A stretch of DNA of 64,000 nucleotides from Thermoplasmatales archaeon E-plasma (GTDB taxonomy: Archaea > Thermoplasmatota > Thermoplasmata > Thermoplasmatales > Thermoplasmataceae): NCBI GenBank assembly GCA_000496135.1, contig KI542675.1:124001-188000 (forward strand), given 5' to 3'. This document shows, piece after piece, positions 1-64,000 of this stretch. The notes beneath the pieces were generated by a model. It was given only the letters and a program-made list of their open reading frames with translations. It was not told the origin of the DNA and made no database searches. The position numbers were made by a program, and so were the translations under genes. How positions within the stretch are numbered: position 1 is the stretch's first letter; every line of letters begins with the position of its first letter.

Positions 1-72
1 ATTGTTTCCACTATCACCAACAGCTATTACGGTATCTCTCTCCTTTTTGGTAAGTTCCATCTTGTTGATCAT
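1..72 (-). CDS. N-terminal fragment of an unidentified protein (cut by window edge)
   Basis: An open frame starts at an ATG at 72-70 (or at the in-frame ATG at 60-58) and runs off the left edge. Only about 24 residues are visible. They include a hydrophobic strand followed by a glycine/serine/asparagine turn (VIAVGDSGNN). That string resembles HAD-phosphatase motif IV, but that motif is C-terminal in the family and here it is at the N-terminus, so no function is assigned. Confidence 0.35.
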   Translation of the reverse strand, partial: MINKMELTKKERDTVIAVGDSGNN

Positions 73-204
73 AATTAATTAGCATCTTACTAATGAAATT
101 AGAATATATTACCTTATCCCACATCTTGAAATTAGAATGGAGGCATCAAATGAAATTGAAAAAAATATTGGATTGTTGGATATTAATAAATTTAACTGGA
201 TATC

Positions 205-1056
205 TCAAACAAATTCATTCAGAATTTCCGGTGTTATCTTAGCAACAGGATGGTCAATCAGAGGAGTTTTCAAAACTTCATCTCTCTCCTCGTATCTGGA
301 TGCTTCGACCTCATATAACACACCTGTTGGTATTTTATCGCCCCATTCCCTTGCCTTTTCATATGCCTTATAGAAATCCTTAGGATCATGGTTTGTTTCA
401 TCCAGCTTGTAAACCCTCTTTCTGAAGAAATCGTATGTGTTTGTTTTGTTGAATGTAACACATGGGCTGAAAACATCCACAAAGGAGAAACCTTTGTGCT
501 GGATACCCTTCTTAATCAGCGTCTGAAGCTGTTTAACATCTCCTGAAAATGCCCTGGCAACAAAAGTTGCACCTGCAGTCAGTGCGAATGTCATTGGATC
601 CAGCGGCGTCTCAAGATTGCCGTCGGGTGTTGTTTTGGTCTTCATTCCCATTTCTGAAGTTGGTGAAGCCTGACCTGTTGTCAGGCCAAATATCTGATTG
701 TCAGAGACAATGTATGTAATATCCGTATTTCTCCTTGCAGCGTGGAAAAAGTGCTGTGTGCCCTCATTAAAACCGTCTCCGTCACCACCATATCCTATAA
801 CTGTCAACTTTGGATTTACCCACTTTATTGCTGTTGCAACTGGAAGGAGTCTCCCATGAATCCCGTGGAATCCATATGCCCTGATATATTCAGGCAGGTT
901 GCTTGAACATCCAATACCTGAGACCACGGTGGTATCCTTCGGCTCTATTCCCAATTCTGCAAGTGCTCCGGATATGGCCGTGAGCTGGGCAAAATTACCG
1001 CAGCCCGGGCACCAGTCCGGTTTAACCGTTCCCTTAAAATCACTTATTGTTGTCAT
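205..1056 (-). CDS. korB: 2-oxoacid:ferredoxin oxidoreductase, beta subunit
   Basis: This is the thiamine-pyrophosphate subunit of an archaeal 2-oxoacid:ferredoxin oxidoreductase, which decarboxylates 2-oxoacids to acyl-CoA and reduces ferredoxin in the cytoplasm. The 283 residues match the family length. A CPGCG motif (C16, C19), C50 in GIGCSS and a later cysteine (SPC) fit the four ligands of the beta-subunit 4Fe-4S cluster. GDGDGFNEG followed by SDNQIFGLTTGQ is the TPP-Mg binding region. It lies four bases after korA on the same strand, with a strong AAGGAGATG ribosome-binding site inside the korA end, so the two are co-translated. Substrate (pyruvate or 2-oxoglutarate) cannot be fixed from sequence alone. 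Confidence 0.93.
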   Translation of the reverse strand: MTTISDFKGTVKPDWCPGCGNFAQLTAISGALAELGIEPKDTTVVSGIGCSSNLPEYIRAYGFHGIHGRLLPVATAIKWVNPKLTVIGYGGDGDGFNEGTQHFFHAARRNTDITYIVSDNQIFGLTTGQASPTSEMGMKTKTTPDGNLETPLDPMTFALTAGATFVARAFSGDVKQLQTLIKKGIQHKGFSFVDVFSPCVTFNKTNTYDFFRKRVYKLDETNHDPKDFYKAYEKAREWGDKIPTGVLYEVEASRYEERDEVLKTPLIDHPVAKITPEILNEFV

Positions 1057-1060
1057 ATTT

Positions 1061-2803
1061 TCATCTCCTTATTATTGCTTCTATTTCTTCACTCAATTTT
1101 CCAGGATAGAATGATTCTCCATCATATTTCACTATTAAATCTCCTGTTATGCCGAATTCCGACATAATAAGCCTTCTCAACTGGCCTGTGTAATTATTCT
1201 CCACGAAAATAACATGCTTCTTTCCCTTTACAAGCTGCAAAATATCACTGTTCATAGGATAAAGATGTGTTATTTCAATAATGCCGACCTTCATACCCTT
1301 TCCTCTGAGAATATCCACAGCTTCCTCCACTGCACCCTGGGTTGACCCCCACTGGATCACCACACTTTCAGCATCCTTAATCATATATGTTGGTGTGGGC
1401 GGTATGCTCTTAATGTATTCATCAATCTTCTTCATTCTCTTTTCCATTGCCAGTTTCCTTAGATATGGATCGGTAACGGCATCGCTGACCACATCACCCT
1501 TTTCATCATGTTCGTCTGAATCTTCATTGTGCATAAGGCCAGGCTGCCCGGGTAAGGCTCTGAATGAGATTCCGTCGCTGGTAAATTCATATCTTCTGTA
1601 ATTTTCCATCCCATCCTTTGCAATTTTCCCGGTGTTTATTTGGAAACTGGTATCCAGATTATCCACTGTCTCATAATGTTCAGCAAGGTACAGATCCGTG
1701 AGATATAGAACAGGTAACTGATAAATTTCTGCTATGTTCAGGGCCTCACTCATCATATAGTATGCCTCTTCAACATTTCTGGGTGCCAGGATAACCTTTG
1801 GAAAATCTCCCTGAGACGCACCAAGAACCTGAAGAAGATCACCCTGTTCAGTCTTGGTGGGCAATCCCGTTGAGGGCCCTGCTCTCTGTGCTTCATATAC
1901 GACAAGAGGAACCTCCATCATACCAGACATTCCAACCGCTTCGGTCATCAGGGCAAATCCTCCGCCTGACGTTCCTGTCATAGCTCTCACTCCTGCATAA
2001 TTGGCTCCTATGGCCATGTTTATGGCTGAAATTTCATCCTCCGTGACCTTGACAAACACATCAAGCGATTTGCTGTGCTGTGCAAGAAAATGGAGAAAAG
2101 ATGAAGCCGGTGTCATGGGGTATCCAAAGAATGCCTTAAGGCCGCCTCTTACTGCACCAAGGCCTGCGGCATCTCCACCGGCAAGGAGATATTTCCTTTT
2201 CTTACTGTATTGTAACTTTTTGTCTGCTTTGCCATATGTATTAACAAAATATTCATAACCTTCCTTTGCCGCTTTTACATTCTGCTCTGCGATTTCCCCC
2301 TTTCCCCCAAACTGGTCTCTTATTATGTCAGCAAGTACTTCAAAATCTGCAGAGATATAACCGCATACCGCACCAAGTGCCACGGTATTCTTAAGCAATG
2401 GATTTTTGCTGTACTTCTGGCCTATTTCGGAAAGCGGAACTGGGCAGTATTTAACTCTGTCCTTGAATTCCTTAAAACCTGTCAGCGATTTGTCATATAT
2501 TGCAATGCCATTGAGGCTGGACGCTCCACCCTCATTGATTTCAGGGTTTGTATGCCTTTCCAGACCATCCTTATTCAGGGTAACAAGTACATCAAGGCCG
2601 TCTCCCTGATTCTTTACCTTCTCTGAGGATGCCCTAATCTGGTACCAGCTCTGTCCTCCTCTTATAATACTCTGATAATAGTTATATGTTGAAGTGTGAA
2701 GGCCATTTCTTGAAAATACCTTTGCCATTATCAGGCCTGCCGATTGAACACCATCACCGGCCGCTCCTGCGATCCTTACAATAATTTCACTTTTATTCAT
2801 CAT
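1061..2803 (-). CDS. korA: 2-oxoacid:ferredoxin oxidoreductase, fused gamma-alpha subunit
   Basis: Partner of korB. The first ~190 residues are the gamma domain (GAAGDGVQSAG near the N-terminus, RGGQSWYQIR). Residues from ~205 onward are the alpha domain, with the FGYPMTPAS version of the YPITP motif, the TGTSGGGFALM segment and the GPSTGLPTKTEQGD motif that forms the substrate and CoA pocket. The gamma-alpha fusion is the standard archaeal two-subunit arrangement. It precedes korB in one leftward operon. The start is a double ATG (2803 or three bases later). It faces the lyase gene at 2920, giving a divergent promoter region of about 116 bases. Confidence 0.93.
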   Translation of the reverse strand: MMNKSEIIVRIAGAAGDGVQSAGLIMAKVFSRNGLHTSTYNYYQSIIRGGQSWYQIRASSEKVKNQGDGLDVLVTLNKDGLERHTNPEINEGGASSLNGIAIYDKSLTGFKEFKDRVKYCPVPLSEIGQKYSKNPLLKNTVALGAVCGYISADFEVLADIIRDQFGGKGEIAEQNVKAAKEGYEYFVNTYGKADKKLQYSKKRKYLLAGGDAAGLGAVRGGLKAFFGYPMTPASSFLHFLAQHSKSLDVFVKVTEDEISAINMAIGANYAGVRAMTGTSGGGFALMTEAVGMSGMMEVPLVVYEAQRAGPSTGLPTKTEQGDLLQVLGASQGDFPKVILAPRNVEEAYYMMSEALNIAEIYQLPVLYLTDLYLAEHYETVDNLDTSFQINTGKIAKDGMENYRRYEFTSDGISFRALPGQPGLMHNEDSDEHDEKGDVVSDAVTDPYLRKLAMEKRMKKIDEYIKSIPPTPTYMIKDAESVVIQWGSTQGAVEEAVDILRGKGMKVGIIEITHLYPMNSDILQLVKGKKHVIFVENNYTGQLRRLIMSEFGITGDLIVKYDGESFYPGKLSEEIEAIIRR

Positions 2804-2919
2804 TATCTATCAGTTATCTCAATAATGTATTTATGATTTTATCAGTAAACTTCCATTTCATGCGGTTTTCAGGGAAGTCTGCATTCAATGGGCATAACAG
2901 TCAGGGCAAGATGTAAAAT

Positions 2920-4323
2920 ATGGAAATGCAATTTGAGGATATGTCCAGAAAGGAACGGGATGTATTGGGTGAAGTAAGTCTTGAAGATAATGAGTATTTT
3001 GGGGTAAATACATACAGAGCCAGAAATAATTTCCAGATATCCGGTATCACCGCAGATTTTGACCATGTGAGAGCAATGGTTACTGCAAAAAGATCTGCAG
3101 CAGTTGCCAATAATAAACTGGGGGCTCTGCCTGAAGAAAAGAAGAAATTCATCGTAGAGGCATGTGATGAAATACTATCCGGGAAATTTAAGAATCAGTT
3201 TGTCATAGATGTCTTTCAGGCAGGTGCGGGCACATCATTCAACATGAACTGCAATGAGGTAATATGCAACCTTGCCCTTGAAAAATCCGGAAGAAAAAAA
3301 GGTGATTTCTCATTCATTCATCCAAACGATCATGTCAATATGAGCCAGTCAACAAACGATTTCTATCCCACAATGATGAGAATCAACACTATATTCAAGT
3401 ACGAGAAGCTTGTGAAGGAATTGAAGGATCTGAAACAGTCAACGGAAAAGAAGGCTAAGGAATTTTCAGGAGTGAAGAAACCTGGAAGAACCCACCTTCA
3501 GGATGCAGCACCCATGACTCTTGGAATGGAATTCTCAGCATGGGCATATACAATGGGAAAGGCGCTCAAGGAAATGGAACAGGCTGCAGATTTCATCCTG
3601 GAACTGAACGCGGGAGGAACTGCAACCGGAACCGGAGTAAACACCCCACAGGGATTTGCAGGAGAAGTTGTTGCAGAGATATCCAGATTCACCGGTTACA
3701 ATTTCAGGAAGAGTGAAAATCTTCCGGGGATAATGGAATTCCAGTCTGATTTCTCAAGAATGATGAATGCGGTGGCCAATCTGGCGCTTGACCTTACAAA
3801 GATCTCAAATGATATAAGGCTGATGTATTCCGGTCCCGGTGCAGGTATTCATGAAATAACAATTCCTGCGGTTCAACAGGGTTCTTCCATCATGCCGGGA
3901 AAGATAAACCCTTCAATAGCCGAGGCCATGAACATGATATGCCATTCTGTCATAGGTGCACAGCAGTCCGTGAATATCTCCGTGCAGGCAGGGCAGCTTG
4001 AACTCAATGTAATGATGCCCGGAATCGATTATGAACTTTCCAGATCCATGGATATAATGACCAGTGGAATGCACATGTTTCGCACACTTCTCATTGACGG
4101 CATGGGAGCAAATGAAGAAGCCTGCATGGAAAATCTCTCAAAGAGCTTTGGATCTGCAGTCCTGCTCAATCCATACCTTGGATATGATGCAGTTGCAAAG
4201 ATAGTGAGAGAAGCTCTTGAAACACACAAATCCATAAAGGAGCTTGTGCTGAAAACAGGCAAACTTACAGAAAAGGAATTCGTCGACATAATGAGCGGAG
4301 TAAAGATTGCAGGGAAGAAATGA
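2920..4323 (+). CDS. Aspartate ammonia-lyase / class II fumarase superfamily lyase
   Basis: A 467-residue member of the fumarase/aspartase superfamily, which interconverts fumarate with malate or aspartate. The C3 signature GSSIMPGKINP, the HPNDHVNMSQSTND segment and GRTHLQDAAPMTLG are all present, so the fold and active site are clear. Near the N-terminus the NEYFGVNTYRARNNFQISG segment is closer to the aspartase pattern (YYGxxTLRAxxNFxISG) than to the fumarase one (LWGAQTQRSxxNF), which favours aspartase, but the two activities are hard to separate by eye. The start chosen is the first ATG; a second in-frame ATG lies two codons later. It is transcribed divergently from korA and appears monocistronic. 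Confidence 0.8.
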   Translation: MEMQFEDMSRKERDVLGEVSLEDNEYFGVNTYRARNNFQISGITADFDHVRAMVTAKRSAAVANNKLGALPEEKKKFIVEACDEILSGKFKNQFVIDVFQAGAGTSFNMNCNEVICNLALEKSGRKKGDFSFIHPNDHVNMSQSTNDFYPTMMRINTIFKYEKLVKELKDLKQSTEKKAKEFSGVKKPGRTHLQDAAPMTLGMEFSAWAYTMGKALKEMEQAADFILELNAGGTATGTGVNTPQGFAGEVVAEISRFTGYNFRKSENLPGIMEFQSDFSRMMNAVANLALDLTKISNDIRLMYSGPGAGIHEITIPAVQQGSSIMPGKINPSIAEAMNMICHSVIGAQQSVNISVQAGQLELNVMMPGIDYELSRSMDIMTSGMHMFRTLLIDGMGANEEACMENLSKSFGSAVLLNPYLGYDAVAKIVREALETHKSIKELVLKTGKLTEKEFVDIMSGVKIAGKK

Positions 4324-4785
4324 ATTAATCATGGAAAAATTATTCCCTCCATCCCCTCTGTTAATATCATATTAAAACTTACAGGAGACTGTATCTGAAC
4401 AACAAGGTGTTGATTCACTCCTCTGGAAGCTGTATCTTGAATAAATATCATTTCTGATTCTTCTCACATACATTCATGTACATGGAACCATTGAATGTGA
4501 TCCTATTCATGCAACCTGTTTGTGAATCAAGCATGATGGTTACAGATAGATTTAACACATTCTCCTTGCTTTCAGGCACTTTGCATATGTTCAATACGGG
4601 CAGGTTATATGTTAGTGCGCAACACTATGCGGGAGGGCAAAACGGAATAAATATAACCATATATTCTTTTCAGGTTCAATGTGGTCTGAAACTGAATATG
4701 CCATAAACGCACCGTTTGATCCTTACGGGAGCAATGTTATTGGAATTTATACACTCTGGTCTGGCAACATTCCTTAGGGTGGAGT
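4324..4785. other. Intergenic stretch with possible decayed coding sequence
   Basis: No convincing gene. From about 4661 to 4768 the plus strand reads as a protein-like tail (residues MWSETEYAINAPFDPYG at 4679-4729, then ending ...LWSGNIP at a TAG), without an identifiable start or preceding domain. I read this as the 3' remnant of a surface or secreted protein gene, not as an active gene. Confidence 0.3.
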
Positions 4786-4992
4786 ATGGACAAAAAACAG
4801 TATAAGCACAGATATATGATTTTTCTTTCTTTAGTATTAGGACTGGGTTGGTTTGAACTCTATTCCGCGCAAGCCATTCAAAATACTTTTCATTTGAGCA
4901 CCATAATGGTGGCCGATATATTTGCTGTCTTTGAAGGTATTGGCTTTGCTTTCATGTTATTTTATATCATCAAATATCGTGAGCAAGATTAG
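4786..4992 (+). CDS. Small two-helix membrane protein, unknown function
   Basis: A 68-residue frame with a charged N-terminus (MDKKQYKHR) and two hydrophobic segments (about residues 11-30 and 39-61), ending in a basic tail. A GGTGG element lies a few bases upstream of the ATG and could act as a ribosome-binding site. No family is recognised. Its position between two decayed-looking stretches means it could also be a surviving fragment of a larger transporter, so the call is tentative. Confidence 0.4.
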   Translation: MDKKQYKHRYMIFLSLVLGLGWFELYSAQAIQNTFHLSTIMVADIFAVFEGIGFAFMLFYIIKYREQD

Positions 4993-5593
4993 AGTTTTCC
5001 CCGGATCTTTCAGGTTTTTGATGAAACCTGCCAATAGGCCTGAATAACTATGAAATATGGTGTGTTTCACCATGTTTTTATCGCTATCTTTCTTAAATTT
5101 CCATAGTTTTCGCTCTTCGCCCGGGAAATCTTTTCCTTAAGATTATTGCAGATTGCAGTGAAATATGCCCTATCATTACCTCTTTGCGATGTTATGACCA
5201 TTATCTGGAAGAAATGTACCATTCACATGAGGAATGAACAGTGTTATATACTACTGAATCACATTCCGGAAATGAGGAGATTTCTTCTATGCAGCATATT
5301 GGGAGTGTGTTATTCCTTTCAGACTGATTCATTGTGCCACCTATTTCTCTGCAATCTCATACCTCACTGTGAGAAGATCACCAGGTGTTTCAACATCTCT
5401 GTACAGTTCCTGTAATCCAGTATTGAAAGGATTCATTTGTATTGATTATGGGGTCAGAAAAAAGGTTTTCCACGGACATTTCGGGAAAACCTCCATTTAA
5501 TTTTCCTTAAATCGCTATTTAAAGAAATTATAACTTTTAGTATTTGATTAACATAGGCAGTCAATTCCATTATTATGAAATTATCTGGTAAGT
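4993..5593. other. Intergenic stretch upstream of the hyf-like operon
   Basis: No intact gene. On the minus strand a 31-codon open frame at 5341-5436 reads like real protein (LQELYRDVETPGDLLTVRYE), followed by a stop and further stop-riddled sequence to about 5150; this looks like a gene remnant. The AT-rich last 60 bases, with an ATTTAAAGAAATTATAAC stretch about 60 bases before the first hyf-like ATG, are the likely operon promoter. Confidence 0.35.
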
Positions 5594-6538
5594 ATGTTGC
5601 AGGTCATTTTTGAATCAGCGGTTCAGGTACTGGGTATTTTATTCATCTCCCCTCTTATAGCAGGCATTTATGAAAACATAAAGGCCAAAACAGAATTCAG
5701 AAAAGGGCCGTCGATTTTCCAGCCATACTATGAACTTGCAAAGTATTTCAGGAAAGAATCAATCGTAAGCAGGGATTCCGGATTCATCCACAGGAATACT
5801 CCAATGATGGTTCTGACCATCATGGTTCTGCTTGCTTTTCTCATCCCTGTACAACCCGGCTATACTGTTTTTGCACCGCTTGCAGATTTCCTTGGCGGTG
5901 CAATGCTTTTCACGCTTGCATCGGTTCTGACAATCCTGGGCGCGCTGGACAACAACAGCAACTTTACTGCAATGAGCGCCGGCAGATCCGCAATATTCTC
6001 AGCACTGGCAGAACCAACCCTGATTGTGGTATTTTTTGCAGTTGCAATCGAAACCGGCACCAATAACCCGTACATAACAAATGCAGATCTGACTGCAAAC
6101 AGCTATCTCTTTCTTTCACTCACACACATCCTTGCATCAATAGCATTCCTTCTGTTCTTCATATTTGAAACCGGAAAGCTCCCTGTTGAAAGCAACGGTC
6201 TCTCTGAACTGAGCATGATCGAGGAGGGAAGAATATATGAATATGGCGGAAAAAATCTCTTCTTCATCAGATATTCATCCATGATAAAGCAGTATCTCCT
6301 TGGTTCTCTTCTCCTCAACGTTTTTATTTTTCCATGGGGGCTTCAGGCCGGTCTTCCTGGATCCATTATGGACATTCCCATAATGCTCCTGAAATGGCTT
6401 GTTCTCATTGTATTGCTCGTGGTTCTGGAGCAGAGCATAGCAAGAATCAGGATATTCAAAATTGCTGATTTCCTGTCCCTGTCATTCATCCTCTCAGTTC
6501 TTTCCGTAACACTCTTTGTGGCAGGTGGTTTCTCATGA
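5594..6538 (+). CDS. hyfC: Hydrogenase-4/complex-I-type membrane subunit, NuoH/HyfC-like
   Basis: A 314-residue integral membrane protein of the NuoH/HycD/HyfC/EchB family, which links the peripheral arm of complex-I-like enzymes to the ion-pumping subunits. The first helix is followed by the characteristic RKGPSIFQPYYELAKYFRKE loop. The central loop carries PVESNGLSELSMIEEGRIYEYGG, matching the conserved quinone-site-like acidic loop (family pattern P.D.P.aH.EltMi.e...eySG). About eight helices can be seen. It opens a six-gene operon in which each stop overlaps the next start by four bases (here ATGA at 6535-6538), so all six products should assemble in one complex. Confidence 0.9.
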   Translation: MLQVIFESAVQVLGILFISPLIAGIYENIKAKTEFRKGPSIFQPYYELAKYFRKESIVSRDSGFIHRNTPMMVLTIMVLLAFLIPVQPGYTVFAPLADFLGGAMLFTLASVLTILGALDNNSNFTAMSAGRSAIFSALAEPTLIVVFFAVAIETGTNNPYITNADLTANSYLFLSLTHILASIAFLLFFIFETGKLPVESNGLSELSMIEEGRIYEYGGKNLFFIRYSSMIKQYLLGSLLLNVFIFPWGLQAGLPGSIMDIPIMLLKWLVLIVLLVVLEQSIARIRIFKIADFLSLSFILSVLSVTLFVAGGFS

Positions 6539-7155
6539 TAAATCAGGAGGCTCTTGATCTCATAATAGCTGCCATAATTCTCAGTGCAATCTGGGCACAG
6601 CTTGGGACCTTTATGTCACATAAGGTAAGGATCGTTACCATACAATCCATCCTCCTCTCCATATACATAATAGTGCTTGGCATATGGAATTCTGACATTG
6701 AACTTATTACACTGGGAATACTTATCATAATTTTAAGGGCATTTTTAACCAGCAGGCTGCTCAACTCAAAGCTTTCCCCGGATCAGTTCGTCTCAAGGGA
6801 GAGATTCGGGGACGCATCGTTTCTCAGCGTTGTCAGTATTCTCGTTCTAATATTTTCATTTATTACATATCGTATACTTTTCACCCCGCTTGGGTATGAA
6901 ACCATAGGAGACGGCGGTTTTGCACTCCTGTTCCAGGGGCTCTTTCTCATCGGCTCGAGGAAGAGCAAATTCTCACAGTTTCTTGGATATATTGAGGAGG
7001 AAAACGCCATTGTGATGCTTGGCCTCGGCATAATTTCCATGCCTCTGGTCATTGAGATCAGTGTTCTTCTGGATGTTCTTGCACTTCTCATTGTTTCAAC
7101 GGTAATAATATCGGATAAACCTGAAACACAGGTATTTGAGGAGATGACTGGATGA
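6535..7155 (+). CDS. hyfE: Hydrogenase-4 membrane subunit, HyfE-like
   Basis: A 206-residue hydrophobic protein with about six to seven helices, matching the size and place of HyfE/HycE-type small membrane subunits (NuoK-related) of formate hydrogenlyase-like complexes. The family assignment rests on length, helix pattern, the EEENAIVMLGLG segment (conserved in the HyfE/NuoK core) and its position between HyfC- and HyfF-like genes. Start and stop both overlap the neighbours by ATGA. Confidence 0.8.
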   Translation: MINQEALDLIIAAIILSAIWAQLGTFMSHKVRIVTIQSILLSIYIIVLGIWNSDIELITLGILIIILRAFLTSRLLNSKLSPDQFVSRERFGDASFLSVVSILVLIFSFITYRILFTPLGYETIGDGGFALLFQGLFLIGSRKSKFSQFLGYIEEENAIVMLGLGIISMPLVIEISVLLDVLALLIVSTVIISDKPETQVFEEMTG

Positions 7156-8507
7156 TCATTTCCGGAACATATTCAATTGTCATAATGCTAAGCATACCGG
7201 TCATTTCTGGAACATCATACTTCTTCAGGCATTTCAGGGAGATTTCCATTGCAATGTCTCTCATAACACTGTTATTTACTGCCGGAGTATTCCTGCTCAA
7301 TTCGGGAACATATTCATATTTCTATATCAATGATATCAACAGGTATATCCTCATCTGCGTTTCATCCATTTACGTATTCTCCGCGATTTACGGCTCCGGG
7401 TATCACAGGAAACTTGGAGAATCCAGACATCTAAGGATTCACATGTCAATGATGGGCATCTTTGCATTCACCATGCTCTTCTCTCTGGTTATAAACAATC
7501 TCGGCCTGATGTGGATCGGAATTGAGGGTACGACCGCATCCAGTGCAATTCTCATTATCATAGAGGGTGAAGCTGCTGATATGGAGGCAGCATGGAGATA
7601 TATCATCATAGTATCTGCAGGGCTTTCAATCGCCCTGATCTCAATTATATTGATCTACAGAGTTTTTGGAACGCTTGAAATAACATCTCTTCTCAGCGCT
7701 TCATCCCAGCCGTCTCAGATACTTGTCCTTGCAGCACTGTTTGGAATCATTGGTTTCGGAACAAAGGGTGGAATCTTTCCCATGCATTCATGGCTCCCGG
7801 ATGCTCACGGCAGGGCACCCTCGGAAATAAGTGCAATGTTTTCAGCGGTTCTTCTTCCCATTGCTGTATATGCAATTTACATCATAATCAAAACAATTGA
7901 CATAACACTCATATTTCAGGCCGGGGTATTCTTCTCCATAATAACAATTCTATTTGTGGCTCTGGTTATGGCTTCTCAAAGAGATATCAAGAGAATGTTT
8001 GCCTATTCCACAATGGAAAACATGGCCCTGATCCTTCTTGGCTTTGTACTTGGAGGTGTGGCCCTGTTCGGATCCATTCTCATTATTATGACGCACGCCT
8101 TTGCCAAGGCAGGGGCATTTTATTCAAGCGGAAACCTCATTGAATCATTCCGTACAAGAAATATGGCAGGAATACAGAATGTATGGGGCGAGCAGAGATT
8201 CACAGCTTACACGCTCATACTGTCCACACTGGCTGTTTCAGGTGCACCGCCTTTCGGCACATTCCTGGGGGAATTTTTCATTCTGTCCGCACTTTATTCC
8301 CACGGGCTTGGAAGTGTCATGCTGTTACTGGCAATACTTCTGGTGATCATCTTCCTTTCCATTAACTACAAGGTATTGAAGATGGTATTCTCCATTGCGC
8401 AGCCTGCTCTCACAGGAAAAATCTCTGCGCAGCAGATATCAATAACAGGTGCTGCGGTTATAGTTTCATCCATATTTGCATTTCTCTTCATGGTGGGTGT
8501 TCTATGA
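7152..8507 (+). CDS. hyfF: Proton-translocating antiporter-like subunit, HyfF/NuoN-like
   Basis: A 451-residue member of the NuoL/M/N-Mrp antiporter family. The core GTKGGIFPMHSWLPDAHGRAPS segment (about residues 205-225) is the signature of the family and carries the conserved lysine and histidine of the proton channel; AYSTMENMAL follows in the second half. About 13 helices are visible. By analogy with the family it pumps protons or sodium across the cytoplasmic membrane. It is translationally coupled to both neighbours. Confidence 0.9.
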   Translation: MIISGTYSIVIMLSIPVISGTSYFFRHFREISIAMSLITLLFTAGVFLLNSGTYSYFYINDINRYILICVSSIYVFSAIYGSGYHRKLGESRHLRIHMSMMGIFAFTMLFSLVINNLGLMWIGIEGTTASSAILIIIEGEAADMEAAWRYIIIVSAGLSIALISIILIYRVFGTLEITSLLSASSQPSQILVLAALFGIIGFGTKGGIFPMHSWLPDAHGRAPSEISAMFSAVLLPIAVYAIYIIIKTIDITLIFQAGVFFSIITILFVALVMASQRDIKRMFAYSTMENMALILLGFVLGGVALFGSILIIMTHAFAKAGAFYSSGNLIESFRTRNMAGIQNVWGEQRFTAYTLILSTLAVSGAPPFGTFLGEFFILSALYSHGLGSVMLLLAILLVIIFLSINYKVLKMVFSIAQPALTGKISAQQISITGAAVIVSSIFAFLFMVGVL

Positions 8508-9688
8508 AGCAGTCACACATGGCCTTCATGGAATCAGGGAATTTTCTCTACACTCTTGACAGATTTAAGGAAGTTCCTGTATTGTATAAAGGAGAGAACA
8601 TCAAAGAGGCATTACAGGAAAAGATTGTCAGCACTGACAGCAGCTTATCCATATTCCCATATGGACCATCTTCAGGCGGAATGGTTGAAAGCGTATATTT
8701 TGACATTCTAACACAGGGTGAAAGGATCCAGAAGGTTAGTTTTGATGCCGGTTTCAAGAACAGATCAATAAAACTGTCAGGATTGTCGATGGGTGATGCC
8801 CTGTTGAGGATTGAAAGAATGAACGGCGTTCATTCAGCGGCATATTCCTCCATGTTCTGCCACATATGGGAGAAGGGCATTGCCATGGATATCCCCGACC
8901 AGATCAAATATCTCAGAGTTGCCATGATGGAAGCTGAAAGAATCTCTTCCCATCTGTTTGTGGCATCACGCCTTACGGGAGGGGCATCCCAGAACATAGC
9001 CCACATGAATATTCTCCTCCTCAGGGAAGAGCTCCTGAGAGCCATTGCCAGTGCTTTTGGCCACAGATATTTCTTCGGGGTAAATCGCCTGGGAGGCATC
9101 AGCAGACCCGTTAACATCAATGGATTTCAGAAGAAAATAAGGCAGATAAGTGACGAGTACAGGGAGATATTCCATACTTTAATGGACTCCAGAGTTTTTA
9201 TAGATCGGCTGGACAGATCTGCAATAATCAAGGGCGAAAACAGTTCCGGTCCGGCAATGAGGGCTTCCGGCATTAAAAAAGATGGCCGGAATTTACACAG
9301 ATATTATGAAGGGCTTGAATTCAAAACCATAACATCAGATGGAGGCGATGCCCTTGCCCGATTCATGGTGAGATCGGGAGAGATTCATGAATCTGCCTCC
9401 ATTATTGAGCAGGCTTTATTACATTCAGGGGATCTGAAACCCGATCCTGAGGTAAATGAGGGAAGCGATTCATTCATGGCCGGTGGATTTATGGAGACAC
9501 CCTCAGGGGATGCATCCATGATCATTAAGGTCAGGGATGGAAAGCTGGAATCAACCGGTTTTATGAGCCCTTCCATATTGAACATGGAAGCCTTTGCAGG
9601 GTCGGTAAGCGGCAATACATTTGCTGATTTTCTATTTGGATATGAGAGCCTTGGCATATGGGTTTGCGAAATGGGTGATTTTCAATGA
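8504..9688 (+). CDS. [NiFe]-hydrogenase-like large subunit lacking the Ni-Fe ligands
   Basis: A 394-residue NuoC-NuoD/HyfG-like fusion. Family features are present: the N-terminal NuoC-like part, IERMNGVHSAAYS at residues 103-115, AERISSHL at 144-151 and HRYFFGVNRLGGI. In true hydrogenases the first of these segments is ExxCGxCxxxH; here the two cysteines are replaced by N107 and H110. The C-terminal DPCxxC pair is also missing: the protein ends GYESLGIWVCEMGDFQ. It therefore cannot bind the Ni-Fe centre and is not a hydrogenase. This is what is expected of the energy-converting hydrogenase-related (Ehr) complexes or a complex-I-like enzyme. Substrate unknown. Confidence 0.85.
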   Translation: MKQSHMAFMESGNFLYTLDRFKEVPVLYKGENIKEALQEKIVSTDSSLSIFPYGPSSGGMVESVYFDILTQGERIQKVSFDAGFKNRSIKLSGLSMGDALLRIERMNGVHSAAYSSMFCHIWEKGIAMDIPDQIKYLRVAMMEAERISSHLFVASRLTGGASQNIAHMNILLLREELLRAIASAFGHRYFFGVNRLGGISRPVNINGFQKKIRQISDEYREIFHTLMDSRVFIDRLDRSAIIKGENSSGPAMRASGIKKDGRNLHRYYEGLEFKTITSDGGDALARFMVRSGEIHESASIIEQALLHSGDLKPDPEVNEGSDSFMAGGFMETPSGDASMIIKVRDGKLESTGFMSPSILNMEAFAGSVSGNTFADFLFGYESLGIWVCEMGDFQ

Positions 9689-10317
9689 AAGCATGGATTC
9701 TCCGGTCATTCAGGAAAGGAATCATAACATCAAAATTCCCCGGAGGGAGGAATGAGAATGCCTCTCCATGGTCAACTCCCCCCGTATACAGGAAAGGAGA
9801 TCAGGATCCATACTGCCCCGTTGGTGCAATTTCACAGGGAAAGGCTGATGCAAACAGATGCATATCATGCGGGTTGTGCTACCCTAACTATGAGCCATCC
9901 ATGGATATCCATGGATCAGTTTCCTCTGTTTCCGTTCCAGCACTGAAGAAATCCATAAGGATATATCAGATTGACGTGGGTTCATGCGGAGCATGCAACC
10001 TTGAAATCGGAGCACTGGCCAACCCGCAATATGACATGGCCAGACTGGGAATTTCCTTCACAAACACGCCAAGACATGCGGACGCATTACTTGTCTCAGG
10101 TGTCCTCACGGATAATATGAGAGAACCTCTCATGAGGGCGTATGAAGCAATGGCAGAGCCAAGGGTTGTCTTCGCTGTGGGTGCATGTGCCATATCAGGT
10201 TCTCTTCTCGGAAAAGCAGTTTCGGATACCCTCAGAATAGATGTCACAGTTCCGGGGTGCCCTCCCGATCCCTTCACAATCATGGACGCCGTTCAGAAGG
10301 CAAGAGGTGTTAAATGA
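9685..10317 (+). CDS. hyfI: Fused ferredoxin / NuoB-HyfI-like electron-transfer subunit
   Basis: A 210-residue protein with two parts. The N-terminal ~75 residues carry C44 (CPVG) and C59, C62, C65 (CISCGLCYP): only four cysteines, enough for a single 4Fe-4S cluster in place of the two found in HyfH/NuoI. Residues ~90-210 are the NuoB/HyfI small-subunit domain, with cluster N2-type ligands C101 and C104 (GSCGACNLE), C168 (GACAISG) and C192 (VPGCPPDP). Fusion of the ferredoxin-like and small-subunit proteins makes a compact relay to the degenerate large subunit. It overlaps both neighbours by ATGA. Confidence 0.88.
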   Translation: MKAWILRSFRKGIITSKFPGGRNENASPWSTPPVYRKGDQDPYCPVGAISQGKADANRCISCGLCYPNYEPSMDIHGSVSSVSVPALKKSIRIYQIDVGSCGACNLEIGALANPQYDMARLGISFTNTPRHADALLVSGVLTDNMREPLMRAYEAMAEPRVVFAVGACAISGSLLGKAVSDTLRIDVTVPGCPPDPFTIMDAVQKARGVK

Positions 10318-12149
10318 ATATCATAATTCTTCCAGGAATAATTGCTTTTCTTGTGATCCTGTCAACATACAGCAGAAGTATTCACAGAATATGTACAATC
10401 ACGGGATCAATTATCCTTACTGTTGTCAGTATATTGTATCTTACGGGATATCTGGCAATCGATTCCTTCATAATTGATCATTTCTCCCTCTCCATAAATC
10501 ATCTGTCAGGCGCGTTTCTTCTCATTATCTCAACGGTCTGGTTCATATCAGGCATCAACACAGTCATTGCAAACTGGACAAGAACAAGGGCGTTCTTCGC
10601 AGGGCTCCTCTTCTTCGGTATACTTGGAACGCTGTTTTCAGGAAACACGATTACCCTGATTGTATTCTGGGAAGCATTCACAATCTCGGCAATGTTCATT
10701 CTTGGACTGTATAACAGGAGAGAACTCCTCTCTTCCTATGTTTTCCTTTCAGTGGGAGAGCTCAGCACAATACTCCTCATTTTAGGGGCAGCTGTTTCAT
10801 TTGCATCTGCAGGATCATTCTCGCTGGCTGCGCTGTTTGACAATCCTCTTGCCATTTCCCTGTGGATCTCAGGATTTGTTGTCAAGGCCGGTATAATTCC
10901 TCTTCAGGCTTCAGAGTGGTATTCCCTTGGAATGAGCGGCATAGATTCATCCATGTCAATTCTCATAGGCGTTTTAATTCCCACAGTTTCGATCTACGCG
11001 GTAGAAGAGGCAAGCCTTTCAGCGCTGCAGTTCCAGGCAATACCTCTTACCATGATCATGACAGGGGCCATATCTGTCTTTGCAGGTGCAATATATGCCA
11101 GTGCTGCAGAAAATCCAAGGGTACTTGCTGCCTACAGCACAGTGGAGAATGTTGGCGCTATGCTTGTCTTAATCGGGGTATCATCTCTCTCATTTGCCAC
11201 AGGGCATTTGAATCTGGGAAACTTCGCGACCATTGGTGTGGCCATATACGCACTGATGCATGGAATAGGAAAATCCACAATATTGAGTTCAACTGCATTT
11301 AATTCAGATTCCTTCAACAGCAGGGAGTGGAGGAGCATGTCCAGGAGCGGGCTGGTCATTGCATCAGTATCTATGATGGGACTTGCACCACTGGGTGGTG
11401 GAATAGGTGAATGGATGCTTCTGGAGAGTTTATTTATATCTTCACTGACCATGATTCAATATTATGCAATTATTGCGGTATTAGCAGGGGCTCTCTCAGC
11501 ACTTGGTGCAGGTATTTCAGTGGTTGTTTTCACAAAGTTTGTGGGTTTCACGGGAACAGCATCTCCAAAAATGAAGCTGTCGCCAGAATCAAGGAAGAAC
11601 TATGGCATAGGATATCTCCTCATTGCCCTTCCGCTGATGACCCCGCTTCTTTTTATGCTGTTCAGCGGGATTTCCGGTTATGGATCAAAGGTTAATTTTT
11701 TAACAGGTGGTGAAATATTTCCCAATGGCTATACCATCTTTTCCCCATATAATGGTAATACCTTTGGCGTCCTGACTCCTACATTCACAATAATCTCTCT
11801 TGCAGTTATATTTTCATGCATATATCTGTTCAGGCCAAAGCATGTAAGGGAGGTAGACCCATGGGCTGGAGGAGTGGAAAGAGGAAGGACATACAACTCA
11901 TTCAATTATTCAAACCCGGCAAGAATAACATTTGTCAGGCTCTTTCCCAGAATTGAAGGGTTTATGCATAAAGATTACTCTTCCCACAGATTCGACATGG
12001 TATATCTCACATTTCTCTCTCTGTTCAGGAAATATGAAAGGATTTCAAGGGTAATTGCCCTGAAAATAATGAATGGAAACGTCAGGCAGTATGTTATGTA
12101 TATAATGATAACCCTGATCCTGTCAATTGCTATTGCACTGTTCATATGA
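10314..12149 (+). CDS. hyfB: Proton-translocating antiporter-like subunit, HyfB/NuoL-like
   Basis: A 611-residue membrane protein of the NuoL/HyfB family, the second antiporter-like subunit of the complex. The helix-7/8 region SGFVVKAGIIPLQASEWYSLGM (about residues 181-202) aligns with the family K-G-x-P-x-H-W-L core, although the His-Trp pair is changed. AAYSTVENVGAM matches the second motif. The C-terminal RPKHVREVDPWAGG loop followed by a last helix is typical of HyfB. It is the last gene of the operon; after its stop the strand is AT-rich with no coupled gene. Confidence 0.88.
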   Translation: MNIIILPGIIAFLVILSTYSRSIHRICTITGSIILTVVSILYLTGYLAIDSFIIDHFSLSINHLSGAFLLIISTVWFISGINTVIANWTRTRAFFAGLLFFGILGTLFSGNTITLIVFWEAFTISAMFILGLYNRRELLSSYVFLSVGELSTILLILGAAVSFASAGSFSLAALFDNPLAISLWISGFVVKAGIIPLQASEWYSLGMSGIDSSMSILIGVLIPTVSIYAVEEASLSALQFQAIPLTMIMTGAISVFAGAIYASAAENPRVLAAYSTVENVGAMLVLIGVSSLSFATGHLNLGNFATIGVAIYALMHGIGKSTILSSTAFNSDSFNSREWRSMSRSGLVIASVSMMGLAPLGGGIGEWMLLESLFISSLTMIQYYAIIAVLAGALSALGAGISVVVFTKFVGFTGTASPKMKLSPESRKNYGIGYLLIALPLMTPLLFMLFSGISGYGSKVNFLTGGEIFPNGYTIFSPYNGNTFGVLTPTFTIISLAVIFSCIYLFRPKHVREVDPWAGGVERGRTYNSFNYSNPARITFVRLFPRIEGFMHKDYSSHRFDMVYLTFLSLFRKYERISRVIALKIMNGNVRQYVMYIMITLILSIAIALFI

Positions 12150-12542
12150 TTATTTATTTTACCTGAACACCCCATTTAAATATTCTTGAAAAAGAGTGGT
12201 TAAAAGGCATTCCTGGGTATGGATGAGTAGTTATGATAGTGATAATTTTAAAATCATTATATATTTGAGCGGTCAACTGGAAAAATAAAAAAGATCCCGG
12301 GAATTTAATCTATAATGCAGATCACTTCAATAGGAAGGTTTAAAATTCCACTAAATGTGTTTGCTATATATAGTTTTGATATAACACATTCAGGGTTTCA
12401 CATGAAGAATTGGGGCAGTTCCATTCACTGGAAACAGAAAGCTCAATGATAATTGATAAATTTCAATTTGATAACTAATTACCAAAAAAAAAATACATAA
12501 ATGAGGAAGAATAAGGGATACAATAAAGCTCAGGTTTACCGT
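12150..12542. other. Intergenic stretch after the hyf-like operon
   Basis: No gene is supported. The sequence is AT-rich, with several TATA-like tracts (for example TATATATAG near 12366) that could serve the next gene, and T-rich tracts just after the operon stop suited to archaeal termination. Confidence 0.35.
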
Positions 12543-13058
12543 ATGAAAAAAAATACATTTAGGATATTTGCAATTTTGGAAGTCATTGTTATTGTATTTG
12601 CCGGGATTACCTATTTCGAATTGTATGATCATAAATACGCCTCGGTGAATAATACATCTCCACCTTTATCAAACATAACCTATCCAACACGAAGTTTGGC
12701 AGGTGCCACTGAAATTTATAATTTTCACACTTTTACAGGTCTAAGCCTTATCTCATTTAACGTTCCAAATGGCACAAAGTGCCTTGTTTTCCTTATGTAT
12801 GCAAACGATTCAATAGTTAACGTTTGTATAACAAACAGCACTGGATGTTCCATAGCTTTGCTATCTATTAACCAAGTTTCAGAAAATTTTGTAGGGGAAA
12901 GAATTCCATTTTATACCCCAATTACTGGAAATAACACGGAAAATTGGCATATCATTGATGTGTTCGGTATGGAAAACCAGGGAAGCTATAATTTAAAGAT
13001 ATATTCGGCCAATTCTGTGCTTTGGGGAAATCAATGCGCAGGACAAACCAATTGCTGA
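12543..13058 (+). CDS. Signal-anchored extracytoplasmic protein, unknown function
   Basis: A 171-residue protein counted from the ATG at 12543 (an upstream in-frame ATG at 12501 would add 14 residues and would bury the signal segment). MKKNTFR is followed by one strong hydrophobic segment of ~18 residues, then a Thr/Ser/Asn-rich exported domain with several N-x-S/T sequons (NNTS, NITY, NGT, NDS, NST, NNT) and cysteines that could pair outside the cell. This pattern suits a glycosylated cell-surface protein. No family recognised. Confidence 0.6.
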   Translation: MKKNTFRIFAILEVIVIVFAGITYFELYDHKYASVNNTSPPLSNITYPTRSLAGATEIYNFHTFTGLSLISFNVPNGTKCLVFLMYANDSIVNVCITNSTGCSIALLSINQVSENFVGERIPFYTPITGNNTENWHIIDVFGMENQGSYNLKIYSANSVLWGNQCAGQTNC

Positions 13059-13178
13059 TAAAGTTTAAGGGCCAGTCAAAACTGCTGTTTCTTCACTTTC
13101 CGGTAAGAAAAACAGCTTTAAAGTTATGAAAATCATGAATAGTCTATTTTTGCTTTACTTCACTTATAAATTAAAAAT

Positions 13179-13796
13179 TTATTCAATAATTATAACATCA
13201 CCATCTCTCATGGTTCTGAATGTTATTCCATTATCCACAAAGTATTGAATGATAGGCTTCGCAGAATCTGTTTCTAGAGGATTCGATGGGTAATGGGGAA
13301 TAACAGAGAAATCGATTAAACCGAGCCCTTCCCAGACTGTTTCAATATCATCGCCATAAGGCTTTTGAGAAACGTCGTCCATAAGATCAAGACCATGAAG
13401 GGTGGGTGACAGCACACATACACCTGCGCTGTAGCCGCCGTAAAGGATGGCTCTTTTTTTCAGTTTTTTAATAATAGCATCGAAACCGCTCAGCCGCATA
13501 GCCTGTCTGAGAACAAAGACATTTCCACCTCTTACCCATATTACTCCAAAATTTTCCAGAGCACTCTCCAGATTATCTTTCTTCCCAAAGTAGTCTCTCA
13601 GATCTAGGATTTCAGGGTCAAGTCCAACTGATCTCAGGTCATCCATGTCCTGACCATTGCTTTTATTTCTTCTTGAAATATCACTGGAATAGTCAATCGC
13701 ATTGGGAATATACGCAGTGAGCCTGTTTTCCGGAAGCATTTCCTTCAGCTTATGAGTTTCTCTGCCCAGTCCTATGGATGATAAATAAAGCTGCAT
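13179..13796 (-). CDS. Peptidase S51 family protein (peptidase E / cyanophycinase-like)
   Basis: A 205-residue class I glutamine amidotransferase-like serine peptidase. The nucleophile elbow GGYSAGV places the catalytic serine at S123, and IPHYPSN supplies the histidine (H168); WVRGGNVFVLRQAM is the conserved preceding strand and helix. Family S51 members cleave N-terminal aspartyl dipeptides or related acidic peptides in the cytoplasm. It has its own leftward promoter and is divergent from the methylthiotransferase gene at 14036. Confidence 0.85.
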   Translation of the reverse strand: MQLYLSSIGLGRETHKLKEMLPENRLTAYIPNAIDYSSDISRRNKSNGQDMDDLRSVGLDPEILDLRDYFGKKDNLESALENFGVIWVRGGNVFVLRQAMRLSGFDAIIKKLKKRAILYGGYSAGVCVLSPTLHGLDLMDDVSQKPYGDDIETVWEGLGLIDFSVIPHYPSNPLETDSAKPIIQYFVDNGITFRTMRDGDVIIIE

Positions 13797-14035
13797 CCTT
13801 TATAATGAGTAAAGGCAAATAAAAGTTTTGCCCTGAATTCAGGATTGCTCCACGGCACTTTTACTATAAAAGAATTAAATTTGTGGTGATAAACGTGACG
13901 AGGTATTTTCCTCTCATGGAAAAAAGGTGCCACTAATATATATTTCACTTATTTCTAAACTGATTTTTGGAAGGGTTAATTGTATATCCAATTAATTTTG
14001 TCAGAAGATTAATACCAGGATAAAATACAAGGTAA

Positions 14036-15247
14036 ATGGTACAAAAGATATTTGTTGAATCATATGGGTGCACTCTGTCAAAGAGTGAAACAGGACTGTA
14101 TGTCAACAAAATGCTTAATGAGGGTGGCGTTTTAGTTGATTCTCCTGATGAAGCAGATATCAGTGTAATAGGAACGTGCGTTGTCATAAAGCATACAGAA
14201 GAGAAGATGCTCAGACGCATCGGGGAACTTTCAGAAAAATCAAAGGTTAAGGTTATGGGCTGTCTTCCCCCAGTTTCAGCAGGCTCTCTGAAGGATGAAA
14301 TGATAGATACTGTTGATCCAACAGAATTCAGAAAATTTTATTCCGGAAGCCTGGACGACATTGAAATAAAGGAACCATCAATTTTTGAGGGTATACCAAT
14401 AAATCAGGGATGCACAGGAAGCTGCAACTTTTGCATATCTCACATTGCAAGAGGAAAGCTCGTATCCAGAAAGCCGGAGAAGATTGTGAATCAGATCAGG
14501 ATGCAACTTGAAAGGGGAATACGTGAAGTAAGAATTACATCACTTGACACTGCGGCATACGGAAAGGACATAAACACAAACCTTGCCCAACTGGTCGGGC
14601 AGATATCTCAAATAAATGATAATTTCAAGCTAAGGATTGGAATGATGGAGCCAAGGAATACCCATGACATTCTGGGGGAACTTCTCCATTCTTATGAAGA
14701 TAAGAAAGTTTTCAAGTTTATGCATATCCCTGTGCAGAGTGGATCAGACAGGATCCTTTCGCTTATGAACAGGGAATATGAAAGGGAGGAGTTCGAGAGG
14801 ATAGTCAAGGCCTTCAGGGAAAGGTTCAGGGATAGCGTAATTTCGACAGACATAATTGCGGGATATCATGGTGATGATGAAGAAACATTCAATGAAACCA
14901 TGAATCTGCTGGAAAAGTCAAGACCTGATATTGTTAATATTACAAGGTTTTCTCCAAGGCCTTTCACCAGGGATTTTTCATCAAAGGTCCCATCATCTGA
15001 AAAGATCAAGGCGTGGACTCAGGAATATTCTGACAAGCACAGGGAGATAATCCAATCAAATATGGAAAACCATATTGGCAGGGAAAAGGAAATCATGATC
15101 ACGGAGAAAGGGAAAGAGGGAAGCTCTGTTGGAAGAGATGATGCCTATCGGCCTGTTGTTGTTCCCGGCGATATTGACCTGTATAGAAGGATAAAGTGTG
15201 AGATCGTTGATCTTGGAAGCACCTATCTCATAGGGAAGATTATCTGA
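14036..15247 (+). CDS. tRNA methylthiotransferase, e-MtaB/CDKAL1 type
   Basis: A 403-residue radical-SAM methylthiotransferase that probably converts t6A37 of tRNA to ms2t6A. The N-terminal UPF0004 domain has three cluster cysteines (C12, C48, C76) and the radical-SAM domain has GCTGSCNFC (C126, C130, C133); a short C-terminal TRAM-like region follows. The archaeal/eukaryotic e-MtaB subgroup is favoured by the context and the compact length. The start ATG is preceded by AAGGTAA. Its 3' end overlaps the convergent dph2 gene by eight bases. Confidence 0.9.
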   Translation: MVQKIFVESYGCTLSKSETGLYVNKMLNEGGVLVDSPDEADISVIGTCVVIKHTEEKMLRRIGELSEKSKVKVMGCLPPVSAGSLKDEMIDTVDPTEFRKFYSGSLDDIEIKEPSIFEGIPINQGCTGSCNFCISHIARGKLVSRKPEKIVNQIRMQLERGIREVRITSLDTAAYGKDINTNLAQLVGQISQINDNFKLRIGMMEPRNTHDILGELLHSYEDKKVFKFMHIPVQSGSDRILSLMNREYEREEFERIVKAFRERFRDSVISTDIIAGYHGDDEETFNETMNLLEKSRPDIVNITRFSPRPFTRDFSSKVPSSEKIKAWTQEYSDKHREIIQSNMENHIGREKEIMITEKGKEGSSVGRDDAYRPVVVPGDIDLYRRIKCEIVDLGSTYLIGKII

Positions 15248-16247
15248 CAGGATCAACTCCAACTATCTCATCCATAACGTATCTTCCGTTGCCATTTCCG
15301 TTAAAAACCATGAAGAATTCTGTTACTGTAAGAACAGGCATTTCATACCGTTCCTGATCATCTATGGGAACTCTTGGACATCCTGTGAATACCACAGCAT
15401 CGCAACGCATGTTTGAAAAGTCTGTGGGATTTGATTCATTGGTATATACAAGAACAACTTCCTTCCCGTTTCTTTTCAGGACATCCATAATTCTCTCTGC
15501 AACTTTGATTCTGTATTGCCCTACCTTGGAATCTACAACAACAGCAAACTTTTTTACTTCTTTTACTGAAAATATGCTGAGATATCTCTTTCTTTTGATT
15601 CTTTCTGTTCTCTCCATCATTGAAGTCAGGGTACGATCATTGAGGTCGAGAATAAACACCTCCTTATCAGTAGAGAGCTGGGCTCCAAGAGAATGGAATA
15701 TCCCGGTACTGATTACAAGGAAACAGTCAACTTCTGACGATATGGAATGAAGGGAACTGTAGTTGCAACCCAGAACCTGGCCATCATAGGATATTCTGCT
15801 GTCCTTTTTGCCGGTATAAACCTCAAATCCAATGCTTCGCATATGCTCCTTTACATTTTCAGCAGTATCCTTGTATTGAATTGAATATAGAACCCCTATT
15901 TTTTTGTATCCGGAATTGGAAATAATGGAGAAATCAACATTCTGGAAGTTTTCCTGGGCATCTTCAAGATATTCCTCAAATATGACCGGTATGGGATAAT
16001 CTATATTTGGTATCCTTGAGTGACCAAGCTGAACAATGCAGTCAACCTTGCCGTAAACATCCATAGTTCCAGTATCGCATGCCCCATAGAATCCCTCCGA
16101 ACTGACTATGACATTGAATTCCTTTGAAAGCGCATTAAAATATTCAAAAACTCTAGGCTTGAGACCATCAGGTAACTGCAGAAGAATCCTCTTTGCCTTC
16201 ATCTTTCTTAGTTTTTCAATTGTATCAGCTGGATCTACGTATATCAT
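15240..16247 (-). CDS. dph2: Diphthamide biosynthesis enzyme Dph2 (2-(3-amino-3-carboxypropyl)histidine synthase)
   Basis: A 335-residue archaeal Dph2, which uses a 4Fe-4S cluster and S-adenosylmethionine to transfer a 3-amino-3-carboxypropyl group to the modified histidine of elongation factor 2. The three cluster cysteines, one per domain, are visible: C57 (GACDTG), C161 (LGCNYSS) and C290 (TGCPRVPIDDQ). Length fits the homodimeric archaeal enzyme. It overlaps the end of the convergent methylthiotransferase gene. Confidence 0.93.
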   Translation of the reverse strand: MIYVDPADTIEKLRKMKAKRILLQLPDGLKPRVFEYFNALSKEFNVIVSSEGFYGACDTGTMDVYGKVDCIVQLGHSRIPNIDYPIPVIFEEYLEDAQENFQNVDFSIISNSGYKKIGVLYSIQYKDTAENVKEHMRSIGFEVYTGKKDSRISYDGQVLGCNYSSLHSISSEVDCFLVISTGIFHSLGAQLSTDKEVFILDLNDRTLTSMMERTERIKRKRYLSIFSVKEVKKFAVVVDSKVGQYRIKVAERIMDVLKRNGKEVVLVYTNESNPTDFSNMRCDAVVFTGCPRVPIDDQERYEMPVLTVTEFFMVFNGNGNGRYVMDEIVGVDPVR

Positions 16248-16403
16248 TGTTCATGGGATATCCGTATTGGGATATTGAATCATTTGCGTTTATGATGAAA
16301 ATTTTGAGAGGAACAATTATGAGATGTATAGCAAATACAATTGCTTTCAAAATTTGTTAGTATATTCAAACTTTTATAAGTTCTTTTGGCTGCTTTAGAA
16401 CCT

Positions 16404-17078
16404 TTATAACACCTTCTTTTCATCGAAATCAAACAGAAGTCTAGAAATTTTAATTCCTCTCTCGGATAAAAAGAATTCTTTCTTCTGGTTACCTCTCCCA
16501 GCTCCTTGAAACGATATAAACCCCAAATTTGAAAGTATACTCAAATCTCTTGAAACTGTGCTCTGTGAGGTTTTTCTCAAGTTCATTATATCCGGTATTG
16601 TCAAATGTTTCTCTGACGTTAATTTATTAAGTAATTCTAATAGAGAAGGCATATTCTTCCTAAATTTTTCCAGCAATGTCGTAGAGAAGGAATAGCAGGT
16701 TTTTTCTTCTCTAATTACAAAAACATAAGTTACGTTATCAGAAATAAAGGAATAAAACAGTGAATTTATTGCTGGTGATGGGCCACTCGATAAATTTACC
16801 CACACTGGCAATCCATGTTCATCCTTAATCTTTCCTACCTGAAAAAAATTTACATAAAAATCGAGGATATCATGGCACATTATTCCCTCAACAATTATGT
16901 TATACTTGTTTTCAATATCTATCTTTACATCTTCATAAGTTTTTACTGATTTGCTATTTGAAGAAAACAGTAAAAACATTTTTTCTATTTTTTCTACATT
17001 TTGGGATATCAGTGGATATGATATAAGTTCCTTTTCAAATCCTACAAAGCTGATTGAATATGGTATAACTTGTTTCAT
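16404..17078 (-). CDS. CARF-HTH transcriptional regulator of the type I-D locus (Csa3-like)
   Basis: A 224-residue protein with an N-terminal Rossmann-like CARF domain; VWVNLSSGPSPAINSLFYSF (about residues 93-112) corresponds to the ligand-loop segment N-x-T/S-G-G/S of CARF proteins. A C-terminal winged helix follows (TIPDIMNLRKTSQSTVSRDLSILSNLG). This is the architecture of Csa3, which senses cyclic oligonucleotides and regulates cas genes. It is divergent from cas6 across a very short shared promoter, supporting local control of the I-D operon. No cyclic-oligonucleotide synthase is in the window, as the Cas10d here has no visible GGDD, so its ligand is unclear. Confidence 0.78.
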   Translation of the reverse strand: MKQVIPYSISFVGFEKELISYPLISQNVEKIEKMFLLFSSNSKSVKTYEDVKIDIENKYNIIVEGIMCHDILDFYVNFFQVGKIKDEHGLPVWVNLSSGPSPAINSLFYSFISDNVTYVFVIREEKTCYSFSTTLLEKFRKNMPSLLELLNKLTSEKHLTIPDIMNLRKTSQSTVSRDLSILSNLGFISFQGAGRGNQKKEFFLSERGIKISRLLFDFDEKKVL

Positions 17079-17084
17079 ATATGG

Positions 17085-17109
17085 ATATTAAAAGCTATAA
17101 TATTAAAAG
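17085..17109. promoter_or_regulatory. Shared divergent promoter of the CARF regulator and cas6
   Basis: Two copies of ATATTAAAAG (17085-17094 and 17100-17109) lie 15 bases apart. The second overlaps a TATA-like tract, TATAATATTAAAA at 17096-17108, centred about 24-27 bases from both the regulator start (17078) and the cas6 ATG at 17129. That is the expected archaeal TATA distance for leaderless transcripts in both directions. The direct repeat could be the regulator's binding site; this part is inference. Confidence 0.45.
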
Positions 17110-17128
17110 TTGCATTTATGCACTAAAA

Positions 17129-17875
17129 ATGAATGATAAAATATACAGCATACATTTAAATACCTCGTATAGATATTACATTATGAATGAATTATCTATC
17201 AACCTTATAAATGAATCCAGTGGATCAATAGGTTTCGATTATGAATATTATTTATATTCTTCTATGCTATCAATGGTGGAAGGCAGGAACAAGGAATTTT
17301 CTAGAACGTTACATGATTTTAATGATGGCCCTTTATTTAATTTGGGGCCCCTTATTCCAGTTGGAAGAGGTTCCATAAACGAGAAAGGATTCTCCCATTC
17401 TGCGTATATATTTATTATTCGATCTAATAGGTCGGATATAATTAACGAATTGAGTAGAATATTACTTATAGGGGATAAATTTGAATCAGATTATTTCAAA
17501 TTAAAAATTTTATCAATGGAAACCAAGGATATTAAAGTGAATAGTCAGATCACAACTTTTTATTCAATATCACCAATAATTTTAAGAGATTCAAACAGAA
17601 AATTTATAAGACCTGATGAGCAACAATATGAATTAATCCTTAAGCAGAGTATAGAACGGAGGTCCAGAAAAATTCATGATAATTCTGACCTATCAGTAAA
17701 GAGTCTTAAACTATTGAATTTTAGGAATAAATTGAAACATTTACACGGAGTTCCTATCCCATGTTCAATTTTAAAGTTTGACATATGGGCAGACAATGAA
17801 ATAATTCAAGACATCATTGAAAGCGGCATAGGCATGAAAAATCAACTGGGTTTTGGTATGGTGAATATGGTTTGA
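17129..17875 (+). CDS. cas6: Cas6 pre-crRNA endoribonuclease (type I-D)
   Basis: Processes the array transcript by cutting within each repeat. The C-terminal glycine-rich loop GIGMKNQLGFGMV is the Cas6 family signature, and VPIPCSILKFDIWAD precedes it as the usual strand. The ATG at 17129 gives 248 residues beginning KIYSIHL, a normal Cas6 first strand, and sits ~27 bases after a TATA box. An upstream ATG at 17081 would add 16 residues but would place the promoter inside the gene. First gene of the I-D operon; its stop overlaps the next start. Confidence 0.88.
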   Translation: MNDKIYSIHLNTSYRYYIMNELSINLINESSGSIGFDYEYYLYSSMLSMVEGRNKEFSRTLHDFNDGPLFNLGPLIPVGRGSINEKGFSHSAYIFIIRSNRSDIINELSRILLIGDKFESDYFKLKILSMETKDIKVNSQITTFYSISPIILRDSNRKFIRPDEQQYELILKQSIERRSRKIHDNSDLSVKSLKLLNFRNKLKHLHGVPIPCSILKFDIWADNEIIQDIIESGIGMKNQLGFGMVNMV

Positions 17876-20745
17876 TAGAATTAAGATATCCTAATGAAGA
17901 GAATTCAAGGCTATTTAGAAACAACATTATAGACAATCTCTTTTATGAGTTATTATACACTGGAGAGGATAAAGCAAATAATAAAAAATTTGGGGCTTTA
18001 TCCTATATATTAAATAATTATCCCATAAGCCTAGCCAAGGGAGGTAAAAATTTTGTTCAGTATAACGACACTTCATATTTTGAACATGTTCTTAATGCGA
18101 CATTCATCGCTGCAAAGTTTTTAGAGCTCAAATATAATGATGAGCAAATAAAAGCATATTCAGAACTTGGTTATTTACGATTATTCCTCTGCGCAATGGT
18201 TGTTCATGATATGAATAAACTAATTAATGTACCTCCAGATGGAAAGTCATACTATTCTGGATTAATAAATAACAAACAAACTCTTATAAAAATAGTTTCA
18301 TATAACATGTCCCAAGAACCAATCTATAAAAATTCAGATGAATGGATCAGTGATCTCATATTCTTAATTCTAGCAGTGGAAGATGGAACACGATCCTTTG
18401 CTACAAACATTGAAACAAAAATAAATAAACCAATTCTTATGCAGCTTTCACAAATACTGCACATAGGGGATAAATACTCATCCATATTGTCCAGAAAAAA
18501 TTTTGATAGTGATGAATTTGTATGCAATTTAAATAAGGAAATAATAAGTGTAATAGGGAATGAAAGAATTCCAAAAATTCACAAGATAAATCTTAATTAT
18601 ATCCCGCAATCAATCCTATATATTAAGACGAGAGATGAAATAAAAAAAGCAATAAAATCCTCCAAGTCTATTGAAATTTTTTTATCCTCTCATAACTGGT
18701 TTATAATTTTTGATTACGATTATAAATTAAGGGAGCGCTCTGTGCAGGAGGAAATCATCTCTCTTACGCTGAATAGATTACAGAAAAAAAATTCTGATGT
18801 AGAAAGAAAACGATTAGCAAGTGATAAAATAAAATCATTAAAATTTAGAAATAATAGTATAAACGTCTCATTTCTCCAAGAGGGATTCTCCTCACCTGAT
18901 ACAATAAGAGAATGTGTTACATATTGGACTAAAACGAATCCGAATTCTTTCATACATCTGGAAGGACAGCAATACATAGCTAGAAACGCCGAAAAACTTA
19001 GGCGCGTATTGAAAAAAATGGATGCTGATCTAGACCTAAATAGAGGCACAAAATTAAAGATTCAATTATCTGAAGATGAACGGAATTATTTCATAGAATT
19101 ATGGATTTTATTACTTATAAAAAATGAGGTAGAAAAAAGAAAGGGGGAGAGAGAGTCTTCTGGCTTTTCAGTAGCCACAATAGGATTGGACGAAGGTAAT
19201 TTAACCTCTATAACAAGGAAATCACTTGAGACTATGTGGAATGCGTTTTCAACCTTGGAGGGAAAATCTGAGGAAGAGAAAGAGCAAATTATCAATGATA
19301 TTAGTGAAAATATATCAGCTTCCGCGAAAAGTTTTTCTGGCATTAATGCACGGGACCCTTATATTGAAGCTTTTCAGAACGTTTTCCTTATTGATAAGAC
19401 CGAAAACACAGAAATTTCCTTTAACCGGGAGGATAAGTGTGTCCAATGCGGGATGAGAGGAAAAGAAAGCTTTGAGGATTCCAGAGTATTTGGAATAAAA
19501 GCAACCAGTGGTTCTGGTATAAAGCTCTCCTCACTTAACGATTCGCAGAAATTTAAAGGGAAAATCTGCGACCTCTGTATAGAAGAAAATTATCTTAGAA
19601 AAAACAAATATGGGCAGGTCTCTGGATCATGGGTATTCCAAATCAATCCGTTTAAGGCGTTGCCAGATTTTGATTATTCACGGATATTGGATGGTGAATT
19701 CATCTACGATGAGAATGGGACAATGAAAATCAAAATTGGCCAGGCAACACACTCACTTATTGGGAACTCCCATATTATAACATTTATAGAGAAAACATCA
19801 TTAGGTGGTAGTTCAAAGGTAGATAAGAGCAGATCTCTCTTAAAAACTTTCGACATTTTAAAAACCTCACTTAAATTGATAAACAAGTTTGGAATAAAAA
19901 TTGCAATTTCTCCTCTTTTTTCAACAGATATGATATCTGGAGTAACATTTTATTGGGAGAACGCACCATCTTGGGTTCAAAATATTAAACTGCATAAACT
20001 TCACTTGGATGAAATTAAGGAAGCGATGGAGTCGATAGAATTAATCGATTCATTATCTCATCTTGGAGGAAATGACAAGAATAGCTTTTTAAAAGAAATG
20101 ATAATGAAAGTGTCAAGAAATCCTCTCTATTTATTTAATATTCTATATGATAAATCTTTTAATGGAAAATCAGAAAAAGACCAGAAAAAAAAGAAGTTTT
20201 TACATGATGAGGAGATAAAGGGGCTTCTCGAGAAAATTGAAAAAGATGTGTTGGTTAAAAAGGAAATGGGTGAAATGAAAATGATGGATGAAGTAGTAGG
20301 AAAAGCGTGTGAATTGTTTGATGTATTAAAATTTGTAAAGAAAGACATAGTGGAGTCCAATAATGATAGAACCTGGATAATTAGGGAATCCTTCAGGATA
20401 GAGGAGAAACTACAGGGGTCACTAAAAAACATTACTGATGATGACATAATAGGTGCTATCGCAGGAGGTATTGACACTGTCTTAAGAAGGGAAAAGACGT
20501 TTCAAAATTTTGCTGGACAGAAAAAGGAAAATATTGCTGATGCAGCTATTAGTTATGCCAGTGCTTTCCATAATTTTTATAAAACAATTACAAAAGAGTG
20601 TCAAATAGACACAGAATTGAGGAAGATTTTCATCAACCAGTTTGGATTATCATTTTATATGATGATTATGGAAAGGATAAATAATCAATACAAAACGGAC
20701 ATAAACGAGAAATTTGAAGAAAGCAAAGGTGTGAAAAATGAGTGA
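17872..20745 (+). CDS. cas10d: Cas10d/Csc3, large subunit of the type I-D effector
   Basis: A 957-residue Cas10d. An HD nuclease domain is at the N-terminus (H72 in FEHV; VHDMNK with H112-D113), which supplies the DNA-cleaving activity that Cas3 carries in other type I systems. A zinc-finger-like pair (CVQCG near residue 523 and CDLC near 567) precedes the palm-like half. No GGDD cyclase motif is seen, as expected for Cas10d. It begins with TTG, overlapping the cas6 stop as TTGA, and overlaps csc2 by eight bases. Lysine- and glutamate-rich, AT-biased codon use matches the rest of this operon and differs from the flanking chromosome. Confidence 0.92.
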   Translation: MIELRYPNEENSRLFRNNIIDNLFYELLYTGEDKANNKKFGALSYILNNYPISLAKGGKNFVQYNDTSYFEHVLNATFIAAKFLELKYNDEQIKAYSELGYLRLFLCAMVVHDMNKLINVPPDGKSYYSGLINNKQTLIKIVSYNMSQEPIYKNSDEWISDLIFLILAVEDGTRSFATNIETKINKPILMQLSQILHIGDKYSSILSRKNFDSDEFVCNLNKEIISVIGNERIPKIHKINLNYIPQSILYIKTRDEIKKAIKSSKSIEIFLSSHNWFIIFDYDYKLRERSVQEEIISLTLNRLQKKNSDVERKRLASDKIKSLKFRNNSINVSFLQEGFSSPDTIRECVTYWTKTNPNSFIHLEGQQYIARNAEKLRRVLKKMDADLDLNRGTKLKIQLSEDERNYFIELWILLLIKNEVEKRKGERESSGFSVATIGLDEGNLTSITRKSLETMWNAFSTLEGKSEEEKEQIINDISENISASAKSFSGINARDPYIEAFQNVFLIDKTENTEISFNREDKCVQCGMRGKESFEDSRVFGIKATSGSGIKLSSLNDSQKFKGKICDLCIEENYLRKNKYGQVSGSWVFQINPFKALPDFDYSRILDGEFIYDENGTMKIKIGQATHSLIGNSHIITFIEKTSLGGSSKVDKSRSLLKTFDILKTSLKLINKFGIKIAISPLFSTDMISGVTFYWENAPSWVQNIKLHKLHLDEIKEAMESIELIDSLSHLGGNDKNSFLKEMIMKVSRNPLYLFNILYDKSFNGKSEKDQKKKKFLHDEEIKGLLEKIEKDVLVKKEMGEMKMMDEVVGKACELFDVLKFVKKDIVESNNDRTWIIRESFRIEEKLQGSLKNITDDDIIGAIAGGIDTVLRREKTFQNFAGQKKENIADAAISYASAFHNFYKTITKECQIDTELRKIFINQFGLSFYMMIMERINNQYKTDINEKFEESKGVKNE

Positions 20746-21865
20746 AATAAAGGAAAAACTAGTAGAGGAATTTGGTGAAAACGCATTTATATCAAAGGAA
20801 AAGGGAGATATCAATCCATTGCTGATGAAAAATGAGGCTAAGAAATTGGTATTTGTCCTTATACGAGAAACAATAGGACCATTCATTGTTAGAAGTGATG
20901 TTCCAGAGGAAACCATAACAACCAATATCCAAGGTCGAAATGTTGTTGAAGTCCCAGCTCGTAAATTTAAGTCTCGTGAAAAGATGGCGGGAATAAGATT
21001 CCTGAGATTATTAAAAGTGATGCCTGAGAGTTATATATATAACGAGGTTAATAACAGAAACGAACTCAAAAATCCGACGAGCATTTTGATGGGAGACACG
21101 ATCGTAAAGGGTAATGATGCTGGGAAATCAATGATCCCTTCAAGATTAATATATTCACATTCATATAGTATTAGAGATAAATATCAAATCACAGAGGTTC
21201 TTCAACATAATCAACTGGGAGATAATGGTACAACTATAGATAGTGAAGGAAAAAATAAAACAGGATTATTTTTAACCGAATATGTTAAACCTGGAGTATT
21301 CTTTCCATCTTTTTTGGTTCTCCAAAACCCAACACCCGAGCTTTTCTTTCATACAGTTGTCTCGCTAAAAGCATCATCGTATGGAGCTCAAACGGCAATC
21401 ACAGGGAGTAATATAAAAAATCATATTATAGGAATACTCTCATGTAAAAACGAACCACCGGTCACATCATACACAATTTCAAGAGACTTCAAAAATGAAG
21501 ATCGATCTAGAATCGATAGAGATAAATTGATAACATTTATTGTCAAAGAGATTTTGAAAAATAAAACTCACGAGGAAGATACCTTTTTCTTGTTGAACAG
21601 CGAAGCAACAAACAGAATGATAAATGAATTCAAAGGTATAGGAGGAATAAAAGTCTCTACACTTGATATAAATTCCTTAATTTTCAATAAATCCGTTGAT
21701 CAGATAAGACAAATATATGCAGAGTTAAACCAGGAAATTGATGAATTTTTTTCCAAAATTTTTCCTAAAACAAAACCTAGGAGAGAAAATAGCCAGTCAG
21801 TTATTCAAGAGAGTATAGATGATGAAGATCAAGCGGAGAATGAAACCGATGAAAGGGAAAATTGA
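20738..21865 (+). CDS. csc2: Csc2 (Cas7 family backbone subunit, type I-D)
   Basis: A 375-residue Csc2, the Cas7-type protein that lines the crRNA in the I-D Cascade. GDTIVKGNDAGKSMIPSRL and the segment FPSFLVLQNPTPELFFHTVVSL are typical of the Csc2 family; the acidic C-terminal tail (ESIDDEDQAENETDERE) looks disordered. It lies between cas10d and csc1, overlapping both, in the standard I-D order. Confidence 0.88.
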   Translation: MSEIKEKLVEEFGENAFISKEKGDINPLLMKNEAKKLVFVLIRETIGPFIVRSDVPEETITTNIQGRNVVEVPARKFKSREKMAGIRFLRLLKVMPESYIYNEVNNRNELKNPTSILMGDTIVKGNDAGKSMIPSRLIYSHSYSIRDKYQITEVLQHNQLGDNGTTIDSEGKNKTGLFLTEYVKPGVFFPSFLVLQNPTPELFFHTVVSLKASSYGAQTAITGSNIKNHIIGILSCKNEPPVTSYTISRDFKNEDRSRIDRDKLITFIVKEILKNKTHEEDTFFLLNSEATNRMINEFKGIGGIKVSTLDINSLIFNKSVDQIRQIYAELNQEIDEFFSKIFPKTKPRRENSQSVIQESIDDEDQAENETDEREN

Positions 21866-22523
21866 AAAATATGAAATACAACTTCTCGACCCTCTTTTTT
21901 ACAATTCATTTCCAGATTCTGGAGCAGCAGGTTCATCCATAACTAGTAATTTCATTGGTGATATATCTCTAGATTATTCAATTGTCAATTCATTATGTTT
22001 AGTAAATACCTTCTTCGGATACTCAACAAATAAGCCTAATTATAAGGAATTAAGAGACTTTCCCATATTATGTACAGTTGCCAAACCAGTTGATAATACT
22101 AATGAACCATTCACAAGAGTATATGATTTCGCAACATCGTTTGTATCAGAGGGCTATCCTCAGGTTTCTTCCCTTCAAATGAGTGGGAAGACTTCGTATA
22201 AGCAGTGGATAAAAAGGCGGGGTATTGGGGCCGGAAACAAGTTTACGTGTTTCATTATAAACAAAAGTAGTGATGATCTCCCAATTCATTTTACATCAAG
22301 AATTGGAAACATGAAATCCACTCTTTGTCTTTTCACAAAGAGTCCAATTAATTACCAAACTGACACTGCCTGGATAAATATCTACACACTTGGAGTATTA
22401 TTCCATGTGAACAAATTGCTTGATGAGCCACCTTCAAGTATATATTTTGAAAGTTTTTATTATAGAATTATGAAAAATATCAGCATGCCTATGCTAAAAG
22501 AAATTTCGGAAGTGCTGGAGTAG
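21849..22523 (+). CDS. csc1: Csc1 (Cas5 family subunit, type I-D)
   Basis: The Cas5-type subunit that caps the 5' handle of the crRNA. Start chosen at the ATG at 21849 (224 residues; KIEKYEIQLLDPLFYNS), as the further upstream ATG codons lie deeper inside csc2 and encode a basic non-homologous leader. YEIQLLDPLFYNSFPDSG and SFVSEGYPQVSSLQ are in the places expected for the Csc1 family, although similarity is weaker than for csc2. It overlaps csc2 by 17 bases and is followed six bases later by cas3'. Confidence 0.8.
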   Translation: MKGKIEKYEIQLLDPLFYNSFPDSGAAGSSITSNFIGDISLDYSIVNSLCLVNTFFGYSTNKPNYKELRDFPILCTVAKPVDNTNEPFTRVYDFATSFVSEGYPQVSSLQMSGKTSYKQWIKRRGIGAGNKFTCFIINKSSDDLPIHFTSRIGNMKSTLCLFTKSPINYQTDTAWINIYTLGVLFHVNKLLDEPPSSIYFESFYYRIMKNISMPMLKEISEVLE

Positions 22524-22529
22524 TGTATC

Positions 22530-24536
22530 ATGGAAAAAAGCCTTAAACTGGATAGAATGTATATAGAACGCGCTCAGAATGTAGGAACATTATTCAGTGA
22601 TGAGAGGGATTCTACCTTTCAAAAAGAATATTCATTATATTCCTATCAACAAAAAATATTAACGGATCAGTTCAATGGTGCTGATATAATATTCCTCGAT
22701 GCTCCAACAGGTTCAGGAAAAACGTTTTCATTTATTCTGCCAGTAATTGGTACATTTGAAAAGGATCAAGGAGGTATATTGACGAAAACTGTCGTAATAA
22801 CAGAACCAACTAATCAAATATTGGAAGAGGAAGAAAGTGAAATTTCTTTAATTTTGAAAAAGTATTTTAATGATAAAATTAAAGTCACTAAAATTACCGG
22901 CCCTGGAAAAGAAAAAAAAGACCAAAAGGGGTTAGCGCACGGAAACTATGAGAACATAATTAACGCCCCTTATCATAGTAAATTAATATTAACAAACCCT
23001 GATATCTTAACACTTTTGATTTCATATTATTATAAAAATATAATTATTGAAAACAGATTCAATCAACAATTTAATGATTCTAAATTAAAAGATTGGAAGC
23101 AATTTTTTGCGAGCGTTGATTACCTTATATTTGATGAATATCACTCATATAATGAGGCTTCCTTAGGTAAATTGGTTGCATATACAATATTGGGAAAAGG
23201 ATCAGGTTTGTTTAAGGATTTTAAACATTTAAAAATAATATTCTCATCGGGAACTCCTTTGGCCACATTTAAAAATATAATTAAGAAGAATATAGATAAA
23301 TCTGTAAAAATTTATGACTCAATAAAACCGGAAATTTTTTACGGGAAGGACATCGATAAAAGTAAGGCTAAAGTAACTCAATTTAGAGGAGAAACAGAAA
23401 TAATATTTACCGATAGAGAAATTTTCGAAGAGACAGATTATCGAAATAATGATGGGAAAAGGAGAATGTATCTTTTCAATAAGGTAGTTGAAATGGAACA
23501 ATTTGGCGAAAAGTTAAGAAGGGAAAATATCTCATTTATTTCATACTCGAGAATAGATACAAAGATTAAAGATAAACAAATTGATAAAAATGACAGCAAC
23601 GTCATCATTTCCACGGCAACCACTATGGAACTAGGTTCCAATAAAAACCCAGACATTGCACACGTAGAAGTTGGTTATAATGTAGAATCAATTTTGCAGC
23701 GGATTGGAAGGGTGTCAAGGAGAGGGCAAGCTGGTAAAATTTATATTCACTTAGGACAACAAAACGGTATGCTTATAGATTCAATTAAAAATTATACTGA
23801 ACCCATAACATATGAACAACTCACTGAAGAAGTTGAGAAATTACTTAATAAAAAATTTCTAGATGTTCCTTCATTGAATGCCAACATTGGAGCAATGCTC
23901 TACTTCGTTTACAAGGGCCTTAGTTTTGATGACCCTGCTAAATCAGACGTAGAAAAAATTGGTAAAAAGTTCAAATTTTTTGAAGCTATGGTTAGGGTTG
24001 AAGAATTCAAAGAGAATGCAATTGATATCTTAAACAAAACACAGCGTGGGGATCAGTTTGAAATTGAAAACTTGAAAAGGTGGGTTGTAAATGTTTTTAA
24101 TTCATTTAGGCTTTTCCGAGGTAATATTCTTGAGAAAGACATTGAATTTACAAGGGGAGGCATTGAAGTAGTACGGTCAAGTCAAAACCTTATTTGGATA
24201 AAGAGATTTACCGAATATGAGTATAATCGGGAAAATGATGTCTACTCAATTAAGAAATTCAGTGATGAGCCGAATAATATTTTTTGTTTAATTTATCCAT
24301 CTTTGAATAACCGAAAAGGGCTCTCTATTCCTTATCTGGAACTTATAGATAAAAGTAAATTTACAAACAATATAAAGAGAGATTTTAATGAATGGTATGA
24401 ATGGAATTTCCAGAATTGTGAAAACGAAACGCTACGTAAATATCTGTCTGATATTCAAACAGTGATTGAAAATTTAAGTTACTTAACACTTCCTACTATA
24501 GAAACTGAGGTTAGTGATGCTGATTTCATTATTTGA
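22530..24536 (+). CDS. cas3: Cas3' helicase (type I-D, no HD domain)
   Basis: A 668-residue SF2 helicase that unwinds target DNA. Walker A is APTGSGKT (GSGKT 61-65), the Walker B box is DEYH near residue 202, motif III is SSGTPLA, and the C-terminal RecA domain ends with QRIGRVSRRGQAG (motif VI). There is no HD nuclease; this is the I-D arrangement in which the nuclease sits on Cas10d. It overlaps cas4 by 23 bases. Confidence 0.92.
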   Translation: MEKSLKLDRMYIERAQNVGTLFSDERDSTFQKEYSLYSYQQKILTDQFNGADIIFLDAPTGSGKTFSFILPVIGTFEKDQGGILTKTVVITEPTNQILEEEESEISLILKKYFNDKIKVTKITGPGKEKKDQKGLAHGNYENIINAPYHSKLILTNPDILTLLISYYYKNIIIENRFNQQFNDSKLKDWKQFFASVDYLIFDEYHSYNEASLGKLVAYTILGKGSGLFKDFKHLKIIFSSGTPLATFKNIIKKNIDKSVKIYDSIKPEIFYGKDIDKSKAKVTQFRGETEIIFTDREIFEETDYRNNDGKRRMYLFNKVVEMEQFGEKLRRENISFISYSRIDTKIKDKQIDKNDSNVIISTATTMELGSNKNPDIAHVEVGYNVESILQRIGRVSRRGQAGKIYIHLGQQNGMLIDSIKNYTEPITYEQLTEEVEKLLNKKFLDVPSLNANIGAMLYFVYKGLSFDDPAKSDVEKIGKKFKFFEAMVRVEEFKENAIDILNKTQRGDQFEIENLKRWVVNVFNSFRLFRGNILEKDIEFTRGGIEVVRSSQNLIWIKRFTEYEYNRENDVYSIKKFSDEPNNIFCLIYPSLNNRKGLSIPYLELIDKSKFTNNIKRDFNEWYEWNFQNCENETLRKYLSDIQTVIENLSYLTLPTIETEVSDADFII

Positions 24537-25032
24537 TGAGAAATTTAGAATTTCTGGAGAAAGTTTCTTTGACTATTTCTCATGTAAAACAAGATTATGG
24601 ATGGAATCTAGGAATATTGATGGAGATTTTGATTCAAATGAACATATTAAGCTTGGTAAATTTATCGATGAATCTACCTTTAGAAGGGAAAAGCACAGAC
24701 TTCAAATACCAGGGATATGCTCCATAGATTTCATAAAAACTGATTCTGGATTTTTAGAAATTCATGAAGTCAAAAAGGGAAAAAAAGTTAGTAAACCACA
24801 AATAATGCAAACGATGTATTACATTTACATATTGAATGAGATAACAGGGAAAGAATGTGTGGGGTTTTTGCATCTACCTGAGGCAAGGAAAAAAATTGAA
24901 ATAAAGCTTAATGAAGAACTGATAAGAGGATCCTTAAAAGAAATTTCTGAAGTAATAAATAATGATTGCCCTAAACCAGAAATAAAGGCTATTTGCAGAG
25001 GGTGCAGCTATAATCATATGTGTTGGGGTTAA
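24514..25032 (+). CDS. cas4: Cas4 nuclease (type I-D adaptation)
   Basis: A 172-residue Cas4, a RecB-like exonuclease that trims prespacers and checks PAMs. One cluster cysteine is N-terminal (YFSCKTRLW) and three are C-terminal (C-x-n-CRGCSYNHMCW); the RecB core is GICSIDFIK...LEIHEVKKGK. The start is GTG at 24514 or ATG three bases later, inside the cas3' end. The stop codon TAA abuts the cas1 ATG. Confidence 0.9.
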   Translation: MMLISLFDEKFRISGESFFDYFSCKTRLWMESRNIDGDFDSNEHIKLGKFIDESTFRREKHRLQIPGICSIDFIKTDSGFLEIHEVKKGKKVSKPQIMQTMYYIYILNEITGKECVGFLHLPEARKKIEIKLNEELIRGSLKEISEVINNDCPKPEIKAICRGCSYNHMCWG

Positions 25033-25994
25033 ATGTCAAAAAATATTTATGTTCTAAGCGAGGGAAAACTTAGTGTTGATGAGGATGCTTTTAGATTTGA
25101 CTCTAAGGGAGAATTAACCCCGTTTTCCCCCCATATGAGACCGAATCTATAGAGCTTTATGGTGGAGTGACATTAACATCAGGGGTTTTTTCACTTTCAT
25201 CTAAAAACACCATCCCAATTCACTTTTTTGGATATTATGGAAACTATGAAGGCACTTACTGGCCTAAAGAGTTGCATTTCAGCGGCGATTTGTCCATAAG
25301 GCAATCAGCCCTATTTTTAGATTTCAGCAAGAGAATAGAATTGTGTAATATTCTAGTTAATGGGATAAGGACAAACATGAAAGAAACTATAGTCCACTAC
25401 AAAAATACATGCGAAGAGTTGTTTAACAATGAGGTACAAAGGAATACCATTCAGGATTTGATGATGGAAGAAGGGCGTTTGTGGAAGAAATATTATTTAG
25501 AAATTGATAATATTGTGTTTGAGCCTTTTAGATTAGAACAGCGAATTAAACATCCGACGTTAAATTATGGAAATTCATTAATTTCGTTTTTGAATTCTCT
25601 ATTGTATGCTGAAATTGTAACGCAATGTCGCCATGTTAGTTTGAACCCTAGTATTTCTTTCTATCACTCACCAACAAGAAGTAGATTCTCCCTAGCACTT
25701 GATATATCAGAAATTTTTAAACCGGCTTTTGTTTCACGAATATTTGTTTCTTTATGTAATAGGTCTATTATTCAAGCAAACGAAAAGTACTTTGATGACG
25801 ACAGTGTTGTTTTACTCAATAAAGAAGGAAAGCAGATTGTAATTAAGGAATGGGAAAAATATATGTCCAATACTCTATGGAGTCAAAAGCTGTCCAGAAA
25901 TGTTTCTCACAGAGAACAGATAAAATTTGAATTGTTCAAACTCATTAAGCATTATAATGGGATTGAAAATTATTCGCCTTTTGTGATGAGATAA
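25033..25994 (+). CDS. cas1: Cas1 integrase with reading frame shifted near the 5' end
   Basis: The ATG at 25033 opens a Cas1-like frame (MSKNIYVLSEGKLSVDEDAF) that hits TAG at 25150. The rest of Cas1 (PYETESIELYGGVTLTSG, then the C-terminal catalytic domain) continues in the -1 frame. The switch falls at six consecutive C (25127-25132): one extra base would restore a 320-residue Cas1 of normal size. The catalytic region is intact, with MEEGRLWKKYY for the glutamate, ISFYHSP for the histidine and LALDISE for the acidic residue. It may be a real mutation, a slippage site or a homopolymer sequencing error. A shorter independent frame starts at 25167 but lacks the N-terminal strand region. Confidence 0.85.
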
Positions 25995-26255
25995 ATGTTT
26001 GTGATAGTATCATATGATGTAAAATCTGGAAGAACTCAATTATTCAAAAAAATTTCTCAAAAATATCTATCGCATTTGCAATTTAGTGTATTTGCTGGAA
26101 ATATTACGGAATCGAATTTCAGGAGGTTGGTAAATGAAATAAGGGTTAAGCTAGACAAAGACGAAAAGATGATTGTATGGGAAATCCCAGATTCACAAAT
26201 TTGGAAGGAACATGTTTTTGGGAAACAGAAGTCCAGCGATGATATATTTCTATAG
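25995..26255 (+). CDS. cas2: Cas2 (type I-D adaptation)
   Basis: An 86-residue ferredoxin-fold protein that forms the Cas1-Cas2 integrase. FVIVSYDVKSG at the start and FSVFAGNITE at strand 3 are the usual Cas2 landmarks. The ATG directly follows the cas1 stop. Last gene before the leader and array. Confidence 0.9.
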   Translation: MFVIVSYDVKSGRTQLFKKISQKYLSHLQFSVFAGNITESNFRRLVNEIRVKLDKDEKMIVWEIPDSQIWKEHVFGKQKSSDDIFL

Positions 26256-26378
26256 GTCGATTTCGAAGGTGCAATATTGCATTGTAAGTATTTAAAAGCT
26301 TTTTTTATGTTATTTAATATTATCGTTAACTCGTACCTTAGGAATAAGAAATATATTTATATGAGGAAAGCAAATCTT
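26256..26378 (+). promoter_or_regulatory. Leader of the type I-D CRISPR array
   Basis: A 123-base AT-rich leader between cas2 and the first repeat. It holds a perfect 12-base palindrome, TGCAATATTGCA at 26270-26281, and a TATA-like tract, ATATATTTATATG at 26350-26362, centred ~24 bases before the first repeat, so the precursor crRNA should start at or near that repeat. The perfect repeats nearest this side and damaged ones at the far side support this orientation. Confidence 0.6.
26291..26306 (+). terminator. Possible T-run terminator of the I-D cas operon
   Basis: AAAAGCTTTT at 26294-26303, running into seven consecutive T (26300-26306), lies 45 bases after the cas2 stop and before the leader TATA box. 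Archaeal termination at T-runs makes this a reasonable end for the cas transcript. Confidence 0.35.
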
Positions 26379-29300
26379 GTAAAAGTCTAACTCCTAGAGA
26401 GATTGATAGGGAATCTGGGCGTATCGGATCACATTCCAGCACATCGTAAAAGTCTAACTCCTAGAGAGATTGATAGACATTCTTTTTATCACAGGAGTGG
26501 GATAGGGAACGAGTAAAAGTCTAACTCCTAGAGAGATTGATAGTGGTGACGTTCGAACTCGTATATGTCAGATCGGGGGTAAAAGTCTAACTCCTAGAGA
26601 GATTGATAGACCCCTCCAGAGAGGGAAGGGAAAGGGGGGTATGAGGTAAAAGTCTAACTCCTAGAGAGATTGATAGGAGTCTTAAATGAGTATAGAGGAA
26701 ATCTATGATTTAGTAAAAGTCTAACTCCTAGAGAGATTGATAGTGCTTATCGATGAGATACATCGACATAAAATAGGTGTAAAAGTCTAACTCCTAGAGA
26801 GATTGATAGCAAGGAAAGAAATAACTTCAAGCTCCAGAAAGATAGTAAAAGTCTAACTCCTAGAGAGATTGATAGTATTTGAATAATAGCTCTAATTCTC
26901 TTTCACTAAATGTAAAAGTCTAACTCCTAGAGAGATTGATAGTAAAAGAATTAATGTTTAAACAATATTGTGTCTCAAAGTAAAAGTCTAACTCCTAGAG
27001 AGATTGATAGTCTTTAAGAAATAACTTCAAGCCCAAGGAAAGAAAGTAAAAGTCTAACTCCTAGAGAGATTGATAGCCTCAAGATCCCAATATCAGGTCA
27101 CCACTCAAAAGTAAAAGTCTAACTCCTAGAGAGATTGATAGGTATTTTTCCATGATGTAGTATCCATTTGTAGTATAGTAAAAGTCTAACTCCTAGAGAG
27201 ATTGATAGTTCTTCATAGCCTTCCTGACCTACTCCTACCCCCCGGTAAAAGTCTAACTCCTAGAGAGATTGATAGTATTTGCTCTTTATCATAGCGATGT
27301 CCGCGATCACGGTAAAAGTCTAACTCCTAGAGAGATTGATAGGAGATAGAATGGAGACCTGGAGACCTGACACATGCGTAAAAGTCTAACTCCTAGAGAG
27401 ATTGATAGTGAATGAAAGATTATAATAATTTCTTTGTTATCTTTGTAAAAGTCTAACTCCTAGAGAGATTGATAGGTTCAGATACTCGTTGGGTGCCATG
27501 GACGAGTTAAAGTAAAAGTCTAACTCCTAGAGAGATTGATAGTCATGAAAACTGTTCACGAGCCATGAATCCCATGTCGTAAAAGTCTAACTCCTAGAGA
27601 GATTGATAGTCAATATCCTATTCTCAGATAGACACGGGAGCATCGTAAAAGTCTAACTCCTAGAGAGATTGATAGCTCCATACTACCGTTTCTCCATGCT
27701 GCAACGCCTCTGTAAAAGTCTAACTCCTAGAGAGATTGATAGATTTCGTTTATGCGTACAATGGTACTACATATAATAGTAAAAGTCTAACTCCTAGAGA
27801 GATTGATAGGGTGAATTGGTAATCTCTGCCAACATAGAGAGCCTGGTAAAAGTCTAACTCCTAGAGAGATTGATAGCCGCTCACCGAAGATTTTGAGGCC
27901 ATGCATGCGGAGTAAAAGTCTAACTCCTAGAGAGATTGATAGTAGAATGACACGTATCCTGATTCTGTCTGTGTGATGGTAAAAGTCTAACTCCTAGAGA
28001 GATTGATAGACCGTCATTCATTTCTTTATCATTGACAGCATCAGGGTAAAAGTCTAACTCCTAGAGAGATTGATAGCATTCTCAGTTACAACGTTAAATG
28101 AAGTTACGTCTGGTAAAAGTCTAACTCCTAGAGAGATTGATAGATTTTCTTTATTGACTCTCCATATCTCTTGCAGACAGTAAAAGTCTAACTCCTAGAG
28201 AGATTGATAGAGGGTCTGGTTCAGGACCGTGAAAATCCTTACATTGGTAAAAGTCTAACTCCTAGAGAGATTGATAGTGAAATATCCTGATACAAGGATC
28301 GTCAGTGTGCCTGTAAAAGTCTAACTCCTAGAGAGATTGATAGACTGAAGGGGAACAAGGTAAGCGAACTGGTGGATGTGTAAAAGTCTAACTCCTAGAG
28401 AGATTGATAGATTATTGGATGTGATGACCCACGTAGGTAGAGTGTTGTAAAAGTCTAACTCCTAGAGAGATTGATAGACGCCTCTCTAGCCATTCTTCTC
28501 ATTATCGTGGACTGTAAAAGTCTAACTCCTAGAGAGATTGATAGTTTCATGGATTCTTCAGGAATATCACCAGTTATCCAGTAAAAGTCTAACTCCTAGA
28601 GAGATTGATAGATTAATGCACCGTCACAGATCGTCCAGGGCCAGAAAGTAAAAGTCTAACTCCTAGAGAGATTGATAGCCGGTTCGGTTGTCCATCCTGC
28701 CTGAGACACGTTGAGTAAAAGTCTAACTCCTAGAGAGATTGATAGTTGAAAGACAATTCACTTAATGCGCCCCCTGGATGGGTAAAAGTCTAACTCCTAG
28801 AGAGATTGATAGGTTATAGGATTGAATCCAAGTGTATAGCAACGTATTGTAAAAGTCTAACTCCTAGAGAGATTGATAAGGGATGCCAGATAGATCGATA
28901 GGATATTGCCCACCATGTAAAAGTCTAAACTCCTAGAGAGATTGATAGTCATACTCATATATCATGTCCACTCCGTCAGGGGATGTAAAAGTCTAACTCC
29001 TAGAGAGATAGATAGAACACAATCCTCACAGAAACAAGAACCCCATCTGTTGTAAAAGTCTAACTCCTAGAGAGATTGATAGTCAAAATATTGTAGACCA
29101 CTAATTGAGGGTATAGTGTAAAAGTCTAACTCCTAGAGAGATTGATAGGGTTCAACAGATATTATTTATGGGTGTTCACCAAATGTAAAAGTCTAACTCC
29201 TAGAGAGATTGATAGTTACAAAAAATATAGAAATCAATTTTTTAATCATTGTAAAAGTCTAACTCCTAGAGAGATTGATAGAATCTGGGAATAAAAATAA

Positions 29301-31250
29301 CAAGTCTACCAAGCAACGTAAAAGTCTAACTCCTAGAGAGATTGATAGTCCTTAGATTTTTGACGATCCATCCATCCTGGAGGAGTAAAAGTCTAACTCC
29401 TAGAGAGATTGATAGCAGTTGTAAAACTGGTTTCGGCTCCAGTGGCTGTAGTAAAAGTCTAACTCCTAGAGAGATTGATAGATTCGCAGTCAGGATGCAC
29501 ACAGGCGGTTCAAAGTAGTAAAAGTCTAACTCCTAGAGAGATTGATAGCGACATCCGGGACTCGAAGTGCCGGACTATACCATCGTAAAAGTCTAACTCC
29601 TAGAGAGATTGATAGATCTTGATGATTATATCAGTAGTCATCTTCGCGGCAGTAAAAGTCTAACTCCTAGAGAGATTGATAGGGTTATCATCCCGGGTAA
29701 AAGAATTCTTCCTCCAGGGTAAAAGTCTAACTCCTAGAGAGATTGATAGGTATGCTGAGCTATTGCGTTCTGCGTAAGCATCTGTGTAAAAGTCTAACTC
29801 CTAGAGAGATTGATAGTCCTAACAGAAAACTGCCACTTCCCCGGTGTGAATAGTAAAAGTCTAACTCCTAGAGAGATTGATAGGAATAGGAGGAAAAAGA
29901 GTTAAGCTCTTTTAATGAGTAAAAGTCTAACTCCTAGAGAGATTGATAGTTGACTGTTTCTGTAATCGTCGAAGAGGCCGTATTGGTAAAAGTCTAACTC
30001 CTAGAGAGATTGATAGTGTTCCCCTCAACCACCAATGTGGCCTGATTGAGAGTAAAAGTCTAACTCCTAGAGAGATTGATAGGTCTAATGTTCTTACCAA
30101 TTCACCGGCATCTTTTGTGTAAAAGTCTAACTCCTAGAGAGATTGATAGTGTGACATCCTTCCTCCCCTGCCGCTCACTGGACCTCGTAAAAGTCTAACT
30201 CCTAGAGAGATTGATAGCATTCCCATACCTCCTCAAAAACTTCATCCCATTTTGTAAAAGTCTAACTCCTAGAGAGATTGATAGTTACTCTGGTTTCTTT
30301 CTTTGCCATAATGATCCATGGTAAAAGTCTAACTCCTAGAGAGATTGATAGGAAAAGGATGTGACGGGTTTTGAGAACGATATCTGAGTAAAAGTCTAAC
30401 TCCTAGAGAGATTGATAGGATATGATTTCTTGGTGTTGTATTCACAGGATTGAGGTAAAAGTCTAACTCCTAGAGAGATTGATAGGGATTAACCATAAAA
30501 GAAATCGACGGAGAGCTTCTAGTAAAAGTCTAACTCCTAGAGAGATTGATAGTTGTTAGAATGGATTCTTCTAGTCCCATTAACTGCAGTAAAAGTCTAA
30601 CTCCTAGAGAGATTGATAGTCCATCCGGAAGTACCAAGGGAAAAACCAAAGAATGGTAAAAGTCTAACTCCTAGAGAGATTGATAGCCTGCTCATTGGCG
30701 ATCTTTCCCCTTTCTTATTGATGTAAAAGTCTAACTCCTAGAGAGATTGATAGTGATGTGTACAAGGCACTCCAGAGGATAGCCAGAGAGTAAAAGTCTA
30801 ACTCCTAGAGAGATTGATAGGATCGCCCAGAGTAACGGATAAAACGCCTTCCGGTAGTAAAAGTCTAACTCCTAGAGAGATTGATAGTCAACTGGTAATG
30901 AGTAAACTCACCACCGACCCATCGTAAAAGTCTAACTCCTAGAGAGATTGATAGGATTCTTCAACTTTAGTTAATGTATATAATTTTTATAGTAAAAGTC
31001 TAACTCCTAGAGAGATGTGTAAAAGTCTAACTCCTAGAGAGATTGATAGGTGGCGCAGAATACGTTTTCGGCCTCAGGAAGTGCTGTAAAAGTCTAACTC
31101 CTAGAGAGATTGATAGGGATTTCTTATGGTATTTCCAATGCCACTTCGGGCCGTAAAAGTCTAACTCCTAGAGAGATTGATAGGTTATAATCAATCATTA
31201 TATTATATAAATGGTGATTGTAAAAGTCTAACTCCTAGAGAGATTGATAG
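26379..31250 (+). CRISPR. Type I-D CRISPR array, 74 repeats of 31 bases
   Basis: By counting start positions I find 74 copies of a 31-base repeat that begins GTAAAAGTCTAACTCC and ends GAGATTGATAG, with 72 full spacers of 34-37 bases. The 3' end ATTGATAG resembles the 8-base crRNA handle left by Cas6. Variant copies: 28849 (last base changed), 28917 (one extra A), 28985 (one T to A), and 30992-31016 (cut to 25 bases and followed by only two bases before the next repeat). Two spacers (26810-26844 and 27011-27045) share sequence. The final repeat, 31220-31250, is followed by 16 bases of spacer and then an insertion sequence. Confidence 0.98.
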
Positions 31251-31281
31251 CAGGAATTGTAGAGGGGGCTTTGGGACAATA

Positions 31282-32406
31282 TTATTTTGAGCAGAGTCCC
31301 CTGTAATCTTTTATCATCTCTGGATTGGTACGCTTCAGATAGCTGTACTGTCTCAGGTTGTGCATGTTGATCTTCAGAGTCTCCTCCGTCTGTTTTCTCT
31401 GAGGCAGTTTCTTCCTTATCTTTACAGGCATCTTCCTCTTTATCATGGAATTCACGGATTCTGATATGGATCGCATGTGGTACTGCTCCAGCCATGATTG
31501 AGTGTCATCAACGAAACTGTATAACATGGTTTTCCATGAAGCCACTCCTTTGGAACGGAATGTTGCATTTGTCTTCGGGAGGAAATATGGTGTGATTCCG
31601 TATTCTTCCACTATTGAGCAGATCTTCCTGTTGGAATACAGTGCATCTCCAAGCATTACCTCAATCTGCGGGCACAGATCCACAGTGTGTGCCATTATAT
31701 CCGGAAACATGGACAGCTCTCCTATGGAGTGATCATCAGTTGTGTATAAACCAGCTATCATCTTGGTGTGAACACCCACTGAAAAGGAGGAATACTGGAA
31801 GTCATGCTTTCCCTTTGTGTGCGGGAAAGCATCCGATTCCATCTTATCCTTATTCTTATTCTTCTCCTTCTCGATCCTCTGCTGGCTCCTCTTTGATTCG
31901 TAGTTGACCTTCATGGTGTCTGGATCACCGGTTCCATCGGTGGAGAATATCTTCTCCATGGAATTGCCCGATTCATTCATGATCTTCAGAACCTCATCCA
32001 GTAGTTTTTTTGATCGTCCGGGATCATAACCTCTCTCTATGGTCTTGTATGAGAATTCAGATGACACTCCAAGTTTTTCCCCGAATAATCTCAGGAATCC
32101 CTCTGCAATCCTGTTGGGCATGCCGAAGTATGTCTGCATCAGCATGACCTTAACTATATCCGAAGTTGGAACGGGAGGCCTTCCCGCTCCCCTCTTCTCC
32201 ACCTGGATACGGGATGAGGCAATGTTAACAACATCCCTTATTGTTTCCAGAACGTCGGCGATCTCGTTTACCTGTGCCTGGTCATACTGGTGCCAGTTCC
32301 TTTCGGCCGGTTCCCTCTTCTCGTAGGAGAAGGATTGATCCCTTACCGATTTAACAAGATTCCTCAGGTCCTCGACATTCTTCCTGGCCACATGTGTATA
32401 TGACAA
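31282..32406 (-). CDS. DDE transposase of insertion sequence copy 1
   Basis: A 374-residue transposase of the IS4/IS5-like DDE_Tnp_1 type; exact IS family not resolved. Candidate catalytic residues are D157 (STDGTGD), D254 (MLGDALYSN) and E316 (SISESVNSMIKR). A basic, lysine-rich insertion (about residues 171-190) follows the first aspartate. The frame is intact and identical to the copy at 57054-58178, so this element has moved or recombined recently and may still be active. The start lies opposite the small gene at 32442. Confidence 0.93.
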   Translation of the reverse strand: MSYTHVARKNVEDLRNLVKSVRDQSFSYEKREPAERNWHQYDQAQVNEIADVLETIRDVVNIASSRIQVEKRGAGRPPVPTSDIVKVMLMQTYFGMPNRIAEGFLRLFGEKLGVSSEFSYKTIERGYDPGRSKKLLDEVLKIMNESGNSMEKIFSTDGTGDPDTMKVNYESKRSQQRIEKEKNKNKDKMESDAFPHTKGKHDFQYSSFSVGVHTKMIAGLYTTDDHSIGELSMFPDIMAHTVDLCPQIEVMLGDALYSNRKICSIVEEYGITPYFLPKTNATFRSKGVASWKTMLYSFVDDTQSWLEQYHMRSISESVNSMIKRKMPVKIRKKLPQRKQTEETLKINMHNLRQYSYLKRTNPEMIKDYRGLCSK

Positions 32407-32420
32407 ACAGGTTTAAATAG

Positions 32421-32442
32421 TTATGTGGACTATTCCACATAA
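32421..32442. promoter_or_regulatory. Palindrome between the two divergent IS genes (copy 1)
   Basis: A perfect 9-base inverted repeat (TTATGTGGA, four-base CTAT spacer, TCCACATAA) sits between the transposase start (32406) and the small gene's ATG (32442). A TATA-like GTTTAAATA at 32411-32419 is beside it. The site could bind a repressor of both genes or fold in RNA over the small gene's start codon. Confidence 0.5.
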
Positions 32443-32741
32443 TGAATGGGACAATGATACTCTTTCATTTTCCTGAGAAGTCCGATCATGGAACAATAAA
32501 CAAGTTCATGCAGAAATTCTACGGGCAGGATTCAACTTCATGGAAAGGAAAATACACGTATCACAGACATGGTTTGCTGGAGAACATACCTCACAGAAAA
32601 CTGCTTAGAGGAGTCCTGATACTCAGGAACGAAGATGCTCCAAAAGTACTTGAGTTTCTAGGGCAGTATTCTCTGACCCTGCATGTTAGGGAGATAAAGC
32701 TGACACCGGACGACGAAAAAACATTAGGGGAGACCCCATGA
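32442..32741 (+). CDS. Small IS-borne protein, unknown function (copy 1, 99 residues)
   Basis: Divergent from the transposase and inside the terminal repeats. The predicted order is strand (TMILFHFP), helix (GTINKFMQKFYG), strand (KYTYHRHGLL), strand (LLRGVLILR) with helix (EDAPKVLEFLGQ), strand (LTLHVREIKL): a beta-alpha-beta-beta-alpha-beta pattern like a ferredoxin fold. No family is recognised. The end differs from copy 2 (GETP here, GETHE there) because of a one-base indel in a C run. It may regulate transposition; this is inference from position only. Confidence 0.65.
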   Translation: MNGTMILFHFPEKSDHGTINKFMQKFYGQDSTSWKGKYTYHRHGLLENIPHRKLLRGVLILRNEDAPKVLEFLGQYSLTLHVREIKLTPDDEKTLGETP

Positions 32742-32775
32742 ATAATTTTGTCCCAAAACCAAATGCAACAAAAAA

Positions 32776-32784
32776 TTTATATAT
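32776..32784 (+). promoter_or_regulatory. TATA box of the type I-G cas operon
   Basis: TTTATATAT lies 16 bases outside the IS right end. Transcription would start near 32806, about 28 bases before the cas3 ATG at 32834, which has a GGGGA element eight bases upstream. The IS end is therefore immediately next to this promoter. Confidence 0.45.
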
Positions 32785-32833
32785 TGAATACTGTTAAACA
32801 AAATGCTAAGATTATATTGTGGGGAACTTATTA

Positions 32834-35296
32834 ATGGATTTTTCTGATTTTTTTAATGAAACAACTGGCTTCGAACCATATCCATATCAAAAACGCTTGG
32901 CCGAAATAGAGGAATATCCGTCTTTGCTAAATATTCCTACTGGTTTAGGAAAGACTGCCGCCATAGTAACAACATGGATATGGAGAAGAAAATTTCATGA
33001 CGACCAAACAATTCGTGAAGGTACACCGAGAAGGCTGATATACTGCCTGCCTACTAGAGTATTGGTTGAACAGGTCAGAGATAATATACTATTGTGGCTT
33101 AAAAACGCGAATTTACTTGGGGGAGAAATAAAGACAATATCAACAAATGAAAAGGAAGTGGTAGAATCCTACAAACCCTCATGGGTAGACGGGAATAAGA
33201 TCTCGGTTACAACCCTTATGGGAGGTGAAGAGGATTACAATTGGGACATATACCCTGAGAGGGATTCAATCATAATTGGAACTCAAGATATGCTTCTTTC
33301 AAGAGCTCTTAACAGGGGTTACGGGATGAACAGATATAAATGGCCTGTTCATTTTGGTCTGCTAAACAACGATTCTTTATGGGTTTTTGATGAGGTTCAA
33401 TTAATGGGTTCTGGAATTAAAACTAGTGTTCAGCTAGAGGCATTCAGAAGGTATTACGGGGTCATCAAGAAAACACAGACGATATGGATGAGCGCCACTG
33501 TGAACGTAAATTGGCTCGATAGTGTGGATTTCAAGGATGAAATGGTTTATCCACAAGAATTAAAGTTATCGGATGATGATTATTCAAATGAAGAAATTAT
33601 CAAAGTTGTAAAAAGCCCTAAAAAGTTAAATAAAATCACAATCAATGAATATGATTTTAAGGAATTAGTTGGTAAGGTATTAAATGAACATGTCTCGGGG
33701 ACCAGAACACTGGTCATATTTAATACAGTAGATAGATCAAGAACGTTTTTCACTGAATTAAAAATGGAGCTGGAAAATCGCCATTCCACCGCTACTCCAT
33801 TACTAATACATTCTCAATTCAGGAAGAATGATCGAAGTATAATTCTAAAATCGCTCCTTGAAAAACCGGGCAGTGGTGGTACTATAGTTGTTTCGACGCA
33901 AGTAATTGAGGCAGGAATTGATATATCTTCAAAGACACTGTTCACAGAACTTGCCCCTCTGTCATCCATGGTCCAACGTTTTGGAAGATGCAATAGAAAG
34001 GGATTGGATAGCGGTGCCAAAATTTTTTGGATTGATATTCTATCTACAAAGAATGATAAATTTATATTACCTTATAAAAAAGAATTACTAGAGGAGAGTC
34101 AAAACTTCCTTGTCAAGAAGGACACAAAAGATATTACATCAGAAGATTTCTCTAAAATAAATGAAATTGATGAAGATATTACAATTATAAGGCCTAAAGA
34201 TATTCTTGAACTTTTCAATACAGACACAGATTTAACTGGTGAAGATATTGATATATCGAGATTTATCCGAAACGATAACAGCACTAACGTTCAGGTATTT
34301 TGGAGGGACTTTAAAAATGATGATCAATATATTAATGAGCCTTTTCCAAAAAGTAATGAATTATGCTCTGCACCTATACAAGACGTAAAAGCCTTGGTAA
34401 AGAAGAAAAATGAGGTTCTTTTTGCATGGGATTTTTTTGAAGGAATGTGGGTAAAATTACAGGACCCAAATAACATTTTTCCAGGGAGAATGATTATGCT
34501 GAAAGCATTATCTGGGCATTACTCAAAAACAGAGGGTTGGAACCCTGATTTAAAGGAAAAGGTCGATTGTGCATTGTACAATATAAAAGAGAAGGGTGAA
34601 GGATATAGCAGTAATGATTCGTCGCAGGAAGAATGGCAAACAATAGAAGAGCATACAAAGAGGGTCGTGGATTGCGCTCGGGTGATCAATTATGCAATCA
34701 ATATGCCGTCTAAATTCTCCAATTGGGTCGAGTCTGGTGCGAGATGGCATGATGCAGGAAAGGCACATGAAGCTTTTCAGGCATTAATCAATAAAGATAA
34801 TGCTCCTATCAAAGGTCAATGTTTATGGGCAAAAGCACCTGCAGACTCTTGGAGGAAGGGAAGACTGCCAAAACATCAAATGGGGAACGAAGTATTAAGA
34901 AAACACTTCAGGCACGAATTAGTCTCTGGGTTACTCGCGATAATGAATAAACAAGAAGATGTAGTAGCTTTTCTAGCGATGGCACACCATGGAAAAGTCA
35001 GAACGGCAATAAGATCAATGCCTGATGAATATGTTCCAGAAAAAAATGATATAAGATATGCATGTGGCGTTTGGGATGGTGACAGAATACCATCAATAGT
35101 CTTAGGAGAAAGGATTTGCAGTGCAGAAGCAACAATAAATTTATCTATAATGGAACTCGGTTTAATTAAAAACGCCAAAAGCTGGTTAAATAGAATATTG
35201 GATTTAATATATGATCCAAACATAGGCATTTTCAGACTCGGATATATGGAAGCCATCGTTAGGGCGGCAGATAGAAGAGCTAGTGGAGGAATTTAA
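32834..35296 (+). CDS. cas3: Cas3 helicase-nuclease (type I-G)
   Basis: An 820-residue Cas3 counted from the ATG at 32834; a GTG at 32819 would add five residues but would overlap the ribosome-binding site. The SF2 helicase comes first (Walker A PTGLGKT, residues 35-41; DEVQ near 186; SATVN motif III; QRFGRCNRKG motif VI). A C-terminal HD domain follows (H near 606 in EEHTKRVVDCARV; WHDAGKAHEAF near 637; AHHGK further on). Helicase-then-HD order is the type I-G/I-U arrangement and the reverse of most Cas3 proteins. It opens a tightly packed operon ending at cas2. Confidence 0.92.
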   Translation: MDFSDFFNETTGFEPYPYQKRLAEIEEYPSLLNIPTGLGKTAAIVTTWIWRRKFHDDQTIREGTPRRLIYCLPTRVLVEQVRDNILLWLKNANLLGGEIKTISTNEKEVVESYKPSWVDGNKISVTTLMGGEEDYNWDIYPERDSIIIGTQDMLLSRALNRGYGMNRYKWPVHFGLLNNDSLWVFDEVQLMGSGIKTSVQLEAFRRYYGVIKKTQTIWMSATVNVNWLDSVDFKDEMVYPQELKLSDDDYSNEEIIKVVKSPKKLNKITINEYDFKELVGKVLNEHVSGTRTLVIFNTVDRSRTFFTELKMELENRHSTATPLLIHSQFRKNDRSIILKSLLEKPGSGGTIVVSTQVIEAGIDISSKTLFTELAPLSSMVQRFGRCNRKGLDSGAKIFWIDILSTKNDKFILPYKKELLEESQNFLVKKDTKDITSEDFSKINEIDEDITIIRPKDILELFNTDTDLTGEDIDISRFIRNDNSTNVQVFWRDFKNDDQYINEPFPKSNELCSAPIQDVKALVKKKNEVLFAWDFFEGMWVKLQDPNNIFPGRMIMLKALSGHYSKTEGWNPDLKEKVDCALYNIKEKGEGYSSNDSSQEEWQTIEEHTKRVVDCARVINYAINMPSKFSNWVESGARWHDAGKAHEAFQALINKDNAPIKGQCLWAKAPADSWRKGRLPKHQMGNEVLRKHFRHELVSGLLAIMNKQEDVVAFLAMAHHGKVRTAIRSMPDEYVPEKNDIRYACGVWDGDRIPSIVLGERICSAEATINLSIMELGLIKNAKSWLNRILDLIYDPNIGIFRLGYMEAIVRAADRRASGGI

Positions 35297-35297
35297 G

Positions 35298-37703
35298 ATG
35301 GATTATGCCCTCGATGGATGTAAACATGAACCTTTCAGTTCATATCTGAAGGCGCTAGCTGTATTGAGAATAGTTGGAGAACAAGAGGATAAGACCATCA
35401 AAGGTTTTTGGAAATCAGACACGTTTGTAATAGAAACAAAATTGACCAGGGAAGAGTTGGTGGAATTTCTTATCAACAAGTATTCACCAACTCCCATAGT
35501 ATCACCATGGAATGGAGGAAGTGGATTTTTCCAAGGAGATAATAAGGAAGCAATCAATGAGATAATTAAGGATAAGTCAGGCAGGTTTAAACCTTATAGG
35601 GAAACGATTGAAAAAATACAATCTTGGAAGAATTTAATGAAACAAGATTTGCCCTTTTCAAAAGTTATGGATGAAGTTGAATCCTTGGTGAATCAAGGGA
35701 ATCAAAAAAAGAATGAAAGAAACTCGAAGTTGATCAATAAATTATCTAGCACTAGGAATGATTTATCAAATGATAAAAACAAATGGATCAATCAATACGT
35801 GGATAACTATCCTCTCGAACAACTTATAGAGGAAGCGAATAAGTATACTGATACCAATCCTCAAGTGCAAAAGATGTCATCAGATTTTATAAGTAATATA
35901 AAAAGCATCAATACCGCTTTTTATGAACATTTTCGTAAAAGCAGCAAAACATTAATAGTCAGAAAGTGTAGAAACTATCTAGACTCAAAGGTTGTTGAAT
36001 GGTTAGACTCCGCAGTTTTGTTTGATCCTGAAGATGAATTATATTACCCTCCTATATTGGGAACTGGAGGAAACGAAGGGAATTTGGAGTATTCAAACAC
36101 ATTCATGGCAAACTTGATAAAAGTATTAATGGTTGGAGCGCAAGGTCTTACCAAAGCACAATCTGAGAATCTGTTAAAAAATTCTCTTTTCGCAGAACCC
36201 GTTTCAAATTTGATTTCATCGAAAATTGGAAAATTTAACCCTGGCAGGGCTGGTGGGGCCAATCAGGGCTTTGGAATAGAAGAGAAGGACTTTCCAATCA
36301 ATCCGTGGGATTTTGTGCTTTTAATGGAGGGAGCCATCCTATGGTCCAGTAGCATTGGTAAACGACAAGGTATAAGCTCCGGTATTCCAAGAAGTCCTTT
36401 TACAGTATATTCCAGTCCAGTAGGTTATTCATCTGCATTGCCGGAAAAGAGAGATTTTTATGAAATCTGGGCTCCACTCTGGTACAACCCTGTTGAAATA
36501 AGAGAATTAAAAGCCTTTTTTTGCGAGGGGCGTTCAAAAATCAGCAGGAAAAGTGCAAGAACTGGTTTAGAATTTGCAGAAGCTGTAGCATCTCTAAGCG
36601 TAGACAGGGGTATATCTGAATTTGCAAGATATGCTATACTTGAGAGACGAGGTAAAAGTTTCGCTGTAGTTCCAGCAGGAAAATTTAAAGTGGAGTATAG
36701 AAGGGAAGTGGATCTCATAAGAGAGCTTAATCCGATATTAGCGGAAATAGATTCATTTCTGAAAGGTTTTAAATCAAATCCTCCAGGTGAGTTATCATCT
36801 CTCAGGTTGAGGATTGATCAACAAATGTATAGAGCGCTATCCCACGGAGGGTCTTTTGAGATGAGAAAACTTATGTCCAGCATTGGGGCTTTCGAGAAAA
36901 TTATATCAAAAAGAGATAATAAAAGGGAACCAAAGATCAGAAGACCCTTTTCCGGACTTAGCATGAAATGGCTTCTGTATTCTAATGATGGAAGCGTTGA
37001 ATTCAGAATTGCATCCACCTTGGCATCAATAGAGGCAACCGGCAAGGTAGGGTCTATACGTTCAAACATAGAGCCGGTCAATCCTGAAAAGGAAAATACA
37101 TGGGATGAAGGACTAGGGCAATACTCATATATTGGAAATTCTTTGCCAGATAAATTAGGAAATGTTCTAAGACGAAGGATCATTGATACAGATCGCTATT
37201 CATCAGAAAAAAATCCGCTTTCGTCAAGTATCTGGTTATCCCTAAGTGATATTGTTAAATTTATCACCAACAAAGTGGATGACGCTCTTATAGAAAATCT
37301 ATTATTCGGGATGATGTGGATTAGATGGAAATCCAATGAAGCAAAGGATATCATTGATGAATTTAACAGAAGAAACAGAGGGACTGAATCCTTTGAAATA
37401 GTACCAAGTTCATGGGCATTATTGAAGCTTTTATTTCTTCGCGAATGTATAAGAAACAACGAGGGAAAAAAATTATGGATAAAACCTGAAATATCTATTA
37501 TTACACTCCTAAATGCAGGGAGAATTGATGAAGCATGTCGAATTGCAAGGAGAAAACTCTATGCCCACGGTCTCAATCCAGTTGGAAGCAGATTCCCAGA
37601 TATATCGGGCGGGGATAGAATGGCTGCAGCTTTATTATTTCCTGTAAGAAATGAAAATGCGTTATTTAAAATGGTTCTTAAAATGAAAGAACAGGGGGAT
37701 TGA
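35298..37703 (+). CDS. csx17: Csx17 (Cas8g), large subunit of the type I-G effector
   Basis: An 801-residue Csx17/Cas8g. The N-terminus (LDGCKHEPFSSYLKALAVLRI, and PTPIVSPWNGGSGFFQGDN around residues 71-89) is diagnostic of the family. The ATG at 35298 has a strong GGAGGA ribosome-binding site seven bases upstream and follows the cas3 stop by one base; the earlier ATG at 35283 lies inside cas3. It is the large subunit of the I-G Cascade, probably responsible for PAM reading; no nuclease motif is seen. Confidence 0.92.
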   Translation: MDYALDGCKHEPFSSYLKALAVLRIVGEQEDKTIKGFWKSDTFVIETKLTREELVEFLINKYSPTPIVSPWNGGSGFFQGDNKEAINEIIKDKSGRFKPYRETIEKIQSWKNLMKQDLPFSKVMDEVESLVNQGNQKKNERNSKLINKLSSTRNDLSNDKNKWINQYVDNYPLEQLIEEANKYTDTNPQVQKMSSDFISNIKSINTAFYEHFRKSSKTLIVRKCRNYLDSKVVEWLDSAVLFDPEDELYYPPILGTGGNEGNLEYSNTFMANLIKVLMVGAQGLTKAQSENLLKNSLFAEPVSNLISSKIGKFNPGRAGGANQGFGIEEKDFPINPWDFVLLMEGAILWSSSIGKRQGISSGIPRSPFTVYSSPVGYSSALPEKRDFYEIWAPLWYNPVEIRELKAFFCEGRSKISRKSARTGLEFAEAVASLSVDRGISEFARYAILERRGKSFAVVPAGKFKVEYRREVDLIRELNPILAEIDSFLKGFKSNPPGELSSLRLRIDQQMYRALSHGGSFEMRKLMSSIGAFEKIISKRDNKREPKIRRPFSGLSMKWLLYSNDGSVEFRIASTLASIEATGKVGSIRSNIEPVNPEKENTWDEGLGQYSYIGNSLPDKLGNVLRRRIIDTDRYSSEKNPLSSSIWLSLSDIVKFITNKVDDALIENLLFGMMWIRWKSNEAKDIIDEFNRRNRGTESFEIVPSSWALLKLLFLRECIRNNEGKKLWIKPEISIITLLNAGRIDEACRIARRKLYAHGLNPVGSRFPDISGGDRMAAALLFPVRNENALFKMVLKMKEQGD

Positions 37704-37705
37704 AA

Positions 37706-38743
37706 ATGGAAAGAAAAGATGAAAGTTTAGAGAAAGCAACAAGGATATTGATGGAAATTGAGTTAGAACCAGTTCAAGGAGATAGGTTTCAGCCTACCGG
37801 ATTTCCAGATTTAGGTGCAGCTGTATACGAAAGGCCTGACGGGAAAAGAATGCTTTTGGTTGAATCAGCCCAGTCCATGGCAAATCGGTTGGAAGCTGTG
37901 TGTCTTGAGAATGGCGGGCCAAATATTTCAGAAGAGCTGGAGGGTTTACCATATATTTTAGTAAAGCTTTCTGGAGATATAAGTTCAGAAACAAGTTCCT
38001 TAATCGAACCTCATAGAATAAATTCTCCTTTCATAATCAGTGACAAAGAATTTGCGACAAAATTTAAGAAGAAGGCAGACTATTCAAAAGAGAAACCGCT
38101 GAACCTCAAGAAGGCAGCAGAGGCACTTTTTTTCTATGATATCAACTCATTGTTGCATGGCGTTTTTATGGCCAATCTGGAGGGTGGAAGGCTTAAGGTA
38201 CAGAGGATTGTGACTGGATTTATAGAGGCTCAAGGCATCAGGGAAGTATCATCTGGAGGGGTAAAGAACAGTCCAATAGACCCTAGCGGAACAATAAAGG
38301 CCGAAGGAGAGAAGGGTGATGTTTACGGAAACGTTCCATTTTATAGAGTAGAATATACTGCAGATAAAATAAAAGCTTATTTCAATATAGATCTTGCTTT
38401 GATAGAAGGATATGGTCTTGAATCAGAGGCAAAAGAGTTGCTCATAACGCTCTCTTTCTATAAGATAAGTAAGTTTCTCAAAGAAGGGTTAAGACTCAGG
38501 ACAGCCTGTGACTTCAGAAAAAAAGGCGAATTGACTATTACTGAACCTAAAGGTATGAAGTTTCCAATGGAAGATGAAATCATTAGTAACTTAAAAGGTT
38601 TGATCAAGGCATGCAAGGACAAAAATCTATTTTCTAACCCTGCTGTTACAGTAATTGAAACGAAGACCAAAAAAGGCAGTAAGAAGGAGTCTACTAAATC
38701 TCCGGAGACGGATAACTCAAATAGCGATAATCCAACGGAATAG
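37706..38743 (+). CDS. csb1: Csb1 (Cas7 backbone subunit, type I-G)
   Basis: A 345-residue Csb1/GSU0053-family Cas7 protein. The opening LEPVQGDRFQPTGFPDLGAA and MLLVESAQSMANRLEAVC are characteristic of the family (crRNA-binding backbone). A TTG at 37700 overlapping the csx17 stop is possible, but the ATG at 37706 is preceded by AGGGGGAT. The C-terminal 25 residues are charged and low-complexity (KKGSKKESTKSPETDNSNSD). Confidence 0.92.
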   Translation: MERKDESLEKATRILMEIELEPVQGDRFQPTGFPDLGAAVYERPDGKRMLLVESAQSMANRLEAVCLENGGPNISEELEGLPYILVKLSGDISSETSSLIEPHRINSPFIISDKEFATKFKKKADYSKEKPLNLKKAAEALFFYDINSLLHGVFMANLEGGRLKVQRIVTGFIEAQGIREVSSGGVKNSPIDPSGTIKAEGEKGDVYGNVPFYRVEYTADKIKAYFNIDLALIEGYGLESEAKELLITLSFYKISKFLKEGLRLRTACDFRKKGELTITEPKGMKFPMEDEIISNLKGLIKACKDKNLFSNPAVTVIETKTKKGSKKESTKSPETDNSNSDNPTE

Positions 38744-38762
38744 GCCCAAGGCGAAGAACACT

Positions 38763-40238
38763 ATGTTAGTCATAAGTATAGACTTTATAACTGGTAGATT
38801 TCATGCCACCCCATGGGGAAGGAATGTGAACGAAGGAATACCGGAATGGCCTCCATCTCCTTATCGAGTAATTAGGGCACTCATAGATTCATGGAAGAGA
38901 AAATATTCGAATATTTCTGAAGCCAGGGCCGAAGAATTATTCTGTGAACTTGCTTCGGAGTCCCCCAAATTTTGCTTGCCTCCTGTAAAAACATCATTCA
39001 TGGAAAGTTATTTAAGTGCTAACTCTAAAAAACAGGTTTCTAAAAACCTCGTCTATGATCCTTTCATAGTTTTAAATCCCGGCGATTCAGTTTTAGTCGG
39101 ATGGGAAAACTTGTCTCTATCTCCTGCTCTTAGAGAAGACCTAAAAAACCTATTGTCCGGAATTAATTATCTAGGTAGAAGTGAATCCTGGGTAACTATG
39201 AAATTAAAGGAATCAGATGATAGAATAAAATGGAATTGCCTTCCTATAGCAAACATAGATAAAACAGAAAATGCACAAAAAGTCGAGGTGGCAAATATTC
39301 TGTCAAAAAGGGAATATGAAGAAAGAAAAGTTGAACATAGTACAAAAATGGGGTGGCTGGAAGCACTAATGGACAGAACAGTAGATATGTTTCGAAGGAA
39401 GAATGATTTGCCACCTGCACTGAAAATGGAAAATTATGTTATTTCAAGTGAATACGTAAAATTTAAACATTCTCAAGAAAATAAAGAAACTGATAATCAT
39501 ATAACCACTGTCATGTTTGCATTGGAATCCAAGGTTCTACCTTTGATGTTGGAAACAGTAGTAATATCAGAAAGAGTTCATAGAAAACTGATGGGAATCA
39601 ATAAGAAAATTATGGGAGATCCATCCAGGGTGTCTGAGAAATTTAGTGGGAGAGATAAACAGGGGAATCTCCTAATTGGGCACAGGCACGTTAAGATACT
39701 TCCATTGGACAGGAATAATGATGGTAGGATAGATCATTTGATGATCACAGGGAAAGAGCCTTTTAACACTGATGAAATTAAATCTATTTATGCTATGAAA
39801 AGCATCTGGCAATCAGATGGAAAACCTGATATACAATTGATTCCGTTACAATGGGGAACCATGGAAGAAGTGGCTGGGGACTTAAGATCTAAAAAATTTA
39901 GAAGCGAAACACCATTCATTTTGACGAGACACTACAGGAAAGGAAGGGGTGATTTTAATGAATGGCTGAGGGAAGAAGTGAAGAAGGAGTGTAAAAATCA
40001 CGGGTTTCCTGAGCCAGTTTCAATAAACCGAATAGATAAGTTGAACAGGGATGGTCATAGCTTCCATTGGATTGAATTTGTGCGAAACAGGAAGAATGAC
40101 CCTTCGAGGGCAGGTTATGGATTTGAACTAGAATTTTCAGAACCTGTTTTATCACCGATTTCAATAGGTTACGGTTCACATTATGGGTTGGGTATTTTCT
40201 TGCCTATAAGCGGTATAAGGAGAAATGTTGCAGAATAA
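38763..40238 (+). CDS. csb2: Csb2 (Cas5-Cas6 fusion, type I-G)
   Basis: A 491-residue Csb2/GSU0054-family protein that combines the Cas5-like 5'-handle subunit with a Cas6-like processing domain. The start ISIDFITGRFHATPWG...EWPPSPYRVIRALID matches the family opening, which fixes the ATG at 38763 (19 bases after csb1). The C-terminal region has GYGSHYGLGIFLPIS, a glycine-rich end like the Cas6 loop. It is the only pre-crRNA nuclease in this locus, so it should cut the hairpin repeats of the 42614 array. It overlaps the cas4-cas1 start by 14 bases. Confidence 0.9.
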   Translation: MLVISIDFITGRFHATPWGRNVNEGIPEWPPSPYRVIRALIDSWKRKYSNISEARAEELFCELASESPKFCLPPVKTSFMESYLSANSKKQVSKNLVYDPFIVLNPGDSVLVGWENLSLSPALREDLKNLLSGINYLGRSESWVTMKLKESDDRIKWNCLPIANIDKTENAQKVEVANILSKREYEERKVEHSTKMGWLEALMDRTVDMFRRKNDLPPALKMENYVISSEYVKFKHSQENKETDNHITTVMFALESKVLPLMLETVVISERVHRKLMGINKKIMGDPSRVSEKFSGRDKQGNLLIGHRHVKILPLDRNNDGRIDHLMITGKEPFNTDEIKSIYAMKSIWQSDGKPDIQLIPLQWGTMEEVAGDLRSKKFRSETPFILTRHYRKGRGDFNEWLREEVKKECKNHGFPEPVSINRIDKLNRDGHSFHWIEFVRNRKNDPSRAGYGFELEFSEPVLSPISIGYGSHYGLGIFLPISGIRRNVAE

Positions 40239-41922
40239 TTCTGAAAATAATGATAATGATCTGCTTCCTGTTCGCATGCTAAATGAGTTGGTATATTGCG
40301 AAAGGCTCTTTTATCTTGAGTATGTTCAAGGCGATTTTCAGGATTCGGCAGAAACTATTGAGGGAAGATATAGGCACCATAATGTTGATAAAGAAAAAGG
40401 AGACTTACCGAATAAATCCGTTCATGAAGAAGCCAATAGCAGTATACCAATTCACGCTAGTTCTGTAATGCTATCTGGAGAAGTATGCAAATTTATTGCA
40501 AGAATGGACCTGATCGAGGGATCAGGAAAAGAGGTTCAGCCGGTTGAATATAAAAGGGGTAAGCCTCCTGACAATCCCGATAGGGTGTGGCCTTCAGACT
40601 TAATTCAAGTATGTGCCCAGGCGATAATTTTGAGGGAAAATGGTTTTGATTGCAATAGAGGAGTGGTTTATTACTTTGAAACGAAACAAAGAATTTTAGT
40701 CGAAATTACAGAAGAACTGATCAGAACAACAATGTCATATGCTGAAAAGGCAAGGTCGATTTCTACATTAAAAATAATTCCAAAGCCTCTTGTGGACAGT
40801 CCAAAATGTCCCAAATGCTCTCTTGTAAGCATTTGCTTGCCGGATGAAACAAATAGCATGATAAATATAAAAGGAGAAATTGATGATACGGATGTAAGAA
40901 GACTTTATCCGGCTAGGGATGATTCATTGCCAGTATATGTTTTAGACCAAGGGGCAATTGTAGGGAAGAAAGGTGAGGAACTTGAAATCAAACAATCTGG
41001 AAAGGTGGTTTCAAGGATAAAGCTTATGGAAACATCTCAATTATCAATATTTGGAAACGTGCAGGTAACGACTCAAACTATTCAAGAACTTTGTAGAAGA
41101 GGAATTCCAGTTTGTTATTTTAGTTTTGGCGGATGGTTTAATGGCATGACTCAGGGAATCACTCATAAGAATGTAGAATTGCGCATCCATCAATATGAAA
41201 TTGCCCGTGATCAAAAAAAGGCATTAACTATTGCATCAAAATTTGTAAATGGGAAAATAAGAAATTGTAGAACTCTTCTTAAAAGAAATTTGAAGGTGGA
41301 TTCCGAGAAGGCACTGGAAGAGCTTAAAAAATATGCTGATTCTGCACTGAGGGCATCTGATCTTCCGATGTTGCTAGGTATAGAAGGAACTGCCGCGAGA
41401 ATTTATTTCATGCATTTTGCAGATATGTTCATTCAAGATGTATCATCAGAGAAATTTGATTTTCAGTCACGAAACAGGCGCCCACCAAAGGATCCTGTTA
41501 ATGCAATTCTTTCTTATTTATATTCTATCCTTTCCAAAGACATAACCGTAATTCTTACAGCAGTTGGATTTGATCCATTTAGGGGATTTTTACATCAGCC
41601 AAAATATGGAAATCCTGCCCTGTCTTTGGATCTTATGGAGGAATTCAGGCCCCTTATCGTTGATTCTACAGTGTTAGGATTAATAAATAATAAGGAAGTC
41701 ACATTAAGTGATTTTATAAGGCGAGGAGATGCCGTCTCAATGAAAGAGAGTACTAAGAAGGTTATCTTGAAAGCTTACGAAAGACGAATGGACACTCTTA
41801 TAACCCATCCATATTTTGGATATTCGGTCAGTTATAGAAGAAATCTTGAGGTGCAAGCCAGATTGCTTGGAAGGGTATTATCTGGGGAAATTCAGGAATA
41901 TCCGGTTTTTTATACGAGGTGA
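40225..41922 (+). CDS. cas4-cas1: Cas4-Cas1 fusion (type I-G adaptation)
   Basis: A 565-residue fusion. Cas4 occupies about residues 1-210, with cluster cysteines C25 (VYCERLFYLEY) and a C-terminal trio near 195, 198 and 204 (CPKCSLVSIC), and the RecB core QPVEYKRGKPPD. Cas1 follows from about 228 (LPVYVLDQGAIVGKKGE), with catalytic residues near E386 (LGIEGTAARIYF), H456 (FLHQP) and D469 (LDLMEEF). Such fusions are typical of type I-G and select PAM-proper spacers. The frame is intact, unlike cas1 of the I-D locus. Confidence 0.95.
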   Translation: MLQNNSENNDNDLLPVRMLNELVYCERLFYLEYVQGDFQDSAETIEGRYRHHNVDKEKGDLPNKSVHEEANSSIPIHASSVMLSGEVCKFIARMDLIEGSGKEVQPVEYKRGKPPDNPDRVWPSDLIQVCAQAIILRENGFDCNRGVVYYFETKQRILVEITEELIRTTMSYAEKARSISTLKIIPKPLVDSPKCPKCSLVSICLPDETNSMINIKGEIDDTDVRRLYPARDDSLPVYVLDQGAIVGKKGEELEIKQSGKVVSRIKLMETSQLSIFGNVQVTTQTIQELCRRGIPVCYFSFGGWFNGMTQGITHKNVELRIHQYEIARDQKKALTIASKFVNGKIRNCRTLLKRNLKVDSEKALEELKKYADSALRASDLPMLLGIEGTAARIYFMHFADMFIQDVSSEKFDFQSRNRRPPKDPVNAILSYLYSILSKDITVILTAVGFDPFRGFLHQPKYGNPALSLDLMEEFRPLIVDSTVLGLINNKEVTLSDFIRRGDAVSMKESTKKVILKAYERRMDTLITHPYFGYSVSYRRNLEVQARLLGRVLSGEIQEYPVFYTR

Positions 41923-41926
41923 ATGG

Positions 41927-42217
41927 GTGAGAAGGAGGTTTATTGTGACGTATGATATAGCCGATCCTGGAAGACTAAGAAAGATTTTTTCCTTATTGCG
42001 AGGTTTTGGTGAATCTATACAATATTCTGTATTTATGTGTGAACTTTCACCAAAGGAGAAAGCTATTTTAGTAACATCTTTACATGAGGCTATAAACCAC
42101 AACGAGGATCGAATAATGGTAATTGACATAGGCTCCATTGAAATTGCAGCGTTTGAGAGAATAGAGTTCATAGGCAAGGTAATTGAAATTACAAACAGGG
42201 AGTGCATCATAATTTAA
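41927..42217 (+). CDS. cas2: Cas2 (type I-G adaptation)
   Basis: A 96-residue Cas2 starting at the GTG at 41927 (RRRFIVTYDIADPGR), with GAGGTGA as ribosome-binding site at 41916-41922; the longer upstream frame lies inside cas1 and encodes unrelated residues. IVTYDI and IQYSVFMCEL are the first and third strands of the family, with the aspartate of YDIAD. Last gene of the I-G operon, upstream of its leader. Confidence 0.92.
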   Translation: MRRRFIVTYDIADPGRLRKIFSLLRGFGESIQYSVFMCELSPKEKAILVTSLHEAINHNEDRIMVIDIGSIEIAAFERIEFIGKVIEITNRECIII

Positions 42218-42613
42218 ACTCCTCAATAATGATAACATAACAAAAACTTTGCATGGTTCAGCTGAAAACATCCCTGGGGGTGGTGGGGCAATAGGTGAAC
42301 TCAGCGGAATCAATAAAAAATTCCATCCGATCGAGAGGCTAGGTGCCTCGCATTTCTTTGGTCTCGCTCGATCCGTCTTTTTCCTGAAATTTACTAACTT
42401 TTCAAATATGATGTTCCCTTAATCTGGATTTTTGGATACATTTCCAAGGGGTGCTCGTCATTTTGCTTCCACTGGTTTCTTTTTTTGTCTATAATGTTAT
42501 ATTTTTTTCTTAGTCTCACATTGAAAAAAAGGTCTGTAGCAATTTTGGCAGTTGTTTGAAAATTGCTGTCGGGAGACTACATAATTTTAAATTTGTTTAA
42601 CGTATTTAAAGCA
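42218..42613 (+). promoter_or_regulatory. Leader region of the type I-G array
   Basis: 396 bases with no gene. It holds a G-rich tract (CCTGGGGGTGGTGGGG, about 42272-42287), a nested inverted repeat (listed separately), long T-runs around 42480-42513, and an AATTTTAAATTT tract centred ~27 bases before the first repeat that can serve as the array's TATA box. Degenerate repeats at the far side of the array support a leader on this side. Confidence 0.5.
42329..42380 (+). terminator. Nested hairpin with T-run in the I-G leader
   Basis: Outer arms GATCGAG (42329-42335) and CTCGATC (42367-42373) enclose a small hairpin, GAGGC-TAGGT-GCCTC (42335-42349). Five T follow at 42376-42380. It could be the end of the cas transcript or a short structured RNA; the shared G at 42335 means the two stems compete by one base. 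Confidence 0.4.
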
Positions 42614-43670
42614 GTTTCCATGACTGAAAAGTCATGGCTCCATTGAAGCGGATGATCTAAACCTGTTTTATCAGTTGCTGTTCCTGTTTCCATGACTGAA
42701 AAGTCATGGCTCCATTGAAGCTCTGTATTAAAGACATGGCCTGATATTGCTACTTTCGTTTCCATGACTGAAAAGTCATGGCTCCATTGAAGCAGGAAGG
42801 ACTGATTAGAAAATGCAGAAATCTCCAATAGTGTTTCCATGACTGAAAAGTCATGGCTCCATTGAAGCGGATCAGTTATGTTTGGCATTTCTTCACCTCA
42901 GAGAAGTTTCCATGACTGAAAAGTCATGGCTCCATTGAAGCTAATGGTTCATTTGAGCCATGGTGTATTTTAGAAACGTTTCCATGACTGAAAAGTCATG
43001 GCTCCATTGAAGCCATCCCAAGCAGTTCGAGCCTGTTGGTGTTCTCGTAAAGTTTCCATGACTGAAAAGTCATGGCTCCATTGAAGCGGAAAGATGAAGG
43101 TTCAATTCTACCGGGAGCTCCAGAGTTTCCATGACTGAAAAGTCATGGCTCCATTGAAGCAAGAAGGCCTGGACTGGTGCAAGGAAAGAACCTATCTGTT
43201 TCCATGACTGAAAAGTCATGGCTCCATTGAAGCACTTCCTGTAATAGCATGTATCCTAGGGTATCTGCCTGTTTCCATGACTGAAAAGTCATGGCTCCAT
43301 TGAAGCACCTGATTCGGGAATGCGCTAGCCGGAATGATATATTGTTTCCATGACTGAAAAGTCATGGCTCCATTGAAGCACTTCCTGTAATAGCATGTAT
43401 CCTAGGGTATCTGCCTGTTTCCATGACTGAAAAGTCATGGCTCCATTGAAGCTACAGAGACAGATCAAGGAATATCCTTTCAAGCAGAGTTTCCATGACT
43501 GAAAAGTCATGGCTCCATTGAAGCTTTAATGTTCGTGCAAGGGTGATCTCTTTCTCCCTTGGTTTCCATGACTGAAAAGTCATGGCTCCATTGAAGCCAT
43601 ATCATAGGAGATGGTTGGCTGTCATCCCGGGTAAGTTTCCATGACTGAAAAGTCATGGATCCATTGAAGT
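42614..43670 (+). CRISPR. Type I-G CRISPR array, 15 repeats of 36 bases
   Basis: Fifteen copies of a 36-base repeat starting at 42614, 42686, 42758, 42833, 42906, 42978, 43052, 43125, 43198, 43271, 43344, 43417, 43489, 43562 and 43635, with 14 spacers of 36-39 bases. Inside each repeat, CCATGACT-GAAA-AGTCATGG is a perfect 8-base-pair hairpin with a GAAA loop. The last copy (43635-43670) has two changes, one near the middle of the 3' arm and one in the final base, marking the trailer end. Spacers 9 and 11 (43234-43270 and 43380-43416) are identical. Confidence 0.98.
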
Positions 43671-43934
43671 CACCTCTGACTGCATTGGGAGGAAAGTAGA
43701 TGAGTGTGTATCCAGCGTCAACTGCAATCTATTTTATTTGTAATATTTTAATATTAAAAGACCAAGAATTTACAGACTCATAGAGCTCTTTTGGAATATA
43801 ATAATATCTAAATATAAAAATCACTAATTAACACCTTGAAGAAGGGAGTGTCCAAAATTTCGTGTGTCATTATAATCAAAAGAACAAACTTCCGACTTAT
43901 CCTTAAACTATCTGTATTTGATTTTTAGAACTAT

Positions 43935-45155
43935 TCAACAGAACTCTATTCCATTCCTAAAGACTGAACGAAGAATCCCGTCGCCCCATCTATACGGCAG
44001 TTCAGATGGATCATGGATATCAAACATCGAAAAATTAGCTTTTTTTCCAGGTTCGATAGTTCCCATTCTATCAAGGAGGCCAAGAGATGAAGCGGAATTT
44101 ATGGTTGCAGCATTAATTGCCTCGTTGCATGTCATTCCACAGTTTTTCACCGCCAGATGAATCGCAAAAAGCATGTTGGGAATAGGAGATAGAGGAGAAC
44201 AATCGGTTCCAAGGGCAACTGGAACATCCCGGTCAATGAAATTTCTCGCATTGGCAAACTTCTCGTTCAGTGAGAATGCAGTTATGGGAAGCAATGTAGC
44301 AATCACGCTATTTCTTTTCATGGTTTCAATTCCATTTATATCTGTTTTCAGAAGATGATCTGAAGAAATTATCTTGTGTTTATCGGAAAGCTTCAGGCAT
44401 CCAATATTTGAAATTTCGTCTGAATGGACTCTTATTTTGATCCCAAGTTTATCGCATTCATCAAAAAACCTATTGGTCTGTTCTGTGGAAAAAGCACCCT
44501 CGTCACAGAAACAGTCCCCGAAATCAGCCATCCCAGAGATTTCAGGAAGAACCTTTTCTATGACAAAATCAGTGTATTGATCACCATAAAATCCCGGGGG
44601 AATGGAATGCATACCAAGAAATGTAGTAACCACATCCACAATATTCATCGACTTTAGTTTATGAGCAGCATTGAGTATTGCCTTCTCTGTATCAAGATCC
44701 AATCCATAACCTGATTTAATTTCAATGCATGTAACCCCGCTTCTGATCTCCTGCTTTATCCGGCTCATGGAAGCTTCAAGTATCTGCTCAGAAGTTTTGC
44801 CTCTGGTATCCCTGACTGTTTTCAGAATTCCATTTCCCTTCTTCAGAATATCCAGATAAGATTCTCCTCTTATCCTCTGATAAAACTCCTCTGTTCTTTC
44901 ACCGTAATAAAGGATATGTGTGTGCGGATCTACGAATCCCGGTAATATTCCAAGGCCGGAACAGTCTACTATTTCTGCATTATTTTCCCGGATGTACGAT
45001 TCCGCCACACTGTTGGGAACAATTGACTGGATATTTCCATGTTCTTCTATTATGGATTGTTCATATGAGATTTCCATCTGATCCTGTTCTTTTCCTCTGA
45101 GAGGTCCTCTGGCCCTTGTTGTTACAATGAATTTGGGATTGTAAAACACTTTCAT
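43935..45155 (-). CDS. hutI: Imidazolonepropionase (histidine degradation)
   Basis: A 406-residue amidohydrolase that opens 4-imidazolone-5-propanoate to N-formimino-L-glutamate in the histidine utilisation pathway. PGFVDPHTHILYYGERTEEF has the metal-binding histidines and the HutI-specific arginine region; EIKSGYGLD, FLGMHSIPP and GTDCSPLSP are further HutI motifs, and IEPGKKANF closes the barrel. No other hut gene is in the window. It is the third gene of a leftward group, ten bases after the peptidase gene. Confidence 0.92.
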   Translation of the reverse strand: MKVFYNPKFIVTTRARGPLRGKEQDQMEISYEQSIIEEHGNIQSIVPNSVAESYIRENNAEIVDCSGLGILPGFVDPHTHILYYGERTEEFYQRIRGESYLDILKKGNGILKTVRDTRGKTSEQILEASMSRIKQEIRSGVTCIEIKSGYGLDLDTEKAILNAAHKLKSMNIVDVVTTFLGMHSIPPGFYGDQYTDFVIEKVLPEISGMADFGDCFCDEGAFSTEQTNRFFDECDKLGIKIRVHSDEISNIGCLKLSDKHKIISSDHLLKTDINGIETMKRNSVIATLLPITAFSLNEKFANARNFIDRDVPVALGTDCSPLSPIPNMLFAIHLAVKNCGMTCNEAINAATINSASSLGLLDRMGTIEPGKKANFSMFDIHDPSELPYRWGDGILRSVFRNGIEFC

Positions 45156-45165
45156 CTTTCCACCT

Positions 45166-45882
45166 TCAAAAAATCACTCCTGAAAAATACGAGAGAAAAG
45201 TTAAGGCAACGCCTGCAAGTATTGGCAACATAAACGGAACCCGATACATGGAATATTTTTTATTTCCAAAAATTTTTGTAGCATATTTGATCTGGCTCAA
45301 ATCTTCCCTGAATGGTGAATATATGAAATACATTTTTCCAAAGGTCTTTTTGTTTATCACTCCCACAACTGGAAATGACAACGCTGACATAAAACCGAGA
45401 TTCATTACGAGAAGGAAGGAAAGAGGGAATATGGAGTTCAGGTATGAGTAATCAGTGGCTGCTGAAATGGATATTGGGGCAATGCTTCCCAGAATTGCAA
45501 TTATTCCCTTTATATCTCCAATCCCAAAGAGCTTTTCCGTATAACCTGACAGAAACATCAAAGAAAGAAGTGCAAGCGTGAATCCATAAAAGAATCCCAA
45601 GATGAAAATCAATATAATCGAGATCACGAGAAGGACAACCCCCAGAATAAGATAAAGGGGAATGTCCGTTCGGAGGAATGTGGCAATAAAGGCAAGTATG
45701 AAGATTACTATAAATATGAAAGGTATTGAAACCAAATAATCTATCACAGAACCTGTGGCAACAAGCGGTATAAATAGATATGATTTCACCGTCCTTTTCT
45801 TTACATCTGAAACTGATCCAAGGATCAGGCTTACGAGAGCAACTCCAATAACGGCAATCATTTCATATTCATTCAACGGCAT
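45166..45882 (-). CDS. Type IV prepilin/preflagellin peptidase (A24 family)
   Basis: A 238-residue membrane aspartyl protease with about seven helices that removes class III signal peptides from archaeal pilins or archaellins. The two catalytic aspartates are in SVSDVKKRTV (D26) and the GxGD motif GIGDIKG (D123). It lies 18 bases after the MBL-fold gene and 10 bases before hutI, so it is probably co-transcribed, although no pilin gene is nearby. Confidence 0.88.
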   Translation of the reverse strand: MPLNEYEMIAVIGVALVSLILGSVSDVKKRTVKSYLFIPLVATGSVIDYLVSIPFIFIVIFILAFIATFLRTDIPLYLILGVVLLVISIILIFILGFFYGFTLALLSLMFLSGYTEKLFGIGDIKGIIAILGSIAPISISAATDYSYLNSIFPLSFLLVMNLGFMSALSFPVVGVINKKTFGKMYFIYSPFREDLSQIKYATKIFGNKKYSMYRVPFMLPILAGVALTFLSYFSGVIF

Positions 45883-45900
45883 TTTATCAACACTCCGGAT

Positions 45901-46656
45901 TTACAGCTCGTAGCATGAAGATCCCGTATCCTGAAGAGTACATTCCATTGAGCTGTATTTCAGATTTCGGTTATCCATGTATGTCTTCACATGATTCAGT
46001 GCAAGCTCAGGGGTATTGTTTTCCCTGCTGATATGGAGAAGAAGGATCTTTGATTTTCCGGATGCAATCTTTGTCAGAGCCTCTCCAGTCTGCTCATTTG
46101 AAAGGTGCCCGTATGGCCCAAGTATTCTCTTCTTCAGTTTCTCATGGTATTTTCCATTCCGGAGCATCTCAACATCATGATTTGATTCCAGAGCAAGAAT
46201 ATCGGAATTTGACATAGGTTCAATCAGATCATCTGGAAAATGCCCCATATCGGAAAAAACGGATATCTTCTTCCCCTTATATTCAATAACGTAACCAACA
46301 GGATCAACTGCGTCATGTGGAATTTTGTATGATCTGATCAAAAAATTTCCAATGGCAGTTTCACCATTCATGCGGTAGTATTTTTCAACGTTAAGTGCAA
46401 GGGCCGTCTTTTCCCTGAGATAGATATCAGCTTTCAATTTCCTTGCAGCTGCGCTTAAACCGGAACTGTGGTCTGAATGTTCATGTGTTACAAATACAGA
46501 AATATTCCTTTCAGAAAGGCCAAGCTCACTCATTTTCCTCTGAAACTTTATGGCAGAAATGCCGAAGTCTATGGTTATAATGTCATATCTGTCCCATATG
46601 ATGGTGCAGTTTCCTCCACTTCCACTTCTAACAACACAGAATCCGCTTTCAATCAA
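45901..46656 (-). CDS. MBL-fold metallohydrolase (YycJ-like)
   Basis: A 251-residue metallo-beta-lactamase-fold protein. The THEHSDH motif (H58, H60, D62, H63), the GSGGNC opening and the late LLLHISRENNTPE segment match the YycJ/WalJ-type family of presumed nucleases or phosphodiesterases. Substrate is unknown. First gene of the leftward group MBL - prepilin peptidase - hutI. Confidence 0.85.
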   Translation of the reverse strand: MIESGFCVVRSGSGGNCTIIWDRYDIITIDFGISAIKFQRKMSELGLSERNISVFVTHEHSDHSSGLSAAARKLKADIYLREKTALALNVEKYYRMNGETAIGNFLIRSYKIPHDAVDPVGYVIEYKGKKISVFSDMGHFPDDLIEPMSNSDILALESNHDVEMLRNGKYHEKLKKRILGPYGHLSNEQTGEALTKIASGKSKILLLHISRENNTPELALNHVKTYMDNRNLKYSSMECTLQDTGSSCYEL

Positions 46657-46805
46657 TATCTCTCTCTATGCAACACACAATAAAATATTATTGCTAACTC
46701 TGTTTTATATTGCAGTTATTCGTACATCCTTTGGCATATAAAATAAAGGGGAAAAATAAACAGGTGGATAGATGAATTCAATCCACATATTGAAAGATAT
46801 CCGAA

Positions 46806-47162
46806 TTATTTCCTCAGGTTGCTGATCATTCTGTTGTAATCGTCCTCAGAAATCTCTCCTCTGGCATATCTCTCCCTTATTATCTTCTCTGCCTGACCGT
46901 AATTGGAAGCATGTTCGTCACTGTTGCTTCCCCTGAGCATCTCAAAGAAGAAGTATATGAATATAAGGACGAAAGCCGCTGATAGAACTCCAATTACCGG
47001 CATAAAAATAATCATTCCGGCATATCCTCCGCCCATCATTCCATATGGTCCATAATAGTTGCCGGAGCCGTTTCTCAGGAATATTGCGGCAGACGCAGCA
47101 ATTACAGCCATAACGACAATCAGTGCAAGCACAATCCACAATAAATTTTCTATTTTTTTCAT
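46806..47162 (-). CDS. SHOCT-domain membrane protein
   Basis: A 118-residue protein with two hydrophobic segments (about residues 8-28 and 48-74) separated by a glycine/methionine-rich loop (GPYGMMGGGYAG), and a C-terminal SHOCT motif (IIRERYARGEISEDDYNRMI). SHOCT proteins of this size often accompany copper-handling genes, and the Met-rich loop could bind a soft metal; here it is the last gene of the metal operon, 33 bases after the regulator. Confidence 0.75.
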   Translation of the reverse strand: MKKIENLLWIVLALIVVMAVIAASAAIFLRNGSGNYYGPYGMMGGGYAGMIIFMPVIGVLSAAFVLIFIYFFFEMLRGSNSDEHASNYGQAEKIIRERYARGEISEDDYNRMISNLRK

Positions 47163-47195
47163 GATTAATAATAATGCTGGAACAGTTCTTAAGGT

Positions 47196-47714
47196 CTATT
47201 TGAAACGTGTTTCATCGAGAATGATTTCATTGGTCACACCCTTTCTCAGCTTCACTATAATTCCCTTGTTTTCAAGTGCTGTGAGCGTCCTTGAAACGGA
47301 TGCCTTTGAACTGTTGATCTGTGAAACAATTGCACTTTGAAGCATTCTGTTTTCATTTGATTTCAGAAGAGATATAATGTCAAGTTCTGTTTCCGAAAAG
47401 AGATCATCGTGTATTTTTTCACCCATTTGAACCTCTTCCGGAGCTTTCCTTTCACCATAGTTTATGACCAGAGCTTTTTTACCCTGAATATTGCTTATAA
47501 GTTCAGGTAATATTCTCTTTAAGCCGAAAATTGAGCTTATGGATATGGCCACATTTACACCTAAAATGAGAAGGAAGAGAATCATCTGGATATTGCTTAT
47601 GATCCCTCCAAGATAAACCACCGCAGTAAAAATGGAAATAACCACTGCACTTATTATGACAGAGAGAAAAAGAGAAACCAGTAAGAATGCTGTCCGTCTT
47701 ATCTTTTCATTCAT
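47196..47714 (-). CDS. Membrane-anchored winged-helix transcriptional regulator
   Basis: A 172-residue protein with two N-terminal membrane segments (about residues 9-34 and 38-64) and a C-terminal MarR-type winged helix (ETELDIISLLKSNENRMLQSAIVSQINSSKASVSRTLTALENKGII). This helix-plus-HTH arrangement is common in archaea. Placed between the metal ATPase and the SHOCT protein, it probably regulates this operon in response to a membrane or metal signal; that is inference. Confidence 0.78.
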   Translation of the reverse strand: MNEKIRRTAFLLVSLFLSVIISAVVISIFTAVVYLGGIISNIQMILFLLILGVNVAISISSIFGLKRILPELISNIQGKKALVINYGERKAPEEVQMGEKIHDDLFSETELDIISLLKSNENRMLQSAIVSQINSSKASVSRTLTALENKGIIVKLRKGVTNEIILDETRFK

Positions 47715-47765
47715 GGAATTTCACTCACTTCTTTCCGACCTGCAGATCGCATTGCTGCCTCATAA

Positions 47766-48257
47766 TTACCCTTTTGCATTCAGTTTTCCCAGGGATCCGT
47801 TTATCTTCCCTCTGAGAAGAAGTGAATTCATCACGACAGATGAGGAACTCATTCCCATGGCAAGGGCCGAAAGGATGGGAAGGAAGGAATATATTGAAAG
47901 GCCTGCAAATGGCACAAGAACACCCGCAGCAATTGGAATAAGGGCTGTATTATAACCAAATGCCCAGCCAATATTCTGTTTAACCTTTCCTATGGTTCTG
48001 TTCCCTATGATCTTTGCATAAACGACATGCATCAGATCGTTGTTCAGAAGTATAATGTCGCCACTCTCTCTGGCAATATCTGTGCCTGATGCCATTGCTA
48101 TGCCCACATCAGCAGTTTCCAGGGCAATTGAATCGTTAATTCCGTCTCCGGTGAATATGACATAATCCCCTTTCATCTGGTATTCCTTAATTATTTCAGC
48201 CTTCCGGGAAGGCATCACCTTCTGCATGGATATCTTCAATCCCAATCTCAGAACCAA
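47766..48257 (-). pseudogene. Metal P-type ATPase, C-terminal part (after frameshift)
   Basis: Continues the ATPase at 48196-49830 in another frame. From VMPSRKAEIIKEYQ it carries the hinge motif TGDGINDS, the ALETADVGIAMASGTD segment and the last two helices. The join with HAE of the upstream frame is exact: family consensus HAEvxPxxKaeiI is restored if one G is removed from GAAGGTGATG (an extra C near 48218-48219 on the plus strand). Could be a real inactivating insertion, a recent one given otherwise perfect coding, or a sequence error. The ATG assumed at 48257 is probably not a true start. Confidence 0.8.
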
Positions 48258-49830
48258 CTCTTCGAGCCTCCCCGTAGGAATCGCCTGTTATCATGGATAC
48301 GCCAATGCCCATTGCCTTAAGCTGCTTCACAGCATTCGCTGCATTCTCTCTTATGCGGTATGAAAGTTCAAAGATTCCAGCCTCGTCATTATCAATCATA
48401 ACTGCAACAGTTGACCCGTTTTCTTTTTTCTTTCTGATTATCTCAATATTCTTTCCCTGAACCCTGCCTCTTATACCCTTTCCGGGCATCTCTTCCACAT
48501 CTGACACTTCAAGCATCTCCACTCCCTTTTCCTTTGCCATCTTTACAATTGCCTTTGCAACAGGGTGGTTTGATGAACTTTCAAGAGAAGCGGCAATTGA
48601 AAGAACCTGTTCCTGAGAATATGCAGGTGATGCAGTGAATTGAGATATTGCGGGTTCGGGTTCGGTGAGTGTTCCGGTCTTATCGAATATTGCCCTGTTT
48701 GCCCTGGACAGGCGATCAAGGGCACTGGAATTTTTTATTATTATACCATTCTCATATGAAATATCAGAGGATAGCAGCAGTGTAATGGGACCGGCTAGGC
48801 CAATGGCACATGGGCACGCGATGACCACAACAGAAACAAAGGCAAGAACAGCAATAACCAGAGGGAAGCCGTATCCAATCGACGACAGATAGAAGTACCA
48901 GAACAGGGACGCGGAAATTGCGGTCACAATAACTATGGGAACAAATACGGATGAAAAGGCATCTGCAACCCTCTGAACCTTTGCCCTTCCCGATGCAGCC
49001 CGCTGAATCAGTTCATATATCTGGTTAACTGTACTGTCTCTTCCGGTTCTTGTAACCTTTATTTTAAGAAGGCCATTCAGATTTTTAGTCCCGGAAGATA
49101 CCGGATCAGGTGCTTCTCTGGTAACAGGCTCCTGTTCTCCTGTGAGCATTGATTCATCTATGTCACTTCTCCCCTGAAATATTTCCCCGTCCACTGGTAT
49201 GATCTCCCCAGGCTTTACAAGTATGAGATTCCCGGGTTTTACCTGCCCTGTGGGAACCTCGGAGGTTTCTCCGTTTTCATTTATTATTGTGGTATTGCCG
49301 GGAATGATTCCAATAAGCTTCCCTGCTGCCTTATTAGCTCTTATTTTGGTTTTGTTTTCAATGAAATTACCCGTAAGGATAAGTGTTATTATGAAGGCAG
49401 ATGCATCATAATACACATCTGATGAAGGGATTGTACCGGGCAGTAAAGTGATATATGCTGAAAAGAAGAATGCGGTGAGGGTACCCATGGAAACAAGCAG
49501 ATCCATATTTGCCGTCCTTCCAAGAATTGAATGGTATGCACCATCATAGAATCCATTTCCGGAATAGAACTGTACAGGCAATGTGAGGAGAAGAAGAATA
49601 TAATTCCGGTCTGTGAATGATGATGGTACCAGATAGGTGATCAGGATAATTGAAACGGCAAGCGGCCAGCTTACAATAAGCCTTCTTCTCAGGGTGAGGG
49701 CAGCCTTTTCCGGTGATTCATATTTATACTGGCATTCTTTTGAGCAGAAAAGGTATTTCTGGCCGTCCTGAACTGAGTAAATTGAGGAATCGTCCGGTAC
49801 ATACATGCCGCAGACGGGATCTGTTGGCAT
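48196..49830 (-). pseudogene. Metal (Cu-type) P1B ATPase, N-terminal part (before frameshift)
   Basis: A 544-residue frame of a heavy-metal exporter. An N-terminal YHS/TRASH finger (CGMYV at residues 7-11, FCSKEC near 29-34) replaces the usual HMA domain. Transmembrane CPC (VVIACPCAIG, about residues 339-341) indicates a copper/silver-type P1B ATPase. The actuator motif (MLTGEQEP) and the phosphorylation motif DKTGT (D near 383) are intact. Reading then shifts and ends GIEDIHAEGDAFPEG-stop, losing the hinge motif and last helices found in the adjacent frame. Operon with the YHS protein nine bases upstream. Confidence 0.85.
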
Positions 49831-49839
49831 TCAATCCAC

Positions 49840-49980
49840 TTATCTGCTGTGCTTTAAAGGATTCTTATCGAACTCTGCCTTGCACTGTGCACTGCAGAAA
49901 TAAAATTTCTTCCCCTGAAAATCGCTGTGGAACTCAGACGACTCTTTTACTTTCATCCCGCAAATTACATCTTTTGCCAT
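49840..49980 (-). CDS. Small YHS/TRASH-type metal-binding protein (46 residues)
   Basis: A short frame from ATG at 49980 to TAA at 49842-49840. MAKDVICGMKVKE, then GKKFYFCSAQCKAEFDKNP, is a complete YHS finger with C-x-M and C-x3-C metal ligands, very like the N-terminal finger of the ATPase that begins nine bases downstream. It is likely a small metallochaperone or sensor feeding metal to the exporter. The gene is short, but motif completeness and operon position support it. Confidence 0.75.
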   Translation of the reverse strand: MAKDVICGMKVKESSEFHSDFQGKKFYFCSAQCKAEFDKNPLKHSR

Positions 49981-50227
49981 GCATTTGTAATGCTCTTGAC
50001 ATTCTTAAGGCTTGGCAACTGATCTGACATTTAATACGGGAGCCTGCAAGATTGTTTTTTAACAATTAAAAAGCTTGGCTCTTCAGAGGTAAGGAAGATA
50101 CCAGAATCATGAAGAGATTAATTTTTCAGTTAGAGGGGAATTTGAGTATATAGAACGGAGATTCAAAGTGAACATTTATTAGTATTCGTATTTTTCAGGA
50201 TTGATTCAATAATGTATTCAACAGCAA

Positions 50228-50443
50228 ATGAAATCGGAAGAGAGAGAGGAAAGATATAGAGCAATCAAATTCCTTGCAATCATTGCAATTACAGCAATGA
50301 TGGCTATTCCCATCATTCAGCATATTCAGAATGAATATGCATCCACACCGGTGGAATCATATTCATATTACAACGGAACTTCCATGAGAATATGGGAAAG
50401 CAATCGCGCAGAAATAGCCTGTTTTCCTACTTCTGTCGTTTAA
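50228..50443 (+). pseudogene. Truncated small membrane/secreted protein, cut by IS1634-like remnant
   Basis: The first ~55 residues look natural (charged MKSEEREERYRAIKF, one hydrophobic segment to about residue 31, then an exported Tyr/Ser-rich part). The last residues (CFPTSVV) come from sequence overlapping the transposase end, so the original gene was probably longer and lost its 3' part when the element inserted. Family unknown. Confidence 0.45.
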
Positions 50444-51583
50444 GTTCCAGTTTCTTTCTCGTGGTTACTTGAATATTGGTGTGTGGGATTGCCTCCGGGA
50501 GTTTTATAGAAAGTGCATTGAGGAGTTTTGATCCTATATCCCTAGCTTGTGGTATCTGATTATATTTAACTGCACCGACCTGGATCTCCATGCTGTTTAT
50601 TGATGAGAGTGCACTGATTCCCTCTTCAGCGGTAACATTGAGATCATTCCGCTTCTCCCTGAGATGTTTTTCAATGATGTATGAAAGCATGGCAATGAAC
50701 ACATGTGCTCTTGTTCGTGGTTTCTTTCTCACATGTACCGGACGTAATTCTATTGTATCTGATTTCATTGTTCTGAATGCCCATTCCACGTTTGCAAGAT
50801 CTTTATACCTCTGGTGGATTGTATCCATGTTTACCTGATCAACCGGAAGGTTTGATCTGATGACATAACAGCCGTCAAGGTGTGATTCCTCCTTCAGTGC
50901 TTTTTCATTTATCGTTACTGTCAGTACACGATCGGTGACTTCTATTGTAATGAATCCGGACACATTCAGTTTTTCGATTCTTTCACTGACAACAGCAGTG
51001 GCTGTTGTGATTTCTGCCTTTGGATGTTCTGACAGGTATCTATTCCTGTCATCGGTTATACTCCTGATCTTTTCGATCTTTCTGTTCCTGCTGTCCTGAA
51101 TCTCCTTTGCTCTTACGGGATTCCTGCGTAATATATACCTTGTGTTTTCATGTACGATCTCACACAATTTCTCAGTGAATAATTCTGTCTGGATCACTCC
51201 ATTTTTCAGGAGTGTTTCCATCTGTGGTTTTGTTGTTGCTGTTATGTAATAGAACTTCTCATTATCCAGATCAGCAATCTGTTCAGCCTTGATCATGCCG
51301 CGATCACCCACCATGGTTACCGATTCACATTCAAATTCATCTGCAAGCTTCCTTATCTGTGATGTGAATGTTTTCACATCGTTTGTATTTCCCTGGAACA
51401 CCTCTATGGATATTGGTCATCCATTGTTATCTGTGAGGAGACTGATGACAATCTTTACCTTTCCTCTCTTTTTATTACGATTATATCCGAAATCTGCTTA
51501 TTCATTATTCATACCCTCAAGGTATGAATAGGTTACATCATACAGATATAGAGCAGTTTTCTATTCTTTGTATGGCAACTTCC
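50427..51583 (-). pseudogene. IS1634-family transposase remnant
   Basis: The longest intact part is 324 residues (50427-51401, starting FQGNTNDVKTFTSQI), including VGDRGMIKAEQIADL (second catalytic region) and RYKDLANVEWAFRTMKSD (catalytic-glutamate region) of the IS1634/IS4-like family. The frame continues upstream with in-frame stops: ADFGYNRNKKRGK and LYLYDVTYSYLEG are recognisable before them, with TGA after DNNG, and TAA after MNNE. The N-terminal third is missing. So the element is dead but fairly young. Confidence 0.82.
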
Positions 51584-51883
51584 CTGAAATAAAGAAGGAT
51601 CTGTGGAAAGGAAAGTTCAGTTCGACTTCATACTCTTTGTGACATCCGGTCAGGTTACGCTTGACGTTTTGAAAGGATACGTGGATTTACCGGGGGTAAA
51701 ACGGAATGGGAACGTATAGGTTTAGGATCCACCTCACAGGCAAACAGCATAGATTCCCCTTTGAATTTCTGCCTTGAATTAATCGCCTGCATTTCTATAT
51801 AAGATATCTAAATAACGGCAAACAATCATCGAAAGTCTCACATTAGATAGATATACTTTTATAGAAACGCTATATATACAACA

Positions 51884-53194
51884 GTGGACATTGCAGAATT
51901 CAAGAAGGTGATTCAGAATCAGGAGGGCGAAAGGGATTCGATGCTCAAAGATCCAGATTTGATAAACAGGGAGGTTGGAACCGATCTTGTAGAAAAAAGC
52001 TTGAAGCATCCAAATATAATTGCAATTCTTGGTATTAGAAGATGTGGAAAATCCACTCTTTCATGGATATTACTGAAAGACCGTAAATATGCGTATATAA
52101 ATTTTGATGATGAATTGCTGTACGGGATAAAGGTCGATGATTTTGATAGACTGTTGAAAGCCTTTTATGATCTTTACGGGGAGGATTTGCAATATTTCTT
52201 ATTGGATGAGATCCAGAATGTGAAAGGGTGGGAATTATTCGTAAGCAAGCTTGGAAGAACGAAAAAGGTCATAGTAACCGGATCCAATTCAAATCTACTG
52301 AGCGGTGAACTGGCCACACATTTGACAGGCCGTTACAATTCTATTACACTTTTCCCTTTCAGTTTCAAGGAGTTTCTCGCATACAGGAAAGTTCCTGATG
52401 ATTATTTCTACGGTAAAGAATTTAGAACAGAGCGTGTGGCCAAAGCACTGAAGTATCTTGAGGAATATATTCAATATGGTGGGTTTCCAGAAGGTTATAA
52501 GTTCACGCATGATCGATTAAAATCAATCTTTAGAGATATAATAACTAAAGATGTTACCAGACGATACAGGATAAAAAACATAGAATCCATAGAATCTTTG
52601 TCTAAATACCTGATTTCGATCTATTCCAATGAGATATCGTTTAGCAGTTTAAGAAACATAGCAGGAATTAAAAAAATTGAAACCGTGAAAAATTATCTAA
52701 CCTACCTGGAAAATTCTTATCTGTTCTTTCTTATGGAGAGATTCTCATTTAAGCTGAAACAGCAGGTGATAGCGCCGAAGAAAATTTACTGCATTGATAC
52801 CGGTATGATAAATGCAATGACAGTAGGCAATTCCAGGAACATAGGAAGATTGATGGAAAATCTTGTAGCAGTAGAACTGTTAAGGAGAAAAAACTACAGC
52901 AATGATATGATTGAAGTCTACTACTGGAAGGATCACAATAATCACGAAGTGGATTTTCTCATAAAGGCGGGCAAAAATGTTGTGGAATTAATACAGACCA
53001 GTTACGTGAGCGATCTGAACCTGATTAACAGGAGAGAAATTGACAACCTCATAAAAGCATCTGAGGAACTCCACTGCAATAATCTGTCAATAATAACGTG
53101 GGACTATGAAAGTGTCATAGAAAAAGAAGGAAGGGAGATCACTTGCATTCCTCTCTGGAAATGGCTAATGGGAACAGCGTTATCATCTTCCTGA
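51884..53194 (+). CDS. AAA-type ATPase with DUF4143-like C-terminal nuclease fold
   Basis: A 436-residue P-loop protein of the archaeal ATPase/AAA_14 group. Walker A is GIRRCGKST (residues 50-58), Walker B LLDEIQNV near 107, and TGSNSNLL the sensor motif. FPFSFKEFLAYR is typical. The C-terminal DUF4143-type domain has VEVYYWKDHNNHEVDFLIKAGKNVVELIQ, a PD-(D/E)xK-like pattern (E/D-x-D, then E). Such proteins are numerous in archaea and of uncertain role, often linked to mobile elements. GTG start at 51884 lies ~24 bases after CTTTTATA, so the transcript is probably leaderless. Confidence 0.82.
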   Translation: MDIAEFKKVIQNQEGERDSMLKDPDLINREVGTDLVEKSLKHPNIIAILGIRRCGKSTLSWILLKDRKYAYINFDDELLYGIKVDDFDRLLKAFYDLYGEDLQYFLLDEIQNVKGWELFVSKLGRTKKVIVTGSNSNLLSGELATHLTGRYNSITLFPFSFKEFLAYRKVPDDYFYGKEFRTERVAKALKYLEEYIQYGGFPEGYKFTHDRLKSIFRDIITKDVTRRYRIKNIESIESLSKYLISIYSNEISFSSLRNIAGIKKIETVKNYLTYLENSYLFFLMERFSFKLKQQVIAPKKIYCIDTGMINAMTVGNSRNIGRLMENLVAVELLRRKNYSNDMIEVYYWKDHNNHEVDFLIKAGKNVVELIQTSYVSDLNLINRREIDNLIKASEELHCNNLSIITWDYESVIEKEGREITCIPLWKWLMGTALSSS

Positions 53195-53796
53195 AATAAA
53201 GAGGGCGCGTGCAAAGCAATGTGTTTTGAGAATGGCTTTCCTCTAATAATACTTGAATATTTGATGTTTCATCCATAACTCCATTGCCACCATTCATGGG
53301 CAATTTTTAACATTTGCGGGAGAGGATTCTCCTTCAGTCTGGTCTGAAGTTTACTTTATAAATCCATTGGAACTTAAAGAGATCCATTTAAGTAAAATGC
53401 CTAATGTTCAAGCTTAAAGATTTAATAATTTACTCGCGTTTAATTCAATTAAAATATGTATAATTTTAATACGGGTAAAGCGTTAATCCAGTTCCAGAGC
53501 ACACATAATCAATTATTCTATTTAATATGTGATCAGAAAATGTTTTAACACCGGTTTATTGAAACTAACCCTTAACTTCGCCATTTTTGTGTAATAGGGG
53601 CACTTTTTCTCGCACTTTAATCTCAACGGAATGCCTGTTTAATGGCATCTATGCCATATTGGGAAAGACCTTAGATGTGCTCCCTTTATTACTTGGACAC
53701 TTATAAGAGACAATATATAGAACTAAACAGATATAAGAGGGAGTCCAGAGGGGTTTTTTGAACATAGTGTACACTCCAGAGATATGGTGATTTATA
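53195..53796. other. Intergenic stretch upstream of IS3-like remnant
   Basis: No gene or RNA supported. AT-rich with scattered stop codons in all frames. The last ~140 bases probably hold the left end of the IS3-like element whose first gene starts at 53797; its terminal repeat could not be defined. Confidence 0.3.
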
Positions 53797-54391
53797 ATGT
53801 CAGGAAAATTCACTGTTGAGCAAAAGTCACAGATTGTCATTGAATCATTCACGGTTACAAACATTGCTGAACTGTGCAGAAGGCATGGAGTATTCATTGC
53901 ACAGTTCTACCGGTGGAAGGAGAGAGTTCTCAAGGGAGGGAGCAATGCACCTGGATAAGCCTCAAAGGGAAATGAATACCGGAAGGAAATCGATGATCTG
54001 AAACCTCTTGTTGTGGATCAGGCCCTTGTCATATATGCTTTTAACGGAACTTCCGTTTTGACATGAAAACGCCACATTCCTATCCTGGGTTAATGTATGA
54101 ACTTTCAGGACTGTAATGCGATGAACCAGCAACTCCAAATCAGAATCGTTAAATTCAATAATGTACAGGCAGGTAATAATAACATTCTATTTTGATATCT
54201 TTAAGGGAGTCAAATCCGCTTCAGGAAGGTTCGTGGATCTTTATCACAGTGAAAGACTACATATACCCTATAATAAATTACTCCAATGAACTGGAACAAA
54301 AGACGCATGGAAGAAATTTAGAAGGCTCGAAATCGTAAGACAGTTCTGTCTCCTGTCAGGGAAACTGACCAATGTTCCCTGTATCAACTAA
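53797..54391 (+). pseudogene. IS3-like element remnant (OrfA with stop, fragments of OrfB)
   Basis: An OrfA-like frame starts at 53797 (GKFTVEQKSQIVIESFTVTN, then IAELCRRHGVF...QFYRWKERVLKGG: HTH of the IS3/IS911 type) and hits TAA at 53956. The same frame then resumes with NEYRKEIDDLKPLVVDQALVI, the leucine-rich continuation of OrfA. Near 54230-54391, LYHSERLHIPYNK matches the C-terminal end of OrfB. The catalytic middle is largely missing, so the element is a decayed remnant. Confidence 0.72.
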
Positions 54392-54445
54392 AAAATTGCA
54401 ATCTCCGGTTAAACTAATATACAAAAGTTGCATTGTTAATTGTAA

Positions 54446-55900
54446 ATGTCCGCAATTCTTAAATCTATCGAAATTGGAAATTTTAAGAGCTTTGATCACA
54501 TTAAACTTGACCTGGACAGGTTAAATGTAGTCGTAGGACCAAATGGATCCGGGAAGACCAATTTGCTTGAAGGCATACAACTGGCATTTGGTTGCATCAA
54601 TTATAACTCTCCATCTGACTATCCATTTATTTCATTTTGGGGATATAATAACGCGGTCCACAATTCTGATTCTAAGAGGCCGATAACTTTTAAATTCCAG
54701 CTTTCAATCGATTCATACGAGGTAACCTATGAATCGAAAATATCTGGCGCTGGCAGTTTCCTTAGATTTATAGAGGAAAATATAATTATTGAAGGTTTCC
54801 TGGAATTAAAAAGATTAGGATCCAGATTAATGATTAATTATACAACCCAGGCCATTCATAAGATAAATCTACAAAAGGAATTTCTGAAAGAACTGCAAAT
54901 GTTAAGGCAAGCTTTTATGGGCGAAAAGTCGGATTCTTTAGATGAGTCCCTGACCATCGAGGCAATGAATATAAGTATAGATGGCATCGACGAGTCCAAA
55001 TCAGCTTTTTCGTTCTTATCTTTCAATCTTTATTTGTCAACCAAAACACGCCACGGTAAAACTCAATATGGTATGTTTATGCTTGAACCTTCTCACGGGA
55101 ATCAGAATATTCCGGCAAAAAAGCCCTTCATACTGGTGTCTCCAATTGTGCCTGTAATTTCTGATAATACTAAATCAGGCAGGAGGGTCTTCATACCTCT
55201 AATTGAATATATATCTTCATTCTTTAGTTATAATATATCCCCTCTCTCAATGGTCAATAATTCAAGAAACAAGATGGATCGACTGCGCGTAATTCTGGTT
55301 AGGCACAGTTCTATTTATGGAATGAAAGAACCTGTTCCACTTAACAGGCCATATGAAGGGCTATTATCTGGAGAAGTCGCAATTTCATGGCTTTTCAACA
55401 AATTTAATGAAAACGGAGGGTTATTTCCGGAAAAAATCAAGAGAGCAATGGAAGATCTCTTTCCAAACTGGCAACTGGGATTCAGAGTGACTGAAGATGG
55501 CAACATACTCCTGCAAATTAAGGAGATAAACCCGGGTTCAGGGACTCTGACTCTTCTTCCACCTTCTATTCCAGATGGACTTTTCAAACTCCTGCTAATA
55601 ATGACTGCAATAGAAATGCACCCCAGCATTCTTCTGATTGACGAAATAGAAAATTCTCTTCATGACTCAATTATTCAGTATGTGATGGATTCTCTAAGGG
55701 AGTCTGGGGTAACCACAATCGTCACCACTCATTCTTCAATGGTTGTAGACAGATCGGAACTGAACGAGTTAAGAATAATTGAAAAAATAGACGGAGAGAG
55801 CATAATCAAAAGCATTTCAAAACCAGTTCAGATGAAGAAGAAACTTCTGGAGTTGGGAATTACTCCCAGCGACTCATGGCTTTATGGAGAACTTGCTTGA
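54446..55900 (+). CDS. SMC/OLD-like ATPase of a two-gene ATPase-TOPRIM module
   Basis: A 484-residue ABC-type (RecF/OLD-like, AAA_21/AAA_15) ATPase. Walker A GPNGSGKT (31-38) follows the usual IEIGNFKSF start. Walker B is LLIDEIENSLHD (about residues 396-407), with the D-loop-like segment and the switch histidine in IVTTHSS. No nuclease domain of its own. The stop overlaps the next gene's TTG start as TTGA, so the two products are made together. A TATA-like ACTAATATACAAAA lies ~26 bases before the ATG. Paired ATPases of this type occur in OLD-, PARIS- and similar phage-defence systems, which is the likely role. Confidence 0.85.
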   Translation: MSAILKSIEIGNFKSFDHIKLDLDRLNVVVGPNGSGKTNLLEGIQLAFGCINYNSPSDYPFISFWGYNNAVHNSDSKRPITFKFQLSIDSYEVTYESKISGAGSFLRFIEENIIIEGFLELKRLGSRLMINYTTQAIHKINLQKEFLKELQMLRQAFMGEKSDSLDESLTIEAMNISIDGIDESKSAFSFLSFNLYLSTKTRHGKTQYGMFMLEPSHGNQNIPAKKPFILVSPIVPVISDNTKSGRRVFIPLIEYISSFFSYNISPLSMVNNSRNKMDRLRVILVRHSSIYGMKEPVPLNRPYEGLLSGEVAISWLFNKFNENGGLFPEKIKRAMEDLFPNWQLGFRVTEDGNILLQIKEINPGSGTLTLLPPSIPDGLFKLLLIMTAIEMHPSILLIDEIENSLHDSIIQYVMDSLRESGVTTIVTTHSSMVVDRSELNELRIIEKIDGESIIKSISKPVQMKKKLLELGITPSDSWLYGELA

Positions 55901-56370
55901 AAGTTACAATTCTCATAGAGGATACCTATGGGAAACCATTCATGGATGGTTTGATTAAGGATCTCAAGTCGAAGGAATTCGTAGATCGTTCGTGGGCATT
56001 TAAAGTCAATCAATACAACGTCTATAAACTTGATAAAATGCTTAGAGCCGCAACGGATTCCGATAAAATAATTCTGTTTGTAGATTGCGATGGTGATTGT
56101 AATAACAATAACGCTCGAAGTATTCATGAAATTTGCGAAAAACAGAACGATGGGAAGATAGGAATTATAGATCTGAGGTACGAGATTGAAGACTGGCTCT
56201 GCATTTCTGAGGGTATGAAATTGGGTAAGCAGAAGTCTTCAAGCGCTATAATGGCAAAAAGGGGATACAAAAAATTCCGTCTTCCAGAGTATTCCACCAA
56301 ACTGAATGTTGAGTTGCTTATGAAAAATTGCAAAAGCTTCAAAGATTTTATAATTTTATTGAAGGAATAA
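55897..56370 (+). CDS. TOPRIM-like (DUF4276/RloB-like) partner protein
   Basis: A 157-residue protein starting at TTG 55897, since the frame upstream of it lies in the ATPase gene. VTILIEDTYGKPFMDGLI has a glutamate (E8) where TOPRIM-type proteins of the DUF4276/RloB group have their catalytic Glu, LFVDCDGD supplies a DxD pair (D63, D65 or D65, D67), and DLRYEIEDWLC follows as in the family (x-E-I-E-x-W-L). A nuclease or nucleotide-transfer role is inferred. Coupled to the ATPase. Same architecture type as AriA-AriB of PARIS, although AriB belongs to another TOPRIM family. Confidence 0.72.
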   Translation: MKVTILIEDTYGKPFMDGLIKDLKSKEFVDRSWAFKVNQYNVYKLDKMLRAATDSDKIILFVDCDGDCNNNNARSIHEICEKQNDGKIGIIDLRYEIEDWLCISEGMKLGKQKSSSAIMAKRGYKKFRLPEYSTKLNVELLMKNCKSFKDFIILLKE

Positions 56371-56371
56371 A

Positions 56372-56392
56372 ATTGTTATGTTATTTAACAAT
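56372..56392 (+). terminator. Hairpin after the ATPase-TOPRIM operon
   Basis: ATTGTTA and TAACAAT (7-base perfect arms, 7-base loop) begin two bases after the stop codon at 56370. It may protect or end the operon transcript; no T-run follows, so the terminator call is weak. Confidence 0.3.
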
Positions 56393-56659
56393 GGATAATT
56401 CCTAAAACGCCACAGGGAATCTTTATAACTTGAGTTCCGCGCCTGAATTATTCTAAATTTGTACAAATAACAGCTATTTTACTATCTTTTTGAACCTGAC
56501 TTCCGCATGACAAACATTAGCACTCTTTCATGCAGAATCTGTGTTTTACAATGTTTTTTATAAATTATGAAGAGTTATGTATGTGCACATTCACGGATTC
56601 CTGGACAGGGAAGGTCAAGTTTTTTCAGAATATGGGAAGCATCTTCGCTCTCCGATTAA

Positions 56660-56944
56660 ATGAATAGATTTCTATTTCCCGCACTTACGGGAACTGCATC
56701 CAGGCAGTTCAGGTCTTTCCTTATACTGACTCTTCCGGTTTCAAGACTTATTGAGAAGGAAACTGAAATTACAATCTCAGAGGCAACCCGAATTCTCTCA
56801 CAATTGAAAGTTACACCGCTTCGTCTTCAATCAGGAATCATCATAATTAGATCTGAATCAGAACAGGTTCTAAATCTCCTCAATAAGATGAACATTCCAT
56901 ATTCGGAAAAAATCATTTATGGTGCACGGACAAAAAAGAAATAA
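56660..56944 (+). CDS. Small protein resembling the IS-borne accessory protein
   Basis: A 94-residue frame just left of IS copy 2 on the plus strand. Its C-terminal half (QSGIIIIRSESEQVLNLLNK) follows the same pattern as LRGVLILRNEDAPKVLEFLGQ in the IS-borne gene: glycine, hydrophobic strand, Arg, then a V-L-x-x-L helix. It could be a distant relative left behind by another element. No family recognised; 289 bases upstream without a gene separate it from the TOPRIM gene. Confidence 0.45.
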   Translation: MNRFLFPALTGTASRQFRSFLILTLPVSRLIEKETEITISEATRILSQLKVTPLRLQSGIIIIRSESEQVLNLLNKMNIPYSEKIIYGARTKKK

Positions 56945-57053
56945 ATTCAACAGCAAAGACAGTAAATCACCATTTAAACATGCATTCTCAAAAGAATTAA
57001 ACTGCGGAACACACGTTATTAAGCAAAAGGACCCCCATGGCTTTGGGACAATA

Positions 57054-58178
57054 TTATTTTGAGCAGAGTCCCCTGTAATCTTTTATCATCTCTGGATTGG
57101 TACGCTTCAGATAGCTGTACTGTCTCAGGTTGTGCATGTTGATCTTCAGAGTCTCCTCCGTCTGTTTTCTCTGAGGCAGTTTCTTCCTTATCTTTACAGG
57201 CATCTTCCTCTTTATCATGGAATTCACGGATTCTGATATGGATCGCATGTGGTACTGCTCCAGCCATGATTGAGTGTCATCAACGAAACTGTATAACATG
57301 GTTTTCCATGAAGCCACTCCTTTGGAACGGAATGTTGCATTTGTCTTCGGGAGGAAATATGGTGTGATTCCGTATTCTTCCACTATTGAGCAGATCTTCC
57401 TGTTGGAATACAGTGCATCTCCAAGCATTACCTCAATCTGCGGGCACAGATCCACAGTGTGTGCCATTATATCCGGAAACATGGACAGCTCTCCTATGGA
57501 GTGATCATCAGTTGTGTATAAACCAGCTATCATCTTGGTGTGAACACCCACTGAAAAGGAGGAATACTGGAAGTCATGCTTTCCCTTTGTGTGCGGGAAA
57601 GCATCCGATTCCATCTTATCCTTATTCTTATTCTTCTCCTTCTCGATCCTCTGCTGGCTCCTCTTTGATTCGTAGTTGACCTTCATGGTGTCTGGATCAC
57701 CGGTTCCATCGGTGGAGAATATCTTCTCCATGGAATTGCCCGATTCATTCATGATCTTCAGAACCTCATCCAGTAGTTTTTTTGATCGTCCGGGATCATA
57801 ACCTCTCTCTATGGTCTTGTATGAGAATTCAGATGACACTCCAAGTTTTTCCCCGAATAATCTCAGGAATCCCTCTGCAATCCTGTTGGGCATGCCGAAG
57901 TATGTCTGCATCAGCATGACCTTAACTATATCCGAAGTTGGAACGGGAGGCCTTCCCGCTCCCCTCTTCTCCACCTGGATACGGGATGAGGCAATGTTAA
58001 CAACATCCCTTATTGTTTCCAGAACGTCGGCGATCTCGTTTACCTGTGCCTGGTCATACTGGTGCCAGTTCCTTTCGGCCGGTTCCCTCTTCTCGTAGGA
58101 GAAGGATTGATCCCTTACCGATTTAACAAGATTCCTCAGGTCCTCGACATTCTTCCTGGCCACATGTGTATATGACAA
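57054..58178 (-). CDS. DDE transposase of insertion sequence copy 2
   Basis: Identical at protein level to the transposase at 31282-32406 (374 residues; D157, D254 and E316 as candidate catalytic triad). Frame intact. See copy 1 for the domain description. Confidence 0.93.
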   Translation of the reverse strand: MSYTHVARKNVEDLRNLVKSVRDQSFSYEKREPAERNWHQYDQAQVNEIADVLETIRDVVNIASSRIQVEKRGAGRPPVPTSDIVKVMLMQTYFGMPNRIAEGFLRLFGEKLGVSSEFSYKTIERGYDPGRSKKLLDEVLKIMNESGNSMEKIFSTDGTGDPDTMKVNYESKRSQQRIEKEKNKNKDKMESDAFPHTKGKHDFQYSSFSVGVHTKMIAGLYTTDDHSIGELSMFPDIMAHTVDLCPQIEVMLGDALYSNRKICSIVEEYGITPYFLPKTNATFRSKGVASWKTMLYSFVDDTQSWLEQYHMRSISESVNSMIKRKMPVKIRKKLPQRKQTEETLKINMHNLRQYSYLKRTNPEMIKDYRGLCSK

Positions 58179-58192
58179 ACAGGTTTAAATAG

Positions 58193-58214
58193 TTATGTGG
58201 ACTATTCCACATAA
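58193..58214. promoter_or_regulatory. Palindrome between the two divergent IS genes (copy 2)
   Basis: The same 9-base inverted repeat with CTAT spacer as at 32421-32442, again overlapping the ATG of the small gene, with GTTTAAATA just to its left. Confidence 0.5.
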
Positions 58215-58516
58215 TGAATGGGACAATGATACTCTTTCATTTTCCTGAGAAGTCCGATCATGGAACAATAAACAAGTTCATGCAGAAATTCTACGGGCAG
58301 GATTCAACTTCATGGAAAGGAAAATACACGTATCACAGACATGGTTTGCTGGAGAACATACCTCACAGAAAACTGCTTAGAGGAGTCCTGATACTCAGGA
58401 ACGAAGATGCTCCAAAAGTACTTGAGTTTCTAGGGCAGTATTCTCTGACCCTGCATGTTAGGGAGATAAAGCTGACACCGGACGACGAAAAAACATTAGG
58501 GGAGACCCATGAATAA
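58214..58516 (+). CDS. Small IS-borne protein, unknown function (copy 2, 100 residues)
   Basis: Same as the 32442-32741 gene except for the last residues (GETHE), since three C here replace four C in copy 1 and shift the end. The affected residues are only the last two or three, so both versions may work. Which C count is ancestral cannot be told from two copies. Confidence 0.65.
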   Translation: MNGTMILFHFPEKSDHGTINKFMQKFYGQDSTSWKGKYTYHRHGLLENIPHRKLLRGVLILRNEDAPKVLEFLGQYSLTLHVREIKLTPDDEKTLGETHE

Positions 58517-58647
58517 TTTTGTCCCAAAACCATAAATTCAGCAAAATCTATATAATTCCAGTTATACTTTCAAATAAGAACTCACACAAAAGTGCGAAGA
58601 GCCTTTTCTCATAAACTCCAGGCATTCAATAACAATGTGTTGGAAAT

Positions 58648-58842
58648 TCAGAAACGCATAGTATCAGTTCTGAAGTCCAGGTTCAATCCAATCACTTGAA
58701 GTTTTTCCACTCCAATAATGGCTCGAAATTCTCTGTTATCAAGAATTATGAATTCCGGTTCAGAAACGATAACCCCATTCAATTTTAGATTTCTGAATGT
58801 CAGGGAACCATGCATTTCTTTTATGGAGTAGAGGCAAGTCAT
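58648..58842 (-). CDS. Small hypothetical protein, second of a two-gene pair
   Basis: A 64-residue frame overlapping the end of the preceding gene by four bases (ATGA-type at 58839-58842), which supports both as real. The sequence alternates hydrophobic strands (NGVIVSEPEFIILD, FRAIIGVEKLQVIGL) and looks like a small beta-rich domain. No family recognised. Confidence 0.45.
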   Translation of the reverse strand: MTCLYSIKEMHGSLTFRNLKLNGVIVSEPEFIILDNREFRAIIGVEKLQVIGLNLDFRTDTMRF

Positions 58843-59072
58843 TTGATTGGTATCAACAGAAAAAGCTCTTTCTCACTCCTATAAAATTCGATAATGTACC
58901 TTTCAGGATCAACTAAATTATCAGCAGATATTTTATCGATAATAAACGGTATTTGACTCAGGTTTTTCTCCCAGTCTGTAATTCTTTCTCTGACATAATT
59001 TCCTTTTGGCAGATGTACTTCCTGGAGTCCGGGCGCGTTTATATTATCGTCGTCTTCAATTTTAACACACAC
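58839..59072 (-). CDS. Small protein resembling the second half of a GyrI-like effector domain
   Basis: A 77-residue frame. GNYVRERITDWEKN, then ERYIIEFYRSEKELFLLIPIK, is like the end of GyrI/AraC-type effector-binding domains (pattern P-a-G-x-Y..., then ...E-x-Y-x-s...v-x-l-x-i-P-I-K). Only about half of that domain is present, so it is either a short relative or a fragment. First of a leftward pair with the 58648-58842 gene. Assignment is tentative. Confidence 0.45.
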   Translation of the reverse strand: MCVKIEDDDNINAPGLQEVHLPKGNYVRERITDWEKNLSQIPFIIDKISADNLVDPERYIIEFYRSEKELFLLIPIK

Positions 59073-59235
59073 TAAAAACGTTAGTTTGTTATTTTCCAGG
59101 TCAGCTTTATTGACATGATAATATTAGAGTCACCCACTTGTATTAATGATACTTTCCAATTTTTATACTTACTTTTATTTTAAAATTATAATGGTAATTG
59201 AAAATTGAGTTTTGAAACAACTATCTTTATTGCTG

Positions 59236-60894
59236 TTATTTCTGCTCAACGACACTTCTATTTTCCTTCCATGAATTCATCCATCCAAGCATTTCACCGA
59301 AGGACGAGAACTCTAAATCTGATGGAAAAGCTGACTCAAAGTGCCTATAACAGTAAATTCTGGAGGCCAGTTCCATTTCCCGGCTCCCGGTTTTCTCTGA
59401 TATGGAAAGCATGAATGCAGTGGCCGATAGATATCCAAGCATGTTGAGCATATCTTTAGCAAAGTATTCATTATTTCCAGACTTTTTCATGCCATTTATG
59501 CGTTCATAGGCAGTATCAAAGGCTTTTCTTAATATATCTGCGTTTTCCGGCTTCAGCTTCATTATAATGGATGATATTAAAGAGAACAGCTTTTCATCGA
59601 TATTCTTTTTTCTCACAAGTTCAAGAAAATCAAGTGCCTGAATGTTGCTGGTTCCTTCCCATAAAGAAGTTACGATTGAATCCCTGTGAAACTTTCCCAC
59701 CGGAAACTCTTCCAGAAAGCCTTTGCCTCCGAAAACCTCCATTGAGTACCTGGTGACGTAATCGCTTGACCAGGAAGCTATGTTCTTTGCCATGTGCGTG
59801 AAGGCTCTGGCGAGATGATATTCATCATCGTATGGCGGTCTGAGATCTGAAGCTTTTGAAAACATGTCAGCTGCAATAAGAGAAAGTACCTCAGACGCTT
59901 CAACCTCGGCTTCCATCTCTATCAGATCCCTCAGCATCAGAGGATGTTCTATTAATGGCTTACCAAAAGCAGTTCTCCTGTTTGCATATAAGTAAGCTTC
60001 CCACAGTGCCTTTCTAGCTATTCCGACTGCGGCAAGAGCATCATCTATCCTGGAAATCTCAAGAATCTCCATTGCCACGTATATGCCAATCTTTTCATCG
60101 CCTAGGATATAGCCTTCTGAATTTTTCAATACGACTTCGCCCGTGGGAACCATTATGGTGCCCAACTTTTCCTTTATTCTCCTTATTTCATAATTGCGGC
60201 TCCCATCCGATTTCAACGTCGGGACAAAAAAGACGGATATACCCTTGGCTCCGGGCATAGAACCCTCGATCCTTGCAGTGACAATTGCACCGTCCGCTAG
60301 CCCTGCATTGCTTGCGAAATATTTATTTTCTCCGTTCAGGATAAATTTGTCACCGGATTTAACGGATACCGTCTCATTAGAACCAAGGTCACTGCCACCC
60401 TGAATCTCAGTATAATATGTTGCTCCCAGCCAGTGATCCTTGTTAATATAATGTCGCAAAAAATGATCCAGGCGATTTTGACCGTACTTCTTTATTCCAT
60501 AGGCTGTCTGTCCCGTAAGCGTCAGGGTGCAGAATAATCCAGAATCTGAGATGAGATAGCCTGATATGAAATGAAACATAAGATCATTCCTTTCTACAAT
60601 ACTGGAAACAACACCAAGATCCAGAAGCCTGTCGATCATATTTCCATGTGTCCTCGATATCCATACACCATCGATTCTTTTGTCGAGGACACTCCACATC
60701 TGCATGACCGGATTTCCGTAATGGTCAATGAACATAGAATCTTCTATCATTTCATTTGAAACGTATCTGCCAATTTCCTCGAGATTCTTATTTTCATGGT
60801 ACCCCAGATATCTCAGCGTGTTCTTTAATATCTTATCATCGCTGAAGTAATTAACTCCTTTGCTTAAAAATACATTCGAAAAATCGAATTTCAT
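59236..60894 (-). CDS. Acyl-CoA dehydrogenase (AidB-like, 552 residues)
   Basis: A flavin-dependent acyl-CoA dehydrogenase, longer than the usual ~380 residues and so of the AidB/very-long-chain-like class. TYYTEIQGGSDLGSNET (FAD-binding, like the family Y.MTEP..GSD), RIDDALAAVGIARKALWEAYLYANRRTAFGKPL and EVFGGKGFLEEFPVGKFHRDSIVTSLWEGTSNIQ (active-site helix and the family glutamate region, W-E-G-T) are evident. GGTGA lies before the ATG. It follows the acyl-CoA synthetase by 21 bases and would take its product in fatty or branched acid oxidation. Confidence 0.9.
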   Translation of the reverse strand: MKFDFSNVFLSKGVNYFSDDKILKNTLRYLGYHENKNLEEIGRYVSNEMIEDSMFIDHYGNPVMQMWSVLDKRIDGVWISRTHGNMIDRLLDLGVVSSIVERNDLMFHFISGYLISDSGLFCTLTLTGQTAYGIKKYGQNRLDHFLRHYINKDHWLGATYYTEIQGGSDLGSNETVSVKSGDKFILNGENKYFASNAGLADGAIVTARIEGSMPGAKGISVFFVPTLKSDGSRNYEIRRIKEKLGTIMVPTGEVVLKNSEGYILGDEKIGIYVAMEILEISRIDDALAAVGIARKALWEAYLYANRRTAFGKPLIEHPLMLRDLIEMEAEVEASEVLSLIAADMFSKASDLRPPYDDEYHLARAFTHMAKNIASWSSDYVTRYSMEVFGGKGFLEEFPVGKFHRDSIVTSLWEGTSNIQALDFLELVRKKNIDEKLFSLISSIIMKLKPENADILRKAFDTAYERINGMKKSGNNEYFAKDMLNMLGYLSATAFMLSISEKTGSREMELASRIYCYRHFESAFPSDLEFSSFGEMLGWMNSWKENRSVVEQK

Positions 60895-60915
60895 AATGTT
60901 TCACCCTATTATACC

Positions 60916-62514
60916 TTATAAATATTTAGTATTGCTATGGATCTGGTTTGAGATCATATTCTTGAGAGCCTTTTTATCAATCTTCCCTGTCCCCGTCATT
61001 GGCATGTTATCAATCCGGATGTAGCGATCAGGAATCCACCATTTTTTTATAGCCCCCTCATTTACAATCGAGGTAAGGTATTCCCTGATTCTTGATTCTT
61101 CTATATTTGAACCCTGTTTTGTGCGGTACAATGCGATTGGGCGTTCACCCCACTTTTCATCCGGGTAACCTATAACTACCACATCAAGTATTTCGGGTAG
61201 ATTTGTAATATAATACTCAATTTCTGCGCTTGGTATGAATTCACCCCCGCTCTTGATCAGATCCTTTATTCTATCAGTTATCTTTATCCCCTCACGGGAT
61301 ACAGTGCCTACGTCACCCGGATAGAACCACCCCTCCCTATAGGCAGTCCCATTTTCGTCTTTAAGGTTGAAATATCCAGAAGGGAGCCAGGAAGATCTGA
61401 ATTTTATCTCTGAATTTTCTCCTTCCGTTTCAAACTCCGTCATTACAAGGGGTGTAATTTTATCCACCGCCCTATGCAGGCATTGTTCCTTATGGGGTAC
61501 ATCACAATTTTCCGCAGTTCCTATTGCAGCTCCAAGTCCGTCTGTAAATCCATATATGCCGGTTAACTCAATATTGTGGTTCGTCGCGTAATGGATTATG
61601 CTTGATGGAATTGCAGATCCGCCAATCAGAATCTTGACATTTTTAAATGGATTATCTGATTTTTCCACGGAGAGAGAATTGAACATCGTTGGTACCATGC
61701 TCATCCATGTGATCTTGTCTTTTTGCATGATTTCTAAGGTTTTTGAAACATCGAATTTACCGCTCATAATGTAATCTGATCCTATCATAGTTGACATGAA
61801 AAGAGTTCCCCATGACCAGAGATGGAAGAATGGTATGAGGGACATAATACGGTCGTCAGAGTTCAATCTAGCCGGTCCAGAAAATGCAGAAAGGTTCGTC
61901 AGCATAGCCCATATAGTCAACACGATATCTCTATGGCGATATCTGACGCCTTTAGGTTTACCAGTCGTTCCCGATGTGAAAAGAACTGAGGCTATCGTAT
62001 TTTCATCTATTGATGGAATGGAAGAATTCACAGTTTTATTGATTTTCTCATAGAAAGAACTGTATTTCTCGTCGATTGGATTTCGATCTATCATCATTAC
62101 ATTTCCATCTTTTACGACTTGCTTAGAAACACTCATTTCTACGAATGGTAAAAAATCATGAGATGCAAAGATATATTTTGTTCCTGCCTGCCTCATAGTT
62201 TCCAGTATCTGATCAGGAGACTGCCGGACATCCACAGGGTGAATCACGTTGCCGGACAATGGAATCGAATACATCATCTTCGCGAAATCTATGTTGTTCC
62301 AGCACATCACTGAAACGACATTGTCTTTCCCAATAAACCGGTTAATGGCAGAGGAATACAAAACAATATCATTATAAAAGTCCTCGAAGCTTGCCGATAA
62401 CGATAGATCTTTTACGATGCCTTCCGGACGCCTGACCAGTGTTTGATCAAACAGTTTATCGAGCGTCAATCCGCTGTTATTAAATTTATACCTTGCCATG
62501 CTATAACATGTCAT
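60916..62514 (-). CDS. AMP-forming acyl-CoA synthetase
   Basis: A 532-residue ANL-superfamily ligase that activates a carboxylic acid to its CoA thioester with ATP. The P-loop FTSGTTGKPKGVRYRHRD (A3), GIYGFTDG in place of the usual YGxTE (A5), YPGDVGTVSREGIKITDRIKDLIKSGGE (A7-A8) and the MTGTGKIDKKALKN C-terminal lysine (A10) are all seen. The A5 change from Glu to Asp is unusual. The start ATG at 62514 is preceded by a TATA tract; an in-frame ATG five codons later is possible. Operon with the dehydrogenase gene. Confidence 0.9.
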   Translation of the reverse strand: MTCYSMARYKFNNSGLTLDKLFDQTLVRRPEGIVKDLSLSASFEDFYNDIVLYSSAINRFIGKDNVVSVMCWNNIDFAKMMYSIPLSGNVIHPVDVRQSPDQILETMRQAGTKYIFASHDFLPFVEMSVSKQVVKDGNVMMIDRNPIDEKYSSFYEKINKTVNSSIPSIDENTIASVLFTSGTTGKPKGVRYRHRDIVLTIWAMLTNLSAFSGPARLNSDDRIMSLIPFFHLWSWGTLFMSTMIGSDYIMSGKFDVSKTLEIMQKDKITWMSMVPTMFNSLSVEKSDNPFKNVKILIGGSAIPSSIIHYATNHNIELTGIYGFTDGLGAAIGTAENCDVPHKEQCLHRAVDKITPLVMTEFETEGENSEIKFRSSWLPSGYFNLKDENGTAYREGWFYPGDVGTVSREGIKITDRIKDLIKSGGEFIPSAEIEYYITNLPEILDVVVIGYPDEKWGERPIALYRTKQGSNIEESRIREYLTSIVNEGAIKKWWIPDRYIRIDNMPMTGTGKIDKKALKNMISNQIHSNTKYL

Positions 62515-62548
62515 AATACGTATTTATTTTTTATCTCAGATATATAGT

Positions 62549-62560
62549 TATGGTACCATA
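62549..62560. promoter_or_regulatory. Palindromic operator candidate upstream of the acyl-CoA operon
   Basis: TATGGTACCATA is a perfect 12-base palindrome 35 bases before the synthetase ATG, beside the TATATA tract (62541-62546) that sits ~29 bases before the start. A site just upstream of the TATA box suits an activator or fatty-acyl-responsive regulator. Function is inference. Confidence 0.4.
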
Positions 62561-62782
62561 TATAACTAAATTGGATCTGATAATCATAGCTTGATATTCG
62601 TGCCCTTCCGATGGTCTCATGGTATCTTTATTGTAGCGTATAACATGGTCGCCTGAATCGACTTTGTCACATATTCATAGAATCGCCCGGGAGAATCTTC
62701 ATCCTAATAAACAGGCATAATTGATTGCCATATTTTCATTAATCCTTTTGATTATTCTGTTCTCTTTCAGTACGAAAATGTC

Positions 62783-64000
62783 TTATATAGAATGGGCTCG
62801 ACAGGACTTCATTATAGGTGTAATCAAGTCCAAAATGGAACGTGTAAACCTGATTGCATTAGTTGCAGCAGAACACACATTATGTCTATGGTTACGGGGG
62901 GCTGTCTTTAAATTCACGAGACACATGTGGAAGGCGACCATAGATGAAAATGCCGAAATTATAGTGAATGAAGACAGAATGAACAGAACGAGGAAAGATT
63001 CCTGTATGGCAGAAGACATTGCTATGGCATTAATACCATATTTACCCAGATTCGTAGAAGTCATATGGCTCATCAAGTCTAATTCATTATACCTGAGATA
63101 GATGAACGCTGTTAGGAAAGAGAGGATAATACTTCCTCCCAAATTGCCCATAAATTGTACAATAGAACTTGACGCGCCAATATCTCTCGGTTCTGCTGAG
63201 TATTGCGCAGAAAGAGTTGTTGCAGCCAATGTAAAGCCAACGCCAAAGCCTATTGGGATTAGACCCTCCACCAAGCCTAAGACAGGAAGCGGTCCCACGA
63301 ATATATAAGGTTGTGTACTCGGTGATATTTTCAGAAGGGGGAGAAACCCAAGTGTCATGCAAATTGTCCCTACAATGCAAAAAAACCTGTAAGATAGCTT
63401 TGGTAATAAAATTCCTCCGAGTATAGATCCCAATACCATTGGAACGACGAAACCATAGAGAACATTTCTGAGTGTATTTGCCGTTCCGAAGAGAACCTCT
63501 GTTACAAATATGGCGATGAATGTACTAAGGGAAAAAAGAACTCCTCCACGAAAGAAACTAAGAAAACTGTCTGAAATTATTGTTTTATGCCTGAACATTC
63601 TGAGAGGTATAACTGGCTCTTTTGCAATCCGCATTTCTACTAGCAAGAAAAAGGCCAATAACACCAGTCCTGATGCAAGAAAGGTAATAGCTAGGGGGTC
63701 ACTCAGAGACCATCCTGAATATGCCATTTCTATTAAAGGGAGTGTCAGAAGTGAGATCCATGAAGCAAGTAGAATGGAGCCCAGATAATCAAACTTTCCA
63801 CGCAAAATAGGTTTTAGTGGACTCAGTAACATCCATACAAGAATGAAAGAGACCATGCCGAACGGAATATTCACGTAAAAAACCCATCTCCAGCTTGTCG
63901 TATCAACGATGAACGCTCCAATTTCGGGACCAACCACAATGGCAATTCCAATGAAGCTGGTTACTGCACCCGTCAATTTAGCACGCGCAGCAGGGGGTAG
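62783..64000 (-). CDS. MFS exporter, DHA2 (EmrB/QacA) type, N-terminus outside the window
   Basis: The frame stays open to the right edge, so the true start is outside; at least 405 residues are visible. TGAVTSFIGIAIVVGPEIGAFI, then SWRWVFYVNIPFG, is motif C and the following DHA2 signature after helix 5 (G-P-x-x-G-G; here GPEIGAF). About nine helices follow, with a basic tail. Drug or metabolite efflux driven by proton exchange is typical for the family. Separated from the acyl-CoA operon by ~270 bases, so probably its own transcript. Confidence 0.85.
   Translation of the reverse strand, partial: LPPAARAKLTGAVTSFIGIAIVVGPEIGAFIVDTTSWRWVFYVNIPFGMVSFILVWMLLSPLKPILRGKFDYLGSILLASWISLLTLPLIEMAYSGWSLSDPLAITFLASGLVLLAFFLLVEMRIAKEPVIPLRMFRHKTIISDSFLSFFRGGVLFSLSTFIAIFVTEVLFGTANTLRNVLYGFVVPMVLGSILGGILLPKLSYRFFCIVGTICMTLGFLPLLKISPSTQPYIFVGPLPVLGLVEGLIPIGFGVGFTLAATTLSAQYSAEPRDIGASSSIVQFMGNLGGSIILSFLTAFIYLRYNELDLMSHMTSTNLGKYGINAIAMSSAIQESFLVLFILSSFTIISAFSSMVAFHMCLVNLKTAPRNHRHNVCSAATNAIRFTRSILDLITPIMKSCRAHSI

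Follow-up and report, generated by a model that had tools for sequence, protein, structure and literature searches.

The 64,000-nucleotide stretch of Thermoplasmatales archaeon E-plasma DNA analysed here (the window, to whose positions coordinates refer unless a relative is named) carries an ATPase gene overlapping a gene for a small protein, and this raises the question of whether the two form an antiviral system and, if so, how that system is related to those already described. Our analysis leads us to consider it likely that the pair is an operonic antiviral module of the abortive-infection type, comprising an OLD-ABC sensor and a TOPRIM effector and representing a divergent archaeal relative of HEC-01. 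The elements of the pair are as follows.

Positions 54446–55900, plus strand: OLD/RecF-type ABC ATPase, putative sensor or regulator, 484 residues with no nuclease domain, assigned from its motifs, Pfam and PADLOC matches and the family alignment.
Positions 55886–55889, plus strand: GGAG ribosome-binding site within the ATPase gene, read from the sequence, 7 nucleotides before the TTG of the partner.
Positions 55897–56370, plus strand: small TOPRIM-like (DUF4276-related) putative nuclease effector, 157 residues, with E8, D63, D65, E96, E98 and W100.

The ATPase gene extends over 484 codons from an ATG at 54446 to a TGA at 55898–55900. The TTG start codon of the partner, at 55897–55899, overlaps this stop, the overlap of the two genes amounting to 4 nucleotides. 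An alternative start, the ATG at 55876, would give a product of 164 residues; we favour the 157-residue form because a TTG behind GGAG recurs in the relative from genome G014 (locus L005), whose product begins MKTKILIED. An earlier note on this DNA had described two translationally coupled genes and a 157-residue partner with E8 and a DCDGD motif. The positions of both genes, E8 and the motif were confirmed, the motif reading VDCDGD and supplying D63 and D65. As the small genes of some relatives seem to be out of frame, we considered programmed frameshifting between the two genes; it was rejected, since the relative frames differ between species (−1 in the window and +1 in genome G020).

Analysis of the ATPase sequence revealed a Walker A motif (GPNGSGKT, residues 31–38), a Walker B motif (ILLIDE, with D399 and E400) and an H-loop (TTHS, with H429). 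The protein matches the Pfam families AAA_21 (2.5e-20), AAA_15 and SMC_N/RecF, and Pfam profile search found no TOPRIM or nuclease domain in it. The profile matches and motifs bear out its first description as an OLD-like ATPase without a nuclease domain. Among PADLOC profiles, the top match by a small margin is PDC-M25A (9.7e-26), followed by HEC-01A (1.5e-24) and AbiLi (2.1e-20); AriA (6.8e-20) is weaker than PDC-M25A and HEC-01A. For the ATPases of genomes G014 and G093, HEC-01A is the best PADLOC match, reaching 1.4e-35 in the latter. A single-sequence AlphaFold model of the ATPase, with a pLDDT of 34, was unusable.

The identity of the small partner is less immediately apparent. Alone, it gave nothing significant against Pfam or NCBIfam, and its PADLOC matches are to HEC-01B models only, the best at 1.3e-3 over part of the profile (4.8e-5 for the G014 homologue). 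HEC-01B can be equated with DUF4276, because it is matched at 6e-75 by a genuine DUF4276 protein from the same phylum. The Pfam DUF4276 model itself does not match the window protein and reaches only 0.026 with the G014 homologue. A DUF4276 profile that we built from seven other proteins, six from plasmids and one archaeal, was run against 1679 stop-to-stop frames from all loci collected and picked out the window protein (3.9e-5) and the G014 protein (1.9e-5); the best of 2000 shuffled copies of the window protein scores 10.9 bits versus 20.4 for the real one. Comparison of the small family with DUF4276 using hhalign gave a probability of 89% and an E value of 2.3e-6, with E8, the DxD motif and EIEDW aligning with their counterparts. 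No aligned sequence that covers E8, D63, E96, E98 or W100 differs at these residues (16 rows in all); D63 is kept in 16 of 16 rows and D65 in 15 of 16. The confinement of PADLOC matches to HEC-01B, the reciprocal profile search with its shuffled control and the invariant E, DxD and ExExW residues uphold the suggestion of the earlier note that the partner is nearer to DUF4276 than to the PARIS effector. At the level of sequence, there is good support for a distant homology between the small protein and the DUF4276/TOPRIM group.

The fold was approached by modelling. A search of the small family against the sequences of solved structures returned nothing real (best E 0.46). The single-sequence AF2 model has a mean pLDDT of 55 and the order β1-α1-β2-α2-β3-α3-β4, with E8 ending β1 and DxD following β3; in this low-confidence model, the strand order and the placement of the glutamate and DxD are those of TOPRIM. 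Foldseek gave no match to the same model at E<1e-3. The matches that it did return, none significant, were generic Rossmann-like folds and, among viral models, a phage primase/helicase, ranked first, and a Toprim protein, ranked 14th. A partner without the TOPRIM fold had been named in the earlier note as evidence against its reading. No such evidence emerged: the sequence points to TOPRIM, and the fold itself is modelled at low confidence.

A tree of 16 ATPases places the window protein with those of G014, G020 and G093 in a clade of their own with 99/99 support. This four-member clade lies apart from the ATPases partnered by DUF4276 and from a group formed by G078, G026 and G083; two long-branch rows, AbiLi and locus L055, are unsurely placed in the tree. 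In the G078, G026 and G083 group, each ATPase gene has a small TOPRIM-like partner directly downstream with the pattern VEGxxDxxF ... DxN/D ... EIESWY. Another Thermoplasmatota branch is thus represented at the following positions.

L035 2742–3131, L015 2649–3125 and L025 3–407: TOPRIM-like partners with VEGxxD, DxN/D and EIESWY.

A canonical DUF4276 gene lies directly downstream of the ATPase relatives in G159 and G396.

Split pairs of this kind are familiar, TOPRIM-linked OLD-ABC pairs being a recurring conflict module (PMC12839542). The closest likeness is to HEC-01, the 'Hma-embedded candidate' of PADLOC, in which an ATPase is paired with a DUF4276 protein: the two genes, their order and their near-overlap are the same as in the window, the window ATPase matches HEC-01A, and its partner, which carries the E, DxD and ExExW residues, has matches, though distant ones, to HEC-01B models only. 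The two differ in that the window ATPase falls outside the DUF4276-partnered clade, in the separate 99/99 clade, and in that the partner, at 157 residues as against 186–220 in the DUF4276 proteins compared, has no Pfam DUF4276 match. Since the ATPase clade is separate, we regard the window pair as a relative of HEC-01 rather than a member. The pair represents a remote archaeal branch of this catalogued candidate and not an unknown system.

PARIS (AriA–AriB) likewise combines an OLD-ABC ATPase with a separate TOPRIM nuclease encoded by an adjacent gene, and the AriA profile matches the window ATPase, more weakly than those of PDC-M25A and HEC-01A. The window partner has no match to AriB in PADLOC or to DUF4435 in Pfam at E≤1. 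Membership of PARIS was rejected on this account, the effector being DUF4276-like, and the expectation of a system different from PARIS is thereby borne out. AbiL (AbiLi–AbiLii/RloB), an abortive-infection system in which an AAA ATPase precedes a TOPRIM effector, resembles the pair through the AbiLi match. The partner has no match to AbiLii/RloB in the same searches that do find RloB/AbiLii in locus L056, and AbiL membership was rejected on the basis of the effector. WonAB and PD-T4-4 share the layout of an OLD-ABC ATPase with a small nuclease partner, and WonAB aborts infection, but their partner is a PD-(D/E)xK nuclease and not TOPRIM (PMC12137116). In Gabija, retron-Eco8 and class 1 OLD proteins, an OLD ATPase and TOPRIM are also combined; there, however, the domains are fused, and two of these systems have a helicase or retron partner, neither of which accompanies the window pair.

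The small protein is present in 6 of the 77 genomes of the family by genome search, and profile search finds it in at most 8 of the 390 genomes of the phylum. Two of the latter, G210 and G141, are probably false; these matches were rejected, as they consist of a nucleotidyltransferase-like frame and a sequence riddled with stop codons. The ATPase gene lies directly upstream of the small gene in the window, G014, G020, G024, G025 and G093, and as fragments in G059, and this adjacency holds in Thermoplasmatota wherever the contig extends upstream of the small gene. In G031, the small gene and the 3' end of the ATPase gene lie at a contig end, and the G401 copy is cut. The only ATPase match on plasmids is from Persicobacter, where DUF4276 lies downstream, and the small protein of G014, used as query against plasmids, gave no match. 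DUF4276 pairs with the same gene order occur on bacterial plasmids of Meiothermus, Pseudanabaena, Synechocystis, Pseudomonas and Rahnella, that of Meiothermus inside a type I restriction operon and that of Synechocystis near toxin–antitoxin and phosphorothioation-associated genes. On viral contigs, no relatives of the small protein were found, and the ATPase relatives identified on them are parts of AbiL and of a PDC-M31-like pair. One such contig, L055, carries at 3534–5526 an intact ATPase and TOPRIM-like pair of PDC-M31 type, with an apparent integrase and DNA methyltransferase nearby.

Within the genus, only one of three other genomes, G031, has the small gene. A segment of 1419 nucleotides (window 55620–57038), covering the small gene and the 3' end of the ATPase gene, both open there, is 100% identical in the two genomes. 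The identity ends at 57038, exactly where a 1262-bp insertion sequence begins in the window. The long G031 contig C49, which aligns with the window at 79–81% identity at 44–50 kb and 81–86% at 1–16 kb, is without the pair. The contig with the identical G031 copy is 4.3 kb long and belongs to a metagenome bin, for which mis-binning or strain mixing is possible; another short G031 contig, C132, is also nearer to the window (96%) than the backbone is. In several other relatives, the effector is damaged. Its frame is shifted near the start in G025 (L008) and G093 (L010), where the ATPase frame is open, and both genes look damaged or cut in G024 (L007/L011) and G059 (L052:1–310). A broken effector beside an open ATPase fits an effector that is costly to its host, with assembly errors as the alternative. 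The small gene of G020 (L006 1495–2001) has no ATG, GTG or TTG in frame before the E motif, and may either begin at ATT or ATC or be dead. As judged from these sequence comparisons, the pair behaves as an accessory, mobile element.

The surroundings of the pair include two further elements.

Positions 57039–58300, minus strand: multicopy insertion sequence of 1262 bp, context outside the system, starting 0.7 kb downstream of the pair.
Positions 51884–53194, plus strand: AAA_14/DUF4143 ATPase, PADLOC candidate PDC-S01 (3.9e-104), a possible and separate defence gene 1.2 kb upstream of the pair.

Elsewhere in this genome, the insertion sequence recurs as three more complete and identical copies. 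Small open reading frames at 56660–56944 and 58214–58516, the C-terminal halves of which are vaguely similar, flank it. AAA_14/DUF4143 genes of PDC-S01 type occur near the pair or its remnants in the window, in G024 (L049:8837–10114) and, by eye, in G059 (L052:1133–2464). Two CRISPR arrays lie further upstream, at 26369–31200 (at least 70 repeats with a spacing of about 67) and 42588–43670, and the cas genes are at 17872–25994 and 32819–41922, each array being beside its own cas set. One set, with Csc2, Cas4 and Cas1, is I-D-like; the other, with Cas3, Csb1-GSU0053 and a Cas4–Cas1 fusion, is I-G-like. The second array seems to contain a duplicated spacer, since those preceding the repeats at about 43272 and 43418 look the same. 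Contig C18 of the congener G032 joins the equivalents of window positions 16292 and 44003 within about 280 nucleotides; because its flanks are joined in this way, the whole CRISPR-Cas block (about 16.3–44.0 kb) is absent from G032, by insertion or loss. The placement of the pair among insertion sequence remnants and near CRISPR-Cas, as first described, is correct: the pair lies between transposase remnants and the multicopy element, and the arrays with their cas genes are about 11 kb off. Over those 11 kb, the genes are ordinary, including an amidohydrolase, a metallo-beta-lactamase fold protein, MarR and an E1-E2 ATPase with a YHS domain, and since they separate the arrays from the pair, 'island' is a loose term here. 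Among the relatives, G020 has two AbiEii toxin genes 7–9 kb upstream of the pair; the flanks in G014 and G093 look metabolic by eye, with no defence island.

This distribution bears on two other explanations. The one characterised archaeal OLD protein, the fused Cran1, acts in the cell cycle and not in defence, and in Saccharolobus it is apparently essential and cell-cycle regulated (PMC12796447); as the N terminus of the window ATPase resembles RecF/SMC_N, the pair might be imagined to serve housekeeping or DNA repair, like Cran1 or RecF-type proteins. We consider this very improbable. Genes confined to at most eight of the phylum genomes, absent from the aligning G031 contig and broken in several relatives do not suit such a role, and the layout of Cran1 differs, with a fused ATPase–TOPRIM protein and a membrane-protein neighbour. 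Housekeeping contexts of the homologues, which the earlier note had named as evidence against its proposal, were not found, the homologues being rare, mobile and often broken. Scarcely credible to us is a decayed relic that is carried by insertion sequences and has lost its expression. The pair does lie between transposase remnants and an intact multicopy element, and broken copies exist in several relatives, but both frames in the window are intact with all motifs and a ribosome-binding site, and what is present of the identical G031 copy is open too.

The antiviral module that we favour probably works like PARIS and AbiL, by analogy, while being neither. We infer complex formation, sensing, a nuclease activity and its target, and a role in defence, with the ATPase as sensor and controller and the TOPRIM protein as effector, from the PARIS, RloB and WonAB relatives. 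In PARIS, AriA forms an OLD-ABC hexamer and retains AriB until release is triggered by a phage protein, and AriB is a TOPRIM dimer that, once released, cleaves tRNA-Lys (PMC12409363). By the same logic, the window ATPase would bind and control the 157-residue partner, which would be a metal-dependent TOPRIM-fold nuclease with a metal site formed by E8, D63 and D65. On sensing infection, the ATPase would activate or release the nuclease, which would cut a nucleic acid on which both host and virus depend, most likely tRNA as with AriB and less likely DNA, and the cell would be halted before the virus multiplies.

The same components could serve mainly as a toxin–antitoxin or addiction module whose role is to retain a mobile segment; in that case the ATPase would do no more than neutralise a TOPRIM toxin, with no viral trigger. 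AAA ATPases do neutralise TOPRIM/RloB toxins in growth assays (PMC10440598), and overlapping genes, mobile spread and a broken effector beside an intact ATPase in two relatives would all be in keeping with this. We think it unlikely, though sequence by itself does not distinguish it from defence. The position of a large OLD-type ATPase gene ahead of its partner suits a sensor, and in WonAB, where the effector is toxic only with the ATPase and simple sequestration is ruled out, the ATPase can be needed to activate the nuclease and not only to restrain it (PMC12137116).

Beyond this locus, we put forward more tentatively, as a proposal somewhat short of an even chance, that split OLD-ABC/TOPRIM immunity has an archaeal clade acting in Thermoplasmatota, whose separate, minimal effector family would cut tRNA or DNA in response to a virus. 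Little of archaeal defence has been charted outside CRISPR and restriction (PMC12988326), and the split OLD of PARIS type (class 4) has been reported from bacteria only (PMC12796447). The window pair, which does not itself belong to class 4, is an archaeal instance of a split layout, and together with the G078/G026/G083 and G159/G396 branches it indicates that the split ATPase/TOPRIM layout is spread in archaea too. The combination of an ATPase with DUF4276 is already known as HEC-01; what is new is a deep archaeal branch with a short effector of its own, unrecognised by Pfam and NCBIfam. This effector, at 157 residues shorter than the DUF4276 proteins compared, is useful for defining the minimal requirements of a TOPRIM effector.
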